Below are positions 1 through 64,000 of a stretch of 64,000 nt of DNA, in pieces. Made by a program: the position numbers and the translations under genes. The notes under the pieces are model-generated. The model was not told the DNA's origin, did not search any database, and worked only from the letters and a program-made list of their open reading frames with translations. The stretch is taken from NCBI RefSeq assembly GCF_037031225.1, contig NZ_JAYEZN010000001.1, positions 2,046,001-2,110,000 on the forward strand. The letters are read 5' to 3'. Position 1 is the stretch's first letter. Each line of letters opens with the position of its first letter. The stretch comes from Halorientalis sp. LT38 (GTDB taxonomy: Archaea; Halobacteriota; Halobacteria; Halobacteriales; Haloarculaceae).

Positions 1-150
1 GGCCGTCTTCCCCAGCCCCGTCGGGAGACAGATCAGCGTGTGATCGTCGAGGGCGGCGTCGGCGAGCGTGACCTGGTACTGCCGGTCTTCGAGCAGCCCC
101 TCGGTCACCAGCGGGTGGTCGACGTGTCCGACCTCGTCGGTCGCTGCCAT
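1..150 (-). CDS. hef: Hef-like helicase/nuclease, N-terminal fragment cut by the window edge
   Basis: These are the first 50 residues of a gene read leftward off the window. Translation from the ATG at 150 has a Q-motif-like segment (RQYQVTLADAA) followed by LPTGLGKTA, the Walker A motif of a superfamily 2 helicase. This opening matches Hef, the euryarchaeal FANCM/XPF-like helicase-nuclease that acts on stalled or branched replication forks. A TATA-like TTAACC on the reverse strand at 175-180 lies about 27 bases before the ATG, as for a leaderless transcript. The nuclease half lies outside the window, so another DEAD/DEAH helicase is not strictly excluded. Confidence 0.75.
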   Translation of the reverse strand, partial: MAATDEVGHVDHPLVTEGLLEDRQYQVTLADAALDDHTLICLPTGLGKTA

Positions 151-213
151 TGCTGACGGATATCCGCTACCACCGGTTAAGCGTTCGCGTCCCGGGGTGA
201 AAGTGAAGCCCCG

Positions 214-966
214 TCAGTCCTCGGCCACGGACCGGGGCGCGCCGAGCACCTCGTGGGACTCCACCACCGTCTCGGTCAGCCAGGCCTCCGCACGGCGGAG
301 GCGGTACCGCAGCGTCGACTTCGCCAGACCGAGGCGGTCGGCCACCTCGCCGAGGTCGGCGACCCGCGGCGTCTCGTAGTACCCCAGGTCGACCGCGGCC
401 TCGAGCGCTTCGCGCTGCTCGTGGGGCAGATCCGCCAGCGTCGTCGTCGTGCCCCACGTCGAGGGCGTCCCGACCTGCCCGAGCGAGAGCGAGATTCCGT
501 CCGGCAGTCCGTCTCGGAGGTCGTCGAACAGGTCCCCGATCGGGGGGTCCCCCGGGACCAGGACGCGCCACTCGTAGACGTTCCCCCGGCGCCGCGCGTC
601 GAACGCCAGGCCGTCGCCGAAGGCCCGGCCGGCGTGGAACGGGACCGAGTGACAGTAGCTACCGCCGCCCGAGTAGCCGTAGATCACGCGACTCTCCGGC
701 CCCTCCCGTACGACCTCGTACTCGGCCGTGATCGTACACTCCTCGTGATCGCCCAGACACTCGTTGCAGACCGCGCCGCTGGTGTAGACGGCCTCCACCG
801 CGTCCAGCGCCTCGGCGGGGCCGACGAACCGATCGACGCGCCAGATGCCCGCGCTCGAAGCGGTGATGTGCAGCGCTCGACCGAGCAGGTCCGGGTGGTC
901 GATGAACACGTCGGCGACGGCGTCCGCGCCGGACTCGAAGGTCGCCGTCAGAACGTATTCGCGCAT
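214..966 (-). CDS. bat-type HTH transcriptional regulator
   Basis: This 250-residue protein has an N-terminal ligand or sensing region (about 1-180) and a C-terminal bacterio-opsin-activator type HTH (HTH_10, about 190-240). The HTH is recognisable from LPHEQREALEAAVDLGYY followed by the recognition segment KSTLRYRLRRAE. Proteins of this family are haloarchaeal one-component regulators; the target is unknown. Two cysteines (CNECLGDHEEC region) could bind a metal or sense redox state, which is inference. A TATA-like CTATAGAT on the reverse strand near 990-997 suits a leaderless start at 966. The gene is divergent from the thioesterase at 1081. Confidence 0.85.
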   Translation of the reverse strand: MREYVLTATFESGADAVADVFIDHPDLLGRALHITASSAGIWRVDRFVGPAEALDAVEAVYTSGAVCNECLGDHEECTITAEYEVVREGPESRVIYGYSGGGSYCHSVPFHAGRAFGDGLAFDARRRGNVYEWRVLVPGDPPIGDLFDDLRDGLPDGISLSLGQVGTPSTWGTTTTLADLPHEQREALEAAVDLGYYETPRVADLGEVADRLGLAKSTLRYRLRRAEAWLTETVVESHEVLGAPRSVAED

Positions 967-1080
967 ACGTAATCATCGGAGCCGTGAATCTATAGCTCTG
1001 GCGGCTGCACTGACGGAATTCACTCCCGATTGTACATACGCGAACGAAGTTTTAGCACCCCCCGGTTCGAACCCGGACGC

Positions 1081-1683
1081 ATGGCAGAGACCGAGACGGT
1101 CGAGACGACGGTCGGCCTGCCGGCCGACGTGTACGAGCGACTGGGCGGTGACGACGAGACAGTCACAGCGACGCTGGAGACGCTGGCGGCCGACCACGCC
1201 GACCTCCAGCGGTCCATCGCGCAGTTCACCGACGAGGGCGGCGAGCCGCCGAAGGGCGAGGGGCAGGCCGCGACCATCGCAGCGCTCGCGGAGTTCGGGC
1301 CGCCCATCGGGCAACTGCTGGGCTTCGAACTCGAAGACGTCGAACCGGGGCGAGCGGTCATCGCCCTGCAGCCGGGCCCGGAACACGCGAATCCGATGGG
1401 GACGCTCCACGGCGGCGTGCTCTGTGACCTTGGCGACGCGGCGATGGGCTACGCCTACGGCAGCACGCTCGCTACAGAGGAGTCCTTCACGACCCTCGAA
1501 CTCGACGTGAAGTTCCTGCGCCCGGTGTGGGACCAGCGCCTGACCGCCACCGCCGAGGTCGTCCACGACGGCAGTACGGTCGGGCTGGTCGAGTGCGACG
1601 TGACCGGCCCCGACGGCGAACTGGTCGCCCGCCTCGAGAGCGTCTGCATGACTCTCCGGGACGAGGCAGCCGACGGCCGCTAG
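1081..1683 (+). CDS. PaaI-family hotdog thioesterase
   Basis: The 200-residue product has a C-terminal 4HBT hotdog domain from about residue 75, with NPMGTLHGGVLCDLGDAAMG forming the hotdog helix that carries the catalytic region in PaaI-type acyl-CoA thioesterases. An N-terminal extension of about 65 residues (GLPADVYERLGG onward) is not part of the usual 140-residue domain and is predicted helical. The ATG at 1081 is preferred over an in-frame ATG at 1030 because TTTTAG at 1051-1056 sits at the spacing expected for a leaderless transcript starting at 1081. The substrate is unknown; aryl-CoA or short acyl-CoA hydrolysis is the family role. Confidence 0.85.
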   Translation: MAETETVETTVGLPADVYERLGGDDETVTATLETLAADHADLQRSIAQFTDEGGEPPKGEGQAATIAALAEFGPPIGQLLGFELEDVEPGRAVIALQPGPEHANPMGTLHGGVLCDLGDAAMGYAYGSTLATEESFTTLELDVKFLRPVWDQRLTATAEVVHDGSTVGLVECDVTGPDGELVARLESVCMTLRDEAADGR

Positions 1684-1707
1684 CTGGACGCGCCAGCGTC
1701 GGCCGGT

Positions 1708-2280
1708 TCAGACGAGCGGCGCGAGCGCGACGCCAAGCGCCATCGCCCCGCCGGCGAGGAAGGGGATCGTGAGGTTGTCGTCGACGACGTAGCCGGCGAT
1801 TACGGGCTTGACGCCGTCGGCGACCGTGGCGGCCAGGCCGCCCAGGACTGCGGCAACGGGCGCGACGAAGGGCCACGCCAGCGCCGTACAGACCACGAAC
1901 ATGACGACGAGCACGCGCGGGCGCTTGACCGCCCTGAGTTCGTCGGCGCTGAGCAAGCCGCTGATCGGGTCCGCGAGCGTCAGCATCAAGATCGCGGGGA
2001 CGGCGATCGACGGCCCGGCCACCAGGCCGACCACCGAGCCGCTGAACACGTACAGCGCGTAGCCCGCCGGGTTGTCCTGTTCGTACTCGCGGGTCAGCAC
2101 GTCGTAGACGACCCACTCGAAGCCGAAGCCGAGGCGGGCGATCTCCAGCGCGATCGTGAGGGCGAGCCCACCGATCAGGACGTAGCGCACCTGCCCCCAG
2201 GAGAGCAGGTCCAGCAGGTAGAGGCCGGGAACCCCGGCGCCGCTGGCGTGGACGAGTCTGCGGGCGAGTTCGTGCGCCAT
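1708..2280 (-). CDS. dolichol-kinase-like membrane CTP:polyprenol/phytol kinase
   Basis: This 190-residue protein is almost entirely membrane-embedded (about five or six hydrophobic segments). It has the ARRLVHASGAGVPGLY opening and a conserved LTLADPISGL loop typical of the dolichol kinase / phytol kinase / phosphatidate cytidylyltransferase-like family. In haloarchaea such enzymes are expected to phosphorylate polyprenols or geranylgeraniol for lipid or glycan-carrier salvage; the exact substrate cannot be read from sequence. Its ATG overlaps the glyS stop (TGATG on the reverse strand at 2278-2282), so it is the last, translationally coupled gene of the CBS - glyS operon. Confidence 0.75.
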   Translation of the reverse strand: MAHELARRLVHASGAGVPGLYLLDLLSWGQVRYVLIGGLALTIALEIARLGFGFEWVVYDVLTREYEQDNPAGYALYVFSGSVVGLVAGPSIAVPAILMLTLADPISGLLSADELRAVKRPRVLVVMFVVCTALAWPFVAPVAAVLGGLAATVADGVKPVIAGYVVDDNLTIPFLAGGAMALGVALAPLV

Positions 2281-4061
2281 CAGAGGTCGTCCACGGTCGT
2301 CTCGCCGGCGCGCAGGTCCGCGACGACGCCGGGCAGGTCCGCGACCGACACGCGGGCCTGCGCCGTCGTGTCACGATCCCGGATCGTCACCGTGTCGTCC
2401 TCGAGGGTGTCGTAGTCGACGGTCACGCAGTAGGGCGTCCCCACCTCGTCCTGGCGGCGGTAGCGCCGCCCGATCGACCCCGAGGCGTCCTCGGCGACCT
2501 CGAAGCCCGACCGTCGGAGCCGCTCTGCGATCTCCCCCGCGCGCTCGCCGAGGCCGTCCTTGTCCATCAGCGGGAAGACGGCGACCGTCGTCGGCGCGAG
2601 CTCCGGCGGGAGCTTCAGCACCGTGCGCTCCTCGCTTTCCTCTTCGTCCCCGGACTCGCCCGCCTCGTCTCTCTCGAGCGTGTGCGCGAGGACGGTGTAG
2701 ACCAGTCGGTCCACGCCGAAAGAGGGTTCGACGACGTGGGGCGTGACGTGCTCGCCGGCTTCGGTGACCTCCTCGACGGCGAAGCCGGTGTGTTCGACGG
2801 GGACCGTCTTCGCCTCGCCGTCGACCTCGACCGTCACGGTCTCGTCCTCGAAGGTACTCCGGTCCCGCTCGGCCAGCGCTTCGAGCGCGTCGGCCACGGC
2901 GGCGGCGTCGCCCCCGAACTCCGGACCCAGATAGCTCATGTCGGGGTCGACGGTCGCGCGCTCGACGGTGATCGGGTCGTCGTACTGTTTGAAGACGGTG
3001 AAATCGTCGTCGGCGTGCTCGCCGTGTTTCGTGAGGTCGTAGTCCCCGCGGTAGGCGAAGCCGGTGATCTCGATCCAGTCGCCGCCGATCTCGGCTTCCG
3101 CGTCCCAGCAGTCCGCGGCGTAGTGAGCGAGTTCGCCCGAGCGGTGCTGGCGGTAGCGGAAGCGGTCCATGTCGACGCCGATCCGCTCGTACCAGCCCTG
3201 GGCGACGCCGAGGTAGTAGGCCACCCAGTCGCTGCCGACGACGCCCTCGTCGACGGCTTCCTGTACTGTCATCGTCACTGGCTCGCCGTCCTCGTCTTCC
3301 TGCCGGGCCTCGGAGTACAGCGAGAGTTCCACGTCCGCGACCGCTTCCAGGTCGGGTTCGTCGGTCTCTGGGTCGACGAAGTGTTCGAGTTCGGCCTGTG
3401 CGAACTCGCGGAGGCGAACCAGTCCCTTGCGGGGGCTGATCTCGTTGCGGTAGGCCGCCCCGACCTGCGCGACGCCGAAGGGCAACTGCCCGCGGGCGTA
3501 CTCCTTCAGCCGGGGGAACTCCACGAAGATGCCCTGGGCGGTCTCGGGACGGAGGTAGCCGGGCGAGGAGGACCCGGGACCGATCGACGTCTCGAACATG
3601 AGGTTGAAGTCCTCAACGGGTTCCCCCGCGAGGGCGGTCCCGCAGGAGGGACAGGTCAGGTCGTGGTCGGCGATGAGGTCCTCGACCTCGGCGATGGGGA
3701 TCGACTCGGCCTCCTCGATCGCCGTGTTGTCCTCGACGAGGTGGTCGGCCCGGTGGGAGGCGCCGCACTCGGGGCACTCGATGATCATGTCGTCGAAGCC
3801 GTCGAGGTGGCCCGAGGCCTCGAAGACGGGTTCGGGCATCACGTTGGGGGCTTCGATCTCCATGTGGCCCTCGCGCCGGACGAAGCGGTCGCGCCAGGCG
3901 TCCTGGAGGTTCTCCTTGAGGGTCGCGCCCTCGGGGCCGTAGACGTAGAAGCCGGAGACGCCGCCGTAGGCCTCGCTGGACTGGAAGAAAAAGCCCCGGC
4001 GCTTTGCCAGTTCGGTCAACTCGTCGGTACGGTCGGCCGTCGCGGAGTCGGGAGCGGTCAT
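2280..4061 (-). CDS. glyS: glycyl-tRNA synthetase, archaeal/eukaryotic class II type
   Basis: The 593-residue enzyme charges tRNA-Gly. The opening ELAKRRGFFFQSSEAYGG is the characteristic N-terminus, followed by class II motif 1, motif 2 (QVGAAYRNEISPRKGLVRLREF) and motif 3 near VVEPSFGVDRLVY. An insertion with a four-cysteine zinc ribbon (CPECGASH and CPSCGTAL, about residues 95-165) and a C-terminal anticodon-binding domain (TTVAVFPLMDKDGL onward) complete it. Length is normal for the family. It starts two bases after the CBS protein's stop and overlaps the next gene, so the three genes form one operon. Confidence 0.97.
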   Translation of the reverse strand: MTAPDSATADRTDELTELAKRRGFFFQSSEAYGGVSGFYVYGPEGATLKENLQDAWRDRFVRREGHMEIEAPNVMPEPVFEASGHLDGFDDMIIECPECGASHRADHLVEDNTAIEEAESIPIAEVEDLIADHDLTCPSCGTALAGEPVEDFNLMFETSIGPGSSSPGYLRPETAQGIFVEFPRLKEYARGQLPFGVAQVGAAYRNEISPRKGLVRLREFAQAELEHFVDPETDEPDLEAVADVELSLYSEARQEDEDGEPVTMTVQEAVDEGVVGSDWVAYYLGVAQGWYERIGVDMDRFRYRQHRSGELAHYAADCWDAEAEIGGDWIEITGFAYRGDYDLTKHGEHADDDFTVFKQYDDPITVERATVDPDMSYLGPEFGGDAAAVADALEALAERDRSTFEDETVTVEVDGEAKTVPVEHTGFAVEEVTEAGEHVTPHVVEPSFGVDRLVYTVLAHTLERDEAGESGDEEESEERTVLKLPPELAPTTVAVFPLMDKDGLGERAGEIAERLRRSGFEVAEDASGSIGRRYRRQDEVGTPYCVTVDYDTLEDDTVTIRDRDTTAQARVSVADLPGVVADLRAGETTVDDL

Positions 4062-4062
4062 G

Positions 4063-4911
4063 TCAGTAGAGGGCCCGCAGGAGGTCGACGTCCTCGACGA
4101 TGCCGGCGAGGGAGTCGCCGGACACCAGGGGGATCTGTTCGATGTCGTTGTCGATCATCAGCTGGGCGACGTCCCGGGCGGTCCGGGACTTCGAGACGGT
4201 GACGAGTCCGTCGGTCATGAACTCGCGGACGGGTTTGGCCGGGATCTCGACGTTGCGCGTGGGCATGTAGCTGTTCCCGACGGCCTTGACCGACTCCCAC
4301 TTCCAGTCGTCGTCGTCGTCCGCGATGGACTCGCCGGTGTCGTCCTCGCCCTCGACGACCCGTGCCACGTCCAGGATGTCGACTTCGGTGATGATCCCCG
4401 TCATGCCGCCCTCGTCGTCGAGGACGACCGCGTAGGGGACGTCGGCGTGGAAGAGCTCGCGTTCCGCGACCGGCAGCGGCGTCTCGACGTAGACGCAGTT
4501 GATCTCGCGGGTGGCGAGTTCGCCGACCTCCGTGTCGCCGTCGACCGCCTCGTCGGCGATGGCGCGGATCACGTCCGTGATGGTGACGATGCCCTCCAGT
4601 TTCCCGTCCACCACGGGGACTCGGCGGGCACCCTCCGTGACCATCAGTTCGGCGACCTCGGTGAGGTCCGCGTCCTGGGTCGTCGTCGGCACTTCCTCGA
4701 CCAGCAGCGCGAGCTGGTCCTCGTCGGGCCGTTCGATCAGCGCGTCCCGCGAGATCAGCCCGCGGAACTGCTCGCCCTCCGCTTCCTCCTTGATGACGGG
4801 GACCGACGAGAACGCCCGCTCCTGGAGGTACTCGAGGACGTCGTCACGCGTCCCTGGCAACTCGACCGTGACGACCTCCGAACGGGGCGTCATGGCGTCT
4901 GCGACCTTCAT
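4063..4911 (-). CDS. four-CBS-domain protein
   Basis: The 282-residue protein consists of four consecutive CBS motifs, recognisable by repeated VRDVMT/REFMTDGL-like starts (VADAMTPRSEVVTV, REFMTDGLVTVSKS) and by GIVTITDVIRAI, GIITEVDILDVA and GIVEDVDLLRAL ends. CBS pairs bind adenine nucleotides or S-adenosyl ligands and act as energy or metabolite sensors; no effector domain is attached. An acidic linker (DDTGESIADDDDDW) separates the third and fourth repeats. It is the promoter-proximal gene of the operon with glyS and the polyprenol kinase. Whether it regulates glycyl-tRNA synthesis is unknown. Confidence 0.9.
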   Translation of the reverse strand: MKVADAMTPRSEVVTVELPGTRDDVLEYLQERAFSSVPVIKEEAEGEQFRGLISRDALIERPDEDQLALLVEEVPTTTQDADLTEVAELMVTEGARRVPVVDGKLEGIVTITDVIRAIADEAVDGDTEVGELATREINCVYVETPLPVAERELFHADVPYAVVLDDEGGMTGIITEVDILDVARVVEGEDDTGESIADDDDDWKWESVKAVGNSYMPTRNVEIPAKPVREFMTDGLVTVSKSRTARDVAQLMIDNDIEQIPLVSGDSLAGIVEDVDLLRALY

Positions 4912-5095
4912 ATTGGGTGCATCTCCTGTCCGCTCCTACTAAGGCCTTCACATTGCGCCCCCGCGGGCGGGCGACGAGTCGGTCGATCGTCGCCCACGAA
5001 CGCCGACCCGCCGGGCGGTCGAATCCGGCAGCCACTGAAAAAGGAGGCCGTAACGATCCGGCACATTTTTATTGTCGTGTGTAAGAGTCTCATGC

Positions 5096-5260
5096 ATGGC
5101 ACAGGATGGCGCTGCCAGGGAATCGCTCGCCGACTGCGAAGCAATGGGTTCGGTCGACCGCGGCGAGGTCGACCAGTTCATCGTCGCCTACCCCTGCCAG
5201 GACGACGCCTGGGCGTCCATCCCGCTCACAGAGGCCGCCGCGCTCGACGAGTGGTGCTGA
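5096..5260 (+). CDS. small haloarchaeal protein of unknown function
   Basis: This encodes 54 residues beginning MAQDGAARESLADCEAMG and ending in EWC. GC3 and acidic composition are typical of a real gene here. An AT-rich box (CATTTTTATTG, 5062-5072) precedes the ATG at 5096 by the leaderless spacing; an upstream in-frame start at 5072 would put the box inside the gene. It contains three cysteines including the C-terminal one and no recognisable domain. I do not recognise a function. It is separated from the next gene by about 95 bases. Confidence 0.65.
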   Translation: MAQDGAARESLADCEAMGSVDRGEVDQFIVAYPCQDDAWASIPLTEAAALDEWC

Positions 5261-5356
5261 GCCGATTCTGACCAGCCTTCCCGGACGCGTAGCGACGCGT
5301 CCGCCGCCGGCAGCGAACGGTCAACACTTTTGACCCGTCCGGTCGTGAGACCTGAC

Positions 5357-5779
5357 ATGGATTATCTCGAAGTCGAGGGCGCCCGGGAGTACGTCGCCCG
5401 ACTCGACCACGGCGCGGACTGGCGCGGCCAGATCGAGGCCTTCGCCGACGACGAAGGGATCGACGCGGCCTTCTTCTACGGCCTCGGCGCGGTCCAGGAC
5501 GCCCGCCTCATGTTCTACGACCAGGACGACCAGGAGTACGAACCGATCGAGTTCGACGAACCCCTCGAAGTCGTCCCCGCGGTGGGCAACGTCTCGTGGC
5601 TCGAGGGCGAGCGCTTCGCCCACACGCACGTGACCCTCTCGCGTGCGGACGGGTCGGTGGTGGCCGGCCACCTCGACTCGGCGACGACGTTCGCGGGCGA
5701 ACTCTACGTCCGCGAGTTCGACGCGAAACTGGAACGGGCACACGACGAGACGACCGACCTCGACCTCTGGCCGCTCTGA
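5357..5779 (+). CDS. PPC (DUF296) domain protein
   Basis: The 140-residue protein is a single PPC/DUF296 domain, the fold shared with plant AT-hook proteins and stand-alone prokaryotic homologues. Visible hallmarks are DAAFFYGLGAVQDARLMFYD and the conserved RFAHTHVTLSRADGSVVAGHLD block with its histidines, which form a metal site in structures of the family. TATA-like ACACTTTT at 5323-5330 supports the ATG at 5357. Its TGA overlaps the ATG of polC (TGATG, 5777-5781), so the two are translationally coupled. A role in DNA metabolism is suggested only by that coupling. Confidence 0.85.
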   Translation: MDYLEVEGAREYVARLDHGADWRGQIEAFADDEGIDAAFFYGLGAVQDARLMFYDQDDQEYEPIEFDEPLEVVPAVGNVSWLEGERFAHTHVTLSRADGSVVAGHLDSATTFAGELYVREFDAKLERAHDETTDLDLWPL

Positions 5780-8700
5780 TGCGAGAGGCAGACGAACGGT
5801 ACTTCGAGCGACTGGAAGCCGACCTCGACGACGCCTTCGAGGTCGCCACGACGGCCCGCGAGCGCGGCGGCGATCCCACGACCGACGTCGAGATCCCGAC
5901 CGCCCGCGACATGGCCGACCGCGTCGAGAACATCCTCGGGATCGACGGCGTCGCCGAACGCGTCCGCGAGCTCGAAGGCGAGATGAGCAGGGAGGAGGCC
6001 GCCCTCGAACTCGTCGAGGACTTCGTCGACGGCTCCGTCGGCGATTACGACACCGACGCCGGCAAGATCGAGGGCGCGGTCCGCACCGCGGTCGCGCTGC
6101 TGACCGAGGGCGTCGTCGCCGCCCCCATCGAGGGGATCGACCGCGTCGAGGTCCTCCAGAACGACGACGGCTCCGAGTTCGTCAACGTCTACTACGCCGG
6201 CCCGATCCGCTCCGCGGGCGGGACCGCACAGGCGCTGTCCGTGCTGGTCGCCGACTACGCCCGCTCGCTTCTGGGCATGGACGAGTTCAAGCCCCGGAAA
6301 GACGAGATCGGCCGCTACGCCGAGGAGGTCGACCTCTACGATCAGGAGACCGGCCTGCAGTACTCTCCCAAGGAGAAAGAGAGCAAATACATCGCCGAGC
6401 ACATGCCGATCATGCTGGACGGGGAGGCCACCGGCGACGAAGAGGTCTCGGGCTACCGCGACCTCGAACGCGTCGACACCAACTCCGCCCGCGGGGGGAT
6501 GTGCCTGGTGTTCGCCGAGGGGATCGCCCTCAAGGCCCCGAAGATCCAGCGCTACACCCGGAATCTCGACGAGGTCGACTGGCCCTGGCTCCAGGACCTC
6601 ATCGACGGCACGATCGGGAAGAGCGAGGCCGACCAGGGGGAGGCCTCGGAAGACGCGAGCGGCGAAGCCGCGAGCGAAGACGACGCGAACGAGGAGGCCG
6701 ACACAGAACCCGACGGCCCGCCCCGGGTCGACCCCTCCGAGAAGTTCCTCCGGGACCTGATCGCCGGCCGGCCGGTGTTCACGCACCCGAGCGAACCCGG
6801 CGGCTTCCGCCTGCGCTACGGCCGGTCGCGCAATCACGGCTTCGCGACCGCGGGCGTCCACCCCGCGACGATGCACCTGGTCGACGACTTCCTCGCCACA
6901 GGGACGCAGATCAAGACCGAACGCCCCGGCAAAGCGGCAGGGGTCGTCCCCGTCGACAGCATCGAGGGCCCGACCGTCAAGCTGGCCAACGGCGACGTGC
7001 GCCGGATCGACGACCCCGCGGAGGCGCTGGAGGTCAGGAACGGCGTCGAGAAGATCCTCGATCTGGGCGAGTACCTCGTCAACTACGGCGAGTTCGTCGA
7101 GAACAATCATCCGCTGGCGCCGGCCAGCTACACCGTCGAGTGGTGGATCCAGGACCTCGCCGCCTCCGACGCAGACGTCCAGGCCATGGAAGACTCCGTC
7201 CGCGTCGACCTCGAAGATCCGTCGGCCAGTGAGGCCATCGAGTGGGCGATCGAGTACGACGCGCCGCTGCACCCCAAATACACCCACTGCTGGCACGACA
7301 TCACCGTCGAGGAGTTCGAGCAGTTGGCCGCGACCGTCGCCGAGGCCGAGGTCGCCAAAACGGACGGGGCGAGCGAGGAGGCTCGACGAGCCACCGTCGT
7401 GACGGGCGACGAGGGGGATCCCGCCGAGGGCGACCTCGTGCTCCCCCGCCCGGACGACGCGGACGTGGCCAGCGTCGTCGAACGCCTGCTGATCGACCAC
7501 CACCAGCACGACGATCGCCTCACGATCCCCGACTGGCGTGCGCTCGTCCGCTCGCTCGGCTTCACCGAGCGACTCGAACGGGAGTGGGACGCCGACGACC
7601 TGCCGGCCGAGGCCCGGGAGTACGCCGACGGCGAGAACGCCATTCGAGCCGTGAACGCCGTCGCACCCTTCGAGATCCGCGAGCGCGCCCCCACCCGCAT
7701 CGGCAACCGGATGGGGCGCCCGGAGAAGTCCGAATCGCGCGAACTCTCGCCGGCCGTCCACACCCTCTTCCCCATCGGCGAGGCCGGCGGCAGCCAGCGC
7801 GACGTGAGCAAGGCCGCCGACGCCGGCGACGCCGTCGACGGCACCCAGGGCGACGTCGAGGTCCAGATCGGCCGCCGGGAGTGCGCCGAGTGTGGCACTC
7901 GCACCTTCGAGGCCCGCTGTCCCGACTGCAACGGCGTCACCGACCCCGTCTACGTCTGCCGGGACTGCGACGTCGAGGTCGAACCCGACCCCTCGGGCCG
8001 CGCGGAGTGCCACCGCTGCGAGGGCATGGCCTCGCCCGTCCAGTACGAGACGATCAGCGTCCGCGAGCAGTTCCGCGACGCCCTCGAAGCCGTCGGCGAA
8101 CGCGAGAACGCCTTCGACATCGTCAAAGGCGTCAAGGGGCTCTCCTCGAAGGAGAAGACGCCCGAACCCATCGAGAAGGGGATCCTCAGAGCCAAACACG
8201 GCGTCTCGGCGTTCAAGGACGGCACGGTCCGCTACGACATGACCGACCTCCCCGTGACCGCCGTCCGCGCCGCCGAACTCGACGTGACCGTCGACCAGCT
8301 GCGCGAACTCGGCTACGAGGAGGACATGCAGGGCGACCCCCTGCGCCACGACGATCAACTCGTCGAACTCAAAGTCCAGGACGTCGTCCTCTCCGACGGC
8401 GCCGCCGAGCACATGCTCAAGACGGCCGACTTCGTCGACGACCTGCTGGAGAACTACTACGGCCTCGATCCCTTCTACGATCTGGACGAACGCCAGGACC
8501 TCGTCGGCGAGCTGGTGTTCGGGATGGCGCCACACACCAGCGCGGCGACAGTTGGCCGAATTATCGGATTTACGACAGCAGCGGTCGGGTACGCGCATCC
8601 GTACTTTCACGCCGCGAAACGGCGAAACTGCGACGGTGACGAGGACTGCGTGATGCTGTTACTGGACGGCATGTTGAATTTCAGCAAGTCGTTCCTCCCT

Positions 8701-9381
8701 GACAAGCGTGGCGGCAAGATGGACGCGCCCCTGGTCATGTCCTCGCGGATCGACCCCTCGGAGATCGACGACGAAGCCCACAACATGGACGTCATGGACC
8801 GCTATCCCCGGGCGTTCTACGAGGCCACCCGCGAGATGGCCGATCCCGGCGCCGTCGAGGACGTGATGACCATCGCCGAGGAGAACCTCGGGACCGACCT
8901 GGAGTACACCGGCTTCCGCCACACCCACGACACCAGCAACATCGCGCTGGGTCCCGATCTGTCCGCGTACAAGACGCTGGACGACATGATGAAGAAGATG
9001 AACGCCCAGCTGGAGCTGTCGCGGAAACTGCGCGCCGTCGACGAGACCGACGTGGCCGAGCGGGTCATCGAGTACCACTTCCTGCCCGACATCATCGGCA
9101 ATCTCCGCGCGTTCTCCCAGCAGGAGACGCGCTGTCTGGACTGCGGCGAGAAGTACCGGCGCGTGCCCCTGACCGGCGACTGCCGCCGCTGCGGCGGCGA
9201 CATGACCCTCACCGTCCACCACGGCTCCGTGACCAAGTACATCGACACCGCCATCGCGGTCGCCGAGGAGTACGGCGCCCGCGAGTACACCAAACAGCGC
9301 CTCGAGATCCTGGACAAGTCCATCGCACGCATCTTCGAAAACGACCACAACAAGCAGAGCGGCATCGGCGATTTCATGTAG
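5779..9381 (+). CDS. polC: DNA polymerase D (family D) large catalytic subunit DP2
   Basis: This 1200-residue protein is the catalytic subunit of the replicative archaeal polymerase PolD. Marks along it: the N-terminal DP2 region (NVYYAGPIRSAGGTAQALSV), an acidic low-complexity insertion at about 287-320, a zinc ribbon at about 700-745 (CAECGTRTF...CPDC, CRDC...CHRC), the catalytic NCDGDED with D952 and D954 in AAKRRN-CDGDED, and a second zinc ribbon at about 1118-1140 (CLDCGEKY...CRRCGG). DP2 genes often carry an intein inside the NCDGDED motif; none is present here, but the codons around the site are atypical (see 8548-8709). The start at 5779 is set by overlap with the PPC gene. A T-run follows the stop. 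Confidence 0.97.
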   Translation: MREADERYFERLEADLDDAFEVATTARERGGDPTTDVEIPTARDMADRVENILGIDGVAERVRELEGEMSREEAALELVEDFVDGSVGDYDTDAGKIEGAVRTAVALLTEGVVAAPIEGIDRVEVLQNDDGSEFVNVYYAGPIRSAGGTAQALSVLVADYARSLLGMDEFKPRKDEIGRYAEEVDLYDQETGLQYSPKEKESKYIAEHMPIMLDGEATGDEEVSGYRDLERVDTNSARGGMCLVFAEGIALKAPKIQRYTRNLDEVDWPWLQDLIDGTIGKSEADQGEASEDASGEAASEDDANEEADTEPDGPPRVDPSEKFLRDLIAGRPVFTHPSEPGGFRLRYGRSRNHGFATAGVHPATMHLVDDFLATGTQIKTERPGKAAGVVPVDSIEGPTVKLANGDVRRIDDPAEALEVRNGVEKILDLGEYLVNYGEFVENNHPLAPASYTVEWWIQDLAASDADVQAMEDSVRVDLEDPSASEAIEWAIEYDAPLHPKYTHCWHDITVEEFEQLAATVAEAEVAKTDGASEEARRATVVTGDEGDPAEGDLVLPRPDDADVASVVERLLIDHHQHDDRLTIPDWRALVRSLGFTERLEREWDADDLPAEAREYADGENAIRAVNAVAPFEIRERAPTRIGNRMGRPEKSESRELSPAVHTLFPIGEAGGSQRDVSKAADAGDAVDGTQGDVEVQIGRRECAECGTRTFEARCPDCNGVTDPVYVCRDCDVEVEPDPSGRAECHRCEGMASPVQYETISVREQFRDALEAVGERENAFDIVKGVKGLSSKEKTPEPIEKGILRAKHGVSAFKDGTVRYDMTDLPVTAVRAAELDVTVDQLRELGYEEDMQGDPLRHDDQLVELKVQDVVLSDGAAEHMLKTADFVDDLLENYYGLDPFYDLDERQDLVGELVFGMAPHTSAATVGRIIGFTTAAVGYAHPYFHAAKRRNCDGDEDCVMLLLDGMLNFSKSFLPDKRGGKMDAPLVMSSRIDPSEIDDEAHNMDVMDRYPRAFYEATREMADPGAVEDVMTIAEENLGTDLEYTGFRHTHDTSNIALGPDLSAYKTLDDMMKKMNAQLELSRKLRAVDETDVAERVIEYHFLPDIIGNLRAFSQQETRCLDCGEKYRRVPLTGDCRRCGGDMTLTVHHGSVTKYIDTAIAVAEEYGAREYTKQRLEILDKSIARIFENDHNKQSGIGDFM
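8548..8709 (+). other. atypical-codon patch centred on the empty intein site of polC
   Basis: From about 8548 to 8709 the codons of polC change abruptly to forms otherwise rare in the gene (ACA, GTT, CGA, ATT, GGA, TTT, GCA, CAT, TTA, TTG, AAT, CCT, CGT). By hand count 17 of 57 codons in 8548-8718 end in A or T, against 0-3 per 20 in neighbouring stretches. The protein remains a perfect DP2 catalytic block. The patch is roughly centred on the junction AAKRRN | CDGDED at 8628/8629, the known DP2 intein insertion point. Gene conversion during intein homing or loss is the likely cause (inference). Confidence 0.7.
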
Positions 9382-9389
9382 AAACGACC

Positions 9390-9421
9390 TTTTTTCCGCT
9401 CGGGTCGCGCGGAGCGCGACC
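9390..9421 (+). terminator. probable polC transcription terminator
   Basis: Six T residues at 9390-9395, nine bases after the polC stop, fit an archaeal U-run terminator. They are followed by a hairpin with an 8 bp perfect stem (GGTCGCGC, 9403-9410, pairing with GCGCGACC, 9414-9421) and a 3-base loop. Confidence 0.6.
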
Positions 9422-9451
9422 GCTCGCGCAAAAAAGCTCGGCCAAAAAAGG

Positions 9452-9479
9452 CGGAGCGCGCGCCGCGGCGCGCGCTCCG
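9452..9479. repeat. 28 bp perfect GC palindrome
   Basis: The bases from 9452 (CGGAGCGCGCGCC) to 9479 read identically on both strands, with no loop, and the sequence consists almost only of CG/GC steps. It lies in the 282-base gap between polC and the rubredoxin-like gene, after the T-run and between A-runs (9430s, 9444-9449). It could be a bidirectional transcription barrier, a protein-binding site or a cruciform; nothing else in the gap (9480-9625) looks like a gene. Confidence 0.7.
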
Positions 9480-9663
9480 TTGCTGTGCTGGTGCCGACCG
9501 CGACCGCCCCGCGACCGCTCCGCAAGCCCACGCTACCGAAGCGCCAGCCAGCCCTGGACCACCCGTATCCAGCCGGCACACTCGACGTCGTGACCACCTG
9601 GTAGCCTTCTGGTTCCCGATCCGGCCGTACATTTAACCACGAGGACGACGAATTTCGACGGGC

Positions 9664-9963
9664 ATGAGCGACTCCGCCCAAGGGACCAACCCGTCGTTCG
9701 GGCAGACGGTCTACGACGACGAGGGCAACGAACTGGGCCGCATCCGCGGGTTCGACGAACGCGGCTTCTACGTCACGCTCGACGAGGGCATCGAGGGCTT
9801 CTCCGAGGAACACGTCAAGTCCGGCCAGGAGTTCGGCGAGGCCGAGTTGATGTGGCGCTGCTGGGAGTGCGGCGAGATGGGGGACATCGAAGATGACATC
9901 CCAGAGGCCTGCCCGTCCTGTGGCGCACCCAAAGAGGACATCTATTACTGGACCGAGGACTGA
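9664..9963 (+). CDS. small rubredoxin-like zinc-ribbon protein (DUF7130-like)
   Basis: The 99-residue protein has an N-terminal beta-rich part resembling a PRC-like segment (QTVYDDEGNELGRIRGFDERGF) and a C-terminal rubredoxin-like knuckle pair, C66-x2-C69 and C83-x2-C86 (CWECG, CPSCG). It probably binds iron or zinc and may transfer electrons; the family is haloarchaeal and functionally uncharacterised. CATTTAACC at 9629-9637 is a good TATA box for a leaderless start at 9664. It lies 9 bases before panE and is probably co-transcribed with it. Confidence 0.85.
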   Translation: MSDSAQGTNPSFGQTVYDDEGNELGRIRGFDERGFYVTLDEGIEGFSEEHVKSGQEFGEAELMWRCWECGEMGDIEDDIPEACPSCGAPKEDIYYWTED

Positions 9964-9972
9964 CGCCCCTGT

Positions 9973-10860
9973 GTGGACGTCCTCGTCTTCGGAGCCGGCA
10001 GCCTCGGCTCGCTGATCGGCGGCCTGCTGGCCGGCGAGCACCGCGTGACCCTCGTCGGCCGTGATCCCCACGCCGCCACCGTCGCTGCCGAGGGCCTGGT
10101 CGTCGACGGCGAGCTCGACCGTCGGGTCCACCCCGACGCCGCGACGGCCGTCCCCACCGACGCCGCGCCCGATCTGGTCGTCGTGACCGTCAAGGCCTAC
10201 GACACCGACGCCGCAGCGGCCGCGCTGGCCGACTGCGCCCCAAACACGGTGCTCTCCCTCCAGAACGGCCTCGGCAACGAGGCGCGGTTGGCGGCCGAAC
10301 TCGACTGCCCGGTCCTCGCCGGGACCTGCACCTACGGCGCGATGCTGGCCGAACCGGGCCGGGTCACCTGCACCGGCGTCGGCGAGGTCGCGCTCGGCCC
10401 GCGCGAGGGCGGCGAATCGGCGACCGCCGACCGGGTCGGGGCGGCCTTCGAGACCGCGGGGATCGAGACGACGGTCGCGCCCGACATGCCCCGGCGATCC
10501 TGGGAGAAACTGGCCGTCAACGCCGGGATCAACGCCACGACGGCGCTGGCCCGGATCGAGAACGGGGCGGTGCTCGACGGCCCGGCGAGCGACGTCGCCG
10601 CCGCGGCCGCCCGGGAGACGGCGCGGGCAGCGCGAGAGGCCGGGGTCGACCTGTCCGACGGGGCGGCGGTCGACGCGGTCGGATCGGTCGCCGAGGCGAC
10701 CGCCGCGAACACCTCCTCGATGCACCAGGACGTCCTCGCAGGGCGGCGGACGGAGGTCGACGCCATCAATGGATGGGTCGCCGAGCGCGTCGACGCGCCG
10801 GTCAACCGGACCCTCGCGGGGCTGATCCGCGCCTGGGAGCGCGACCGCGGACTCCGGTAG
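9973..10860 (+). CDS. panE: 2-dehydropantoate 2-reductase (ketopantoate reductase)
   Basis: The 295-residue enzyme reduces ketopantoate to pantoate with NADPH for coenzyme A synthesis. It opens directly with the Rossmann motif VLVFGAGSLGSLIGG. The catalytic lysine is in RSWEKLAVNAGIN, followed by the conserved C-terminal helical domain containing SSMHQDVLAGRRTEVDAING. The start is a GTG at 9973, nine bases after the previous stop; no upstream ATG is in frame. The length is standard. Confidence 0.92.
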   Translation: MDVLVFGAGSLGSLIGGLLAGEHRVTLVGRDPHAATVAAEGLVVDGELDRRVHPDAATAVPTDAAPDLVVVTVKAYDTDAAAAALADCAPNTVLSLQNGLGNEARLAAELDCPVLAGTCTYGAMLAEPGRVTCTGVGEVALGPREGGESATADRVGAAFETAGIETTVAPDMPRRSWEKLAVNAGINATTALARIENGAVLDGPASDVAAAAARETARAAREAGVDLSDGAAVDAVGSVAEATAANTSSMHQDVLAGRRTEVDAINGWVAERVDAPVNRTLAGLIRAWERDRGLR

Positions 10861-10902
10861 AGTTGCAAAGGTTTAGTGGGTCGCCGTCCGGAGCCTCCGG
10901 TA

Positions 10903-12264
10903 ATGGAGATCTTCGGGTCCAGCGGCGTTCGCGGGGTGGCCAACGAGTACCTGAACCCGGAGTTCGTCTGCGACATCGTCCGCGCGGCCGGCTCGGTCTG
11001 GGGCGCCGACGCCGTCGCGCTGGCCCGGGACACCCGGACGACGGGCGAAATGCTGGCAAACGCCGCCGCGAGCGGCCTGGCGAGCGTCGGCGCCGACGTC
11101 CACCGCCTGGGCGTCATCCCGACGCCGGGCCTGCAGGCCTACTGCGAGCGCGTGGGGGCCCCCGGCGTGATGATCACCGCCTCACACAACCCGCCCCAGT
11201 ACAACGGCGTCAAACTCGTCGGCGCCGACGGGATCGAACTCTCGCGGGGCACCCTCGAACGCGTCGAGGAACGGCTGCTCTCTGAGGACTTCGCCGCCGT
11301 CCCCTGGGACGGCACAGGTAGAGAGGAACTGATCGACGACGCCCGGGACCGCTACGTCGAGCAGTTGCTCGCCGCCGTCGACCGCGAGCGCATCGCCGAC
11401 GCCGACCTGACCGTCGCGCTCGATCCCGGTCACGGCGCGGGCGCGCTCACGAGCCCCCGGATCTTCCGCGAACTGGGGTGTGACGTCGTCACCGTCAACG
11501 CCCAGCCCGACGGGCACTTCCCCGGCCGCGACCCCGAACCGATCGCCGAGAACCTGGCCGACCTCGGCCGACTCGTCAGGGCCGCGGACGCGGACGTGGG
11601 GATCGCCCACGACGGGGACGCCGACCGCGCCATCTTCTTCGACGAGCGCGGCGAGTTCGTCGAGGGCGACGCCGCATTCGCGGCACTGGCGGCCGCGGAG
11701 CTGTCGGAGGGGGACACCGCCGTCTCGGCGGTCAACGTCTCCCAGCGACTCGTGGACGTGGCCGACCGCGCCGGCGCCGACCTGTCGCTGACGGCCATCG
11801 GCAGCACGAACATAATCACCCGTATCCGCGACCTGCAGGCCGCGGGCGAGTCGGTCCCCATCGCCGGCGAGGGCAACGGCGGCATCCTCTTCCCCGATTA
11901 CCGGATCACCCGAGACGGGGCCTACACCGCCGCGCGCTTCCTCGAACTGCTTTCCGACCGGGCCGCGAGCGAGGTGATCGCCCCCTACGACGACTACCGG
12001 CTGCTCCGGACCGACGTGCCCTACGAGACCGACGACGAGCGCCACCGCCTGCTCGACGCGGTCGAAGCCGTGGCGCGCGACGCCGACGCGACGCTCGACA
12101 CGACCGACGGCTACCGTCTCGACTACGGCGACAGCTGGGTGCTCGCCCGCCCCAGCGGGACCGAACCGGTCGTCCGCGTCTACGCGGAGTCCCGCGATCC
12201 GAACCGGGCGGCCGACCTCGTCGAACGGATGCACGAGGCGATGATCGACGCGCGCGACCAGTAG
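10903..12264 (+). CDS. glmM: phosphohexomutase family enzyme (GlmM/phosphomannomutase type)
   Basis: The 453-residue alpha-D-phosphohexomutase has the phosphoserine loop TASHNPPQYNG (S94), the metal loop DGDADR (237-242), the sugar-binding GEGNGG segment (about 323-328) and the C-terminal phosphate loop RPSGTEPVVRVYAE. In haloarchaea such enzymes interconvert glucosamine or mannose 6- and 1-phosphates for surface glycan precursors; which sugar is used cannot be decided. The TATA-like AAGGTTTAG at 10868-10876 sets the ATG at 10903. It is convergent with the DUF7118-like gene, whose stop is 2 bases away. Confidence 0.88.
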   Translation: MEIFGSSGVRGVANEYLNPEFVCDIVRAAGSVWGADAVALARDTRTTGEMLANAAASGLASVGADVHRLGVIPTPGLQAYCERVGAPGVMITASHNPPQYNGVKLVGADGIELSRGTLERVEERLLSEDFAAVPWDGTGREELIDDARDRYVEQLLAAVDRERIADADLTVALDPGHGAGALTSPRIFRELGCDVVTVNAQPDGHFPGRDPEPIAENLADLGRLVRAADADVGIAHDGDADRAIFFDERGEFVEGDAAFAALAAAELSEGDTAVSAVNVSQRLVDVADRAGADLSLTAIGSTNIITRIRDLQAAGESVPIAGEGNGGILFPDYRITRDGAYTAARFLELLSDRAASEVIAPYDDYRLLRTDVPYETDDERHRLLDAVEAVARDADATLDTTDGYRLDYGDSWVLARPSGTEPVVRVYAESRDPNRAADLVERMHEAMIDARDQ

Positions 12265-12265
12265 G

Positions 12266-13405
12266 TCAGGGCTCGGGCAGTTCTTCGAGCGCGTCCGTCA
12301 GGTCCGCGCGTGCCTCTCGGGCCGCCGCCAGTTCGTCCCCGACGGCGCCCGACCGCAACCGCTCGCGCTCCTCGGCGTCGAGTTGCTCGCGGGCCCGTGC
12401 GCTCTGTCGGAGCCGATCGTAGTCCTCGCGACCGGTCAGCGACCGAACGTCGCGGAGCTGTGCGACCACGTCCTCCGGCGCGAAGCGGCCGGTCACCTGG
12501 ATCAGCTCTCGCACGCGAAACCGTAATTCGGCGGCGGGCGGCGGGGGCCAGCCGACAGTCAACGGTTCGGCGTCCAGCCGCCGGACGTAGGTCTGGCAGC
12601 TCCCCACCGCGGTCTGCAGCGCGCCCGGATCGTCCACGTAGTGGTCGAGCTTGGAGTTCGAGTAGCCGGCGTACTCGAGGAGGGTGGGGAGCGGCTCGGT
12701 TCCGGGCGGGTGGTTCTGGACGTACCCGGTGAGTTTCGCCGGCGGCTGCCGGAACTCGACGAGCGGGAACGCCGCCGTCGCCTCGACGAAGGAGAGCACG
12801 TCGCGGGCGCTCGCCTCGCGCTTGAACTCGCGGAAGGCCTCGGCCACGGCGTCGTCGTAGGCCTCGATCGGCTCCTGGAGCCGCTCGACGGGGGCTTCCA
12901 GATCGGCCTCCCCCAGCGACTGCAGGTCCTCGAGGTCGGCGATCCGCTCGTCCAGTTCCCTGATCCGGCGCTCGGCGCGCGTGCGGAGGTCCTCGTACCG
13001 GGACCGGGTCGCGTTCCGTTCCTCCAGCAGCGCGGCGTCGTCGGCCACGGGCGAGAGGATCTCCCGGGCCTTCCCGAAGTCCGATTCGGTCAGTCGGCGC
13101 TGCTGGAGGACGTCGTCGACCTCCTCGAAGCGCTCGCGGTGGGGCAGGTCCGCGGGTAGCCCCTCGACGAACTGGCCGAGTTCCTCCTGGAACTCGATGA
13201 AGACCCTGAAGTCGCCGTCGCCGGTGGCCTCCTCCTCGTAGGTGTCGAACAGTTCACGCAGTCGGTCGTAGCACTGGGCGGTCGTCTCGAGTCGCTCGGC
13301 GCCGCGCTCGTCGACGCGGGCCTGTGCGCTCTCGGCCGCGCGGTGGGCGGCTTCGAGGTCGGCGAGCAGGTCGGGGACGTCCCCGGGGCCCGCGTCGTCA
13401 CTCAT
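12266..13405 (-). CDS. haloarchaeal coiled-coil protein (DUF7118-like)
   Basis: The 379-residue acidic protein is mostly helical with coiled-coil character in 1-170 (runs such as [23 protein letters not shown]). It has a more compact C-terminal region containing [20 protein letters not shown]. No catalytic motif is visible; it resembles a haloarchaeal family of unknown function. The ATG at 13405 lies inside the end of hisI (ATGAGTGA, 8-base overlap), so translation is coupled to hisI. An upstream in-frame start near 13432 is possible but would overlap hisI further. Confidence 0.75.
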
Positions 13406-13772
13406 CGTAGACGTCGTCGGGGTCGAAGACACGCTCGCCCACGACCTCGCCGTCGATCGTACGGTGGAAACACGAGCGATAGCCGGTGTGGCAGGCGCCC
13501 CCCTCCTGGTCGACCAGGTACAGCAGCGCGTCCCCGTCGCAGTCGATCCGGACCTCTTCCACAGTCTGGACGTGGCCGCTCGTGGCCCCCTTCTCCCAGA
13601 GCTCGTCGCGGCTGCGCGAGTAGTAGTGGGCCCGCCCCGTCTCGCGGGTCCGGTCGAGGGCCTCGCGCGTGACGAACGCGAGCATCAGCACCTCGCCGGT
13701 GTCGGCGTCCTGCGCGACCGCCGGCAACAGGTCCTGCTCATCGAAGGCCGGCTCGACGTCCGAGTGTTCCAT
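13398..13772 (-). CDS. hisI: phosphoribosyl-AMP cyclohydrolase
   Basis: The 124-residue enzyme catalyses the third step of histidine synthesis, opening the adenine ring of phosphoribosyl-AMP. Clear family blocks are [37 protein letters not shown] and the zinc/magnesium site [14 protein letters not shown]...[10 protein letters not shown]. It is the stand-alone form without a HisE domain. It is first in a two-gene unit with the DUF7118-like gene. hisA and hisB lie 4 and 6 kb away as separate transcription units. Confidence 0.96.
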
Positions 13773-13967
13773 ATCCCACCTCCGACCGTCGCCCCGATAA
13801 TCTTTGTGTCACTCCTCCCGTCTCCCGATATCAGTTCTGAAGTCGCGATCGGGACGGTATCGGGACTGATTCTCGGCCCCCAGAGCGGTCCGTTCGTTCC
13901 TCAGAAAGTTCTCAGAAACTGTAATCGGAGGTCAGCGTTTTTGACACTCCGGATCTCGAGTGATTGC

Positions 13968-14483
13968 ATGCAACGCCGGCAGTTCCTCCAGGCGGTCGCG
14001 GGCGGGACCACGCTGGGGAGCGCCGGCTGTCTCGGGATCGGCGGCGACCTCGTGGTGACCGTCCAGAAGGACGTCTCGGTCGAACCCGGCACTGGCTGGA
14101 TCAAGGAGATCCCCGACGTCTCCGATTCTGGCGGCGAGATCGCCTACACCGCCAGGTCGCGGGCCCCCTTCGACGTGTACTTCTTCACGAGCGCCGAGGC
14201 GATGCGCCGGTACGACGCCTACACGAGCGGCGAGGAGCCCGAGTCGACGCCGCCCGGCGATCAGGACGTGGGGCGGACGGCCACGTCGACCGGGGGCGAC
14301 CGATACGAGGCCACGTCGGCCAACGACGGCGGCCGCCAGCCGATCGAGGGGTCCGGCCCGTACTACTTCGTGCTGGATCACACCGATTACCCGGCCGCCG
14401 GCGGCGCGCGCCCGGACGAGATGCCCGAGCGGCGGTCGATCTTCCTCGATCTAACCGTCACGCGCCAGCGCTTTGGCCTCTAG
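13968..14483 (+). CDS. Tat-exported lipoprotein of unknown function
   Basis: The 171-residue product begins [13 protein letters not shown], a twin-arginine signal, and has a lipobox SAGC with C21 as the lipid-modified cysteine. The rest is an all-beta-looking domain with [19 protein letters not shown] and [12 protein letters not shown], resembling haloarchaeal lipoproteins that bind no obvious cofactor. GCGTTTTTGACA near 13935-13946 provides a promoter for a leaderless start at 13968. It ends in a CTAG shared with the convergent prepilin peptidase (14480-14483). Confidence 0.75.
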
Positions 14484-15505
14484 AAGACGCCGACGCCCGA
14501 CAGCAGCGCGTAGAGCACGTCACCGTAGGTCAGCCCGACCAGGAGGCCGAGGAACATCGGGACGAGGAAGGGGATGCCCGGGGTGATCCACACGTCCTCC
14601 TCGTCGGCGAGGACGGCGAGGCCGCCGCGCAACTGCTCGGGCGTGGTCCCGTAGGCGGTGCCCTCGATCTCCTCGAAGAACCGCTCGGCCGCCCAGGGGT
14701 CCGCGAACGCGTCGGCGCCGTCCTCGGGCTCCTGGCCCGCGGCCACGGCCTCGTCGACCTGGCCGCCGTCGGGCACGGGGATCGACCCGTCGCCCGGGGG
14801 GTTCGTCTCCGCCGGGACGCTCGCGGGGTCGCGGAACCGTTCGGGGTCGGCGAGCAGGTCGGCCAGCGACGCGCCCCGCCAGGCCAGGTACATCCGGAGC
14901 GCGTCGAGGTCGAGGCCCCGGCGCGTGAACCCGTCGGGCGTCTGGAGCAGGCGGCCGTACTCCTCGTCGAGCCGGTCGACCGCGACCGGCCGGCCGATCG
15001 CCATCGCTTTCGCTAGGTGACCACCGGCGGCGTTGCGGAGCGCGAGCGCGACGGGGTAGAAGAGGCCGACGACGACCGTGTTCGAGAGGACCGTCATGGC
15101 GAACACCCCCAGCGTGGGGACCACGGTCGGGAGCGCGAACTCGGGGAACAGGTAGGTGGGAAACGTCGGAAAGAGGACCGCGAGCGTGATTAGCGCCTTG
15201 GCGTCGGCGCCGCCGAAGCCGCCGATCCACCAGAAGCCGTAGGCGAGCGGGACCATGAACCCGAGGCTGATGGTCACGCGCAGGAAGTACGGCCGCTGGG
15301 GGACGTAGACCGGCGTGGTCCCGGTCCAGACCTGCCAGGCCTCGATGCCGAGCGCCAGGACGGCGACCGCGAGCAGTGGCAGCCACGTCCGGTTGGGGAC
15401 GCGCCGGGTCTTGACGTCACGCCAGGCGGCCCAGCCCAGCGCCGGGACGGCGACGAGGCGTAGCAGGTCGGGGACCGACGCGGTCACGAGGGCGGTCGAT
15501 ACCAC
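14480..15505 (-). CDS. A24-family prepilin peptidase (PibD-like)
   Basis: The 341-residue membrane aspartic peptidase should cleave class III signal peptides of pilins or archaellins. The two catalytic aspartates are visible as D30 in [11 protein letters not shown] and D101 in [12 protein letters not shown] (haloarchaeal variant of GxGD). About six hydrophobic segments flank a long soluble loop (about 180-300) rich in acidic residues, larger than in classical PibD, and a final membrane pair. The start is GTG at 15505; a second GTG at 15484 is possible. Confidence 0.85.
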
Positions 15506-15569
15506 ACCCGGCCCCAGCGAGGGCTAGGGCAAAGCGTTTGCGCACGACTCGAAACGGAGAAGGGCCGCG

Positions 15570-15959
15570 TCAGATGACGCGGTTCTGCAGGTAATCGAGG
15601 TGCTTGGCGTTGTAGACGATTCGGACCTCGTCCGCGTCCGGGCTGCCGATGCAGGTCAGGCGGACGTTCTTGTCCTCGACTTCCTCGTCCGAGAGGATCT
15701 GCTGCATGTCCATGTCGATCTCGCCTTCGACGACGATGGCCGCGCAGTTGGCGCACGCGCCAGCGCGACACGAGAAGGGCCAGTCGTAGCCCTGTGCCTC
15801 CGCGGCCTCGAGGATGTACTCGCCTTCGTTGACGTCGAGGGTACCGTAATCCTCGTCGTCGAGGTCGGCGTCGGCCGCCTTGTCGAAGGTGTCGCTCTCG
15901 TACATGTCCCAGCCGTGATCGTCCAGTACTTCGTAATTTAGGTACTCTACCGTGGGCAT
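15570..15959 (-). CDS. fdx: halophilic 2Fe-2S ferredoxin
   Basis: The 129-residue plant-type ferredoxin has the haloarchaeal acidic N-terminal insertion (about 10-45). Cluster ligands are C64, C69, C72 ([11 protein letters not shown]) and C103 (RLTCIGSP), and the conserved C-terminus is [13 protein letters not shown]. It is the electron acceptor of 2-oxoacid:ferredoxin oxidoreductases in these archaea. The start [10 protein letters not shown] at 15959 gives the family's exact 129-residue length; the upstream ATG at 15965 would add two residues. Confidence 0.97.
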
Positions 15960-16050
15960 CACCACGGAGGTTCGGCCCCCTGACTGTTAGATGTTGCTGT
16001 TTTCGGCCCCCCTGGGTGAACAATTATGCTGGATTTTTCCGAGCAGGTGG

Positions 16051-17256
16051 TCAGAACAGGGGAACGAACCGGAAGATGAGGTAGGAGGCCACCGTCGCGA
16101 TGGCCGGCACGACGTTCTGCAGCAGGATCACGCGGGCGGTCGTCGCCGGCTCGAACAGGTCCGAGGTCTTCGGGATGTCCGCCCGCTCCTCCTCGCCGAT
16201 GGCCTTCCGACCCTCGCCCTCGGGGGTCCCGCCCTCGCCGCCGACCGTCGGCGCGTCCTCGGACTCGGCGGCCAGCGCTCCCGGCGAGACCGCCGGGCGG
16301 TCGCCCCGCACCGCGTCGCCGATGGTCGCCGTCCGCGTCGCCCGCCCCCAGCCCAGGCCCACGATGCTCATCGTCGCGATGATGACGAAACTCGCCGGGA
16401 TCCCGATGCCGGAGAGGAAGGTCACGAGCGTCGAACTGACGACCGCCACCACCAGCGCCGCCAGGATCGGCAGGTCCGTCAGGTCGTTGCCCACGGTGTC
16501 CATCGTCCGCCGCGCGATGGTGAACGCGCCCAGCCCGATCGCCCCCGCGCCCAGCAGGACCCCCTCGTAGAGGCCGATCTGGTCGCTCCCGACCAGCGGC
16601 GCGACGGCGTTGGCGACGTTCGACGCGCCCGCTGAGAAGGCCATGTAACAGCCGATGACGACCACGAGCACGGTGCCGACGAACTCTCGCCGGGTGGTGC
16701 CCGGACCGAGGTACGGTCGGGGGAGGAGCCCGGACCGGTCGAACGCGAGGAGCGATCCCTCGGACTGGGTGATGGCGAAGGACTCGACCAGTCTGGGGTA
16801 GAAATAGCGCCCGATGACGCCGCTGATCCAGAACGCTGCCAGCGGCGAGACGAGCCACCAGGAGACGATCTCCCCCATCTTCGCCCAGTTGAGCGTCCCC
16901 TGGGCCAGCCCGAGGCCGGCGATGGCCCCGACCGCGGTCATCGACGTCGAGGCCGGGACGCCCACGACGTTCGAGAGGAAGAGGGCGAACCCGATGAAAA
17001 ACAGGACGGCGATGGAGGCCCCGATGGTGAAGGCGCTCTGGGGCACGATCTCGCCGCCCATCGTCTCGACGACCTCCGTCCCGACGGTGATCCCGCCCAG
17101 CGTCGCGAAGATCGTCATGAGGATCGCGGCCCCGAACTTCGTGACCGTCTTCGCCCCCACGGCGGGCCCGAAGGCGACGCCGGTCGACGAGCCCCCGATG
17201 TTGAATCCGACGAAGACGGCCACCAGCAGCCCGACGAGGAGGAGGGCCGATGCCAT
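16051..17256 (-). CDS. PiT-family inorganic phosphate transporter
   Basis: This 401-residue permease has the inverted PiT repeats: the N-terminal GFNIGGSSTGVAFGPAVGAK with GVPASTSMTAVGAIAG, and the C-terminal GASNVANAVAPLVG with GIGIPASFVIIATMSIVG. About ten membrane segments surround an acidic cytoplasmic loop (about 330-375). It should import phosphate with a cation. A second PiT paralogue of different sequence lies at 39133. The gene is divergent from hisA, sharing a 127-base promoter region. Confidence 0.92.
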   Translation of the reverse strand: MASALLLVGLLVAVFVGFNIGGSSTGVAFGPAVGAKTVTKFGAAILMTIFATLGGITVGTEVVETMGGEIVPQSAFTIGASIAVLFFIGFALFLSNVVGVPASTSMTAVGAIAGLGLAQGTLNWAKMGEIVSWWLVSPLAAFWISGVIGRYFYPRLVESFAITQSEGSLLAFDRSGLLPRPYLGPGTTRREFVGTVLVVVIGCYMAFSAGASNVANAVAPLVGSDQIGLYEGVLLGAGAIGLGAFTIARRTMDTVGNDLTDLPILAALVVAVVSSTLVTFLSGIGIPASFVIIATMSIVGLGWGRATRTATIGDAVRGDRPAVSPGALAAESEDAPTVGGEGGTPEGEGRKAIGEEERADIPKTSDLFEPATTARVILLQNVVPAIATVASYLIFRFVPLF

Positions 17257-17383
17257 GTGCGCCCGTCCGAACGCCCGGAAGTAAACGATGGCGTTCTCTC
17301 ACGCGACCCGCCCACCGCTCCCCCGACGGTCGGCCCGGACCGCGACCGACACGTTTTCCGCACCCGGCCGCCCAGTCGCCGGT

Positions 17384-18106
17384 ATGTTCCCCGAGTTCGA
17401 GGTCGTCCCCGCCGTGGACATGCAGGACGGCCAGGTGGTCCAGCTCGTCGGCGGCGAGCGCGGCACCGGAAAGGAGTACGGCGACCCCGTCGCCGCGGCC
17501 GAGCGCTGGGTCGACGCCGGCGCGCGAACCCTCCACCTCGTCGACCTCGACGGCGCGTTCGAGGGCGAGCGCGCGAACGCCCCCGCCGTCGAGTCCATCC
17601 TCGAGGCGACCGACGTGAGCGTCCAGCTGGGCGGCGGCATCCGAACCGCTGCCGACGCCACCGACCTGCTCGCCCGCGGCGTCGACCGCGTTATCCTCGG
17701 GACCGCCGCCGTCGAGACCCCCGAGATCGTCGAGGCGATCAGCGACGAGTACCCCGGGAGCGTCGTGGTCAGCCTCGACGCGAAGGACGGCGAGGTCGTC
17801 GTCTCCGGCTGGACCGAGGGCACAGGGCTGGACCCCGCCGAGGCCGCGACGCGCTACGAGGAACTGGGCGCCGGCGCGATCCTGTTCACCGACGTCGACG
17901 TGGAAGGACAACTCGAAGGCGTCCGGACCGACCCCGTCCGGCGGGTGGTGGAAGCCGTCGATATCCCCGTGATCGCCAGCGGCGGCGTGGCGACGCTCGA
18001 CGACGTGCGCGACCTGCAGGCGGCCGGCGCGAGCGCCGTCGTCGTCGGGAGTGCGCTCTACCAGGGCGAGTTCACGCTGGAAGAAGCGATGGCAGCCGTC
18101 GAGTAA
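17384..18106 (+). CDS. hisA: ProFAR isomerase of histidine synthesis
   Basis: The 240-residue TIM-barrel enzyme isomerises ProFAR to PRFAR. Markers are the opening EVVPAVDMQDGQVVQL (catalytic Asp), VQLGGGIRTAADATDL, VSLDAKDGEVVVSGW and VIASGGVATLDD near the phosphate site. The ATG at 17384 is supported by a TATA-like ACGTTTTC at 17351-17358. The last 48 bases (18059-18106) are repeated, diverged but in frame, at 18638-18685 beyond a lipoprotein gene, so this gene's 3' end is one border of a small insertion. Confidence 0.96.
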   Translation: MFPEFEVVPAVDMQDGQVVQLVGGERGTGKEYGDPVAAAERWVDAGARTLHLVDLDGAFEGERANAPAVESILEATDVSVQLGGGIRTAADATDLLARGVDRVILGTAAVETPEIVEAISDEYPGSVVVSLDAKDGEVVVSGWTEGTGLDPAEAATRYEELGAGAILFTDVDVEGQLEGVRTDPVRRVVEAVDIPVIASGGVATLDDVRDLQAAGASAVVVGSALYQGEFTLEEAMAAVE

Positions 18107-18191
18107 CGAAGCCTGCGTGCCGTCGGCGTGTATTCTCTCGGCGGGCTACTTGTAGACCGAACTGCGAAACTCTGGGATGCAAGCCGTCGGT

Positions 18192-18581
18192 CTAGTGTTC
18201 GTAATACTGGCCTTCGATACCGCTCGCGCCGACCGTAACGTACAGACCTGTACTTCCATAGGCGGTGTCAGAGAACCGGAAAACACTGGAGTTCCCACCG
18301 GATCGGACCCGGATCGTATAGGTCTCGTTTTCGGGGATGACCTCTGGATAGGTCTTCGATTCACCGGAGCGAATCTGAACCGTTTCGTTCACGACGGTAT
18401 CGTTCGTCGCGTCCTGGATCCGGATATCGACCGTCCTCGCCCCGGCATCTGAATTGTGAATTTCGACGTCGTCGATTCGATGCTCGTCACCAACTGGCGT
18501 GCTTTCACCGGAACCGTTCAGGGAGGCACACCCCGCAAATGCGACCACGATTGCCAACAGTAGCAACCCCTTCTGCCACAT
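18192..18581 (-). CDS. small lipoprotein inside the hisA islet
   Basis: The 129-residue product has a signal with lipobox FAGC (C18) after MWQKGLLLLAIVV, then a soluble beta-sandwich-like domain (RTVDIRIQDATNDTVVNETV...VRSGGNSSVFRFSD). It looks like an extracellular surface lipoprotein of the kind common in haloarchaea; the function is unknown. A TATA-like TTATACC at 18604-18610 supports the ATG at 18581 over one at 18623. GC is about 53% in a counted 60-base sample, well below the neighbours, and the gene is bracketed by hisA and a displaced hisA tail, which indicates acquisition. Confidence 0.75.
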   Translation of the reverse strand: MWQKGLLLLAIVVAFAGCASLNGSGESTPVGDEHRIDDVEIHNSDAGARTVDIRIQDATNDTVVNETVQIRSGESKTYPEVIPENETYTIRVRSGGNSSVFRFSDTAYGSTGLYVTVGASGIEGQYYEH

Positions 18582-18637
18582 GTCTTCGTTCCAACTGGTA
18601 CTGGGTATAACTAGTTTCTGCACATTCGAGCCGTAGT

Positions 18638-18685
18638 TATACGGGGACGATCACGCTCGAAGACGCGATGGCGGCGGTCGAGTAG
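18638..18685 (+). pseudogene. hisA: displaced 3' end of hisA (remnant)
   Basis: This 48-base stretch translates in frame as YTGTITLEDAMAAVE-stop, against YQGEFTLEEAMAAVE-stop at the end of the intact hisA (18059-18106). That is 36 of 48 bases and 11 of 15 residues, in the same orientation. Its TAG abuts the stop of the convergent rhodanese gene, which suggests this is the original hisA terminus in its ancestral context and that the sequence upstream (current hisA end plus lipoprotein) is the newcomer. Confidence 0.8.
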
Positions 18686-19417
18686 TCAGGCCTGCTGCGG
18701 ATCGTCGACGACCCCCTCGCGGGTGACGAGGCCGCTCGTCAGCTCCGACAGCGGCGCGTCGACGGTGTAGGACGGCGTCTCGACGGCGACCGTCGAGTCC
18801 GGCGTGACCTCGACGAACGGGAGGTGGAGTTCGTAGCTGCCGTCGGCGGCGATCTCCGTCGGCTCGCGCTGCCCGGTCGGTCGGTGGCGCGCCCAGACCG
18901 TCTCGCCGGCGTCGGCGGGGTCCGTCTCCCCGCGGACGCGGTAGTCGCCCAGTCGGGCCTGGGCCTGCGAGCCGGCGGTCGGATACTCCTGGTCCACCCA
19001 CTCGCGAAAGCCCTCGTCCAGCGCGTAGACGGCCTCGTAGTCGTTCTGGATCAGCGTCGCGGCACGGCTGGAGGAGAGGCTGTGCGGACAGGCGCAGTAG
19101 GTGACGATGCGCCGGTCGGCCGGCGTCTCGGCCAGCGGATCGTTGTTCGGCTGGCCGTCGGGCGCCGGACTCAGGACCGCGCCCTCGACGTGGCTCGAGT
19201 TGTAGGCGGTTCGACTCCGCGCGTCCGCGAACGTGACCGACTCGCCCTCGAACCAGTCGTAGGCCGTGTCGATCGGCACCAGCGGCACCTCGGTCCCGCC
19301 CTTCGAGATCGTCTCGTACCCCTCCTCGCTCGTCGCTGGTTTCTCGTTCGAACCCCCGAGACATCCCGCGACGACGGCGGCGGCCCCCACCGCCCCCAGA
19401 AATCGACGACGCTCCAT
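18686..19417 (-). CDS. Tat lipoprotein with rhodanese domain
   Basis: The 243-residue protein has a Tat signal (MERRRFLGAVGAAA), a lipobox VAGC (C19) and one rhodanese domain (about 50-150). The candidate catalytic cysteine is C108, in TYCACPHSLSSSRAA, where a second cysteine C110 also lies in the loop. A C-terminal beta domain of about 90 residues follows. It probably acts outside the membrane in sulfur or thiol handling. The start at 19417 places the twin arginines at the N-terminus. Its stop directly abuts the displaced hisA tail. Confidence 0.82.
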   Translation of the reverse strand: MERRRFLGAVGAAAVVAGCLGGSNEKPATSEEGYETISKGGTEVPLVPIDTAYDWFEGESVTFADARSRTAYNSSHVEGAVLSPAPDGQPNNDPLAETPADRRIVTYCACPHSLSSSRAATLIQNDYEAVYALDEGFREWVDQEYPTAGSQAQARLGDYRVRGETDPADAGETVWARHRPTGQREPTEIAADGSYELHLPFVEVTPDSTVAVETPSYTVDAPLSELTSGLVTREGVVDDPQQA

Positions 19418-19471
19418 ACCGTCGGGTGGTAGCCGAATCGACATAACGCTGCTGGCGTTCGTGTTCGCCCG

Positions 19472-19657
19472 TCAGGTCCGGCCCCGCCGCCCGCCCGGCC
19501 GGTCGACCCGCCCGACCTGGCCGCCGAGACGCGGTACCGCGAGCAGGTAGGCCCCGATCGCGAACAGGACCACCGCCACCGCCAGCGTCGGTCCGGCGTC
19601 GACGAACAACAGCCCCGTGGCCGCCACGAACACGCCGAGCGCGTCTCGTTTGCTCAT
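19472..19657 (-). CDS. small two-helix membrane protein
   Basis: This 61-residue protein starts MSKRDALGVFVAATG and has two hydrophobic segments separated by a short DAGPTLAV turn, ending in a basic, arginine-rich tail (DRPGGRRGRT). The function is not recognisable. ATATAG around 19682-19687 is a TATA box at leaderless distance from the ATG at 19657. A 9 bp inverted repeat fills the space between them. Confidence 0.65.
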   Translation of the reverse strand: MSKRDALGVFVAATGLLFVDAGPTLAVAVVLFAIGAYLLAVPRLGGQVGRVDRPGGRRGRT

Positions 19658-19681
19658 GTGCGTGTCTCTCTCACACGCACA
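19657..19681 (-). promoter_or_regulatory. inverted repeat between TATA box and start codon
   Basis: TGTGCGTGT (19657-19665) and ACACGCACA (19673-19681) form a perfect 9 bp inverted repeat with a 7-base CTCTCTC spacer. It lies exactly between the TATA box and the start codon of the small membrane protein, the position where a repressor would block transcription. An mRNA hairpin overlapping the start is the alternative. Confidence 0.55.
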
Positions 19682-19750
19682 CATATAGCTCAGTCAGACG
19701 CGCGGCATCGGCGCGGGAGTTTCTTATGGGAGGGTCGCCTCGGATAGGGT

Positions 19751-20338
19751 ATGACCGACCGGACGGCGGCGGTGACCCGCGAGACCGCCGAAACGGAGAT
19801 CGAGGTGACGCTCGATCTGGACGGCGACGGCGAGGCGACGGTCGACACGGGCGTCGGCTTCTTCGACCACATGCTCGAGTCGCTGGCCAAGCACGGCCTG
19901 TTCGACCTCACCGTCGACTGCGACGGCGACCTGGAGATCGACGACCACCACACCGTCGAGGACGTGGCGATCACCCTCGGCCAGGCCCTCGAGGAGGCCC
20001 TTGGCGACAAGCGCGGCATCCGCCGCTACGCCGACCGCAAGGTCCCGCTGGACGAGGCCGTCGCCGAGGTCGTCGTCGACGTTTCGGGGCGGCCGTTCTT
20101 CGAGTTCGAGGGCGACTTCGCCCAGGACACCGTCGGCGAGTTCACGAGCCACATGGGCAAACACTTCCTGCGCTCGCTCGCGACGAACGCCGGCCTGACG
20201 CTGCACGCCTCGGTCGAGGGCGAGAACGCCCACCACCAGGTCGAGGCGCTGTTCAAGGCGCTGGCTCGCGCGCTGGACGACGCGACGCGGATCGACGAGC
20301 GCCGCAGCGACACGCCGAGTACGAAGGGCGAACTGTAG
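19751..20338 (+). CDS. hisB: imidazoleglycerol-phosphate dehydratase
   Basis: The 195-residue monofunctional enzyme dehydrates imidazole glycerol phosphate in histidine synthesis. Manganese-binding motifs are [21 protein letters not shown] and [24 protein letters not shown]-like TTTCTTATG at 19719-19727 supports the ATG at 19751. The last 57 bases (20282-20338) recur with 3 synonymous mismatches at 21028-21084, beyond a Doc toxin gene, so hisB's own 3' end brackets an insertion. Confidence 0.97.
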
Positions 20339-20343
20339 GAGCG

Positions 20344-20844
20344 ATGGACGAGGACTTCGAGTACCTCTCCGTCGAGGACGTTCTCGCCGTTCACGAGTTC
20401 ATCGTCGAATCGAACGGCGAGACGGAAGCGGGCGTCGCTTCCCGTGGTGACGTCGAGTACGCGCTCGAACACGTCCGAGCGGGTCAGTTCGGACAGGGGC
20501 CCGAGACGATACACGAGAAGGGGTATCAACTCATGCGTCTGCTCGTGGCGAACCATCCGTTCGTAGACGGAAACAAACGGACGGCTCTGGCTTCGACCGT
20601 CGTCCTCTACGCGCTGAACGGGATTCAGTTCGACTACGACCGGCGGATCAAGTCTTTCCTGAAACGACTCGGGACTGACGAATCGGACGTCGACTCGACG
20701 GACGTGATCGACTATCTCGACGAGCACACAGCGCCGCTCGAAGCCGAGTACGCCGACACCTATCGACTCTGGCTGTCCGTCATCGAAACGGACACCGAGC
20801 AATCCGGGCGCAACGGTTATGACGACACGAACGCAACCGAATAA
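20344..20844 (+). CDS. doc: Doc/Fic-family toxin
   Basis: The 166-residue protein carries the Fic active site HPFVDGNKRT at residues 71-80, with the Doc-type opening YLSVEDVLAVHEFIVE and the flanking GYQLMRLLVANHPF and LYALNG segments. Doc proteins phosphorylate elongation factor EF-Tu, while other Fic proteins AMPylate targets. The glycine pattern after HPF fits the Doc branch, but a substrate cannot be assigned. It starts 5 bases after hisB's stop and may be co-transcribed with hisB. No Phd-like antitoxin precedes it; the likely partner is the small acidic gene overlapping or following its end. Confidence 0.88.
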   Translation: MDEDFEYLSVEDVLAVHEFIVESNGETEAGVASRGDVEYALEHVRAGQFGQGPETIHEKGYQLMRLLVANHPFVDGNKRTALASTVVLYALNGIQFDYDRRIKSFLKRLGTDESDVDSTDVIDYLDEHTAPLEAEYADTYRLWLSVIETDTEQSGRNGYDDTNATE

Positions 20845-20848
20845 CGAG

Positions 20849-20986
20849 ATGGCCGTAGACGACGAGTCCCGATCTATCCCCGAGGATCTGTCTCCCGAGG
20901 AGGCGCGTCGTCGCCTCATGCGGTTAATTACGCGCCAGGACATGGAGGCCCACGAGGACATCTACGAGGAACTCGCCGAAGAGTAG
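20849..20986 (+). CDS. small acidic protein downstream of doc, candidate antitoxin
   Basis: This gene of 45 residues begins MAVDDESRSIPEDLSPEEA, then RRRLMRLITRQDMEAHED, and ends in an acidic tail. It starts 4 bases after the doc stop; an alternative ATG at 20819 in the same frame would overlap doc and give 55 residues. It is too short for a ribbon-helix-helix or Phd domain but could wrap the toxin as the C-terminal part of known antitoxins does. Antitoxin identity is inferred from position and charge only. Confidence 0.55.
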   Translation: MAVDDESRSIPEDLSPEEARRRLMRLITRQDMEAHEDIYEELAEE

Positions 20987-20994
20987 TTCCGACT

Positions 20995-21360
20995 TCACGT
21001 CCTGTTTTCAGATCGTCGTTCGACCATGCGACGCGGATCGACGAGCGCCGCAGCGACACGCCCAGTACGAAGGGCGAACTCTAACGGGCCCGTAGATCGC
21101 GCCACGAGGCGGCGCTTCGAACGGCGCCCGCCGCAGAGCGCTTCGATGTACGGCGCCACGTCTTCGTCGGTGACCGCCCGTCCGTGAACGTCTTTCAGGT
21201 GCGACCGTGTGGCCTCGTAGGTCGACCCCTCGAACTGGACCCGTTCCTCGAGACGAGTCACGGCCCCGAGACACAGCGAGAGTCCGGACGCGAGTCGGCC
21301 CGGGCCAGCGAGGTCGACCTCGAGGAGATGCGATCGCTCCTGGTCGAGGTCGAAGAGCAT
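20995..21360 (-). CDS. possible truncated hypothetical gene running into the hisB islet
   Basis: An open frame of 121 residues opens MLFDLDQERSHLLEVDLAG and has plausible haloarchaeal codon use for about the first 90 residues (to about 21090). The final 30 residues are the antisense of the displaced hisB tail and of islet sequence, so the natural end of the protein seems to be missing. It may be a genuine gene cut by the rearrangement or merely an open frame. No domain is recognised. Confidence 0.35.
   Translation of the reverse strand: MLFDLDQERSHLLEVDLAGPGRLASGLSLCLGAVTRLEERVQFEGSTYEATRSHLKDVHGRAVTDEDVAPYIEALCGGRRSKRRLVARSTGPLEFALRTGRVAAALVDPRRMVERRSENRT
21028..21084 (+). pseudogene. hisB: displaced 3' end of hisB (remnant)
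   Basis: These 57 bases match the end of intact hisB (20282-20338) at 54 positions, in the same orientation and frame, and encode the identical C-terminus [18 protein letters not shown]-stop. The three differences are CCG/CCC, CTG/CTC and TAG/TAA, all silent. The direct repeat is separated from hisB by 689 bases holding doc and its candidate partner. This is the layout left when an element enters a gene's 3' end and restores it. Confidence 0.9.
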
Positions 21361-21405
21361 TCGATCTGGGCCCGGTTCATGTAGGACCGGCCACCGACGA
21401 ACGCC

Positions 21406-24400
21406 TCACGCCGGAGCCGTGGACGAGAGCAGCGATTCGAACACGTGTAGTTCGGCTTTCCGGAGGTGCTGGTGGAACGTCGGTGCGGAGACGTCGAGTA
21501 ACGAGGCGACATCCTCGCCCGACATCTCACGAGGCCACTCGAAGAACCCGGCGTGGAAGGCGGTTTCCAGCGCGGACCGCTGTCGCGGAGTGAGGGCAGA
21601 TAGCAGCTCTGAGCCCACGGGGACGCTGTGGTCACGGATCGATCGCTGGTGCTGTTTCACGAGGTACCCGTCGGGATGCTCCTCGTGCATCCGATCGAGT
21701 ACCTCCCGTACGTCCACGCTCGGCGAGAGATGGACCGTCAGGTGATAGTCGCCGTTTTCGATGACGGCCCCGGGAACCGAGCCGCCGAGCGAGGCGATGG
21801 CGGACAGGACTGGGGGCTCGGAGACGCGAAGTTCGAACACGGTCTCGTCGCCATCCTCGTGGAACGTAACGCCCTCGTAGAACGGGAGCGTCTCGACCAT
21901 CGCCTCCACGCTCTCGACGCCTGCCGGCGTCGTCCGCCCGAAGAGAACGTAGTCGTCGTCGCCGACCGGGACCGTCTGTTCGAGGTGGATGGGTGCCGTT
22001 TCGGAAACGTCGATACCCATCGACTCGAAGACGTCGTCGACCTGAAACTGCAACTCGACGACTTCGTCGCTCATCAGCGCGCGTTTGCGCTCGACGGCGG
22101 CGATCGCGTGGCCCACGATCTCACCGAGTTGGTCGACGACGTCGCGTTCTTCTCCCCTGAATGCGTCCGGGCGCTCCGCGTAGACGTTCAACACCCCGTA
22201 GTTCGTGTTCTCGTGGACGATCGGGATGGCGACCGACGACCGGAAGCCGTACTGCTCGATCAGCCCGCGCCACGGGTCGTGCCGGTCGTCGGTGCGGATG
22301 TCGTGCGTCGCTTGCGTCTCGCCCGTCCGGATGGCCCGTCCCGTCGGCCCCCTGCCGCGTTCGTCCTCCTGATCGACCGAGATGGTGACGTCGTCGAGGT
22401 AGCCGCCGACGCCGGCTTCGTAGCGCAGGTCCACTGTCTCCGTGCCGACCTCTCGGTCGCCGATCCAGGCGAACAGGTACGAATCCGAGTCCGCGAGGCG
22501 TTCGCAGACGATCGCTTCGATCTCTTCGCGGCTGGACTGGTCGATGGCCGCCCCGGTAATCTCGCGGAAGACGCCGTTCAGTTCGTTCAGGGCCGCGAGA
22601 CGGTGGCGCTGCTGCTCGGATTCGATTTCGGCCTCCTTCCGTTCGGTGATGTCGGTGAGGGCGCCGGGGAAGCTGACCGGGGTGCCGTCCTCGCACTCGA
22701 CGCGCCCCCTGACGACGACCCACCGGACCTCGTCGTCTCCGTTCCTGAGGCGGTACTCCTCCTCGTACTCACCGCAGGATTCGAGGGCGGCTTCGACCGC
22801 CGCTTCGACCCGATCGCGGTCGTCCTCGTGGATCCCGTCGACGAAGCGATCCAGGGAAACGCCGTCACGGGCAGCGTCCGGGTCGACGCCGAACATCTCG
22901 GCGAACGATGGTCCCATGACCATCTCGTCGTCCTGGACGTCCCACTCGAAGGTCCCGACGGCGCCCGCCTCGGTCGCGGCCTCCAGTTGCGACTTGGCGT
23001 CGGCCAGGTACCGCTCGTGCGCTCTGCGTTCGGTCACGTCCTGCGACATCGCCATGCCGGCGAACACATCCCCGTCGCCGTTGCGAACGGGGACCACCTG
23101 AAACTGGAGCGTCAGACCGTCGTATTCGATCTCGAAGGAGTGGGACTCCCCGTTCAGGGCCGCTCGATAGTGCGGTTCCAGGCGGTCGACCTCCGCCGGT
23201 GGCCTGCGGTCGTAGAGCGTCTCTCCGACGGTGTCGTCCGGAGATCGACCGAGTGCCTCGTACAGTTCCCCGCCCGCGATCAGATAGCGGAGGTCCTCGT
23301 CGAACAGCGCGACGATGCCGTTCGGGAAATTGTCGACGAGCGTCCGGTACCGCTGTGTCGCCTTTTCGAGTTCCTGTTCCCGATCCTTTTCCTCGGTGAT
23401 GTCACGGAAGGAGACCGAGAGCCCCTCCTCGGAGGGATACACGTGATTGTTGAACCACGTTCCGGTGGGCTCGTAGAACTCCTCGAACGTGACCGACTCC
23501 TGGGCCGCGAGCGCCTCCTCGAAGGCTGCCGCCGCTTTCGGACCCTGTTCGAGTGCGTCCCAGATGTACATGCCCTCGAGTTCGGCGGGTGACCGCTCCA
23601 GGAATGCACCGGCGCGATCGTTGACGAACGTGAATCGCAACTCGTCGTCGAGCGCGAAGAACCCGTCGTCGACGCGCTCGAAGATGGTCTCGAGTTCGCT
23701 CCCGATCTCGTCGCGCTGGCGTTCGAGACGCTCGGCCTGTGTTTTGAGCTGCGTGATGTCCTCGCCGGTGGTGATGACGCGTTCGATCTCTCCATCGGCG
23801 TCGAACACCGGTGCCGAGTTGACGGACAGCCACCGATGGCCACCGTCGGGGAGCTCGACCTTCGCCTGCCAATCGAAAACGGATTCGCCGGTCTCTAACG
23901 TCCGGGAGAAGGGATGATCGTCGAGTGACACGAGGTTCCCGTCGACGTCGTATACCGTTCGATCGCTGGGCGAGTAGGACTCGACTCGATCGTCCGGTAT
24001 TCCGAGGACCTCCTTCCCACGTTCGTTTATCCGGACGCGGTTTCCGTCACCGTCGAGGACCATGATCCCCACGGGGCTCGTGTCGACGATCCTGTCGATG
24101 AGGTCTCGCTCGCGTCGCAACTGTCGCTCCCGCTCGCGGCGGCCGGTCAGGTCGCGAACGACCTTCGCGAACCCCTCGAGCGCACCGTCGTCGTCACGGA
24201 TCGCGGTCATGGTTACGCTCGCCCAGAACTGCGACCCGTCGGCACGGACGCGCCAGCCTTCGGCTTCTATCGAGCCCTCACTGACCGCTTCCGCCAGGTT
24301 GGTCGCCGGGACGCCGTCGTCCCGCTCGTCGGCGGTGTAAAACGTCGAGAAGTGCTCCCCGACGACATCCTCGGCGTCGTAGCCCTCGATGCGCGCCGCG

Positions 24401-25140
24401 CCGGGATTCCACGTCTGGACGTACCCGTCCGGGTCGAGCAGGAAGATGGCGTACTCCTCGACCGCGTCGACCAGCGACTCGAACTGCTCGCGAGCGGCCT
24501 GGTGGGTTCTCTCCTCCCGTTTGAGGTCGGTCACATCGTAGTACAGTTCGACCCGGCCACCGGCGTACGCGCCCGATTCGATCGGCTCGCTCCGGTGTGC
24601 GAGCCAGCGTTCGTCTCGTCCGTCGCCGGGCGTCACGTGACACTCGAACCGTTCGGTGTACGTGTTGTCGTCGTACGTCGCGAGGACCGTCTCGGCGAAG
24701 GCCGTCGAGTCTTCGAGGACCGACGCGATGCGCTCGTCGACGAGCTGTCGCTTGTCCCGTCCGAGGACGCGCTCTCGATCGAGGCCGAAGTACCGCTCGG
24801 TCGCGCCGTTGATCCACGCCACTTCGAAGTCGGCGTCGAGGACGAACACCCCGACGTCGGCCTGGTCGAGCACGTCGTCGACGAGGGATTCAGCGGCGGC
24901 CTCCCAGTCCGGCGCGTCGGGCGTCGCGGACTCGGCCGGTCGCCACCAGACGCGGCCGTTTCCGCCCACCTTCTTGGTTTCGAGTCGACGCTGGTCGACG
25001 AGCCGGTCCAGGCGTTCGTAGGTGCTCCGGCGGCCGAGCCCGAGCTGCTCCGCGACCTCCGTCGTCGTCCGCGGTGCTCCCCACGCGTCGAAAAGTGTGA
25101 GCGTTTCCCGGAGGGCATCGGTCAGGGAGCTACGTGGCAT
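21406..25140 (-). CDS. multi-PAS/GAF sensor with bat-type HTH output
   Basis: The 1244-residue protein starts at ATG 25140 (MPRSSLTDALRETLTLFD). It has a winged-helix segment at about 1-65 (TTTEVAEQLGLGRRSTYERLDRL). Six PAS domains follow at about 80-205, 215-335, 345-465, 475-590, 600-715 and 725-845, marked by repeated DITERK/DVTERR ends. A GAF domain lies at about 870-1010 (FRSSVAIPIVHENTNYGVLNVYAE), a bat-like sensory region at about 1020-1180, and a C-terminal HTH_10 at about 1190-1240 (LTPRQRSALETAFHAGFFEWP). There is no histidine kinase, so signalling is expected to go directly to DNA. Ligands of the PAS domains are unknown. An earlier in-frame start exists upstream but adds only basic non-conserved residues. 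Confidence 0.88.
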   Translation of the reverse strand: MPRSSLTDALRETLTLFDAWGAPRTTTEVAEQLGLGRRSTYERLDRLVDQRRLETKKVGGNGRVWWRPAESATPDAPDWEAAAESLVDDVLDQADVGVFVLDADFEVAWINGATERYFGLDRERVLGRDKRQLVDERIASVLEDSTAFAETVLATYDDNTYTERFECHVTPGDGRDERWLAHRSEPIESGAYAGGRVELYYDVTDLKREERTHQAAREQFESLVDAVEEYAIFLLDPDGYVQTWNPGAARIEGYDAEDVVGEHFSTFYTADERDDGVPATNLAEAVSEGSIEAEGWRVRADGSQFWASVTMTAIRDDDGALEGFAKVVRDLTGRRERERQLRRERDLIDRIVDTSPVGIMVLDGDGNRVRINERGKEVLGIPDDRVESYSPSDRTVYDVDGNLVSLDDHPFSRTLETGESVFDWQAKVELPDGGHRWLSVNSAPVFDADGEIERVITTGEDITQLKTQAERLERQRDEIGSELETIFERVDDGFFALDDELRFTFVNDRAGAFLERSPAELEGMYIWDALEQGPKAAAAFEEALAAQESVTFEEFYEPTGTWFNNHVYPSEEGLSVSFRDITEEKDREQELEKATQRYRTLVDNFPNGIVALFDEDLRYLIAGGELYEALGRSPDDTVGETLYDRRPPAEVDRLEPHYRAALNGESHSFEIEYDGLTLQFQVVPVRNGDGDVFAGMAMSQDVTERRAHERYLADAKSQLEAATEAGAVGTFEWDVQDDEMVMGPSFAEMFGVDPDAARDGVSLDRFVDGIHEDDRDRVEAAVEAALESCGEYEEEYRLRNGDDEVRWVVVRGRVECEDGTPVSFPGALTDITERKEAEIESEQQRHRLAALNELNGVFREITGAAIDQSSREEIEAIVCERLADSDSYLFAWIGDREVGTETVDLRYEAGVGGYLDDVTISVDQEDERGRGPTGRAIRTGETQATHDIRTDDRHDPWRGLIEQYGFRSSVAIPIVHENTNYGVLNVYAERPDAFRGEERDVVDQLGEIVGHAIAAVERKRALMSDEVVELQFQVDDVFESMGIDVSETAPIHLEQTVPVGDDDYVLFGRTTPAGVESVEAMVETLPFYEGVTFHEDGDETVFELRVSEPPVLSAIASLGGSVPGAVIENGDYHLTVHLSPSVDVREVLDRMHEEHPDGYLVKQHQRSIRDHSVPVGSELLSALTPRQRSALETAFHAGFFEWPREMSGEDVASLLDVSAPTFHQHLRKAELHVFESLLSSTAPA

Positions 25141-25383
25141 TGGGCCGTCTAGACGGCGTCCTCGAAGATCAACCCTCCGCCGTTGGAGGGTGCCATCTCG
25201 AATCGGAGTGCTGCCTTTCGGTATCTCTCTGTTGTTATTCATACGGAAGCGGACCGGAGTGGCACGCAACTATATCCGATCGGGCTCTGGGGCGTCCCTA
25301 AACAGTTATGCTGCAGGCTTACGCCCGACGGGTGCCGAGGAGAGGATACACCGGTCGAGGCTGGCCGCAACGAGGCTCCTGAA

Positions 25384-25710
25384 ATGAGTTACATGATGCA
25401 CGACGAACTGCGGAGGTGCGAGGACATCGAGCGATTGACCGACAGCGAGTACCACAGACTCCTCTCTGCCGATCGGCGCCGCACGACGCTCGAGGTTCTC
25501 CTCGAACGGACTGCACCGATCGAACTCGATGCCCTGGCGGCGGCCGTCGCTGCCCGAGAGCGGGACGGCGGGTCGGCTTCCGAGGAGCGGTTACGGCGGG
25601 TTTCGTCGACACTCCACCACGTCCACCTCCCGAAGATGGCTACCTTCGGTGTGGTGAACTACGACTCGGACGCGAACCGCGTCACGTCCTGTCCCTCGAA
25701 TCCCTTCTGA
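25384..25710 (+). CDS. DUF7344-like winged-helix protein, probably frameshifted
   Basis: The frame encodes 108 residues with the haloarchaeal pattern RLTDSEYHRLLSADRRRTTLEVLL, then LHHVHLPKMATFGVVNYD, a small HTH-like domain often found beside signalling genes. After SDANR the frame runs into TSCPSNPF-stop. The +1 frame from about 25678 continues with convincing codons as HVLSLESLLTELRRAV to a stop at 25818-25820, so the gene appears to have lost or gained a base near 25680. It sits between the PAS regulator and the histidine kinase. Confidence 0.65.
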   Translation: MSYMMHDELRRCEDIERLTDSEYHRLLSADRRRTTLEVLLERTAPIELDALAAAVAARERDGGSASEERLRRVSSTLHHVHLPKMATFGVVNYDSDANRVTSCPSNPF

Positions 25711-25960
25711 CCGAACTCCGCCGGGCAGTCCGAGTCGGTCGTCTCGTGATCCCTTCCCGTTCCGAGCACCGGCAGCCGCGCCGAGTGGACGTGACCCGAC
25801 GCCGAGAAAGCGAACTGTAGACGGCGATAGCCGAGAACTTCGAGTCCCTCCCGTCGTCGCCTGCGCGATCGGAAGTGACGCCGCGGAAAACCTCTCCATT
25901 AATTATCACTATTGAGACCGCGGCCGGGTGATTAACAATTCGTGGAGTAAAGGCCAGTAC

Positions 25961-27760
25961 ATGGCAACGGGTTCGACCATCGTCGTCTGGGCGTATCACG
26001 GCCTTCCGGTGGTCGCAACGATCCTTCACGTCGTTCTGGGCTACTGGATCTATCGCACGCACTGGGACACGCGCGGCGCGAAGTGGTTCGTGGGGATGCT
26101 CGCACTCGGCGGGACGTATGCAGCGATCACCTCCCTCCAGATGTTCGCGCCCTGGTACGAGGTGAAGGTACTTCTCTATGCGGTGGGCGGATTCTTCGGG
26201 CTGACGTCCTACGTGGCCTACGCCGGCTTCGCGGGGCGGTACACGGAAACGGATTATCATCGCCAGCCGGTCGTCAAAGCGATCCTGATCGCGATCCCGG
26301 TGGGGTATCTGGTGCAGGCTCCGCTGCAAAACCTGCAAAACGTCTGGGGATCGAGCGTCTGGATCGAGACCGAACCGTTTCGATACCTGGCGTACGAGCC
26401 CGGACTGGGCCTCCTGGTGATCGTGTTGCTGTCGTACGCCGTCGGCTTCTACAACCTGTACAAACTGAGCGTGTATCTGCTGTCGACCTCGAAGCGCGCC
26501 ACGAAACAACTCGGTCTGCTAATGGCAGGCGCGCTCAGTATTATGGCCATCGCCGTGGTCAGTAACCTGGGGTTGTTCCCCGCGACGAACTTCTATCACG
26601 GCGTCTACGCGACGATTCCCTTCATCCTGTTCACCTCGCTGGCGCTGTTCCGGTTCGATCTGTTGAACGTCCAGCCGGTCGCGCGCAGCGCCGTCGTCGA
26701 GAACCTCCGTGATCCCGTCGTCGTCCTCGACGACAGGCGGCGCGTCATCGACTTCAACGATGCGAGCACTCGTCTCTGGCCCGATATCGCCGATCACGTC
26801 GGTGACTCCTTCGACAGCGCCTGTCCCGCGCTATCCGACGCCGTTTCCCTCACCAGCGACGGGGAGCAAGCGGCCCAGATCACGCTGCCAGTCGACGGCC
26901 GCGATCGCCACTACTCCGTTACCGTCTCACGGGTCAGCCGGCGCGGCGAGGACGACACGTTGCTATCCGTTCTGCTCCGGGACGTGACCGAGCTCGAACA
27001 GTCCCGCTGGCAGCTCGAGAAACAGAACGAACGGCTGGATCAGGTCGCCTCGACCATCTCTCACGACTTGCGCAACCCGATCACGGTGGCCGAAAGCCGA
27101 CTCGAACTCATGGAGGTACACGTTGACCGCGGCACCGTCGACGACGAGACCGAATCCAGACTGAGAGCGGACGTCGACGAAGTCACCACCGCCACCGGCC
27201 GCATGCAGGACATCGTCGACGACGTCCTCACCATCGCCCGCGAGGGCAAAACCGTGGAGGAGACCGAACCGATCTCGCTGGCCGGCGCCGCCCGCGACGC
27301 CTGGGACACCGTCGACACCGAGGCGGCGACCCTGACTGTCGACGGCGACCGGCAACTCCAGGCCGATCGATCGAAGTTCCTCTCCATGCTGGAGAACCTC
27401 TTTCGCAACGCCGTCGAACACGGCTCCACGAGCCCTGACTCACAGGATCGTCAGGACGCCGTCGATCACGGTCCCGCCGACGTGACCGTCGAGATCGGGC
27501 CGACCGACGCCGGCTTCTACGTCGCAGACGACGGCCCGGGGATCCCCACCGAACACGAAGACGAGATCTTCGAGTACGGGTACACCACGACCGAGGAGGG
27601 GACGGGACTGGGCCTCTCCATCGTCAAGACCATGGCGGAGTCACACAGCTGGACCGTCGAGCTGGACCGGGACTACGACGACGGGACCCGTTTCGTCTTC
27701 GGAGAGGTCGACGTCGAGCCTGTGACCGGGCGAATCGACGTGGAAACCGGCCTCCCCTGA
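25961..27760 (+). CDS. 7TM-domain sensor histidine kinase
   Basis: The 599-residue protein has an N-terminal seven-helix membrane domain (about 5-225, the histidine-kinase 7TM type). A PAS-like domain follows (about 240-345, DPVVVLDDRRRVIDFNDAST), then HisKA with phospho-acceptor H368 in ISHDLRNP and an HATPase domain with the N box NLFRNAVEH, DDGPGIP and GTGLGLSIVKTMAE. It should autophosphorylate in response to a membrane or cytosolic signal; no response regulator is adjacent. The start is ambiguous: ATG 25961 with GATTAAC at 25930-25936, or GTG 25928 with TTAATTAT at 25899-25906. Confidence 0.9.
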   Translation: MATGSTIVVWAYHGLPVVATILHVVLGYWIYRTHWDTRGAKWFVGMLALGGTYAAITSLQMFAPWYEVKVLLYAVGGFFGLTSYVAYAGFAGRYTETDYHRQPVVKAILIAIPVGYLVQAPLQNLQNVWGSSVWIETEPFRYLAYEPGLGLLVIVLLSYAVGFYNLYKLSVYLLSTSKRATKQLGLLMAGALSIMAIAVVSNLGLFPATNFYHGVYATIPFILFTSLALFRFDLLNVQPVARSAVVENLRDPVVVLDDRRRVIDFNDASTRLWPDIADHVGDSFDSACPALSDAVSLTSDGEQAAQITLPVDGRDRHYSVTVSRVSRRGEDDTLLSVLLRDVTELEQSRWQLEKQNERLDQVASTISHDLRNPITVAESRLELMEVHVDRGTVDDETESRLRADVDEVTTATGRMQDIVDDVLTIAREGKTVEETEPISLAGAARDAWDTVDTEAATLTVDGDRQLQADRSKFLSMLENLFRNAVEHGSTSPDSQDRQDAVDHGPADVTVEIGPTDAGFYVADDGPGIPTEHEDEIFEYGYTTTEEGTGLGLSIVKTMAESHSWTVELDRDYDDGTRFVFGEVDVEPVTGRIDVETGLP

Positions 27761-27850
27761 TCCGGCGCGTCCGGTGAATCGTCGGCGGCTCCGCGAGAGA
27801 CGCGAGCTGTAGACAGCACGCCTAAGCCCCTCGGCGTGTCAGGTCCCGCT

Positions 27851-28354
27851 ATGTTCGCGGAGATCATGGAGAAGTTCGAGGGCAGCCCTTCCCAGCAGGC
27901 GGTCATCCGGCTGCTGCTCGAACGCGGGTTCTCGGTCAACGACGAGGGCCGGGTCGTCTCGGGCGGCATCGAGATCCCCAACACCGGCATCGCCCGGGAG
28001 ATCGACGTCGACCGCCGGGTGGTCGACTCGACGACCGACGCCATCCTCGAAGACGAGAAGCTCCGGCGCATCTTCCAGAACATCTCCCAGATCCCCAGTC
28101 TGATGGACCTCGCGCCGGTGCTCGACCTGCACGTCCTGACCGTCGACGTCTACGACACAGAACAATCGGGGATCGTCGCCGAGATCACGGGCATGATCGC
28201 CGACCGCGGGATCTCGATGCGCCAGACCGTCTCCGAGGACCCCGAGTTCGCCGTCGATCCCAAGCTCTACATCATCACCGAGCAGGCGCTCCCCGGTGAC
28301 CTCCTCAACGAGATCCGTGACCTGGAGTACGTCCGCGAGATCGGGCTCCAGTAG
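27851..28354 (+). CDS. ACT-domain amino-acid-binding regulator
   Basis: The 167-residue protein has an N-terminal HTH-like region (SPSQQAVIRLLLERGFSVN, about 10-75). A C-terminal ACT domain (about 95-165, VLTVDVYDTEQSGIVAEITGMIADRGISM) is of the kind that binds amino acids. It resembles a conserved archaeal family assumed to regulate amino acid metabolism. CCTAAGCC at about 27820-27827 is the upstream box for the ATG at 27851. It is convergent with the NarK-like gene. Confidence 0.82.
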   Translation: MFAEIMEKFEGSPSQQAVIRLLLERGFSVNDEGRVVSGGIEIPNTGIAREIDVDRRVVDSTTDAILEDEKLRRIFQNISQIPSLMDLAPVLDLHVLTVDVYDTEQSGIVAEITGMIADRGISMRQTVSEDPEFAVDPKLYIITEQALPGDLLNEIRDLEYVREIGLQ

Positions 28355-28366
28355 ACGGAAAGGGGG

Positions 28367-29686
28367 TCAGTCGTCGGCGGCGACGCTGCCCGACTCCTCA
28401 CCGGCAGCGACGAAGCCGTCGGTGGTCGCCCGGTTGGCGACGTGCGGGCGGAACACCCACGCGGCCAGCAACACGATGGGGAGCATCGAGACGGCGACGA
28501 TGGAGTACCCCAGGTGGAGGTTCGCCAGGAACGGCGCGGAGTAGACCAGCGGGTAGACGATGCCGCCCACGGTGCCGACGCCGCCGACGACGCCCGCGAC
28601 CGCGCCCGAACTGTTCGGGAACATCGCCGGCACCTGCGCGAAGATGGCGCCCTCGGCGAAGGCACAGCCCATGCCGACGAGGAAGCCGGCGCCGACGGCG
28701 AGCAGCACCCGCCCGCTGAGGCCGGCCAGCGTCATCCCGAACATCGTCAGGACGACGAAACACAGGGCCGTGAAAGTCCACTGCTCGCGGTAGCGGCCGG
28801 TGAAGACGGGGAGGATGTTCTTCTCCTTGCGCGCCAGCAGGTCGCTGACGTAGCCGCCGATCGGTCTGAGGAGGCCCGCAGCGATCGAGAACGTCGCCGC
28901 GAACGTCGCAGCGAGCGTGAGGTTCTGCGTGTCGAACCCCTCGCGGTAGTAGGTGGCGAGCCAGCCGTTCATCGACAGCTCCAGCCCGAAGGTCATCACG
29001 TACGCCAGCGCGAGGACGACGGTCCCGTACCGGGTGGCGGTGTAGAACCAGCCCTTGAAGCTCGCGCTCTCCCTGGTCGCCTGGCGCTTCTCGTCGCTCT
29101 TTGCGGCCTCGCCCAGCGCGTAGTAGGCGACCCCGAGCAGGATCGAGACGATCCCGGTGTAGAAGAACGCGGCCCGCCAGTTCGTCTGGAAGAGGGGGCC
29201 ACTCCAGTCGGTCGGGAACACGCGCGGGAGGATCAGCGCCCCGCCCGCCGCGCCGGCGTTACCGATGCCGGCGTAGATGCCCTCGGCGGTGCCCAGGTTC
29301 TCCTCGTCGAACCACTCCGAGACGTGCTGGATGCCGATGACGAAGGTGATCCCCGCCGTGGCGACGATCAGCCGCTCGACGAAGAAGACGGCGTAGCTCT
29401 GGGCGAACGCGCTCGCGATCGAGAACACGCCGACGTAGCCCAGTACGATCGCGAACACGGTCGGCGCGCCGAACTTGTCGGAGAGCCAGCCGGTCAGGAT
29501 CCGGCCGAAGGGCGCCAGCCAGATGGCCGCGCTCGCCAGAATCCCGATCTCCGCAAGCGAGAGCCCGAACTCCTCGGCCATCGGGCCCGTGAACGGGGCG
29601 AAGGAGAACCAGATCAGGAAGGAGAAGTTGAACCCGATCGTGGCGAGCAGCAGCGTCCGGTACTTGGTCATCCTGATCAGTCCCAT
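28367..29686 (-). CDS. narK: MFS transporter of the nitrate/nitrite (NarK) type
   Basis: The 439-residue major facilitator has twelve hydrophobic segments. The N-terminal helix [21 protein letters not shown] and the glycine-rich [16 protein letters not shown] stretch in helix 5 are typical of nitrate/nitrite porters, and the second glycine-rich segment ([16 protein letters not shown]) lies in helix 11. It should exchange or import nitrate. No nitrate reductase gene is adjacent in this window, so the substrate rests on family resemblance. An 18 bp palindrome lies 46-63 bases upstream. Confidence 0.8.
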
Positions 29687-29731
29687 ACAGCCACCCCACC
29701 GGACCGCGCGCTCGACCCGCCGCGGACGACG

Positions 29732-29749
29732 AGGTCGCCGCGGCGACCT
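29732..29749 (-). promoter_or_regulatory. 18 bp perfect palindrome upstream of narK
   Basis: AGGTCGCCG followed directly by CGGCGACCT forms a perfect palindrome 46-63 bases before the narK start. The position suits an activator or repressor site. The remainder of the 288-base gap (29687-29974) is AT-rich from 29760 to 29930 and holds a tandem GATTACA pair at 29805-29818 but no gene. Confidence 0.5.
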
Positions 29750-29974
29750 ATCCGAATCCCACTTTCACAGATCGTTTGCTCGGATATCATTCTGAATGTC
29801 CACCGATTACAGATTACAATGGGCATTTGATCGAACATAACTCTGGCCATTGAATAAGTACAGAATTCAGACGCGCCGCTGGACGGACCGGCGATATACG
29901 GACGGGTACTATCTGTATAAGGGCGTAAAGCGGACGGAAATCCGCCGGAAAACCGACCGTTCGTCGACCGGGGA

Positions 29975-31354
29975 CTAGCGGAGGCGGACGTAGGGGGCGT
30001 CCGCGAGCGGTTCGACGACGCGCGTGTGTCCCGGGGTCCCGGCGGGGGATTTGGGGACCGAGAGGTACTGGAGTTCGTCGCCGCCCCGCCAGGTGCGGAT
30101 CACCTGGTCGGCGACCCCGGCGAAGAAGGCGGTGAGCCGGTCGCCGGCGAGCGTGCGGTCGATGGTCAGCACGAGCGTCAGGTCGTACTCGCCGTTCATG
30201 ACGTTGCCGTCGGCCCAGTAGTAGAGCTGACGGGACTCGTTCTCCGTGACGAGGTGGGCCATCGTCGAGTGTTCCAGTACTGCGACGGCCTCCTCGACGC
30301 GCCCGCCGAGTTCCGCCACCAGCGTCCGGAAGGCCTCCTGGATGCTCCCTTCCGTCTCCTGCATGACGACGTTCTCGCTCTCCAGGCCGGCGACCACGGG
30401 TTCGCTCGGGCTCCGGCTGACGGGGTCGATCAGGTACAGCAGGTTCCGGTCCATCAGCTCGGTGACCGGGCCGACCGGGTCCGCCAGCAGGTCGTTCACC
30501 CGGTTGACGAGCGTCCCCGGCGCGGTCACCAGCACGACCGGTGCGTCCCGTTCGACGGCGCGAGCGGTCAGTGCGGCGGTGAACGGCCAGTGCTCGGCCG
30601 TCCCGTCGTGTTCGAAGAGGGTGGTCCCGTTGCGGACGAAGCCGCCGGTCAGGGCGTCCAGTTCCGCGATGCCGCTGCGGAAGGGCTGGTCGTGGGTCGC
30701 CCACTCCCGGCTGGTCACCGACACGCCGTCGGCGTCGTGGTGGAGGGCGTGGCGCCGGGTGTCGTGGTCGCTGCCCCGGAGTTTCTCGACGCGGCAGAAC
30801 GAGCGCGCGTCACCCTCGACCTCCTCGCGCCAGCAGTCGACGACGCCGTGTGCGAGCCGCGCCAGCGCGGGCGGTTCGTCGGGCGTCGCCGTCAGCACCG
30901 CCGTCGTCCCGTGCTCGTCGAGCCGTTCGAGCAGGTGAAAGCGGCCGTGGCGCCCGCGCTCGCGGTCGGGCGCCAGGTCGACGAGGCCGCCGGCCCCGTC
31001 GACGACCAGGCGGTCCCAGTCGTCGGTCGAGAGCCGCTCGATCAGCGACCCGAACGGCACCGTCTCGCTCTCCTCGGCGGTGACGAACCGGACCCCGCCC
31101 GCGCTCGCGTCGCGGTGCGCGGCCGCCATCGTCACGCCCGCTGCCGGGTCGAGCGCCTCGCGCGCCACGTTCAGCGGCTCGTCCGTCGTCACGTAGAGAC
31201 AATCTCCGTCGTCGCTCGCGCCCGCGTCGAGGAACTGGGCGGCCAGCCGGCTCTTGCCGACCCCCGAGGGGCCCCGGACCAGCAGCGTCCGGCCTGCGGG
31301 CACCCCGCCGCCGAGCATCTCGTCGAGCATCGCGTCGCCGGTCGACGGTGACAT
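29975..31354 (-). CDS. KaiC-like ATPase with degenerate second domain
   Basis: The 459-residue protein has two RecA-fold halves. The first (about 1-215) has Walker A GPSGVGKS (K34) and a Walker B-like RLVVDGAGG. The second (about 225-440) keeps the KaiC opening FRSGIAELDALTGGF but its P-loop is replaced by EHDGTAEHW, so it should not hydrolyse ATP. Such proteins are common in haloarchaea and are thought to serve signalling; the target is unknown. The ATG at 31354 is divergent from the IMPACT gene. Confidence 0.8.
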   Translation of the reverse strand: MSPSTGDAMLDEMLGGGVPAGRTLLVRGPSGVGKSRLAAQFLDAGASDDGDCLYVTTDEPLNVAREALDPAAGVTMAAAHRDASAGGVRFVTAEESETVPFGSLIERLSTDDWDRLVVDGAGGLVDLAPDRERGRHGRFHLLERLDEHGTTAVLTATPDEPPALARLAHGVVDCWREEVEGDARSFCRVEKLRGSDHDTRRHALHHDADGVSVTSREWATHDQPFRSGIAELDALTGGFVRNGTTLFEHDGTAEHWPFTAALTARAVERDAPVVLVTAPGTLVNRVNDLLADPVGPVTELMDRNLLYLIDPVSRSPSEPVVAGLESENVVMQETEGSIQEAFRTLVAELGGRVEEAVAVLEHSTMAHLVTENESRQLYYWADGNVMNGEYDLTLVLTIDRTLAGDRLTAFFAGVADQVIRTWRGGDELQYLSVPKSPAGTPGHTRVVEPLADAPYVRLR

Positions 31355-31452
31355 GTCTCATAGAGTGGGCCGGGTCCTCTTCAAGGTCGGCACGGTTCAG
31401 TCCCGCGAACGACGGCGTAACGGGTTTGAGCGCCGCCCCCGTTCCCCCGCCA

Positions 31453-32055
31453 GTGACCGACAGTTACCGGACCCTCGCCGGCCGGGGGGAAGCCGCCTTC
31501 GAGATCCAGGGCTCCGAGTTCATCGGCCACGCGGCCCCCGTCCCCGACGTCGCGGCCGCCGAGGACTTCGTCGCGGAGATCGGCGAGGCCTACGCCGACG
31601 CGACCCACAACGTCCCGGCCTACCGCGTCCGGGCCGACCCGCTCGCCGAGTGGTCCTCCGACGCCGACGAGCCCTCGGGATCGGCGGGCAAACCCGCGCT
31701 GAACGTCCTCCAGGGCGAGGAACTGGAGAACGTCGTCGCCGTGGTCACCCGCTACTACGGCGGGACGAACCTCGGCGTGGGCGGGCTCGCCCGATCCTAC
31801 GCTCGGGGGGTCAAACTCGCCGTCGAAGACGCCGGGATCGTCGAGCGGCGACCCCACGAGTCGTTCTCGATCACCGTGGCCTACGACGACTCCGGGACCG
31901 TTCGCGGCCTCCTCGAGTCCGCCGCGGTCGAGTTCGACGCCGACTACGAGGCCGAGGTCTCCTTCGACGTCCGCGTCCCCGTCGCCGACGCCCCGGAACT
32001 GCGGGACCGGATCATGAGCGCGACCAGCGGTCGGGCGACCATCGACCGAGACTGA
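31453..32055 (+). CDS. IMPACT/YigZ family protein
   Basis: The 200-residue protein has the IMPACT core (about 1-115): SEFIGHAAPV, THNVPAYRV, DADEPSGSAGKPALNVLQGEE-like region and VVTRYYGGTNLGVGGLARSY. A C-terminal DUF1949-like ferredoxin-fold domain follows. The family is widespread and its role is uncertain (translation-related in eukaryotes, possible proline dipeptidase or tRNA-related in bacteria). The start is GTG at 31453, placed by GGGTTTGAG at 31423-31431 for a leaderless mRNA. Confidence 0.85.
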   Translation: MTDSYRTLAGRGEAAFEIQGSEFIGHAAPVPDVAAAEDFVAEIGEAYADATHNVPAYRVRADPLAEWSSDADEPSGSAGKPALNVLQGEELENVVAVVTRYYGGTNLGVGGLARSYARGVKLAVEDAGIVERRPHESFSITVAYDDSGTVRGLLESAAVEFDADYEAEVSFDVRVPVADAPELRDRIMSATSGRATIDRD

Positions 32056-32176
32056 CCCCTCTCCTTCGGGTTCGGCTGCAACACTGGCCCGGTCGCTGTC
32101 TGGCGTTCTCCAGCTGAAACGAAGGGGTGAAGGATCGTGCTGGCGTGGCCCACGGTGTGCGGTACCGTCGCCCGTC

Positions 32177-32851
32177 TCATGTGGTCCGGAACGCGCGGTC
32201 GCCGGCGTCGCCGAGACCGGGGACGATGAAGCCGTCGTCGTCCAGACCCTCGTCGACGCTGACGGTCAGGATCTCCGCCTCCGGGAACGCCTCGGCGACG
32301 CGTTCGATGCCGGCCGGGGCGCTGACCGCCGACAGCACGATGATAGTCTCCGGCTCGCCCGCGGCCGTGACCCGCTCCAGCACGGCCGTCATCGTCGACC
32401 CGGTCGCCAGCATCGGGTCGGCGACGATGACGGTGTCCTCGGGGCGGATCTCCGGCAACTTCTCGTAGTCGACGTCGATTGGGAACTGGCCCGCGTCGTC
32501 CATCCCCGCGCTCTCGTCGCGCCCGGCGCTGATGACGCCCTGTTTCGCCGACGGGAACGCCTTCAGGAGGCCCTCGACGAACGGCGTCGCCGCCCGGAGG
32601 ACGTTCACGATCACCACGTCGTCCAGCCCGGTGACGCGTTCGCCGGTCGTCTCCGTCAGCGGGGTCCGGACGTCGACCGCTTCGGTGTCCATCGCGCCGT
32701 CGATGATCTCGTAGCCGCAGATCCGGCCGAGTTTCACGAGGCCCTTCCGGAAGGCGACCTGCTCGGTCTCGACGCTGCGGAGGTCGGTGAGGGTGTGTCT
32801 CGCGAGCGCGTGGGTGAGGACGGCCGCGTCACCGCGGTGCTCGATGGGCAT
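32177..32851 (-). CDS. upp: uracil phosphoribosyltransferase
   Basis: The 224-residue enzyme converts uracil and PRPP to UMP in pyrimidine salvage. The PRPP loop is [14 protein letters not shown], with [20 protein letters not shown] and the C-terminal uracil-binding [13 protein letters not shown]. The start [12 protein letters not shown] at 32851 fits the family; an upstream ATG at 32878 would add nine residues. It is divergent from the DUF5828-like gene. Confidence 0.96.
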
Positions 32852-32959
32852 ACCGGTCGTGTCGGTGCCCGCCTGCATAAAACCGGACGCGGCGGATCGG
32901 CGACCGAAAAGCCACGGGGGAAGAGGTATATTGCGTCACCCCATACGTGCCGGGAACCG

Positions 32960-33688
32960 ATGGAAGAGAGTGTTTCGGGGTTCAAGCAACGCGGCAGGTG
33001 GGTCGACGTGGTCGAACACGGCGAACGCATCACGCGTGCGCTGACCGACCTGCTGGAAGACCCCGACGTCGACGCCCCGATCGACGAGGACGCCCTCGCT
33101 GACTTCGACGAGTGGCGACCCAAGACCGACGAACGCCTCGACGAAGACGTCAACGAGAAGACCGCCGACCAGGCCAGCGTCGACGAGGGAGAGGGGGAGA
33201 AAGCCGGCAAGGACCCCGACGAGGACCTCCAGAAGGCCGGCGAGAAACTCACCGAGTCCTACGAGAAACTCGACGACGACCCGGACGAGGCCGTCGACAA
33301 GTGGGGCGAGTCGATCGACTACGTCGCCCGCGCGGCCGACTCCGCCGGCCGGAAGGCCCTCCGGGCGGTCGAAGGGGCCGTCTACAAGAACGTCATGACC
33401 CAGATCGCCCCCTACTACTTCGACAACGGCCTCGTCAGCGCCAACCTCCAGCGCGTCGGCCGCGGGGAGGCCCCCGAGTACGTCTTCGAGGTCAACGTCA
33501 ACGACGACGACCTCAAGATCCGCGTCTCGAACAGACTCGCCGACTTCGAATCCGACGTCGACCGCTGGCACGTCGACACGCCGAAAGACACGGACACCGT
33601 CGAAGCCGTCGAGGGCGTCGAGCCGCCGGACCCCGGCGACGAACTCGTCGCCGAGTCCAACGAACCCGCGCCCGACGACGAGGAGTGA
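32960..33688 (+). CDS. DUF5828-like haloarchaeal protein
   Basis: The 242-residue very acidic protein begins MEESVSGFKQRGRWVDVVEHGERI. A helical N-terminal half (33-125) holds many DED/KAG runs, and a compact C-terminal domain contains YKNVMTQIAPYYFDNGLVSA and EAPEYVFEVNVNDDDLKIRVS. The family is conserved in Halobacteria and has no assigned function. No signal peptide or membrane segment is visible. It lies between upp and katG. Confidence 0.8.
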   Translation: MEESVSGFKQRGRWVDVVEHGERITRALTDLLEDPDVDAPIDEDALADFDEWRPKTDERLDEDVNEKTADQASVDEGEGEKAGKDPDEDLQKAGEKLTESYEKLDDDPDEAVDKWGESIDYVARAADSAGRKALRAVEGAVYKNVMTQIAPYYFDNGLVSANLQRVGRGEAPEYVFEVNVNDDDLKIRVSNRLADFESDVDRWHVDTPKDTDTVEAVEGVEPPDPGDELVAESNEPAPDDEE

Positions 33689-33786
33689 CGACCCCCGCTC
33701 GGCGCGGGGTCTTTGCTTCCGAACAAACTCTTTTCGCAAACGAGAAAGGAAGAACCTGGATCTCAACCAATAGATTTGTATTCGCA

Positions 33787-33800
33787 GAACACGACTGTTC
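33787..33800 (+). promoter_or_regulatory. inverted repeat in the katG promoter
   Basis: GAACA-CGAC-TGTTC is a 5 bp perfect inverted repeat with a 4-base spacer, located 17-30 bases before the katG ATG. It is just downstream of the AT-rich box GATTTGTATT (33773-33782), a typical operator position for a peroxide- or metal-responsive repressor. The regulator is not identified. Confidence 0.5.
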
Positions 33801-33807
33801 GCTGTAG

Positions 33808-35985
<2,178 letters not shown>

Positions 35986-36092
35986 TCCCGGCCCGCGGCA
36001 CCGAGCCGCGCTGACCGCATTCTCCCGAATTTTCGGATTCGCTCGAATTCCCGCCGGACAGACTCAAGTCCCTCGCCTCCCTCGATCCTGTA

Positions 36093-36587
36093 GTGCGAAC
36101 CGCAAACTTCGGGCCGGTCGCGCCTGACGCCGACGTCTTCGGCGCGTGTCGACCCGGCCACCTCGGCGGCGACCGCTCTGCGTGGACGGCGACGCTCGCC
36201 GACGCCGGGGTCGGCACGGTCGTCTGTCTCCTCTCTGCCGACGAAGCGAGACGCTGGGGAGCGCCCGCCGCGTACGAGGACGCCTTCGAGACCGTCCACG
36301 CGCCGATCCGCGACCGTCACCTGCCCGAGGTCGACCGGCTGCGGTCGGTGCTCGACGCGCTCGCGACGGCGACGGACGACGGCGGTCGGGCCGCCGTCCA
36401 CTGCAACGCCGGCCTCGGCCGGACCGGCGTGGTCGGAGCGGCGTGGCTCGTGCGGGCTCGCGACCTGTCCCCGCCCGAGGCCGTCGAGACCGTCTCGAAC
36501 GTGACCGTCCCGCGGTCGCCCCGGGAGGCGATCCGCGACGGGAACGCGACCGAAAGAGAGCTCTACGACCTGCTGGCCCGGGTCTGA
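36093..36587 (+). CDS. dual-specificity protein phosphatase
   Basis: The 164-residue cysteine phosphatase has the P-loop HCNAGLGRTG (catalytic C104) and a plausible general acid in APIRDRHLPE. It belongs to the small archaeal DSP/tyrosine phosphatase group and would dephosphorylate proteins or RNA/sugar phosphates. The start is GTG at 36093, with TATA-like ACTCAAG about 27 bases upstream. Only 12 bases separate its stop from the displaced cysK tail on the other strand. Confidence 0.88.
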   Translation: MRTANFGPVAPDADVFGACRPGHLGGDRSAWTATLADAGVGTVVCLLSADEARRWGAPAAYEDAFETVHAPIRDRHLPEVDRLRSVLDALATATDDGGRAAVHCNAGLGRTGVVGAAWLVRARDLSPPEAVETVSNVTVPRSPREAIRDGNATERELYDLLARV

Positions 36588-36599
36588 CGTCTCCCCGTC

Positions 36600-36674
36600 G
36601 AACAGTCCCGTCGAGCGGTATCGCTCGCCGGTGTCCGGCAGCACGACGACGGTCACCTCCTCGGGGTAGTCACG
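36600..36674 (-). pseudogene. cysK: displaced 3' end of cysK (remnant)
   Basis: These 75 bases match 37831-37905, inside the end of intact cysK, at 69 positions in the same orientation. They encode RDYPEEVTVVVLPDTGERY then RSTGLFD, against the same segment with LSTELFD in CysK. Upstream it is cut within a codon or two of the membrane gene's stop (36687); downstream its own stop is missing. It is a remnant, separated from the intact gene by a 1.1 kb islet. Confidence 0.88.
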
Positions 36675-36686
36675 GCGACGCCGCGA

Positions 36687-37688
36687 TCAGTCGCCGCCGA
36701 AGGTCTTCTCGGGCGGGACGAACGATCCGATCGACACCGTGTACAGAGACACCGTGGCCACCCGCAACAGGGACGCGACGAGCACCGCGAGGGGAGCGAG
36801 GATGACCCCGGTCGCGATCACCACGACGAACGGGAGCAGGGACGGATCGATCGCCGGTGGCCGGTTCGGCGCGGCGCTGTAGACGGCCGAGAGGAAGTAC
36901 GTCACCAGTATGGCGGGGACGCCGGTGTATATCAGGTGCCGCGACAGCATGGCCAGTTCCTGCTGGAGCGTGACCGTCTTGAAGAACTGCCGCATCGTCG
37001 CGACGGCCTTCAGAAGTTCCACCACGTCGTCTAGCGCCTCGCTCGCCGCCGAGGGGAGTTCCTCGCCGTACTCGCGCTCGAGGGCCCGGCTCGTGTCCAT
37101 GTGATCGGCGTAGTCGGTCCCGAGGGTGAGCAACAGGACCTCGAACGTGTCGTCGAGGTCGTCGGCCGCCGACAGCCGACCGGCGTAGGTCGAGATGGCG
37201 TCGGCGTAGGCGTCGAGGTCCTCCGCGTCCGAAAGCGAGACGGCGGTCCCCCCCGCTCCACGCCGGAGGTCTTCGACGCGACTGCCCAGCGTGTCTCCGA
37301 GGAGGGCGAGGAACTCGCCCGGCTCGTTCGGACTCGCGGCAACGCCCGCCACGGCCTCGACGGAGCGTCGGAACTCGAGCGTCCCCGCCAGTTCATCCGA
37401 GAGCGACCCCGCGGACCCGAACACCCGCGAGAGGACGAGCTGGTTGACCGACAGCGCGACCGTCAAAAGCGTCAACAGACCGGACAACATACCGCTCGAG
37501 AGCACCGTCGAGAAGTTGCTCCCGGCACCGACGTAGACGAGGTCGAAGCCGACCAGCAGCGCTGCGAGGGCGACGAAGAGCACCGAGAGGACACCGGCGA
37601 CGGCCAGTCGATCCCCGGTGACGTAGGCCCACCGGGTCAGCGGGCCGTCGAGGTCACCGTTCCGATTTCTTCCGTGTCCGTCCGACAC
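36687..37688 (-). CDS. haloarchaeal membrane protein in the cysK islet
   Basis: The 333-residue protein has two N-terminal membrane helices (about 25-95), a long acidic helical central domain (about 100-245) and two C-terminal helices (about 255-315). A conserved-looking SAADDLDDTFEVLLLTLGTDY stretch lies in the soluble part. The family is not recognised. The start is GTG at 37688. GC content is as high as the neighbours, unlike the hisA islet gene. It lies between cysK and the duplicated cysK tail, in the same orientation. Confidence 0.75.
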   Translation of the reverse strand: MSDGHGRNRNGDLDGPLTRWAYVTGDRLAVAGVLSVLFVALAALLVGFDLVYVGAGSNFSTVLSSGMLSGLLTLLTVALSVNQLVLSRVFGSAGSLSDELAGTLEFRRSVEAVAGVAASPNEPGEFLALLGDTLGSRVEDLRRGAGGTAVSLSDAEDLDAYADAISTYAGRLSAADDLDDTFEVLLLTLGTDYADHMDTSRALEREYGEELPSAASEALDDVVELLKAVATMRQFFKTVTLQQELAMLSRHLIYTGVPAILVTYFLSAVYSAAPNRPPAIDPSLLPFVVVIATGVILAPLAVLVASLLRVATVSLYTVSIGSFVPPEKTFGGD

Positions 37689-37806
37689 GGTCCAGACCTT
37701 CCACTTCGAGCCGAATAAACTGCGTTCTAGGGCAGCTTACCCGTCCGGTCGCGCGACCTGACCGCAGGGTGATCCACCGCCGTCGAGCGGCGCGAGCGGT
37801 CGCCGG

Positions 37807-38775
37807 CTACGCCTCGTCTTCCGACGGATCGAACAGCTCCGTCGAGAGGTATCGCTCGCCGGTGTCGGGCAGGACGACGACGGTCACCTCCTCGGGGTAA
37901 TCACGTGCAACGTCGAAGGCCGCGGCGGCCGCCGCGCCGCTGGAGATGCCGACCAGCAGGCCGGCCTCGCGGGCCAGCCGACGGGTGGTTTCTTTCGCCC
38001 GATCCTCGCGGATCGTCCGGACCTCGTCGATCACGTCCGGGTCGAGCGTGTCGGGGACGAAACTCGGGCCGATGCCCTGGATGCCGTGGGAACCACCTTC
38101 CCCCTTCGAGAGAATGGGCGAGCCTTCGGGTTCGACCGCCACGGAGCGCAGCGACTCCTTGCCCTGATCTTCCGTGACGTGTTTCGAGACGCCCGTGATC
38201 GTGCCGCCGGTGCCGACGCCGGCGACGACGGCGTCGACCTGCCCGTCGGTGGCTTCCCAGATCTCCGGACCGGTCGTCTCGCGGTGGGCGCGCGGGTTGG
38301 CGTCGTTCTCGAACTGCTGGGGCATGAACCCCTTCTCGACGTCGGCGAGCAGCTCCTCGGCGCGGTCGATGGCCCCGCCCATCCCGCCGTCTGCCGGCGT
38401 CAGTTCGAGGGTGGCGCCCAGCGCCGAGAGCAACTGCCGGCGCTCCTCGCTCATCGAGGCCGGCATGGTCAGCGTCAGGTCGTACCCCTTCGCCGCGCAG
38501 ACGAAGGCCAGCCCGATCCCCGTGTTGCCGCTCGTTGGTTCGATGACGTGCGTCTCGTCGTCGACCAGCCCCTCGTCTTCGGCCTGTTCGATCATCTCGC
38601 GAGCGATCCGGTCCTTGACGGAGAACGGGTTGCCCGCCTCCACCTTCGCGTAGCAGTTCGGGGCGAACTGCGAGAGGTCGACGAGCGGCGTGTCGCCGAT
38701 CAGTTCCGTTGCCGACGCCGCGGCGTCGATCCCGTCTGTACGCCCCTCCCCTGCACGCAGTGGCGTCTCGCTCAT
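37807..38775 (-). CDS. cysK: cysteine synthase (O-acetylserine sulfhydrylase)
   Basis: The 322-residue PLP enzyme makes cysteine from O-acetylserine and sulfide. The PLP lysine is K54 in NPFSVKDRI, the substrate loop is PTSGNTGIGLAF, the phosphate-binding loop is GVGTGGTITGV and the C-terminal serine is in GISSGAAAAAA. The ATG at 38775 (MSETPLRAGEG) is preferred to an upstream in-frame start. Codons encoding the last 25-30 residues are duplicated at 36600-36674, marking an insertion at this gene's 3' end. Confidence 0.95.
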   Translation of the reverse strand: MSETPLRAGEGRTDGIDAAASATELIGDTPLVDLSQFAPNCYAKVEAGNPFSVKDRIAREMIEQAEDEGLVDDETHVIEPTSGNTGIGLAFVCAAKGYDLTLTMPASMSEERRQLLSALGATLELTPADGGMGGAIDRAEELLADVEKGFMPQQFENDANPRAHRETTGPEIWEATDGQVDAVVAGVGTGGTITGVSKHVTEDQGKESLRSVAVEPEGSPILSKGEGGSHGIQGIGPSFVPDTLDPDVIDEVRTIREDRAKETTRRLAREAGLLVGISSGAAAAAAFDVARDYPEEVTVVVLPDTGERYLSTELFDPSEDEA

Positions 38776-38817
38776 CGTACCGCACTGTAGCCGCCGCGAG
38801 CCCCTCAAGTGGCTCCC

Positions 38818-38991
38818 TCAATAGTATGGGGGGTCACCTTCGGTCCCGCCGGCGGCGCAGCCCCAGTCGCGTTCGATGGAGAACCCGCCACAGTCCGCAC
38901 AGATCTGGCGCCGGAGTTCGTACTGCCGGCCACAGCGTTGACACTCGTACTCGCCGCCCGGCCGGGCGAATCGTCTGAGTCGTTCGAGCAC
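38818..38991 (-). CDS. small zinc-ribbon protein
   Basis: A 57-residue protein starting at GTG 38991 (MLERLRRFARPGGEYECQRC) has C17-x2-C20 and C31-x2-C34 forming a zinc ribbon. A further cysteine is in DWGCAAGG. An upstream in-frame GTG at 39009 would add six residues. Small zinc-finger proteins of this kind are numerous in haloarchaea and several affect regulation; this one is uncharacterised. It is divergent from the second PiT transporter. Confidence 0.7.
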   Translation of the reverse strand: MLERLRRFARPGGEYECQRCGRQYELRRQICADCGGFSIERDWGCAAGGTEGDPPYY

Positions 38992-39132
38992 CCCTGCCCC
39001 ACCTACCACGGACTGTCCGCTCCATGTGACATAATTATTCGGCTGCTACCCGCCGCTAGACGCCGCCTACCCCGCCACTGAGAGACGGATGGCGGCAGGT
39101 TATTAGGCGTGCCGCCTGTAGCCGCGCACCGA

Positions 39133-40320
39133 ATGGTCGCCGCAGGCACGATCGCGACGTTTCTGGTCGCCGGAGGGGCGAGTCTCTTCATGGCGTGGGC
39201 AATCGGCGCCGGGTCCTCGGGGTCGACCCCGTTCGCCCCGGCCGTCGGGGCCAACGCCATCTCGGTCATGCGCGCCGGCTTCTTCGTCGGCCTGCTCGGC
39301 CTCGCCGGCGCGGTCCTCCAGGGTGCCAACGTCACGGAGGCGGTCGGCCGCGAACTCGTCCTGAACGCGACGATCTCGCCGATGGCGGCCGTCGTCGCGC
39401 TCCTCACCGCCGCCATCCTGGTCGCCATCGGCGTCTTCGCCGGCTACCCCATCGCCACCGCCTTCACGGTCACGGGCGCGGTCGTCGGCGTCGGCCTGGC
39501 CCTGGGCGGCGACCCCGCCTGGCCGAAGTACCAGGAGATCGCCATCATGTGGGTCGCCACGCCGTTCGTCGGCGGCGGCATCGCCTACGGCGTCGCTCGC
39601 ACCCTCCGCAACGAGCGCGTCCCCGAGTCCGTCGCCGTCCCGCTCCTGGCCGGGGTCGTCGGCGCCGTCCTCGCCATCACGGAGTTCGTCGTCCTCGGGC
39701 CGCCGGGCGAGGCCGCCTCGCTGGCCAGCGTCGGCGCGGCGAACTTCCCGGGTCTCCCGAGCGCCGCCGTCTACGTCGCCGTGGCCCTCGCCGCGGCGGC
39801 CGTCGTCACGCTGGCCCTCTGGCTGGACGTCCGCGAGGATCCCGAGGCCGGCCAGCGCCACTTCCTCCTGGCGCTCGGGGGCCTCGTCGCCTTCTCGGCC
39901 GGCGGGAGCCAGGTCGGCCTCGCGCTCGGCCCCCTCCTGCCGCTGCTCGACCCCTTCGAGGTCCCCCTCGTGGCCGTGCTGTTCGGCGGCGGGTTCGGCC
40001 TCCTGGTCGGGTCCTGGACCGGCGCACCGCGGATGATCAAGGCGCTCTCCCAGGACTACTCCGCGCTGGGCCCGCGCCGTTCCATCGCCGCACTCATCCC
40101 CTCCTTCGCCATCGCCCAGACCGCCGTCTTCTTCGGCATCCCCGTCTCCTTCAACGAGATCATCGTCAGCGCCATCATCGGTAGCGGCTTCGCTGCCGGC
40201 GGCGGGGACGTCAGCGGCAAGAAGATGGGCTACACCGTGCTCGCGTGGATCGCCTCGCTCGCACTCGCCTTCGGCCTCGGCTACGGCGTGTTCACGGCCG
40301 TCGACGCGCTCCTGGCCTGA
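39133..40320 (+). CDS. PiT-family phosphate transporter, second paralogue
   Basis: The 395-residue permease has about eleven hydrophobic segments and the two PiT signature repeats, AWAIGAGSSGSTPFAPAVGA and, in the second half, GIPVSFNEIIVSAIIGSGFA. It differs strongly from the transporter at 16051, so the two may differ in affinity or ion coupling. GGTTATTAGG at 39097-39106 is an upstream TATA box, supporting the ATG at 39133 rather than 39109. Confidence 0.87.
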   Translation: MVAAGTIATFLVAGGASLFMAWAIGAGSSGSTPFAPAVGANAISVMRAGFFVGLLGLAGAVLQGANVTEAVGRELVLNATISPMAAVVALLTAAILVAIGVFAGYPIATAFTVTGAVVGVGLALGGDPAWPKYQEIAIMWVATPFVGGGIAYGVARTLRNERVPESVAVPLLAGVVGAVLAITEFVVLGPPGEAASLASVGAANFPGLPSAAVYVAVALAAAAVVTLALWLDVREDPEAGQRHFLLALGGLVAFSAGGSQVGLALGPLLPLLDPFEVPLVAVLFGGGFGLLVGSWTGAPRMIKALSQDYSALGPRRSIAALIPSFAIAQTAVFFGIPVSFNEIIVSAIIGSGFAAGGGDVSGKKMGYTVLAWIASLALAFGLGYGVFTAVDALLA

Positions 40321-40344
40321 CAAGCTACCCCGCCCGCGCCCTGA

Positions 40345-41745
40345 TCAGTTCTCGGCCGCGGCGTCTTCGGATTCGGCTTCGGGCTCCGCCCCCTCGCCGT
40401 GGCGCTCGGTGCGGGTGATCCGCGCTTTCATGATTCGGGTGTTCTCGACCTGCTCGACGCGGATCTCGACGCCGTCGTACTCGACCTCCTCGCCTTCCTC
40501 GACGAGGCGGCCGGCGAGGTTGAAGATGAATCCAGCGATGGTCTCGAACTCCTCGCCCTCGGGGATGTCGACGTCCAGGGCCTCGTTGACTTCCTCGATG
40601 TTGACCTCCCCCTTGACGATCGCGCTGTCGTCGCCGACGAACTCGATCGGTTCCTCCTCCTCGCCCTCGAGGATCTCGCCGACGATCTCCTCGGTCAGGT
40701 CCTCCATGGTCACCAGCCCTTCCGTGGTCCCGAACTCGTCGATGACGACCACCATGTGCAGGCGGTTCTCGCGCATCTCGGTCAGCAACTCGTCGACGTT
40801 CTTCGACTCGGGGACGTGCAGCGTCGGCTCGATCAGGTCGTCGAGTTCGAGGTCCTCGCCGCCCGACTCCCCGTAGTTGAGGTCTCGGACGAGGTCGCGG
40901 ATGTGGACGACGCCGATGATGTTGTCGAGGCTGGTCTCGTAGACCGGGAGGCGGGCGTGACCGCTCTGGACGCACTGCTCCATCGCCTCGGCGATGGTGG
41001 CGTCCTTCGAGATGGCGTCCACGTCGAGCCGCGGGGTCATGACCTCCTTGGCGATGGTGTTGTTGAACCGGAGCGTGCGCTGGAGCATCTCGCGTTCCTC
41101 CTCCTCGAGGACGCCCTCGCGCTCGCCGGTCTCGATCATGTCGCGGATCTCTTGGCGGGTGACGTAGGAGGTCTCGATGGCGGTCTGGCCGCCCGTGACC
41201 CTGTTTACCTGCTGGGTGAGGAAGTCGAAGACGACGATCAGCGGCCACAGCACCCGCTCGGCGACCTTGAGGGGCCGGGCGATCCGCAGCGCCCACGACT
41301 CCGTGTTCTCGACCGCGTAGGACTTCGGCGCGCTCTCCCCGAACAGGAGCACGAGCGCCGTGATGCCGAACGTGGAGATGGCGACGGCGGCCCCCTGACT
41401 GAAGTAGAGCGCCAGGAGTCCCGTGGTGATCGAGGTCATGGCGATGTTCACGAGGTTGTTCCCGACCAGGATCGTCACGAGCAGTCGGTGGGGGTCCGAC
41501 TTGAGCTGGTCCAGCGTCTTCGCTCCCGGGACGCCGTCGTCGACGAGCGCGTCCACGCGGTGGGCCGCGAGCGAGAACATGGCGATCTCCGAGGAGGAGA
41601 AAAACGCCGACAGCATGAGGAGCAGCAAGATCACGACGACCCCGACGCTGGTGACGAGACCGTCCGTCAGTTCGACTCCTAGAACCTCCGTGACGAGCGG
41701 TCCCGCGAGTGCGAACAGCGGCGCGACGGCCGAGACTGCGCCCAT
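40345..41745 (-). CDS. CNNM/HlyC-CorC family transporter with CBS pair
   Basis: The 466-residue protein has an N-terminal DUF21 membrane domain (about 30-205, with LLMLSAFFSSSEIAMFSLAAHRV and LVGNNLVNIAMTS). A CBS pair follows (about 225-355, VMTPRLDVDAISKDAT, and VIDEFGTTEGLVTMEDLTEEIVG), then a C-terminal CorC_HlyC domain (about 370-450). Family members export magnesium or sodium. The acidic C-terminal tail (EPEAESEDAAAEN) is a halophilic feature. Confidence 0.9.
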   Translation of the reverse strand: MGAVSAVAPLFALAGPLVTEVLGVELTDGLVTSVGVVVILLLLMLSAFFSSSEIAMFSLAAHRVDALVDDGVPGAKTLDQLKSDPHRLLVTILVGNNLVNIAMTSITTGLLALYFSQGAAVAISTFGITALVLLFGESAPKSYAVENTESWALRIARPLKVAERVLWPLIVVFDFLTQQVNRVTGGQTAIETSYVTRQEIRDMIETGEREGVLEEEEREMLQRTLRFNNTIAKEVMTPRLDVDAISKDATIAEAMEQCVQSGHARLPVYETSLDNIIGVVHIRDLVRDLNYGESGGEDLELDDLIEPTLHVPESKNVDELLTEMRENRLHMVVVIDEFGTTEGLVTMEDLTEEIVGEILEGEEEEPIEFVGDDSAIVKGEVNIEEVNEALDVDIPEGEEFETIAGFIFNLAGRLVEEGEEVEYDGVEIRVEQVENTRIMKARITRTERHGEGAEPEAESEDAAAEN

Positions 41746-41908
41746 TACCCGCTCACTTTGCCGTCGGCGGGATTAAGACTTGTCATCCCCGTAACCCGGA
41801 CACGTCGCGGGGGTCGGCCTCGCGACCGGGATTCACTCCAGTCTGCGGCCCCGCGACCGCCTCTCGACGCCCGAAGGGCTTACCCGGGAACCGTCCCTAG
41901 AACGGGCC

Positions 41909-42184
41909 ATGAGCGACCCGGCGATCACACTCTACCGGCTGCAGGCGTGCCCGTTCTGTGAACGCGTCGTCCGCAAACTCGACGCGTACGGCCTCGACTA
42001 CCGCTCGCGGTTCGTCGAACCGATGCACTCCGACCGGAACGTGGTCAAGCGCATCTCCGGCAAACGGACCGTGCCCGCCATCGTCGACGAGGAGACCGGC
42101 GTCACGATGTCCGAGAGCGCCAACATCGTCGCCTACCTCGACCGGACCTACGGGGACGGCGACGCCACGGGAGGTGCCGCCTGA
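41909..42184 (+). CDS. glutaredoxin / GST N-terminal domain protein
   Basis: The 91-residue thioredoxin-fold protein has the redox motif C14-P-F-C17 in LQACPFCERVVRKL, cis-Pro in RTVPAIVDEETG and the C-terminal SANIVAYLDRTYG. It resembles haloarchaeal glutaredoxin-like proteins, which probably use gamma-glutamylcysteine rather than glutathione (established for the group). Its stop overlaps the start of the peroxiredoxin-like gene (TGATG at 42182-42186), so the two products are made together. Confidence 0.85.
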   Translation: MSDPAITLYRLQACPFCERVVRKLDAYGLDYRSRFVEPMHSDRNVVKRISGKRTVPAIVDEETGVTMSESANIVAYLDRTYGDGDATGGAA

Positions 42185-42723
42185 TGGTCATGGGACTGGA
42201 CTTCGAGGTGGTCGACCTCCCGCCGGCCGACCACCCCGCCGAGGGCGACCAGGCCCCCGACTTCGAGCGCCCCCTGGTCAACGACGAGTACTGGGCGGAC
42301 GTCTCGCTCTCGGACCTCACCGCCGAGGGCCCCGTCCTCCTGCTCTTTCACACGATGGACGGCGCCTTCCCGACGACCTACATGTGGAACGAGATCCGGG
42401 ACCGCCAGTGGGGCCACCGTGGTCACGACGACGATCTGACCGTCGTCGGCCTCTCGGTCTCCTCCCCCTACGAGCACAAGGACACGATCCACGAGCGCGG
42501 GATCGATGACGCCGGCTACCGCCTCTTCTCCGATCCGCAGAACGGCGTCGCCGAGGCGTACGGCATCGCCCACGAACTCGACGGGATGGCGGGCGTCAGC
42601 GAACCCCGGCCCGCCGCCTTCCTGCTGGACGAAGAGCGCGTGATCCGGTACGCCTGGGTGGCCGAGACGTGGCCCCAGTTCCCAGATTACGACGAGATCG
42701 AAGCCGCCATCGACGACCTGTAG
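42184..42723 (+). CDS. peroxiredoxin-like protein without cysteines
   Basis: The 179-residue AhpC/TSA-fold protein has EGDQAPDFERPLVNDEYW, VSLSDLTAEGPVLLLFHT and RPAAFLLDEERVIRYAW. In peroxiredoxins the catalytic cysteine follows the strand corresponding to VLLLFHT, but here the segment reads MDGAFPTTYMWNE and the whole protein has no cysteine. It cannot work as a normal peroxidase; it may bind a substrate or partner, possibly the coupled glutaredoxin. The start is ATG 42184 or, two codons later, 42190. Confidence 0.82.
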   Translation: MVMGLDFEVVDLPPADHPAEGDQAPDFERPLVNDEYWADVSLSDLTAEGPVLLLFHTMDGAFPTTYMWNEIRDRQWGHRGHDDDLTVVGLSVSSPYEHKDTIHERGIDDAGYRLFSDPQNGVAEAYGIAHELDGMAGVSEPRPAAFLLDEERVIRYAWVAETWPQFPDYDEIEAAIDDL

Positions 42724-42760
42724 CGACCGACTTTTTGCCGTCGGCGGCCGACTTCGATCC

Positions 42761-43339
42761 ATGACCGACGCCGACCTCGACGCTGCGGCCGACGCCCTGC
42801 GGGCCGGCGACCTCGTCGTCTACCCCACGGAAACCGTCTACGGCCTCGGCGCGGACGCCACCGACCCCGCGGCCGTCGAGCGCGTCTTCGCGGCCAAGGA
42901 CCGCGACCGCGAAAAACCGGTCTCCATGGCGGTGCCGGACGTCGAGACGGCCCTGGAGTACACCGCCCCCACCGCCGAGGAGCGGGCCTTCATGCACGAG
43001 TTCCTGCCCGGCCCGGTGACCCTCCTGGTCGACCGGACAGACGCCCTTCCCGACGTCCTGACCGCGGGCGGCGAGCGGGTCGGCGTCCGCGTCCCCGATC
43101 ACGAGATGGCGCTCGATCTGCTGGAACGGTTCGAGCCGATCACCGCCACGAGCGCCAACGTCAGCGGGACGGGGAGCGTCCGCGAACTCGACGAACTGGG
43201 CGACCCGATCCGGGAGGCCGCCGCGGTCCTCATCGACGGCGGCCGGACCCCCGGCGGCGGGAGCACCGTCGTCGACGTCTCCACCGGTGAGATCCTCCGG
43301 CGCGGCGCGCTGGCCGACGAGATCGACGCCTGGCTCTAG
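42761..43339 (+). CDS. sua5: Sua5/YrdC threonylcarbamoyl-AMP synthase
   Basis: The 192-residue YrdC domain makes threonylcarbamoyl-AMP for the t6A37 modification of ANN-decoding tRNAs. Motifs are GDLVVYPTETVYGLGADAT, KDRDREKPVSMAV, GPVTLLVDRTDALPDVL and the ATSANVSG loop. It is the short YrdC form without a Sua5 C-terminal domain. The stop is followed by a short gap before the convergent citrate synthase terminator. Confidence 0.93.
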   Translation: MTDADLDAAADALRAGDLVVYPTETVYGLGADATDPAAVERVFAAKDRDREKPVSMAVPDVETALEYTAPTAEERAFMHEFLPGPVTLLVDRTDALPDVLTAGGERVGVRVPDHEMALDLLERFEPITATSANVSGTGSVRELDELGDPIREAAAVLIDGGRTPGGGSTVVDVSTGEILRRGALADEIDAWL

Positions 43340-43383
43340 GGTAGTCGTCGCGCCACTGCTCGATAACGTGGAACTCGCGTCCG

Positions 43384-43407
43384 AAAAAGGCGCTCAGCGA
43401 GTGAGCG
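43384..43407 (-). terminator. hairpin plus U-run terminator of citrate synthase
   Basis: On the reverse strand CGCTCA-CTCGC-TGAGCG forms a 6 bp stem with a 5-base loop, followed after two bases by five T residues (43384-43388 on the plus strand). It is located 14-37 bases past the citrate synthase stop. It looks like a classical intrinsic terminator. Confidence 0.6.
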
Positions 43408-43420
43408 GTTGCGATCGCTC

Positions 43421-44557
43421 CTATCGCTCGTCGACCGGCACGAACTCCTCGCCGGTCGACCCGATGTAGCGTCCGCGCGGGCGGATCAGCCGGTTGTCGT
43501 CGTACTGCTCGAGGATGTGCGCGATCCAGCCACCGACGCGGCTCATCGCGAAGATGGGGGTGTAGATGTCGACCGGGATGCCCATCTGGTAGTACGTCGA
43601 GGCGGAGTAGAAGTCGACGTTCGGAGCCAGGCCCTTCTCGTCCATCATCCAGTCCTCGATGGAGGTCGAGTACTCGAACCACTTCAGCGAGCCGGCGGCC
43701 TCGCCGAGGGCCTTGGACTTGTCGGAGAGGATCCGCGCGCGCGGGTCCTTGACGTTGTAGACGCGGTGACCGAAGCCGGGGACGCGCTCGCCGGCTTCGA
43801 GCTTGTCCTTGGCCCACTCGACCGGCTCCTTGCCGGACTCGTCGAGTTCGAGCAGGGCCTCCATGACGTCCTGGTTCGCGCCGCCGTGGAGCGAGCCCGA
43901 GAGCGCGCCGATACCGCCGGGGATGGCCGAGTGCAGGTCCGCGAGCGTCGAGGAGATAACCATCGAAGAGAAGGTCGAGGCGTTCAGGCCGTGGTCGGCG
44001 TGGAGCACCAGCGCCATGTCGAACGTCTCGGCGAGCACCTCGTCGGGCTCCTCGCCGTTGAGCATGTAGAGGAAGTTCTCGGCGTGATCGAGGTCCTCGC
44101 GGGGCGCGACCGGCTCCTCGCCGTCGCGGATGCGCGTGAAGGCCGCGATGATCGTCGGGATTTTCGCTGTGATGCGCCGGCCCTTGCGGAGGTTCGCCTC
44201 GCGGTCCTGCGGGTCGGCGCCGGCGTCGGGGTCGTGCGCCGAGAGGCTCGACACCGCGGTCCGCAGCGCGGCCATCGGGTTCTCGTCGGCCTCGGCCAGC
44301 GAGCGCACCACGTCGTAGACGTCGTCGTGAAGCTCGCGCTCGGCGCTCATCTCCTCGGTGAAGCTGGCCAGATCCTCGCTGTTCGGGAGGTGGCCGTGCC
44401 AGAGCAGGTACAGCACTTCCTCGTAGCTCGCGTCACGTGCCAGATCGTCGATGGAGTAGCCCCGGTAGATGAGTTCGCCGGCGTCACCGTCGATGTAACT
44501 CAGTACCGACTCGGCGACCAGGACACCCTCAAGCCCTTTTTTGAGCTCGTCGGACAT
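43421..44557 (-). CDS. citZ: citrate synthase
   Basis: The 378-residue enzyme condenses acetyl-CoA and oxaloacetate. Catalytic regions are ALVLHADHGLNASTFS, SLHGGANQDVMEAL, RVPGFGHRVYNVKDPRA and PNVDFYSASTYYQMGIP. The start MSDELKKGLEGVLV at 44557 is the family N-terminus and is preceded by a strong reverse-strand box GATAATGCTTAA (44581-44592) for a leaderless mRNA. A longer start at 44614 is rejected because it would include that promoter. Confidence 0.96.
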   Translation of the reverse strand: MSDELKKGLEGVLVAESVLSYIDGDAGELIYRGYSIDDLARDASYEEVLYLLWHGHLPNSEDLASFTEEMSAERELHDDVYDVVRSLAEADENPMAALRTAVSSLSAHDPDAGADPQDREANLRKGRRITAKIPTIIAAFTRIRDGEEPVAPREDLDHAENFLYMLNGEEPDEVLAETFDMALVLHADHGLNASTFSSMVISSTLADLHSAIPGGIGALSGSLHGGANQDVMEALLELDESGKEPVEWAKDKLEAGERVPGFGHRVYNVKDPRARILSDKSKALGEAAGSLKWFEYSTSIEDWMMDEKGLAPNVDFYSASTYYQMGIPVDIYTPIFAMSRVGGWIAHILEQYDDNRLIRPRGRYIGSTGEEFVPVDER

Positions 44558-44819
44558 ACGCTCCGCTTCTCTATCTGCCGGGTTAAGCATTATCTTTTCG
44601 CCGAGACAATCCACGCGACTGTCGCCCGATTTCTGGACGCGCGTCCTCGGAATGTGGCAGAAACCGTGAGCATTCCGAAAGGATGCGCCACCATCCGACG
44701 GCCTCCCACGTGAGATAGTCCCAAAACTTGTGAGTTCCCAGGTCGGATCGGCGCCGAGTCGGACCAGGGCCGGTCACCACCGGGCAATGTTTTTCCCCCA
44801 GCGTCGAGCACTGGGAGGT

Positions 44820-46058
44820 ATGGCAGTCGACGACGTCGAGTACGAGCCGGTCAGCGTCGTGGAGTTGCTGGCCGAGATGAAGGACACGGCCGAACTGCTG
44901 ATCGACCTCTCGTACTCGGCGGTCCTGCTCGGCTCCGACGAGGTGGCCGAGGAGGTCCTGGAACTGGAGGAGAAGATGGACGTCCTCCAGCTCCGCGCGC
45001 GGATGAGCCTCCTGATGGCCGCCCGCAACCCCGAAGACGCCGAGGCGCTGGCCCCCGTACTGGGCGTCGTCGGCGCCGCAGAGAAGGTCAGCGACGCCGC
45101 CGGCGACATCGCCAAGATCGTGCTCGAGGACATGGGGCTGCCCGACGCGATGCGAGCCGCCCTCCCCGAGGCCGTCGAGACCGTCGTCCGGGCCGTCGTC
45201 GCCCCGGACTCGCCCTTCGCCGACCGGTCCCTCGAAGCCATCAACCTCGAGACCGAGACGGGCGTGCGCGCGATCGCCATCCGCCGCGAGGGCGAGTGGC
45301 TGTTCAATCCCGACGCCGAAACCACGCTCCGATCCGGCGACGTGGTCCTCTTCCGCGGCTCGGAGGAGGGCATCGCCGACGTCTACGAGGACGCGAGCGG
45401 CCGCGAGTACGTCCCGCCAGAACCCCCGGAACCGGTGATCGACGACCTCGAACGCGCCGTGGACTCCATCGTCCACATGAAGAACATGAGCGAACTCGCC
45501 GTCGACCTGGCCTACGGCGCGGTCCTCTTCGACTCCGACGAGGTGGCCGAAGAAGTGCTGGAACTCGAAGCCGAGGTCGACGCGCTCCAGTCGCGCTTCG
45601 AGGCCTGGACGCTCCGGGCTGCCAGCCGCGTCGACGACCCCGTCGACCTGCGCGGGCTCGTCCAGCTGGCCAGCGCCACCGAGGTCATCAGCGACGCCGC
45701 CCTGGAGATCAGCGAGGGCGTCCTCCGCGGGCTCGGCACCCACCCGGTCGTCGCCGAAGCGGTCAGGGAGTCCGACGAGGTGATCGTTCGGCTGCCCGTC
45801 GCCCCCGACGCCGTCCTCGCGGGCACGACGCTCGGCGAGCGTGAAGTCAAGACCGAGACGGGCATGCGGGTCATCGCCGTCCGCCGCGCCCGCGCCGAGA
45901 GCGAACGCACCGGCCGCGAGGGCGGCAGCTGGGTCATCTCGCCCGGGCCGGACACGGAACTCCACCCCGGCGACGTGCTGATCGCGAAGGGAACGCGGTC
46001 GGGCGCCGCCCGGCTGGCGAACCTGGCCGGCGACGACCCCAGTGCCGACGCGGTCTAG
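44820..46058 (+). CDS. tandem PhoU / TrkA-C (RCK_C) regulatory protein
   Basis: The 412-residue soluble protein consists of two copies of the same unit. A PhoU-like helical domain (about 5-110 and 220-315) begins SVVELLAEMKDTAELLIDLSYSAVL-like and MKNMSELAVDLAYGAVL, each with SDEVAEEVLELE. It is followed by a TrkA-C domain (about 118-200 and 320-400, AIAIRREGEWLFNPDAETTL and VISPGPDTELHPGDVLIAKG). TrkA-C domains bind small ligands such as cyclic di-AMP in potassium transport. No channel gene is adjacent, so its partner is elsewhere. Its stop shares a CTAG with the next gene. Confidence 0.87.
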   Translation: MAVDDVEYEPVSVVELLAEMKDTAELLIDLSYSAVLLGSDEVAEEVLELEEKMDVLQLRARMSLLMAARNPEDAEALAPVLGVVGAAEKVSDAAGDIAKIVLEDMGLPDAMRAALPEAVETVVRAVVAPDSPFADRSLEAINLETETGVRAIAIRREGEWLFNPDAETTLRSGDVVLFRGSEEGIADVYEDASGREYVPPEPPEPVIDDLERAVDSIVHMKNMSELAVDLAYGAVLFDSDEVAEEVLELEAEVDALQSRFEAWTLRAASRVDDPVDLRGLVQLASATEVISDAALEISEGVLRGLGTHPVVAEAVRESDEVIVRLPVAPDAVLAGTTLGEREVKTETGMRVIAVRRARAESERTGREGGSWVISPGPDTELHPGDVLIAKGTRSGAARLANLAGDDPSADAV

Positions 46059-46357
46059 AGCGTCTTCGTGAGCCGGTAGGCCGTCACGACCGTCAGCGCC
46101 GCGGTCGCCAGCCCCCCGATCCCCGTCGCCAGGACGAACGCCAGCGCCACGTAGTAGGCCGGTGAGCGCGTCACGCCGGGGATCAGCACGAAGAAGGCGA
46201 AGACTGCGAGGGTGAACAGGAAGCCGAAGGCGAAGCCACGGCGAGCGTTCTTCCGGACCGCGAGCGCCTCGACCAGCGCCGCCTTGCCGCCGGGGCGGTC
46301 GGGTCTCGACTCGCCGCCACTCGCGCTCGCGTCGGCCGCTCTCCCGTCCTCTGTCAC
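46055..46357 (-). CDS. small two-helix membrane protein
   Basis: The 100-residue protein has an acidic-to-neutral cytosolic N-terminus of about 40 residues and two membrane helices (AFGFLFTLAVFAFFVLIPGV and YYVALAFVLATGIGGLATAAL). It ends VVTAYRLTKTL. Similar architecture to the protein at 60403; the function is unknown. Its TAG and the TAG of the convergent tandem PhoU/TrkA-C gene overlap as CTAG at 46055-46058. Confidence 0.7.
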   Translation of the reverse strand: MTEDGRAADASASGGESRPDRPGGKAALVEALAVRKNARRGFAFGFLFTLAVFAFFVLIPGVTRSPAYYVALAFVLATGIGGLATAALTVVTAYRLTKTL

Positions 46358-46519
46358 ATCCGTGCTTGGGCTCCCCGGCCCAAAGTCGCGTCGGTCCGCC
46401 GCTCTCTCCGCGGGGTCGTTCGCGCCCGCTGAACCGACCCCTGTTTCGAGTCCGCCCCTTCCGGCAGCGAATGGGATATATCGAACCGCCTAAGACCGTG
46501 CAACCGTCCTGTGGTGATA

Positions 46520-47476
46520 ATGACCAGCCTCGGCACGGCGACGGCGGCCCCCGGCGAGATCGACACGGGGCGGCTGTTCGTCGGCGAGACCCGCGACGGC
46601 ACCGAGGTCGGGCTCCCGGTCGCGGTCGTCAACGGTGCCGAAAGCGGGCAGACGCTCTACGTGCAGGCCGCCAGCGACGGCGACGAACTCAACGGCGTCG
46701 GCGTCGTCCAGCGCCTGCTCCCCTCGCTCGACCCCGACGAGATCGCGGGCACGCTCCTCGTCGTCGGCATCGTCAACTACCACGGCTTCCAGGTCGCCGA
46801 GCACCGCAACCCGGTCGACGACACCAAGATGAACCGGACCTACCCCGGCGACGAACGGGGCACCTCCAGCGAGCGCATCGCCGCCGCCACCTTCGAGGCC
46901 GCCACCCGTGCCGACCTCGCGCTCGACCTCCACCAGGGCTCGACCTCCCGGATGATCGAGGAGTGCCGCGTCCGCTGTGGCCCCCGCCACCGCCTCCACG
47001 AGGAGTGTCTGGAACTCGCGAAGGTCTTCGGCTGCGGCTACATCTTAGACCAGAAGGGCCCCGACGGCCAGCTCGCCCGCGCCGGCCCCGACGACGGCGT
47101 CCCCACCATCGACCCCGAACTCGGCGGCTGCGTCGGCTGGGACGACCACTCCATCGAGGTCGGCGTCCAGGGCGTCCGGAACGTCCTCGACTACTACGGC
47201 TTCACCGACGGCACCCACGTCCCCGAACCGCAGACCCGCGCCACCGGCTTCGAGCAGTACGGCGCCCCCTCGGGCGGCCTCGTCACCTTCCACAAAGATC
47301 TCGGGGATCGGGTCGCCCGCGACGACCTGCTGTTCGAGGTCACCGACGTCTTCGGCCAGCCCAAAGACGAGATCACCGCCGACTCCCAGGGCGTGTTCTG
47401 GCGCACCCGGCGGCTCCCCCAGGTCGCCACCGGCGAGTACGTCTGTTCCGTTGGCACCGAAGTAGATAGCTACTGA
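46520..47476 (+). CDS. succinylglutamate desuccinylase/aspartoacylase family hydrolase
   Basis: The 318-residue zinc hydrolase of the M14-like AstE/AspA family has the zinc ligand region NYHGFQVAEHRNPVDDTKMN, then LALDLHQGSTS, and a C-terminal beta barrel from about 225 (FEQYGAPSGGLVTFHKDLGDRVARDD). It should remove an acyl group from an N-acyl amino acid or related compound; the substrate is unknown. A TATA-like GGATATATC at 46471-46479 lies upstream. ATG 46520 is chosen; GTG 46511 is in frame. Confidence 0.85.
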   Translation: MTSLGTATAAPGEIDTGRLFVGETRDGTEVGLPVAVVNGAESGQTLYVQAASDGDELNGVGVVQRLLPSLDPDEIAGTLLVVGIVNYHGFQVAEHRNPVDDTKMNRTYPGDERGTSSERIAAATFEAATRADLALDLHQGSTSRMIEECRVRCGPRHRLHEECLELAKVFGCGYILDQKGPDGQLARAGPDDGVPTIDPELGGCVGWDDHSIEVGVQGVRNVLDYYGFTDGTHVPEPQTRATGFEQYGAPSGGLVTFHKDLGDRVARDDLLFEVTDVFGQPKDEITADSQGVFWRTRRLPQVATGEYVCSVGTEVDSY

Positions 47477-47495
47477 AGGCACCCCACGCGGACAC

Positions 47496-47720
47496 TCATC
47501 CCTGCGGAGTCCGCGCGTTCTTGACCTCCCGATCCGATTCGGCCCGGAGGAGGTCCTCGGCGTCGTAGACGACACCGTCACCGCCCCCCATCTCGCGGAC
47601 TTCGATGGCGGTGTCGCCCGCCGTCCACTCCGCCCGGTAGCCGCCGCGTTCGGCGGCCTCGAACTTCGACCGGGCGAGTTCGTACGCGAGCGCGTCCCGT
47701 TCGTCCTCGCCGATTGCCAT
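47496..47720 (-). CDS. small haloarchaeal protein of unknown function
   Basis: This gene of 74 residues begins MAIGEDERDALAYELARSKF, then EAAERGGYRAEWTAGDTAIEV, and ends NARTPQG. The protein is acidic, soluble and likely alpha/beta. The ATG at 47720 is divergent from the MscS gene with 78 bases between them. Typical codon use supports a real gene. No function is recognised. Confidence 0.65.
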   Translation of the reverse strand: MAIGEDERDALAYELARSKFEAAERGGYRAEWTAGDTAIEVREMGGGDGVVYDAEDLLRAESDREVKNARTPQG

Positions 47721-47798
47721 GGGTCCCCTTCCACGCCCAGCACACTCATCGTTTCCCCGGCACGGAGTTTCAACACGCCCAACGTGGAAGGGCGGGCC

Positions 47799-48698
47799 AT
47801 GGCCCTGCCCGGCGCCCTCGAACTCCTGCTCACCCGCCTCGGCCGGTTCGTCGTCCCCGCAGCCGTGTTCGTCGTCGCCGCCTTCGCCTTCTACTTCCCG
47901 GCCCGGTACGTCTCGATGGCCGTCGCTCGCCGCGTGACGGCCCTCGCGAACGTGGATCAGGCGGTCGAACTCCCCGCGCTGAAGGTCCTCCACGCGACAA
48001 TCGGCGTCCTCGCCATCCTCGTCGGCGCCTCGGTCTCCGGCGTCGCCCGCTTTCTCGCCGCGACGGCCGCCATCACCGCCGGCCTCACCATCGCGCTGGG
48101 CTTCGCCGCCCGCGACGTGCTGGGCAACGTCGTCTCCGGCGTGTTCATCGTCCTCGACCCCACCTTCGACATCGGCGACTGGATCCGCTGGGGCGACCAG
48201 GAGGGCGTCATCGAGGACATCAGCTTCCGCACCACCCGCGTCCACACTTTCGACAACGAACTCGTCGCCGTCCCCAACTCCGAGCTGACGACCAACCCCG
48301 TCGTCAACCCCGGCGCGAAGGAGTTCCTCCGGCTCTGCGTCACCTTCGAGGTCGACGTCGAGAACGACCTCGCCGCCGTGACCGACCTCCTGATCGCCGC
48401 CGCCCGGGACCACCCCGACGTGCTCGACCGCCCGGCGGCCACCGTCCGCCTGCGGGAGATCACGGAGACCTCGGCCTTCCTCGACGTCCGGTTCTGGGTC
48501 CGCAGCCCCGAGAAGATCGACGTCGTCCGCATCCGCTCCGAGTTCACCAGGACGGCGAAGGAGCGGTTCAGCGCCGCCGGCCACGACTGGCCCGCCGCCG
48601 ACCTCTCCGGCGAGGTCGGGATTCGGCAGGTGGACGAGGGGGAGGGATCTGGCCCCGTCGTTCCCGATACGGACCGGCGAGACGGAGACGACCAGTGA
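47799..48698 (+). CDS. MscS-type mechanosensitive channel
   Basis: The 299-residue channel has three membrane helices: two N-terminal ones (about 12-35, 60-85) and the pore-lining helix (about 90-120, ITAGLTIALGFAARDVLGNVVSG). The beta domain follows (VFIVLDPTFDIGDWIRWGDQEGVIEDI, then NSELTTNPVVN) and a C-terminal cytoplasmic domain. It releases osmolytes on hypo-osmotic shock. GGAGTTTCAAC at 47764-47774 is the upstream box for ATG 47799. The 749 bp element is inserted just 3-11 bases after its stop. Confidence 0.9.
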   Translation: MALPGALELLLTRLGRFVVPAAVFVVAAFAFYFPARYVSMAVARRVTALANVDQAVELPALKVLHATIGVLAILVGASVSGVARFLAATAAITAGLTIALGFAARDVLGNVVSGVFIVLDPTFDIGDWIRWGDQEGVIEDISFRTTRVHTFDNELVAVPNSELTTNPVVNPGAKEFLRLCVTFEVDVENDLAAVTDLLIAAARDHPDVLDRPAATVRLREITETSAFLDVRFWVRSPEKIDVVRIRSEFTRTAKERFSAAGHDWPAADLSGEVGIRQVDEGEGSGPVVPDTDRRDGDDQ

Positions 48699-48701
48699 TC
48701 G

Positions 48702-48709
48702 ATCACAAC
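48702..48709. repeat. 8 bp target-site duplication, left copy
   Basis: ATCACAAC here is repeated exactly at 49459-49466, immediately outside the right inverted terminus of the element at 48710-49458. Removing one copy and the element restores an uninterrupted junction between the MscS and TiaS genes. Confidence 0.8.
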
Positions 48710-49458
48710 GCCTCTGTTGAAATCCCCTGTTTCAGGCAAAATACGGCGGGCAACAGCCGGTCAGTGCGTCTGCGTTTTTCTCAGTGACCAGAAGACATTT
48801 ATCAACTTGAATGCTCAGTTCGATGACTCGATATGGGCCGGACTTCTCACCCTCTCACTTCCGTTGTTTTCGGACTTGGTACGGTCCTCATCGTGATTTC
48901 TGTCGCCTTCCCCGAGGCAGTGGGCTGGGAAACGATTTGGATGGGTATCGGGGGTGTCTATGCGACAACAGCAGTTCTCTTCAAACTCTACGAACGGTAC
49001 GGAGAAGCGGCTTCTATTCCGTTCACCTACTCACTATTTGTGGCTATAGCCTCGATACTCGTTGCGTATGGTCTCCAAGCAACTGGCTGGATAGCTAGGG
49101 GACATGCGAAAATGTCTCTCGAATCCTTCCTTTGGCCACCGCATTTGATGATCCCCTTCGGAATCGCCTTTCTCGCACCATACGCAATCTCAGAGCGGGA
49201 AAAGGAACGGAAGATGACGGAGGTATTAGTTGGAATCTTCTTGGTGATCGCGATTAACGTTCAGCTTTACAGAGCTATAGACGACTGGATAGCGCCCTGG
49301 TTAGCAATCATCTACATTCCAATTCTATTCCTTGTTGGCTTGGTTGCCGGGATCCCCATGTACTGGTATTGTTGGGTTCTCGATGCGGAGTGATCGGGGA
49401 ACTGTATTGACCGAAATCGGGGCTAAGTGTATCGACTGCCAAGGGTTTCAACAGAGTC
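48710..49458. mobile_element. transposase-less element with inverted termini and a cargo gene
   Basis: The left end GCCTCTGTTGAAATCCC (48710-48726) and the reverse complement of the right end, GACTCTGTTGAAACCC (49443-49458), form 16-17 bp imperfect terminal inverted repeats. They are flanked outside by the 8 bp direct repeat ATCACAAC. The 749 bp between contains only the 186-residue membrane protein gene and its promoter, and no transposase. GC is about 52% in a counted 60-base sample against about 70% around. It behaves as a non-autonomous transposon that would need a transposase in trans. Confidence 0.8.
48833..49393 (+). CDS. multi-helix membrane protein, cargo of the element
   Basis: The 186-residue protein has about six hydrophobic helices (TSVVFGLGTVLIVISVAF; MGIGGVYATTAVLF; FTYSLFVAIASILVAYGL; MIPFGIAFLAPYAI; VLVGIFLVIAINV; LAIIYIPILFLVGLVAGI) and short loops. 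Codons such as TTA, ATA and AGA are used far more than in neighbouring genes, indicating foreign origin. ACATTTATCAA at 48794-48804 is the TATA box for a leaderless ATG at 48833. No family is recognised; transport or immunity roles would be guesses. Confidence 0.75.
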   Translation: MGRTSHPLTSVVFGLGTVLIVISVAFPEAVGWETIWMGIGGVYATTAVLFKLYERYGEAASIPFTYSLFVAIASILVAYGLQATGWIARGHAKMSLESFLWPPHLMIPFGIAFLAPYAISEREKERKMTEVLVGIFLVIAINVQLYRAIDDWIAPWLAIIYIPILFLVGLVAGIPMYWYCWVLDAE

Positions 49459-49466
49459 ATCACAAC
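49459..49466. repeat. 8 bp target-site duplication, right copy
   Basis: ATCACAAC directly follows the right inverted terminus and matches 48702-48709 exactly. The remaining bases to the TiaS stop (49467-49485) carry no feature. Confidence 0.8.
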
Positions 49467-49485
49467 CCGACCGAGACCGACCGTC

Positions 49486-50799
49486 TCACCGCTCCGGGTG
49501 CGTCGCCGCGTCGAACCCGCCCCGAACTAACGGTTTGGCGATGTGCCGCCGCGCGCAAGGAGGGACCTCGTACCACCCCGCCTCGAGGTCCCGTTCGATC
49601 GGTCGCTCGACTTTCCCGTCGGCGCTCGTCCTGCAGTCCCGACAGCGGTAGCCAGCGTCCGCGCCGGCGCTCTCCATCCGCCGCCCGCAATCGGGACACT
49701 CTGGCGTGGCCGGTTCGGTCCGTCGCAGGTCCCTGACCGCGAACTTCTCCAGCTTCAGCGTGCCGTCGCTCACCTCGCCGCAGGCGGTCACCCGATCGCC
49801 GGCTCGGAGGGCGCGCACGCGATCGCGGAACCGCTTCGTCGGCTCGAACGCGACGCACGGCAGCGAACCCTCCTCACCGTCCGGAAACCCCAGCGTCGCG
49901 AATACGTGGCCGCCCTCCCTCGTCTCGGGATCCTCGATCACCTCGCCGGTGACGCGGACGGCCCGGTTCGCTTCGATCTCTCCTGGTTCGACAGTTTGGA
50001 GGTGCTGGTCGGTCCCCTGGTTGGTGACGAACGTCACCGCCCGGGCGACGGGCTCGCTCTCGATGGCCTCGGCGGCCGCCTCGACGGCCGCGCGGTCGTC
50101 GCCCCGGATGCCGTACAGGACGGGTCCGGGCGTGTTCGGGACGCAGACCGCCTCGCCCTCACCGCGGTCGACGGTGTCCCAGATCCGCGGGTAGTACTCG
50201 TTGGCGACCTCGAAGACCGCGTCGCGGTCCACCTCGCGGTCGCTCCCCCAGCGGTCGCGCTCGCGGTAGGTCAGCCGCTCGTAGGTCCAGTCGACGGGCG
50301 AGGCCACGGGGCCACTCTCCAGCTCGCCAAGGCCCGCCCAAGCGCCGGCGGCCGCGCTCGCGCCGACCAGACCCCGGCCGTTCCCCCAGCCCCGATGTCG
50401 ATACCCGCCGTCGACGAGGGGCGCGCGGACGTCGATTTCGGGGTCGAGGATCTCGCGAATCGCCCTTCTGGGGAGGGCTGCGAGCCACTCGGGGCGAGCG
50501 CCCAGGTCGTCGCCCGTCGCGACCACGCCTGGATTGGTCCGGTCGTCGGCGGTCTCGGCGACCTCGTCGACCAGTTCGGTCGCCAGCTCGAAGGCCTGAT
50601 CGACCGGGAGGTCGCAGTGGACCGCGAGGGCGGCGTTGCCGCGGGTCTTGTGCTCGACGGCGGGATTGAGGCGGACCAGGAGCAGTCGCTCGACGCGCCC
50701 GCCCACGTCGCGTACCCGGTCGGCCAGTCGCGCGGCGGCGTAGGTCGAACACATCCCCCGCGTTCGGGAGTCCGTGTCGTCGAGACCGACGATGGTCAC
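49486..50799 (-). CDS. tiaS: tRNA-Ile2 agmatidine synthetase
   Basis: The 437-residue archaeal enzyme attaches agmatine to C34 of tRNA-Ile2 so that it reads AUA. The N-terminal TiaS kinase-like domain opens TIVGLDDTDSRTRGMCSTYAA. GWGNGRGLVGASAAAGA lies mid-protein, an OB-fold at about 285-360 follows (RVTGEVIEDPETREGGHVFATL), and a zinc ribbon (CPDCGRRMES...CRDC) lies near the C-terminus. The length is normal. Its 3' end is 20 bases from the inserted element. Confidence 0.95.
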   Translation of the reverse strand: MTIVGLDDTDSRTRGMCSTYAAARLADRVRDVGGRVERLLLVRLNPAVEHKTRGNAALAVHCDLPVDQAFELATELVDEVAETADDRTNPGVVATGDDLGARPEWLAALPRRAIREILDPEIDVRAPLVDGGYRHRGWGNGRGLVGASAAAGAWAGLGELESGPVASPVDWTYERLTYRERDRWGSDREVDRDAVFEVANEYYPRIWDTVDRGEGEAVCVPNTPGPVLYGIRGDDRAAVEAAAEAIESEPVARAVTFVTNQGTDQHLQTVEPGEIEANRAVRVTGEVIEDPETREGGHVFATLGFPDGEEGSLPCVAFEPTKRFRDRVRALRAGDRVTACGEVSDGTLKLEKFAVRDLRRTEPATPECPDCGRRMESAGADAGYRCRDCRTSADGKVERPIERDLEAGWYEVPPCARRHIAKPLVRGGFDAATHPER

Positions 50800-50943
50800 G
50801 CCATCCCCTTCCGGCCCGCCGGAGTAACGCGTTTCGGGAAACGATCATATATGAAGCTATCCCTGGTCGATCGGAAAACCGCCGGACGTGGCGTGCCCCC
50901 CCGTCACAAGGACTTTATGCGAGGACTTACTAGTTAGACCCTG

Positions 50944-51912
50944 ATGTCACGATCCGCACTGGTCGGCAACGTCACCGCAATGTTGCGGGACGCGGGGTTT
51001 CTCGTGAGCGACCGGTGTGCGATCCGGCCCAAGAGCTTCGACGTCGCGGCCCGCCGCGGTGCGGACACGGTGCTGGTGAAGATCCTCGGCAACATCGACG
51101 CCTTCGACGGCAAGACCGGCGCGGAGATGCGCCGCCTCGGCGAGTACCTGCAGGCGACGCCCATCGTCATCGGGTTGCGCACCCGCGACGAGGACCTCAA
51201 GCCCGGCGTCGTCTACTTCCGCCACGGCGTCCCGGTGCTCTCGCCCGACACGGCGATGGACCTGTTCGTCGAGGAGGTGCCGCCGCTGATCTACGCCGCG
51301 CCCGGCGGCCTGTACGTCAACATCGACAGCGAGGTGCTGGCCGACGCCCGCGAGGACCGCGACTGGTCGCTGGGCCGTCTGGCCCAGGAACTGGGCGTCT
51401 CCCGCCGGACCGTCTCGAAGTACGAGGACGGCATGGACGCCTCCGTGGACGTGGCCACCCAGCTCGAGGAGCTGTTCGAGGCGCCCCTGACCGCACCCGT
51501 CGACGTCATCGACGGCGCGGAAGAGGTCCGCGACGGCGAACCCACGCCAGACGACCCCGCGGTCGACCCCGACGACGAACCGGTCGTCGCCGTGCTCACC
51601 CGCGTCGGCTACGACGTGCACCCGACCGACCGCGCCCCGTTCAAGACGATCAGCGAGGACGAACGCCGCGAACAGCGCATGCTCACCGGGCACAGCGAGT
51701 TCACCGAGACCGCGGAGAAACGCGCCCGGATCATGTCCTCCGTCGGCCGGGTCACGCGAACGACCTCCATCTACGTCGTCGACCGCGCCCACCAGGCCTC
51801 GGTCGACGGCACCGCGCTCATCGAGCGCGAGGAGATCGAGAACATCCGGGACGTGGAAGACCTGAAGGACCTGATCAAGGAACGGGCCGACGAGCAGGAA
51901 CACCCGGCCTGA
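50944..51912 (+). CDS. archaeal XRE-type transcriptional regulator (COG1395-like)
   Basis: The 322-residue protein has an N-terminal nuclease-like or restriction-fold domain (about 1-115, [22 protein letters not shown]). A Cro/XRE HTH follows at about 130-180 ([27 protein letters not shown]) and a long C-terminal domain. It matches the conserved archaeal putative HTH regulator family. GGACTTTATGCG at 50908-50919 is the TATA region for a leaderless ATG at 50944. Targets are unknown. Confidence 0.88.
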
Positions 51913-52237
51913 GTCCGCGGGACGCGACGCTTTTCTGATACCGAATTATCGGTCGCCGTTAGCATCGACGCCGCCGCCAACGGTCTGGCGGCCGTCCCGA
52001 TCAGTCAGCGGATCTGCAGACCGAAGGGCAGTAGGCGTCTCGACACCCTCAGTATCCAGAACGTGACGCCCAGCGACTGTGAATCGATCGCGGCACTCGG
52101 CGTGTGTGGGCTAATTTCATATCGCGCTATTCGATATATCGTATAAATGGGTGGTCGAGTGGGCCCCGCTGTCAGCGATCGTTGGATATCGGGTGCAACC
52201 GAACCGCTCGGGACGAGACGAATCGACTCGGAAAAAC
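51913..52237. other. 325-base stretch without a recognised gene
   Basis: Between the XRE regulator and the glutaredoxin no reading frame with haloarchaeal codon use is visible. It holds an AT-rich segment with the 10 bp palindrome CGATATATCG (52132-52141), directly followed by TATAAATG, a strong promoter-like sequence facing right with no gene downstream on that strand. It could drive a non-coding or antisense RNA to the glutaredoxin gene, or be a relic. Confidence 0.4.
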
Positions 52238-52489
52238 TCAGGCGTAGGTCTCTTCGAGGTACTCGACGATGTCGTCGGACTCGGGCATCCCCTCGACGCC
52301 GTTGTCGTGGTCGACGAGCACCGGCACGCCCGTCTGGCCACTGACTTCCTCGACTTCGGTCCGCTCGCTGTGGCTCCGGGGGACCATGTGGGACTCGTAC
52401 TCGAGGCCGAGCGCGTCCAGTTTCTTGATCACTTTCGCACAGTACGGACAGCCCTCCAGTTCGTACAGTTCCAGGTTTGCCATCGCCAT
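52238..52489 (-). CDS. glutaredoxin-like protein
   Basis: The 83-residue thioredoxin-fold protein opens MAMANLELYELEGCPYCAKV with active-site C14-P-Y-C17, cis-Pro in TGVPVLVDHDNGVEG and the C-terminal DDIVEYLEETYA. It is a paralogue of the protein at 41909 and is likewise probably a thiol-disulfide oxidoreductase. The starts at 52489 and 52483 (MANLE) are both possible. It is followed upstream by halocyanin in the same orientation but 48 bases apart. Confidence 0.87.
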   Translation of the reverse strand: MAMANLELYELEGCPYCAKVIKKLDALGLEYESHMVPRSHSERTEVEEVSGQTGVPVLVDHDNGVEGMPESDDIVEYLEETYA

Positions 52490-52537
52490 TAGTACGCGAT
52501 AGAGCCACAAAGGCCCAACGGTGAGTTCGCGCGGGAT

Positions 52538-53284
52538 CTACACCCGATTGTCCGCGTTCTCGACGCTGTACCGGCCGGACTCGCGGTCGTACTTCGAGAG
52601 GAGGTAGGCGAAGACGGCCCCGAAGACGCCGCTGCCGGCCCAGAACTGCCAGGGGAGCGGCTCCAGTCCGCCCGGGACGAACGGATAGGCGAGGCTCCCC
52701 TCGTCGACGATGTCCTGGCTCGACGGCATGACGCCGCTGCCCGGGGCGTCGGGGATGGAGCCCTCGGTGGCCGGGCCACCCGGGTCGCCGCAGACGATGC
52801 GCCCGACCATGCCGAGGTCCTTGTGCGGGGCGCAGTAGTAGTCGTACGTACCCGCGACGGTGAACGTGTAGCTGAAGCTCGCGCCCTGTTCCTCGAAGGT
52901 GCCGCTGTCGAACCCCGGTGCGCCCTCGGGGATGCGGCGGGTCTCGGCCCGGTCGTTGTCCGTCGAGTAGGAGGTGGCGCTGTGAGAGCCGCTCGCGTTG
53001 ACGAACTCGACGGTGTCGCCGGGCTGGACGTGCAGCCCGACCGGATCGAAGTAGTAGCTGCCGTCTTCGGTCAGCATCTCGACGGTGTGGGTCTCGCCGT
53101 CGCCGGAGACGGTCGCCGTCTGGCCGGCGCTTCGGTTTCCGCCGGTAGCGTTCCCGTCGTTCTGGCTTCCGTCGTTCTCGTTGCCGGCGCTGTCGTCGCC
53201 GTTCTGGGCGGCGGCCGGCGAGGCGAGCGCGGTCCCCGCGAGGCCGGCGACCCCGATCCGTCGGAGGTAGGTGCGTCGGTTCAT
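52538..53284 (-). CDS. halocyanin-type blue copper protein with C-terminal anchor
   Basis: The 248-residue exported protein has a twin-arginine-like signal (MNRRTYLRRIGVAGLAG), a Ser/Asn/Gly-rich linker (27-58) and a plastocyanin-like domain (about 60-165). The copper ligands are H101, C151, H154 and M159 (GSHSATS; YYCAPHKDLGM). A C-terminal transmembrane helix (PWQFWAGSGVFGAVFAYLL) follows. It is divergent from the Rieske/cytochrome b operon and is a likely electron acceptor of that complex on the outer face of the membrane. Confidence 0.93.
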   Translation of the reverse strand: MNRRTYLRRIGVAGLAGTALASPAAAQNGDDSAGNENDGSQNDGNATGGNRSAGQTATVSGDGETHTVEMLTEDGSYYFDPVGLHVQPGDTVEFVNASGSHSATSYSTDNDRAETRRIPEGAPGFDSGTFEEQGASFSYTFTVAGTYDYYCAPHKDLGMVGRIVCGDPGGPATEGSIPDAPGSGVMPSSQDIVDEGSLAYPFVPGGLEPLPWQFWAGSGVFGAVFAYLLSKYDRESGRYSVENADNRV

Positions 53285-53602
53285 GTGTCGGGCCGAACCG
53301 TTCGTTCGAAGCTGCCGCCGACCCGGTAGTATGTCTGTCGGATTCGGTCGGAAGAAACGGCGAACAACGTGGAGAAACGTGCGACAACGGGCCGATCCTG
53401 AACGGAAGACCCATTTAGGCAACTCGAACATCATCGAATTAGCAATGTCCTGCCCCACACCGCGGGCGGTGCTGGATCCCACCCGATCCTCGCCCACGTC
53501 GCGTGCGGGCCGCTGTCACGGTCTCCTCTCCCAACCCATGAGTCACACTATCCAGGCTGGCGCGAGAGATATCGTCCGTCGACCCACCGGAGGCGATCGC
53601 GG
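53285..53602. promoter_or_regulatory. divergent promoter region of halocyanin and the cytochrome bc operon
   Basis: This 318-base gap contains no credible gene. A TATA-like GAGATATC at 53567-53574 lies about 30 bases before the operon, and GGAGG at 53588-53592 precedes the ATG at 53603 by 10 bases. That makes it one of the few good Shine-Dalgarno sequences in the window and implies a leadered mRNA. CCCATTTAGG at 53410-53419 is a second AT-rich box. Confidence 0.5.
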
Positions 53603-54268
53603 ATGAGGCGCGAGACGGTGCTCATCGTCCTGCTGATCGCCTCGGTGTTGCTCCCGATGTGGTACGTCGCGCTCACGAGCGGCACCCCGGGGAGCGGGAT
53701 CGGCCTCGGCGTCGGCGAGGACCCCGTCCCGGTCAACCAGTCGGCCGACATCGACCCCACCGGGAAGTTCCTGCCGACGCCCGTCGAGGTCGGCCCCAAC
53801 CAGTCCGGCGTGCTCACCTGGGTCGCGCTCCTGGGGACCGTCGCCGCGATGGTCGGCGCGACGCGGTTCGTCGACCGCCTCGGGCACACCCGCCAGTCGA
53901 TCGCGGAGTCGGATCTGGAACCCGACGGGGGTCCCGCGAGCAGCGCGAGTGGGACTTCGTCGGATCGAAGATCTGACGGTCGGAAGCCGGTCGTGAAGGT
54001 CCCGCCGTACCTCCAGACCGACACCCGGTGGATCGTCGATTACTGGCCGGCCCCGGCCGACCGGACGGGCCTGCTCGCGCTGGCTGGACTGGCCTGGAGC
54101 ACCGTCGTCTTCGCCGCCCTGCTTGGCCTCGAGGGGCTCGGGCAGGCGCGCAACCAGTTCATCGGCGTCTACGCGGGCATGCTCTTCCTCACGCTCGCCG
54201 CCACCGTACTGGTCTACGCCGTCTTCTTCGTCCCCTCGATCACCGTCGCAGAACGGAGGGATCACTGA
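53603..54268 (+). CDS. membrane protein of the cytochrome bc operon
   Basis: The 221-residue protein has an N-terminal helix (TVLIVLLIASVLLPMWYVAL), a periplasmic segment, a second helix (about 70-88), an acidic Ser-rich loop and two C-terminal helices (LLALAGLAWSTVVFAALLGL and FIGVYAGMLFLTLAATVLVYAVFF). It has no haem-binding CXXCH or other redox motif. Its stop abuts the Rieske start (TGA at 54266-54268, ATG at 54269), so it is probably an accessory subunit of the complex. Confidence 0.75.
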   Translation: MRRETVLIVLLIASVLLPMWYVALTSGTPGSGIGLGVGEDPVPVNQSADIDPTGKFLPTPVEVGPNQSGVLTWVALLGTVAAMVGATRFVDRLGHTRQSIAESDLEPDGGPASSASGTSSDRRSDGRKPVVKVPPYLQTDTRWIVDYWPAPADRTGLLALAGLAWSTVVFAALLGLEGLGQARNQFIGVYAGMLFLTLAATVLVYAVFFVPSITVAERRDH

Positions 54269-54925
54269 ATGCCGACCGACACCCGCCCCGACGACCCCCA
54301 CGCAGAGATCGAGATCGAGCGCCGCCAGGTCGCGAAAGTCCTCGCCGCAGTCAGCGGCGTCGGCGCCGTAAGCGCCTTCGGCGTCTCCTCGCTCGCCGGC
54401 CTCGCCGAGTCCGGGAAGGTCGAGGAGCCCGAACCGGTGTTCGTCGAGGGCGTTCGGCTGGTCGACGCCGACGGGAACCCGCTTTCGGCCGCCGACGCGC
54501 TGCCCGCGACCGACGAACTCGACGTCGCGACCGTCTACGCCGAGGCCGAGGGCGGCGGCCCCGTCGAGGAGGACCGCGGCACCGTCCTGCTCGCTCGGTT
54601 CCCCCGGGACAGCTACGAGGAACCGACGAACCTCGACGGCGTCGCCGAGGGGTACGCCGCCTACTCGAAGGTGTGTACGCACCTGGGCTGTCTCGTCGAC
54701 GGCACCGAGGGAAACCAGTTCAACTGCCAGTGCCACGGCTCGGTGTTCGATCCCCTGAAGGGCGCCGAGGTGACCAGCGGGCCGGCACCGCGCGCGCTCC
54801 CCCAGCTTCCCCTCGGCGTCGCCGCCGGCGAGACGACCGAGGACGGTGCAACGCCCACGGACGCGGAGGCGGGCCAACTGCTGCTGGCGACGGGTCCCAT
54901 CGAGGGCCCGATCGGACCGGAGTGA
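54269..54925 (+). CDS. Rieske iron-sulfur protein
   Basis: The 218-residue subunit has one N-terminal membrane anchor (VAKVLAAVSGVGAVSAFGVS, about 21-40) and a Rieske domain. Cluster boxes are C136-T-H138-L-G-C141 and C153-Q-C155-H156-G-S; C141 and C155 would form the disulfide. It transfers electrons from quinol to a soluble or anchored carrier, here plausibly the divergently encoded halocyanin. It is second in the operon, followed 6 bases later by cytochrome b. Confidence 0.95.
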   Translation: MPTDTRPDDPHAEIEIERRQVAKVLAAVSGVGAVSAFGVSSLAGLAESGKVEEPEPVFVEGVRLVDADGNPLSAADALPATDELDVATVYAEAEGGGPVEEDRGTVLLARFPRDSYEEPTNLDGVAEGYAAYSKVCTHLGCLVDGTEGNQFNCQCHGSVFDPLKGAEVTSGPAPRALPQLPLGVAAGETTEDGATPTDAEAGQLLLATGPIEGPIGPE

Positions 54926-54931
54926 TCTCAG

Positions 54932-56398
54932 ATGACAGGCGACAATTCCGACGACGGCGATATCGACGACGGGACCGCTGACGGGTCGGCCCGCTCGGAT
55001 GGGAGCGGCCACGCCGGCGGCTACGACGGGTCGACCGGCGGCGAGCCGGTCCACGGCAGACACATCGAGACCCGCCAGAAGTACCCCAACAACCGGCTGT
55101 TCACCTGGCTCGACGACCGGCTCGAGCTGAACCACGACGTGCTCGGGAAGGCCTTCCCCGAGGACAAGTACGGCTCCTTCCTGCTCGGCGAGATCGCCCT
55201 CTTTTCCTTTATGTTCCTCGCGCTGACCGGCTCCTTCCTCGGCCTGATGTACGAGCCGGTCGCCTCAGAAGTTACCTACGAGGGCAACGCCGCCGAGTGG
55301 ACCGGACAGGAGGTGCCCGGGGCGTTCGCGAGCGTCCTGTCGATCACCTACGACACGCCCTTCGGGATGTTCCTCCGGATGGCCCACCACTGGGCGGCGT
55401 ACATCTTCATCGCCGCCATCGCGCTGCACATGTTCAGGGTGTTCTTCAGCGGCGCCTACCGCAACCCCCACGAGCCGAACTGGTTCGTCGGGAGCACGCT
55501 CCTCCTTCTGGCGCTCGCCGAGGGCTTTTTCGGCTACGCGCTCCCGCTGGACGGGTTCAGCAAGGCCGCGACCATCATCGGGTTCAACATGACCGGCGCG
55601 GTGCCCGTCGTCGGCGAGTTCCTCCAGGGGCTGGCCTTCGGCGGGGCCTTCCCCAGCCAGGCCGAGCAGGTGATCCCGCACATGTTCTTCCTGCACGTCT
55701 TCTTGCTCCCCGCCCTGTTGATCGGGATCATCGGCCTCCACATGATGATCCTGATGCGCCAGAAACACACCGAACACGCGCCCAGTTCCCGCGGCGGCGA
55801 GCGCAGTCCCGCGGCCGACGACGACTCCTTCGTCGTCGGCTCGCCCCTGTTCCCCCAGCAGTTCCTGCTCTCGACGGTCGTACTCCTGCTGACGGCGGCG
55901 ACCATCTCCTTCCTCGCCGCCTTCTTCCCCGTCCAGCGGATCGCGGCCATCGGCCTCGAAGCCCCCTCGAACCCCAGCCCCGACTGGTTCTTCATGTGGG
56001 TGTTCGGCTCGCTGAAGATGATCCCCGCGGAGGTGACCCTCGCCGGGACGACCGTCGTCCTCGGCGGGTGGGCGGAGTTCATCGGCGGCATCCTGATCCC
56101 GATGGTGATCATCGGCGTCATGATCGTCTGGCCGCTGATCGACAACACGGAGGAGCCCCAGCACTTCACGGTCGACCCGCTCGACCGCCCCGCCCAGACC
56201 GCCCTCGGTGTGGGGGCGATCATGCTCACCATCGTCCTCTCCATCGACGGGATGCGCGGGACGGTCGCCACGGTGCTGGGCGTCTCCACCAACGCGCTGT
56301 ACCCCTACCTCGTGGCGATGACGGTCGGCATCCCGGTGCTGTACACCCTGCTCGTCTACGCCCTGCTCAAACGCCGACAGCACCGGCTCGCCGGGTAG
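54932..56398 (+). CDS. cytochrome b of a bc1/b6f-type complex (fused form)
   Basis: The 488-residue membrane subunit starts with a hydrophilic Gly/Asp-rich tail (about 1-50), then a b6-like four-helix part with haem histidines in AHHWAAYIFIAAIALHMFRV and in HMFFLHVFLLPALLIGIIGLH. A subunit-IV-like part follows with the quinol-site variant PDWFFMW (PEWY in mitochondria) and three or more helices to the end. It oxidises quinol together with the Rieske protein. The fusion of the two halves in one chain is evident from length and motifs. Confidence 0.94.
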   Translation: MTGDNSDDGDIDDGTADGSARSDGSGHAGGYDGSTGGEPVHGRHIETRQKYPNNRLFTWLDDRLELNHDVLGKAFPEDKYGSFLLGEIALFSFMFLALTGSFLGLMYEPVASEVTYEGNAAEWTGQEVPGAFASVLSITYDTPFGMFLRMAHHWAAYIFIAAIALHMFRVFFSGAYRNPHEPNWFVGSTLLLLALAEGFFGYALPLDGFSKAATIIGFNMTGAVPVVGEFLQGLAFGGAFPSQAEQVIPHMFFLHVFLLPALLIGIIGLHMMILMRQKHTEHAPSSRGGERSPAADDDSFVVGSPLFPQQFLLSTVVLLLTAATISFLAAFFPVQRIAAIGLEAPSNPSPDWFFMWVFGSLKMIPAEVTLAGTTVVLGGWAEFIGGILIPMVIIGVMIVWPLIDNTEEPQHFTVDPLDRPAQTALGVGAIMLTIVLSIDGMRGTVATVLGVSTNALYPYLVAMTVGIPVLYTLLVYALLKRRQHRLAG

Positions 56399-56575
56399 AT
56401 GCGCGTCCCGCTCTCCCCCGCGGCGCTCCGCCGGCTCGACCTGGCGAGCAAACTCGCCGGCCTCCTCCTGCTCGCGGTCGCGCTGGAGGGTTCACTTGGT
56501 AGCTGGTCCCTCTTGGTTGGCCTCGCCGGCCTCGTCGTCGGCGGCGCCACGATCTTCCTCGATCCCGCGAAGTAG
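56399..56575 (+). CDS. small membrane protein ending the cytochrome bc operon
   Basis: Starting at the base after the cytochrome b stop (TAG then ATG), a frame of 58 residues reads MRVPLSPAALRRLDLASKLA, then two hydrophobic stretches (GLLLLAVALEG and SLLVGLAGLVVGGATIFL), ending DPAK-stop. Spacing, codon use and polarity make it a real gene, possibly a small subunit or assembly factor of the complex. It is convergent with the next small membrane gene. Confidence 0.7.
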   Translation: MRVPLSPAALRRLDLASKLAGLLLLAVALEGSLGSWSLLVGLAGLVVGGATIFLDPAK

Positions 56576-56579
56576 GGGA

Positions 56580-56852
56580 TCACACCAGTTCCCGACGGAG
56601 GAAAAAGCCCGCGAGGACGACGGTACAGGCGCCGAGCACTAGTATTCCGAGCGTCCCGATCACACCGGAGTAGAAGAACAACTGGACGGCGATCCGGTTG
56701 GCGGTGCCTCTGGCCGCCAGCCCGCCGGTTGCCAGGCCGAAGGCCACCAGCCAGAGGCCGAACCCGAGCGCCCCGGCCCGCGCGAGCCACGGGTGGACGA
56801 ACCGGTCGAAGAAGCCGTCCGCCGCCTCGGGGCCGGGCGGGCGCTCGCGCAT
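56580..56852 (-). CDS. small two-helix membrane protein
   Basis: The 90-residue protein has an N-terminal amphipathic part (DGFFDRFVHPWLARAGALGF) and two membrane segments (LWLVAFGLATGGLAARG and FFYSGVIGTLGILVLGACTVVLAGFFL). It ends RRELV. It ends 4 bases from the cytochrome bc operon and precedes nothing on its strand; pyrE lies upstream of it by 6 bases, so the two may be co-transcribed. The function is unknown; it resembles a haloarchaeal family often found near bc complex genes. Confidence 0.7.
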   Translation of the reverse strand: MRERPPGPEAADGFFDRFVHPWLARAGALGFGLWLVAFGLATGGLAARGTANRIAVQLFFYSGVIGTLGILVLGACTVVLAGFFLRRELV

Positions 56853-56858
56853 CCCTCC

Positions 56859-57404
56859 TCAGCTCCCGTCGCCGACGTCGTCGGGCGCGTCGGCCAGCAG
56901 GTCGTCGGCCGTCAGGAGCGACTCCAGTTCGACGTCGTGCTCGGCGAGGTTCTCGGCCGCGCCCTCCTGTCGGTCGACGACGACGATGACGCGGTCGACC
57001 ACGGCACCGGCCTCGCGGAGCGCCTCGACCGCGTCGACCGCGCTCTGGCCGGTCGTGGCGATGTCCTCGAGGACGACGACCTCCTCCCCCTCGGCGAGGT
57101 CGCCCTCGATCCGGTTGCCGGTGCCGTACTCCTTGGCCTGCTTGCGCGCGATGACGTAGGGCTGTCCGGTCTCGACGCTCGTGACGGCGACGAGCGGCAC
57201 GGCACCGAGCGCGACGCCGGCGAGTTTCGCGTCCCCGACCCTGTCGGCGAAGGCCTCCGCGATCAGTTCCAGCGAGCGGGGATCGGTCTCGAAGACGTAC
57301 TTGTCGACGTAGTACTCGGAGGTCCCGCCGTGTGAGAGCTCGAACTCCCCGAACTTCACGGCGTCGGCGTCCCGGAGCGCGTCGATGAGGTCCTGACTGG
57401 TCAT
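56859..57404 (-). CDS. pyrE: orotate phosphoribosyltransferase
   Basis: The 181-residue enzyme makes OMP from orotate and PRPP in pyrimidine synthesis. The orotate-binding region is [20 protein letters not shown], with [18 protein letters not shown] and the PRPP loop [21 protein letters not shown]. The length is standard. The start at 57404 lies 40 bases downstream of the next gene's stop. Upp at 32177 is the salvage counterpart. Confidence 0.96.
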
Positions 57405-57444
57405 GTCACAGTCCCGGTGCCCGCGCGACTAATACCCGCCGGAA

Positions 57445-57843
57445 CTAGGCCGGCCCGGGCGGCGCACCCGCGCTGATCTGGGTCAGTCCGAGCAGCGCGA
57501 GCAGGAGGCCGGCGACGGCGACGCCGGCGGCCAGCAGCGGCGCGGTTATCTGTGCGGCGAAGATGGCCACGCCGCTCCCGCCGAGCAACAACACCGTCCC
57601 GCCCGCGACGCTCGCGGTGCTCTCGAGGGTCCGCTCGCCCATCGCCTCCGCGTACAGCAATCGCGTGCCGCCGAGACCGAGGACGCCCCCGAGGATGCCG
57701 AACACGACGGGGACCGCCAGCAGGAGGCCGTCGACGCCGCGGACGAGCCGGTAGCCGCCCACGGCGGCGATGCCGAGCGATCCCAGTGCGAGCAGCGACG
57801 CGCCGGCGAGGCGGGCTTGGGCCCCTTCGATCGAAGTACTCAC
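57445..57843 (-). CDS. four-helix membrane protein of unknown function
   Basis: The 132-residue hydrophobic protein begins at GTG 57843 (MSTSIEGAQARLAGASLLALG) and has four closely spaced membrane helices with many glycines (VFGILGGVLGLGGTRLLY; VAGGTVLLLGGSGVAIF; LLAAGVAVAGLLLALLGL). It ends AGAPPGPA. No charged residues suggesting transport are visible inside the helices. No family is assigned. Confidence 0.7.
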   Translation of the reverse strand: MSTSIEGAQARLAGASLLALGSLGIAAVGGYRLVRGVDGLLLAVPVVFGILGGVLGLGGTRLLYAEAMGERTLESTASVAGGTVLLLGGSGVAIFAAQITAPLLAAGVAVAGLLLALLGLTQISAGAPPGPA

Positions 57844-57931
57844 GTCTGGAAGCCGCTTCTCGAGCCACTGCCCTGTGCGTTGCGCTTCGCCGTCGCTTCT
57901 CGGGTGTGGAAAATACGAGATGAGAGACCGG

Positions 57932-58294
57932 TCAGAAGGGCGCTTCGGGGCCTTCGTCGTCGTCGCCGCCGCTCGACTCGTGGCCCGGGAAGGAGGGGCT
58001 GGTCGAACCGCCGGCCATGCCCTCGTTGCCGCCCATGCCGGTGTTGGCGTGGACCTCGGTGATCTCGGGGATCTCCTTGGTCATGCGCGTCTTGATGGCC
58101 TGGATGGTCATCGGGGAGATGCCACAGCCCGAACACGCGCCGCCGAGCTGGATGGACACCTCGCCGGTCTCCCGGTCGATGTCCTGGATGGCCGCGCTAC
58201 CGCCGTGCATCTGGATCTGCGGGAAGTTGCGGCGCAGGAAGTTCGTGATCTGCTCACGAAGGTCGTCGTCGCCGCCCTCGGTTTCGGTGCTCAT
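57932..58294 (-). CDS. NifU C-terminal-domain iron-sulfur scaffold
   Basis: The 120-residue protein has the NifU-like domain at about 10-80 with the cluster motif C54-S-G-C57 in LGGACSGCGISPMTIQAIK. An unusual Gly/Met/Ser/acid-rich tail of about 35 residues (MGGNEGMAGGSTSPSFPG then acidic) follows. It should carry or deliver Fe-S clusters. It is located between the NCS2 permease and a membrane protein. Confidence 0.92.
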   Translation of the reverse strand: MSTETEGGDDDLREQITNFLRRNFPQIQMHGGSAAIQDIDRETGEVSIQLGGACSGCGISPMTIQAIKTRMTKEIPEITEVHANTGMGGNEGMAGGSTSPSFPGHESSGGDDDEGPEAPF

Positions 58295-58367
58295 AGTACA
58301 TCTCCTTTGGTCGTCACCGTGCTTAGGCTTTTGGACTCACCCGTTCGGGTGGCCCGGTGGCGGCCGC

Positions 58368-59822
58368 TCAGGCCACCGCCGTGAGCACGCCGCTGGTCCG
58401 GACCGCGAAGTAGATCACGAACGCGACCGCGAGCAGCCACTGGCCGACGTGGACGTCGCGGAACTCGCCCTGCGCGGTCTTCACGATGGGGTAACTGATG
58501 ATCCCCGCCGCGATCCCGTAGGCGATGGAGTAGGTCAGCGGCATCACCATGATGGTCAGCCCGGCCGGCACCGCGTGGGCGAAGTCGTCCCACTGGATGT
58601 CGGTGACGTTGCCCATCAGGAGCACCGCCACGACCACCAGCGCGATGTGGGAGGCGTACTGCGGGATGGCCGCCGCGAGCGGCACGACGACCAGCGAGGC
58701 CAGGAAGAGCAGGCCGATCACGAGCGCGGTCATCCCGGTTCGACCGCCCTCCTCGACGCCCGCCGCGGACTCGATGTAGGTCGTGACCGTCGAGGTCCCG
58801 AGCATCCCGCCGACGGTGGTCCCGACCGCGTCCGCCATCAGCGGTCTGTCGATGTCGGGGAAGTCGCCGTCCTCGTCGAGGAAGCCGCCGGCCTGACCGA
58901 CGCCGACGAGCGTCCCCGCGGTGTCGAAGAAGTCCACGAAGAAGAAGGTGAACACGATCAGCGAGAACACGAACGGTTCGACGTTCGTGAACCCGTCGAG
59001 GAAGGCGCCGATCAGCGGCGTGATGTCGTACTGGGGGTCGGGGATGCTCGCGGGCGTGAGCGTCCCGCGCCCGAACATGCCCGCCGCGGTCAGGCCCCAC
59101 CCGAGCAGCGTCGTGCCGACGATGCCGATGACGATCGAGCCCTTGATCCCCGCCGCGTAGAGCGCGAACGTGAGGAAGAGGCCGAACACCGACAGGATCG
59201 CCACCGGATCGCTGGCCACGTCACCCAGCGCCAGAAGCGTCGCGGGATCGTCGACGACGATCCCCATCGCCTGGAACCCGATGATCGCCAGAAAGAGCCC
59301 GATCCCGGTCCCGACCCCGAACTTCACCGGCTCGGGGAACAGGTTGATGATGTACTCGCGCGCACCGATCGCGGTCAGAACGATGAAGATCACACCCTCC
59401 GTGACGATCGCGGCGAGGGCCGTCTGCCAGGGCACGCCCATCACGCCGACGACGGTGATCGCGAAGAAGGCGTTCAGCCCGAGTCCGGGAGCCAGCCCGA
59501 ACGGCCGGTTCGCGTAGAACGCCATCACGAAGATCGCGACCGCGGAGGCGAGGATCGTCACCACCGCCAGCATCTGGAACACCTCGCCGGCGCTGTACCC
59601 TTCCAGCGCGATCCCGCCGGGGGTGTTGTCGTCGGGGAACGCCGTCAGGATCGCCGGGTTCACGACGACGATGTAGCTCATCGTCAGGAAGGTCGTGATC
59701 CCCGCGAGGATCTCCGTCCGCAGGTCCGTGCCGTGCTCTGCGAACCCGAAGTAGTTCGCGAACCAGGAGTCCTGGCCCCCGTCCGTCACCGCCTCGTCAC
59801 CCGCCGCCGGTTCGTCGGACAT
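58368..59822 (-). CDS. NCS2 family (AzgA-like) purine permease
   Basis: The 484-residue transporter has fourteen predicted helices. Markers are LRTEILAGITTFLTMSYIVVV with NPAIL, NRPFGLAPGLGLNAFFA, FVDFFDTAGTLVGVGQ and the TVGGMLGTSTVTTYIESAAGV signature of AzgA-like guanine/hypoxanthine carriers. It probably imports purine bases by proton or sodium symport. The start MSDEPAAGDEAV at 59822 is preferred over 59837. Confidence 0.9.
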   Translation of the reverse strand: MSDEPAAGDEAVTDGGQDSWFANYFGFAEHGTDLRTEILAGITTFLTMSYIVVVNPAILTAFPDDNTPGGIALEGYSAGEVFQMLAVVTILASAVAIFVMAFYANRPFGLAPGLGLNAFFAITVVGVMGVPWQTALAAIVTEGVIFIVLTAIGAREYIINLFPEPVKFGVGTGIGLFLAIIGFQAMGIVVDDPATLLALGDVASDPVAILSVFGLFLTFALYAAGIKGSIVIGIVGTTLLGWGLTAAGMFGRGTLTPASIPDPQYDITPLIGAFLDGFTNVEPFVFSLIVFTFFFVDFFDTAGTLVGVGQAGGFLDEDGDFPDIDRPLMADAVGTTVGGMLGTSTVTTYIESAAGVEEGGRTGMTALVIGLLFLASLVVVPLAAAIPQYASHIALVVVAVLLMGNVTDIQWDDFAHAVPAGLTIMVMPLTYSIAYGIAAGIISYPIVKTAQGEFRDVHVGQWLLAVAFVIYFAVRTSGVLTAVA

Positions 59823-60040
59823 GCTTCGTCGTCGCAAACGTTTCTCCCCAGCCTGTTATGTATTTCTTTGCCGGTAGTGTTCGCGGTGTAACATCTCGAC
59901 CCACCGAACCGGACGGAGCCGAGAAGGCTGCCGAACTGGGCAGTGACGGGCGTTGGAGACGCTTCGGCTCCCCGACCGATTCTGGATCGTGACAGATGAA
60001 CTGCAAGTCGCCTGTCTCACAGGTCAGGCCGGATCGACGA

Positions 60041-60367
60041 TCACTCGCTGGTGTCGAACCCGAACACGCGCTGGAGTTCGGTCTCGATCTCGTCGAGGTA
60101 GCGGTCCATGATCGAGTCGAACTTCTCCTCGCCGACGACGACGCCCTGCAGGCGGTCGTACGGGTCGTCGGGGAGTTCGATGCGGAACCGCCCGTCGCCC
60201 TCGTAGAAGGGCTCGCTCTCCGAGAGGACGAACTGGTCGATGCCGTGGATCAGCTCGGAGTCGTAGCGGTCGTTCATCGTCTGGAAGGCGTTCTTGTACG
60301 CCCGCTGGAGCTCCGTGAAGTAGTTGGCGTACTTGTCCTCGAATCGCTCGGGATCGAACTCGGCCAT
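60041..60367 (-). CDS. DUF5783-like haloarchaeal protein
   Basis: The 108-residue protein begins MAEFDPERFEDKYANYFTEL and has LIHGIDQFVLSESEPFYEGD and RFRIELPDDPYDRL blocks typical of a small conserved haloarchaeal family. It is soluble, acidic and mostly helical. No function is known. It lies 35 bases downstream of the next membrane-protein gene in the same orientation and may share its transcript. Confidence 0.82.
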   Translation of the reverse strand: MAEFDPERFEDKYANYFTELQRAYKNAFQTMNDRYDSELIHGIDQFVLSESEPFYEGDGRFRIELPDDPYDRLQGVVVGEEKFDSIMDRYLDEIETELQRVFGFDTSE

Positions 60368-60402
60368 ACTCTGTGCTCCGTGAGCGAGCCCTAAAACCTG
60401 CG

Positions 60403-60693
60403 TCACTCGTCGTCGGCGTCGCCGACGGTCTCGCGTCCGGGGAGGTCGAACCCCCGGTCGGGCAGCGCCAGCTGGTACAGCCCGATCCCGGCGACGGCCG
60501 ACAGCGCGATGGCCGCCGCGATGGGGAGCCACACCGCCGTCGAGAGCAGTCGCTCCGGGCCGATCTGCCGGGGCACGACCGTCGCGACGACCACCGCCAG
60601 GATCGACATGGTGAAGACCACGCCGAAGGCGAAGCCCGCCCCGAAGACGAGCCGCTCGCGCTCGGTCGTCTCGTCCGGTTCTGATCGTGCCAT
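60403..60693 (-). CDS. small two-helix membrane protein
   Basis: The 96-residue protein has a charged N-terminus (MARSEPDETTERERLVFGAG), two hydrophobic helices (FGVVFTMSILAVVVATVV and WLPIAAAIALSAVAGIGLY) and an acidic C-terminal tail ending GDADDE. The layout resembles the protein at 46055. The function is unknown. The ATG at 60693 lies 53 bases from the upstream bat regulator's stop. Confidence 0.7.
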   Translation of the reverse strand: MARSEPDETTERERLVFGAGFAFGVVFTMSILAVVVATVVPRQIGPERLLSTAVWLPIAAAIALSAVAGIGLYQLALPDRGFDLPGRETVGDADDE

Positions 60694-60746
60694 GGGATAA
60701 CACTCGTCACTCGAACGTGTTAGCTCTGGTGGCCGTTCGAACTGGG

Positions 60747-61442
60747 TCAGTCGTCCCCGTCGACGAGCGCGGTCCCGTCGTGTGCGTCGGGGACGGTCGT
60801 CGCCACCAGGCGCTGTTCGATCCGGCGGAGGTGCTGACCGACGACGCTGGCCGAACAGTCCAGTTCGGCCGCGATGTCCGCGTGCGTCGCGGCCCGCGGG
60901 TTCTCGTAGTAGCCCAGTTCGACGGCCGTGAGCAACACCTCCTGCTGGCGCTCGGTCAGTTCCCGGAACCGCTGGCTGGTCTCCGGATCGTGTCTCCGGA
61001 CGTACTTGACGTGGACGTCGGCGAGTTCGCGCGTCTCCGCCAGTCGGTCCCGCAAGGCCTCCTGACTCCCCGTCTCGACGATTTCGAGCGTCGACGGCTC
61101 GTGGTCGACGAACCGGATGGGGAACTCCATGGAGACCCCGAAAGACTGGCGGATCGAGAGCAACCGCTCGAACGTCTCGTCGGGATGAAAGCGCAACTGC
61201 GCGACGAGCGTCTCCCCCTGCTCTGTGACCCTCGCGTCGACGACCTTCTGCGGGACCGCGTCGAGACACGTTCGCAGCGTCTCCGCGTCGCCGTCGACCT
61301 CGTAGACGACCAGCACCGTGCCGTCGGCGAGAAACTCGAACGACCGGATCGCCTCGAAGTACACGTCGACGTCCCACAGCGCTCGCTCCCCCAGATCGAA
61401 GTATCCTCGCTCCGGTGTTATCGTGAACGCGACCTCCCACAT
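60747..61442 (-). CDS. bat-type HTH transcriptional regulator
   Basis: The 231-residue protein has an N-terminal sensing region (about 1-155, MWEVAFTITPERGYFDLGE) and a C-terminal HTH_10 (about 160-215, LTERQQEVLLTAVELGYYENP, then ATHADIAAELDCSASVVGQHLRRIE). It is a paralogue of the regulator at 214. A long TATA box (TATATTTTTATAT on the reverse strand, 61488-61500) implies a leader of about 20 bases before the ATG at 61442. Target genes are unknown. Confidence 0.87.
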   Translation of the reverse strand: MWEVAFTITPERGYFDLGERALWDVDVYFEAIRSFEFLADGTVLVVYEVDGDAETLRTCLDAVPQKVVDARVTEQGETLVAQLRFHPDETFERLLSIRQSFGVSMEFPIRFVDHEPSTLEIVETGSQEALRDRLAETRELADVHVKYVRRHDPETSQRFRELTERQQEVLLTAVELGYYENPRAATHADIAAELDCSASVVGQHLRRIEQRLVATTVPDAHDGTALVDGDD

Positions 61443-61884
61443 ACTGTTAACCTCACCCCCGAACTGGTCGTTCGTTACGGCCCCTCCATATAAAAATATA
61501 ATCATGACCGTACGAATATATACCCTTCGTCCGCTACAGCGTTAGTTTGCGGTGTGGACGCAGACACCGCAGTGAGAAGCGTGGGGATGGCAACGACCGA
61601 CCCCACCGATCGGTGCTTCGCGGGACGGGTCCGACTGCACGGGTGCGGATCCGCACGGGGACCCCGCGTCCCCGTCCGCTCCGGCCGTCACCCGTCTCGA
61701 CGAAAGCGGGCGGATCGCCACCCGCCCTCTCTCCCTCGACCTGCGAGACCGCTCCCCCAATGCGCAGGACCGATCTCACCGCCGTCTGCGCCGTTTTTTG
61801 CGACCTCGGGCCCGTTCGCACACTCGGCAGTCCATCGCTCCCGATAAACCACAGGTCGCTATAGCAAACGTCGCCCGTGGCCGG
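61443..61884. other. 442-base gap: bat promoter and non-coding sequence
   Basis: The first 60 bases hold the bat promoter. Beyond it an 8 bp perfect inverted repeat (TGCGGTGT, 61548-61555; ACACCGCA, 61564-61571; spacer 8) lies near a second AT-rich run (GAATATATACC, 61515-61525). From 61575 to 61860 several open frames exist on both strands but they are proline/arginine-rich, lack acidic bias and overlap each other, so I see no gene. Confidence 0.45.
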
Positions 61885-63297
61885 TTACCCGAGCTGCTCG
61901 CCGACCAGTTCGTCGGCGTGCTCGACGAACTCGGCTTCCCGACCGGCGGGGATGGTCGCCCCGGCGGCGACGTCGTGACCGCCACCGCCGCCGCCGACCG
62001 CTGCGCTGGCCTCGCCCATCACCGCCGAGAGGTCGAGCCCCTGCGCGACCAGGCGGCCGGTCCCCCGCGAGGACACTTTGGTCTCGTCCTCGTTCTTCCG
62101 GGCGAAGGCGACGATCGGGCGGTCGCGGTCGACGCCGTCGACCCCGACGGCCATGCCCGCGACGATGCCGACGATGGTCTCCCGGATCTCCTCGCCCGCG
62201 TCGAACCACTGGAGGTGCTCCTCCCGTGTCACGCCCGTCTCTTTGACCCACTGGAGCCCCTCCGAGAGGTTCCGGCGGTGGTTCCGGAGGAGTTTCCGGG
62301 CCCGCTCGAGTCCCTCGTCGCGGTCGCCGAGACAGACCGCCAGGCCGACGTCGGCCCGCTCGTAGCGGGCGGTCGCGTTCAACAGCGTGGAGAACTCGCT
62401 GGCGTCCCGCAACTCGGTCCCGGACGGCTCCGCGAGGAGGGTGTAGGTCGTCCCCACGAGCGCGTCCACCTTGTCGGCGGGGACGCCTTTCTGCAGCGCG
62501 CGCTGGACGAGCGAACTGGCGACGGTCTGGCGCTCGTCGTCGGTCAGGTCCACCCAGCGCCGCCACTCGCCGTCCTCCTTGAGATCGAGCCCCAGCCCGT
62601 CCAGAAACCGGATCGCGCCGCTCTGGTTGTTGCTGATCCCCGGAATACGGACCTCGCTGGCGTACTCGAGCAGTTTCGGCAGCGGCCGGGTCTGTTTCCC
62701 GTAGAAGGCGATGTCCGTGCCCTCTTCGAGGACTCCTGCCTCGACTCCCTCGGCGACGATCTCCCGGTTCGCGCCGACGAGTTCGCCGCCCACTGCCTGC
62801 ATGTCGCCGACGGCGCCGACGACCGCCAGTCTGGCGAGGTCGCGGTTGTCGACCCCGTCGTCTTCCAGCGCCCGCGCGAGGACGTAGCTGGCGCCCGCCC
62901 CCGAGAGCTCCGAAGCCCCGTCGATGCCCTCCAGCAGAGGGTTGAGGTGGAACTCCGTCTCGGTTTCGGCGGGCTGGTGGTGGTCGGCGATCACGGGCGT
63001 GAAGTCGCCCGCGGCCTCGTGCTCGCCGATGGCGTCGAGTTGCCCGCTTCCGAAGTCGGTGAACAGGACCGTCTCCTCCTCGCGGGCCGCGATGGTCGCG
63101 ATCTCGTCGGGGTCGAGCTGTTTCTTGAACACGACCTCGAAGTCGATTCCGGCCCGTTCGAGGGCCGTCGCGGCGATTCCCGCGCTCGTCAGTCCGTCGG
63201 CGTCGATGTGCGACGCGAGCAACACCGCCTCGGCGCGCCGCAGGCGCTCGGCACACGCCGCGGCGCGGTCGTCGAGCGCTCCTACTGGGCCGGCCAT
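61885..63297 (-). CDS. DHH-family single-stranded DNA exonuclease (RecJ/GAN-like)
   Basis: The 470-residue phosphoesterase has motif I LLASHIDADGLTSAG (H30, D32, D34), motif II region VLFTDFGSGQ, motif III IADHHQPAE (D105-H106-H107) and motif IV VVGAVGDMQAVGG. The C-terminal DHHA1 block is GGGGGGHDVAAGA. It resembles archaeal RecJ homologues, some of which associate with GINS in the replisome. The start at 63297 is clear. hemD lies upstream on the same strand after a 177-base gap. Confidence 0.9.
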   Translation of the reverse strand: MAGPVGALDDRAAACAERLRRAEAVLLASHIDADGLTSAGIAATALERAGIDFEVVFKKQLDPDEIATIAAREEETVLFTDFGSGQLDAIGEHEAAGDFTPVIADHHQPAETETEFHLNPLLEGIDGASELSGAGASYVLARALEDDGVDNRDLARLAVVGAVGDMQAVGGELVGANREIVAEGVEAGVLEEGTDIAFYGKQTRPLPKLLEYASEVRIPGISNNQSGAIRFLDGLGLDLKEDGEWRRWVDLTDDERQTVASSLVQRALQKGVPADKVDALVGTTYTLLAEPSGTELRDASEFSTLLNATARYERADVGLAVCLGDRDEGLERARKLLRNHRRNLSEGLQWVKETGVTREEHLQWFDAGEEIRETIVGIVAGMAVGVDGVDRDRPIVAFARKNEDETKVSSRGTGRLVAQGLDLSAVMGEASAAVGGGGGGHDVAAGATIPAGREAEFVEHADELVGEQLG

Positions 63298-63474
63298 TGG
63301 CAGTTTCTTATCGCGGTCTCCGGTTTAAACCTCCGGTCCGGTGGTGGCTCCCACGCGACAAGGACCGGTCGTTGTCGGGCGATTACGGCGCGCCTCCGGT
63401 ACCCGATCATGCGAAATGCTACCGAGAATGTAATTTATCGGACCGTCAGCCCCGCAACGCCGCCGCCGAACTCC

Positions 63475-64000
63475 TCACCGCTCGTCGAGGGCCGCGACGG
63501 CGTCGGTGGCGAGTTCCTCGAAGTCCGCTCGCTCGGGAATCACGTCCACGTCGATGCCGTGGGAGCGGGCGGTCTCGGCCGTCGGGTCGCCGATCACGCC
63601 GACGACGGCGTCTTCCAGGCCCCTCACGGCCTCGTCCCGGACGCCGCGCTCGGCGGCCGCCGCGAGGAAGTGCTCGACGGTCAGCGAGGAGGTAAACAGC
63701 GCCGCGTCCAGGCCGCCGTCCGCGGCCGCCTCGGCCGACTCGCCCGCGCCGTCGGGCCTGACGAGTCGGTAGAGGACCGTCTCGTGGACGTACGCGCCCG
63801 CTTCGTTCAGTCCGTCCAGGAGGACGTCGCTCCCGTGGTCGCTCCTGGCCACCTCGACGCGGGCGCCGGAGATCTCGCCTTCGAGGGCAGCCACGAGCCC
63901 GCTCGAGGAGAACTCCTCGGGAACGAGGTCGACCCGGAACCCCTCCGCTTCGAGCGCGTCGGCGGTGGGGTCGCCGATGGCGCAGACGGTCGTCTCGCCG
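63475..64000 (-). CDS. hemD: uroporphyrinogen-III synthase, C-terminal part (runs off the window)
   Basis: The last 175 residues of the protein are present; the open frame continues past 64000 without a start. Visible features are ETTVCAIGDPTADALEAEGF, then LVAALEGE, LYRLVRP, DAALFTSSLTVEHFLAAA and VVGVIGDPTAETARSHGIDV, the repeated two-lobe pattern of HemD. The enzyme closes hydroxymethylbilane to uroporphyrinogen III for haem, sirohaem and cobalamin. The N-terminal lobe is outside the window. Confidence 0.88.
   Translation of the reverse strand, partial: GETTVCAIGDPTADALEAEGFRVDLVPEEFSSSGLVAALEGEISGARVEVARSDHGSDVLLDGLNEAGAYVHETVLYRLVRPDGAGESAEAAADGGLDAALFTSSLTVEHFLAAAAERGVRDEAVRGLEDAVVGVIGDPTAETARSHGIDVDVIPERADFEELATDAVAALDER

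Follow-up and report, generated by a model that had tools for sequence, protein, structure and literature searches.

A putative displaced cysK 3′ end behind a membrane-protein gene in Halorientalis sp. LT38, and a recurring scar behind haloarchaeal genes

Between cysK and a convergent gene that we take to be katG, the genome of Halorientalis sp. LT38 carries a second copy of the cysK 3′ end (the shred) beyond a membrane-protein gene (MEM). We put the chances at about even that the shred is a displaced cysK 3′ end lying at the joint of two katG-cysK haplotypes. The joint probably postdates the arrival of MEM and was probably made by homology-anchored, one-sided (illegitimate) recombination between relatives. 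A congener already has MEM in the same interval, another species has the interval empty, the same footprint occurs at other genes, and the proteins scanned include no recombinase. Events of this kind are already known, as homology-facilitated illegitimate recombination and as insertion with long target duplication; the cysK islet is a new case.

Results

The cysK islet and its repeat

Intact cysK (cysteine synthase A, 37807..38775, minus strand) was named from the equivalog model TIGR01139 (393.8 bits, cut-off 350.95) and from PALP. Self-BLASTN of the window, by which we mean the whole 64-kb stretch of DNA analysed, showed that its 3′ region (the tail, 37829..37915, minus strand, taken as the reference copy) is repeated on the same strand at 36598..36683, over 87 columns at 90% identity (E 3.7e-25), with a single one-base gap near 36675. 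Without gaps, 69 of 75 bases agree between 36600-36674 and 37831-37905, which confirms the 75-bp same-strand copy with two residue changes described in an earlier note on this DNA; a gap, once allowed, extends the match to 87 columns. A tblastn-type search recovered the shred independently, as a 29-aa piece (83%, E 2e-8). It reads RDYPEEVTVVVLPDTGERYRSTGLFDGET, where intact cysK ends RYLSTELFDPSEDEA followed by its stop, with two residue differences between them; it has no stop of its own, and its reading frame is open to 35970.

Downstream of cysK the minus strand carries, in order, the cysK stop, MEM and the shred, and then come two plus-strand genes, a DSP-type protein phosphatase and the katG-like gene. 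MEM (36687..37688, minus strand) encodes 333 amino acids, and its stop codon lies at 36687-36689. The edge of the shred falls 12 bases past this stop in the ungapped alignment, as had been noted together with the missing stop, and about 3 bases past it in the gapped one. The phosphatase gene (36093..36587, plus strand; Pfam DSPc and relatives), between katG and the shred, is a second inserted gene that the earlier note did not include. The katG-like catalase-peroxidase gene (33817..35985, plus strand) was recognised by Pfam peroxidase and by gene order in relatives, and is the convergent native neighbour.

MEM lies within a block (36676..37802, minus strand) common to the window and the congener G098, which comprises the gene, about 110 bp upstream of it and about 11 bp past its stop (BLASTN to L050 5839-6964, 82.8%). 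One end of the block abuts the shred exactly and the other comes to within a few bases of the stop of cysK. Homology to cysK stops at 36675 and the G098-homologous block begins at 36676, so that non-homologous DNA is joined there; similarity across the joint is patchy, with microhomology judged by eye.

When the whole window was searched for repeat pairs at most 10 kb apart at E≤1e-6, three pairs were found in total, all direct and including that of cysK; none was inverted. The pair at 44854-44990 and 45454-45590 has both copies inside one gene with a doubled domain and was set aside. An 87-bp repeat is not the short, fixed target duplication left by a transposon, and no recombinase was found among the 10 neighbour proteins and the cargo proteins scanned.

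The membrane-protein family

No model in Pfam or NCBIfam matches the 333-aa protein, which belongs to a haloarchaeal family, and its AlphaFold model is poor (mean pLDDT 54). Family members were found in 269 of 293 genomes of the order, with four copies in the window's genome. The nearest relative (76-77%) sits in the same katG-cysK interval of G098, without a shred, and relatives at 63-65% (L056-L059) have neither cysK nor katG nearby. Far from being always tied to cysK, the family thus has many locations independent of it. A direct repeat brackets the gene within about 1.5 kb at one of 30 family loci, solely that of the window; MEM is cargo and not agent. On these grounds (one bracketed locus in 30, and a G098 relative without a shred) we rejected a mobile MEM cassette that targets gene 3′ ends. 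The insertion proposed in the earlier note stands as to the extra genes, since cysK and katG are adjacent in H. regularis, and falls as to a MEM cassette moving to gene 3′ ends. A foreign source, which the earlier note drew from the GC-rich cargo in proposing another haloarchaeon as donor, was likewise rejected: GC is the same in MEM and cysK (0.680 and 0.692), as is GC3 (0.883 and 0.885), and the argument has no force.

The katG-cysK interval in relatives

Genomes were compared at one per species. A cysK of 84-85% identity was present in two of the seven other genus genomes, H. regularis (G212) and G098. In H. regularis about 330 bp separate the end of cysK (7647) from that of katG (7979), with neither MEM nor the phosphatase gene in between and a single copy of the cysK end; a cysK locus without the insertion, which the earlier note had suggested looking for, therefore exists. 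The order in G098 is katG, MEM (76%), a ZIP transporter, a 186-aa ORF and cysK, with no phosphatase and no shred. MEM already being in this interval in G098, we regard it as an old resident there. A third genome, G162, lacks a high-identity cysK and retains 111 bp of its 3′ end (residues 279-315; L052 6896-7006) between PHO4-like and katG genes.

Over 77 comparable columns, tail and shred are 92% identical to each other, and either copy is 86% identical to G098, 90% to H. regularis and 81-82% to G162; informative sites are few, with one exclusive and five minority shared states against six differences. Tail and shred being nearest each other, they would have parted inside the host's sublineage, with MEM already present, unless gene conversion homogenised the copies. 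The alignment thus points to a cysK-end duplication younger than the split from G098 and H. regularis, again unless gene conversion made the copies alike.

Next to the islet, katG and the gene upstream of it (32916-35987) share 93.2% identity with G098, against 81-83% in the flanks, and the high-identity block ends at the katG stop. Its identity suggests a recent, second and separate exchange beside the islet. The phosphatase gene is present in 2 of 8 genus genomes and 10 of 29 relatives, and at three other loci (L151-L153) it was seen beside neither cysK nor katG.

The same footprint at other genes

We sampled the window and, in each of five genomes, 20 stretches 20 kb long (2,064,000 bases in all), with genes in the stretches called by a simple codon-usage script. 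A footprint pair was defined as two same-strand copies at least 250 bp apart, of which one touches the final 25 bp of a called gene and the other lies in intergenic DNA downstream. Five such pairs were found, at hisB and cysK in the window, a hisJ-like gene (L167), a G098 gene (L181) and a G162 gene (L232), the last being a case of the stem-loop element described below. Other pairs in this sample were mostly gene-gene and some intergenic-intergenic, and three were inverted; the pilin-like tandem genes of L233 and the other gene-gene pairs were treated, by eye, as paralogues.

The sister islet in the window, which the earlier note assigned to hisA, lies at hisB (NCBIfam HisB equivalog) and has a Doc toxin as cargo. 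The reference copy of the hisB 3′ end (20276..20337, plus strand; self-BLASTN) is followed by the Doc-family toxin gene (20344..20844, plus strand; Fic/DOC and DOC_P1) and then by the displaced end (21022..21083, plus strand; 62 bp, 94%), which keeps its stop (TAA at 21082-21084) and was found as a 23-aa piece by protein search. In H. salina, hisB has its own shred and a different cargo, an acyltransferase gene. In G098 the start of the toxin frame is fused to the end of the antitoxin, a decayed state, and the shred is split by a small insert. Compared across these loci (window 20276-21083; L258 2026-2406; L262 231-1565), the hisB 3′ end appears as the same target with different cargoes, a Doc toxin-antitoxin in one case versus an acyltransferase in the other.

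The hisJ-like phosphatase gene (L167 16369-17142), in the window's own genome, has copies of 81 bp (95%) lying 4.3 kb apart; the islet spans L167 12050-16439 (genome C1 about 1732050-1736439), and its 4.2-kb cargo encodes PQQ-propeller and PH-domain proteins. In a site comparison, tail and shred are 96% identical to each other and at most 79% identical to relatives. Several relatives have the convergent neighbour within tens of bases of this gene. In the window's genome a small zinc-ribbon-like gene stands between the two, together with shred and cargo, and the shred has cargo on either side, as it also does at cysK.

In G098, the gene L181 17086-17640 has copies of 129 bp (81%) lying 7.2 kb apart. 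The islet (9861-17222) has a 7.2-kb cargo of flippase, glycosyltransferase and glycosidase-like (GH26-like) genes. The H. regularis alignment here (8329-9996 to 7-1642) starts in the neighbour gene and continues unbroken through the shred, which constitutes an empty site and identifies the shred as the native gene end in its native place. Tail and shred are 79% identical to each other; against other species the tail reaches 82-91% and the shred 72-83%.

A second sample of 34 haloarchaeal loci including the window (710,585 bases; pairs of at least 60 bits) gave 30 direct and two inverted pairs, many of them intragenic. Among the loci examined, PHO4 of H. regularis has a similar footprint of 106 bp, whose repeat is not the extreme gene end, and in Natronolimnohabitans sp. 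A-GB9 (L086 8503-11385) a purH-like 3′ end, named by eye, has a second copy about 2.6 kb off, the cargo there including cysK itself. In several cases a few bases at most separate the gene stop from the start of the cargo. The scar recurs behind genes here and in relatives and marks a recurring route for new genes into these genomes. As a separate observation, a 37-bp direct repeat (97%) surrounds one gene in Halorussus aquaticus (L093 15848-15884 and 16908-16944).

Enrichment at gene 3′ ends

Probes of 90 bp from the 3′ end, 5′ end and middle of the 1,702 genes called in the 2.06 Mb were searched within 9 kb. With 3′ probes, intergenic copies numbered 11 downstream on the same strand, at nine genes, and one upstream. 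The 5′ probes gave one upstream (75% identity) and two downstream, both at one pilin-like gene, to which the single intergenic copy found with middle probes also belonged. Opposite-strand intergenic copies were absent for every probe class across the 1,702 genes. In these sampled genes, intergenic end-copies lie almost exclusively downstream, on the same strand, and come from 3′ ends. Six of the nine genes with downstream copies are stem-loop cases, so that the class with gene cargo rests on three genes; L181 fell below the threshold of this test. Copies inside other called genes showed no such bias: each of the six combinations of probe and side had 6 to 9 same-strand matches.

A stem-loop element with gene-end copies

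A haloarchaeal element of 50-70 nt, CGCCCACGTTTTT-N20-48-AAAAAGGTGG, forms a stem-loop past gene stops. In the short-range repeat cases the common spacer, some tens of bases past the stop, is CGCCCACGTTTTT, the stem-loop and AAAAAGGTGG, followed directly by the gene-end copy. Searched as an exact pattern, the element was found in 24 of 146 genomes of the order, with 13 copies in the window's genome; the pattern read backwards gave none. We tested 50 copies of the element (30 plus 20 loci from two pattern searches). In 16 of these, which are not independent events since the same gene ends recur across genomes, a copy of the upstream sequence (score at least 40) starts -1 to +8 nt behind the element; one further copy scores 30-39, 33 have none, and none of 50 shuffled controls reaches 30. 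What is copied is usually the preceding gene's 3′ end, the coding end in most of the 13 loci inspected closely. An earlier tally gave 8 of 16 in the stretches and 5 of 5 in other loci, of which two are a single site. It is biased, the element having first been noticed through repeat-flanked cases; the test of 50 copies is fairer, yet its pattern derives from such cases too.

Element sites include L212 7040, L227 596, L232 8621 and 8784, L237 8872 and 8984, L241 15493 and L242 11224, with L296, L320 and L324 as loci in the window's own genome; at L232 a 163-bp unit that includes the gene end is repeated in tandem. In the window itself no such element was found. A scan of one element locus (601 bases) against Rfam returned two chance-level matches far under the gathering scores, and a search of one library for the strings AAAAAGGTGG and CCCACGTTTTT and by topic returned nothing on the element. 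The small mobile repeats of Haloquadratum (about 110 or 80 bp), reportedly without target duplication, are a possible relative, going by their published description (PMC3119063). The stem-loop element with its gene-end copy is a side finding, perhaps more novel than the islet.

Discussion

If the shred lies at the joint of two haplotypes, one of these would have had cysK followed by MEM, an outline kept in G098, and the other cysK running towards the phosphatase gene and katG. Homology on one side would have anchored the strand exchange; the anchor would lie in cysK or in genes beyond it, or else in katG if the event is read in mirror image. The other side would have been closed by the homology-poor joint at 36675/36676, bringing the sequence after MEM against a point 75-87 bp inside the 3′ end of the other cysK. 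The old cysK end would persist as neutral scrap, and cysK function would be kept since the joined piece supplies a complete 3′ end. We infer the anchor side, the end-joining step and the origin of both haplotypes in the host's own sublineage. Recombination is supported by the arrangement in G098 and by the katG exchange block beside the islet. Counting against it, the predicted katG-phosphatase-cysK haplotype without MEM was found in no genome, the phosphatase gene being present in 2 of 8 in the genus, and comparison of identity in 100-column steps showed no donor breakpoint along cysK, itself intact. The states shared by tail and shred would fit plain target duplication or gene conversion equally well.

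A rather unlikely alternative is that the host's own cysK end was duplicated around captured DNA, so that both copies are native. It would account for tail and shred being nearest each other, at 92% in cysK and above all at the hisJ-like gene (96% versus at most 79%), for cargo that begins a few bases past the stop in several cases, and for the single copy in H. regularis. However, MEM was already in the G098 interval, and there was hence no single fresh capture; moreover, at the 7.2-kb site of G098 the 79% between tail and shred is no closer than to other species, although neutral decay of the shred could explain this. A little less probable still is a general haloarchaeal insertion mode, one process at transcription ends, in which something is placed past the stop codon, with a duplicate of the gene's final 20-130 bp behind it; its outputs would range from the 50-70 nt stem-loop element through single genes (membrane protein, Doc toxin, acyltransferase) to 7-kb clusters. 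We think it improbable that a unit of the cysK 3′ end and MEM was duplicated in tandem and the phosphatase gene then replaced the second MEM, stranding the cysK end, a course for which the repeated 163-bp unit with a gene end at L232 offers a precedent; it requires two further events, and there is no trace of a second MEM beside the shred.

Loss of cysK save its 3′ end, with later regain along with MEM, finds a parallel in G162, where the 3′ shred (residues 279-315) between PHO4-like and katG genes is what remains in a genome without a high-identity cysK. We hold it to be very improbable here: tail and shred are nearer each other than to the cysK of any other genome seen, and re-import would need a close relative. 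Gene 3′ ends are usual integration sites, and hisB was used with two different cargoes, both of which would suit site-specific integration of an element at the cysK 3′ end, with the repeats as attL and attR and the integrase lost or acting in trans. Yet the target genes are unrelated, the repeats at cysK, hisB, the hisJ-like gene and the G098 gene have no common core by eye, they differ in length (62-129 bp) and are not identical, and the cargo ranges from 0.5 to 7 kb. Unrelated targets and the lack of a recombinase in the proteins scanned disfavour such integration, which we consider the least probable of these readings.

The joining of two haplotypes, our preferred reading, has its closest counterpart in the effector loci of the Vibrio cholerae T6SS, for which sequential displacement by homology-facilitated illegitimate recombination has been proposed (Kirchberger, 2017; PMC5361080). 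As described there, one side is anchored by homology and the other is illegitimate, the old 3′ end is shifted behind the cargo, and the process is repeatable; those are bacterial effector and immunity genes, whereas here the target is an archaeal housekeeping gene that stays intact, and the cargo is unrelated to it. In keeping with that process, the relative G098 carries MEM two genes from cysK within the katG-cysK interval. Insertion with long target duplication in Helicobacter pylori (Nobusato, 2000, as described in PMC1643837) similarly leaves direct target repeats flanking the cargo and a single copy in the other genome. However, the insertions in that account are associated with restriction-modification genes, a frequent though not strictly defining link. 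There are none of these here, where the cargo is a membrane protein and a phosphatase, and in the cases seen here a stop codon lies at or near the end of the repeated stretch.

Among haloarchaea, strain-specific DNA between direct repeats has been described in Haloquadratum walsbyi and Halobacterium, where the repeats are mostly under 20 bp and are read as marks of repeat-mediated deletion (PMC3119063). The repeat in our cases is a gene end and must therefore arise by insertion or joining, unlike those deletions. A haloarchaeal route to the homology-poor joint is offered by the Ku-independent, microhomology-mediated end joining of Haloferax volcanii, which uses 3-5 bp of microhomology (PMC2700283), although it was described from a plasmid repair assay and not from gene acquisition. 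Further background is provided by work on homology-facilitated illegitimate recombination in E. coli (PMC3240628) and on small variable segments (PMC2884548).

The footprint is small and easy to search for, and it gives gene gains a direction: at sites whose empty form is known, the original gene end is the shred, still at its native position. Its occurrence at several housekeeping genes shows haloarchaea adding genes behind conserved genes while leaving these unbroken. Should the stem-loop elements be part of this process, its mechanism would be testable in genetically tractable haloarchaea.

Follow-up and report, generated by a model that had tools for sequence, protein, structure and literature searches.

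The 749-bp unit at positions 48710-49458 of the 64-kb window (the whole stretch of DNA that was analysed) is very probably a mobile insertion cassette (MIC), in which end modules of the IS5-family/MITE type surround a foreign gene and which would have been inserted by a transposase supplied in trans. Two IS-related inverted repeats bracket the unit, it contains a gene other than a transposase gene and it is flanked by a target duplication that is identical at 8/8 positions. An insertion sequence (IS) of the IS5 family would carry its own DDE transposase, which is missing here. With MITEs the unit has in common that its ends also occur on short non-autonomous units, but it is neither short nor non-coding nor multicopy, being a coding unit of 749 bp.

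An earlier sequence-only reading had delimited this transposon-like unit correctly to the base. Its inverted ends are imperfect and 16-17 bp long, as had been described, with 14/16 identical bases; the left one is GCCTCTGTTGAAATCCC (from 48710) and the right one, given as the reverse complement, is GACTCTGTTGAAACCC (to 49458), and their first two bases are GC and GA where GG is usual. Directly outside both ends lies ATCACAAC, once at 48702-48709 and once at 49459-49466, which bears out the proposed 8-bp target duplication. The stop codon of the MscS-like mechanosensitive channel gene (47784-48698, plus strand) precedes the unit by 11 bp, and that of the convergent TiaS gene (49486-50799, minus strand) lies 27 bp beyond it; both names were adopted from the sequence-only reading, which had rightly placed the unit between these two stops (48698 and 49486). 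The unit has a GC content of 0.50 compared to 0.68 for the window, and its only substantial ORF (48833-49393, plus strand) encodes the 186-aa protein that had been named as its sole gene. The claimed lack of a transposase also holds, as tblastn with two IS5 transposases found none inside the unit.

That inverted repeats and octamers came to surround an ordinary low-GC gene by chance is an explanation to which we assign next to no probability. The end motif, allowing at most one mismatch, occurs twice in the 64 kb, exactly at the unit ends and facing inward, compared to 0.19 expected occurrences, and the duplication is perfect. Moreover, we surveyed the loci of relatives for facing end pairs, to which a test for an 8-bp duplication at a threshold of at least 7/8 was applied; in these haloarchaeal loci, picked by exact ends so that the shares are no population estimates, the threshold was reached by 40 of the 66 nearest facing end pairs versus 8 of 13,200 control comparisons. 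The chance explanation, in whose favour only the lack of an empty site could be put, was set aside on these three grounds.

The exact end 11-mer occurs three times in the whole genome, and the third occurrence is the end of a full IS, so that the search of the termini against the rest of the genome, suggested in the same reading, did yield an IS5-family element with such ends. This IS (C1:1996304-1997838, corresponding to locus L012:505-2039) is 1535 bp long, is flanked by the 8-bp duplication AGGGCCAA (8/8) and carries, at the stop side of its transposase gene, a passenger encoding a 144-aa SRPBCC protein (Polyketide_cyc2). Its 285-aa transposase scores 217 bits against NF033579 (cut-off 140), passes the Pfam DDE_Tnp_1 cut-off also and contains the signature Y-(2)-R-(3)-E-(6)-K (YHRRNMNETVNAVIK); the idea of IS6-family (IS26-like) ends was dropped after this transposase had been found. 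Judged by sequence, the unit has the ends of haloarchaeal IS5-family elements (NCBIfam transpos_IS5_2), and the terminal 16-mer is present in 286/392 genomes of the order, while a reversed control pattern was matched five times in all. The transposase of the 1535-bp IS is intact, is the only full transposase of its clade in the genome and is a plausible candidate for the enzyme supplied to the unit in trans. Since the end modules of the unit match known MITE end modules at only about 72%, the cognate transposase may instead be a relative that the genome has since lost.

These modules extend well beyond the inverted termini. The left one (48710-48769, plus strand) consists of the 16-17 bp terminus and about 45 bp more, and its 60 bases match the left (L) ends of haloarchaeal MITE-like units at 43/60 positions without gaps; the right one (49402-49458, minus strand) comprises the terminus and about 40 bp more and likewise reaches 43/60, over 60 bp, with the right (R) ends of such units. 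Outside the terminal 16 bases (positions 17-60) the best matches are 28/44 at the left and 29/44 at the right, which none of 2000 shuffles attained. In addition, the right 55 bases of the unit recur as element ends on other haloarchaeal plasmid records, where the similarity breaks off at the same place.

A different origin of the same structure would be internal deletion in a passenger-bearing IS that lost its transposase, making the unit a cassette by decay and not by capture into a MITE. In many full elements, the IS in the same genome included, the passenger follows the transposase stop and precedes the stop-side end, and one element (L086) has both a Na+/H+ exchanger gene and a broken transposase; the two observations fit such a history. 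Conversely, no transposase remnant was found in the unit, and beyond 30 bp its right end resembles the MITE R module and not the transposase-start end, and we therefore think decay unlikely, though by no means negligible.

The cargo gene is preceded by a TATA-like box, TTTATCAAC (48798-48806, plus strand), about 30 nt upstream of its start codon, in line with the promoter that the sequence-only reading had assigned to it. Nearly full-length homologues of the 186-aa protein are encoded on plasmid pHOS300 of Halorientalis sp. IM1011 (46% identity), by a paralogue in the same genome (37%) and in genome G207 (31%). All three lie outside any cassette and share the TTTATC core of the cargo gene's box, about 30 nt before the start, which indicates that the promoter came with the gene; judged by sequence, the gene probably owes its expression to this TATA box and is carried along with the unit. 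The abundance of short units with these ends speaks for a classical MITE whose ORF is fortuitous and no real gene, but the homologues in other contexts and the common promoter box refute this reading, leaving it a very slim probability. No Pfam, NCBIfam or PADLOC family was assigned to the protein, which hydropathy and a low-confidence structural model (pLDDT 52) predict to be all-helical with 4-6 membrane segments, in agreement with the membrane protein proposed earlier. Its relatives are rare: a profile added a few more, giving at best 9/392 genomes, the wider genome contigs contained one weak bacterial match and the viral contigs none, and at the homologues' loci that were checked no homologue was located between facing IS5-type ends.

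Whether the gene is a selected cargo, with an advantageous stress or transport function, or a neutral hitchhiker is a separate matter. Both the frame and the promoter box are intact and other units carry SBF/arsenite-permease-like, merA, VOC and GNAT genes, all of which speaks for selection; set against this are the missing family, the low-confidence fold and the small number of genomes with relatives, and we give selection a little less than an even chance.

As to the insertion itself, two end modules of the haloarchaeal IS5-family/MITE population would enclose a single foreign gene together with its promoter, and this gene would have become part of a MITE or IS frame prior to the insertion at the MscS-TiaS site. 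An IS5-family DDE transposase acting in trans may then have inserted the unit between the convergent MscS and TiaS stops, whereby a staggered cut of the target by the transposase would account for the 8-bp duplication. Transposition, trans-mobilisation and the direction of transfer of the 749-bp unit are all inferred here from sequence, and as the unit is single copy in its genome, movement of this very unit was not seen. TiaS is conserved in 8/8 genomes of the genus, Halorientalis, and save for one weak match of 35% this MscS is not beside TiaS at the other TiaS loci of the genus. With the flanks joined and compared to 146 genomes of the family, no match spanned the MscS-TiaS junction and no empty site was found; outside the own genome essentially TiaS-side matches only were obtained.

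The sequence-only reading had called a single-gene passenger unit of this size unusual, which does not hold, as many single-gene, transposase-free units with such ends are present in haloarchaeal genomes and MICs have already been described (PMC3913671, PMC3129680). The survey yielded 51 distinct units with duplications of 7-8/8: 3 units of 1.24-1.28 kb with a transposase, 16 longer transposase-bearing units, 15 short units of less than 530 bp and 17 transposase-free units of more than 530 bp. Several of the longer transposase-bearing units have passengers, which by eye are thioredoxin-like, winged-helix-like, reductase-like and methyltransferase-like. About 15 of the 17 transposase-free units, the 749-bp unit among them, have a frame of at least 129 aa, and the same termini are thus found around other genes in about 14 further units, a check that had likewise been proposed; their cargo includes arsenite-permease-like, VOC, GNAT, luciferase-like and hydrolase genes. 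Pfam domains were found in six transposase-free units (SBF, glyoxalase, GNAT, BrkB, luciferase-like monooxygenase and alpha/beta hydrolase). The haloarchaeal population behind the unit is unexpectedly large.

Some loci deserve separate mention. Locus L051 (797 bp) was rejected as a further cassette, its octamers agreeing at only 4/8 positions. In L053:512-3278, a 1353-bp lipoprotein cassette (duplication ATTCGAAC) is nested in a larger transposase-bearing unit (duplication TTATATTT). The unit at L086:604-2600 combines the Na+/H+ exchanger gene with a truncated IS5 transposase inside the duplication TCTTACTC and is perhaps an intermediate between a passenger-bearing IS and a cassette. Loci L113 and L116 have doubled inverted ends, where one set of element ends lies within another at a distance of 90 bp and an N occupies the inner junctions, for which insertion of an element into an element and an assembly artefact are both possible.

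Comparable units occur at more than one site. Two genomes of different families share a transposase-free cassette with an SBF-family gene of 344 aa (1248/1249 bp; 98% identity), whose two copies have different flanks and different duplications, GTACATCC and GTTCATGT. A third relative, on plasmid pSVX82-3 of Haloferax lucentense, has the same right end but is part of a 3.4-kb unit (L161:662-4085), which is also transposase-free, has termini of the same kind and the duplication GAACAGCA (8/8), and carries an HTH gene, merA and an arsenic-resistance gene, the last of which travels alone elsewhere. One genome has two copies of a 462-bp unit at different sites, with 100% identity between them.

Among the short units, 85/91 pairs match somewhere when compared over their full length and 0/91 once the ends are removed; no two of the short units (L038, L059 and L060 among them) have an interior in common, even when they belong to one genome. 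On the plasmids listed, nothing of the L100 cassette but its two ends (1-67 and 1203-1286) recurs, plasmid matches to the interiors of two short units were not obtained, and donor copies of interiors with matching breakpoints were not found. These sequence comparisons suggest constant ends with exchangeable interiors; fast divergence of unconstrained interiors may instead account for the differences. Tentatively, and with rather more doubt than belief, we regard the haloarchaeal IS5-family ends as an open system of gene capture, whose constant modules (about 60 bp) would acquire new interiors again and again (gene fragments, single genes and small operons, for instance HTH-merA-arsenic gene), with the resulting cassettes then moving from genus to genus in trans. 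Such a system would be somewhat akin to integron cassettes or Pack-MULEs, but would use a plain IS transposase.

Haloarchaea exchange genes heavily, yet small single-gene vehicles are hardly annotated in them. Units of this type are invisible to transposase-based annotation and detectable by their ends alone, and they carry real metabolic and metal-resistance genes. They also offer a direct route to test the spreading of host genes in trans by an IS transposase and the entry of genes into a MITE or IS.

The Pack-MULEs of plants combine constant ends with differing interiors, as these units appear to do, although their transposase is unrelated. Haloarchaeal MITEs resemble the unit in their end modules of about 60 bp (those of the short units in the survey), their duplication and a dependence on a transposase in trans that is putative for the unit, but compared to those of Haloquadratum, where only one ORF-bearing MITE type is reported (ISH2-like, about 520 bp), the unit is longer and holds a real gene (PMC3119063). 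With the haloarchaeal NF033579-type IS5 elements, which are either plain (about 1.24 kb) or passenger-bearing, the latter being the 'transporter IS' of PMC3129680, it has the terminal 16-mer and the 8-bp duplication in common, the transposase being absent from the unit. MICs are a known kind of element, and apparently archaeal ones are undocumented in the literature searched: in the titles and abstracts of papers on archaea and MICs no archaeal MIC was evident. Described MICs, namely MIC231 of Bacillus cereus and the qnrD mic of Proteeae (PMC3913671; see also PMC3129680), match the unit in having two IS-type inverted repeats, a target duplication, a non-transposase gene and no transposase nearby. 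The unit differs from MIC231, which has IS231/IS4 ends and a duplication of 10-12 bp (PMC2266710), by its IS5-family ends, its 8-bp duplication, its archaeal host and a trans-mobilisation that is putative.
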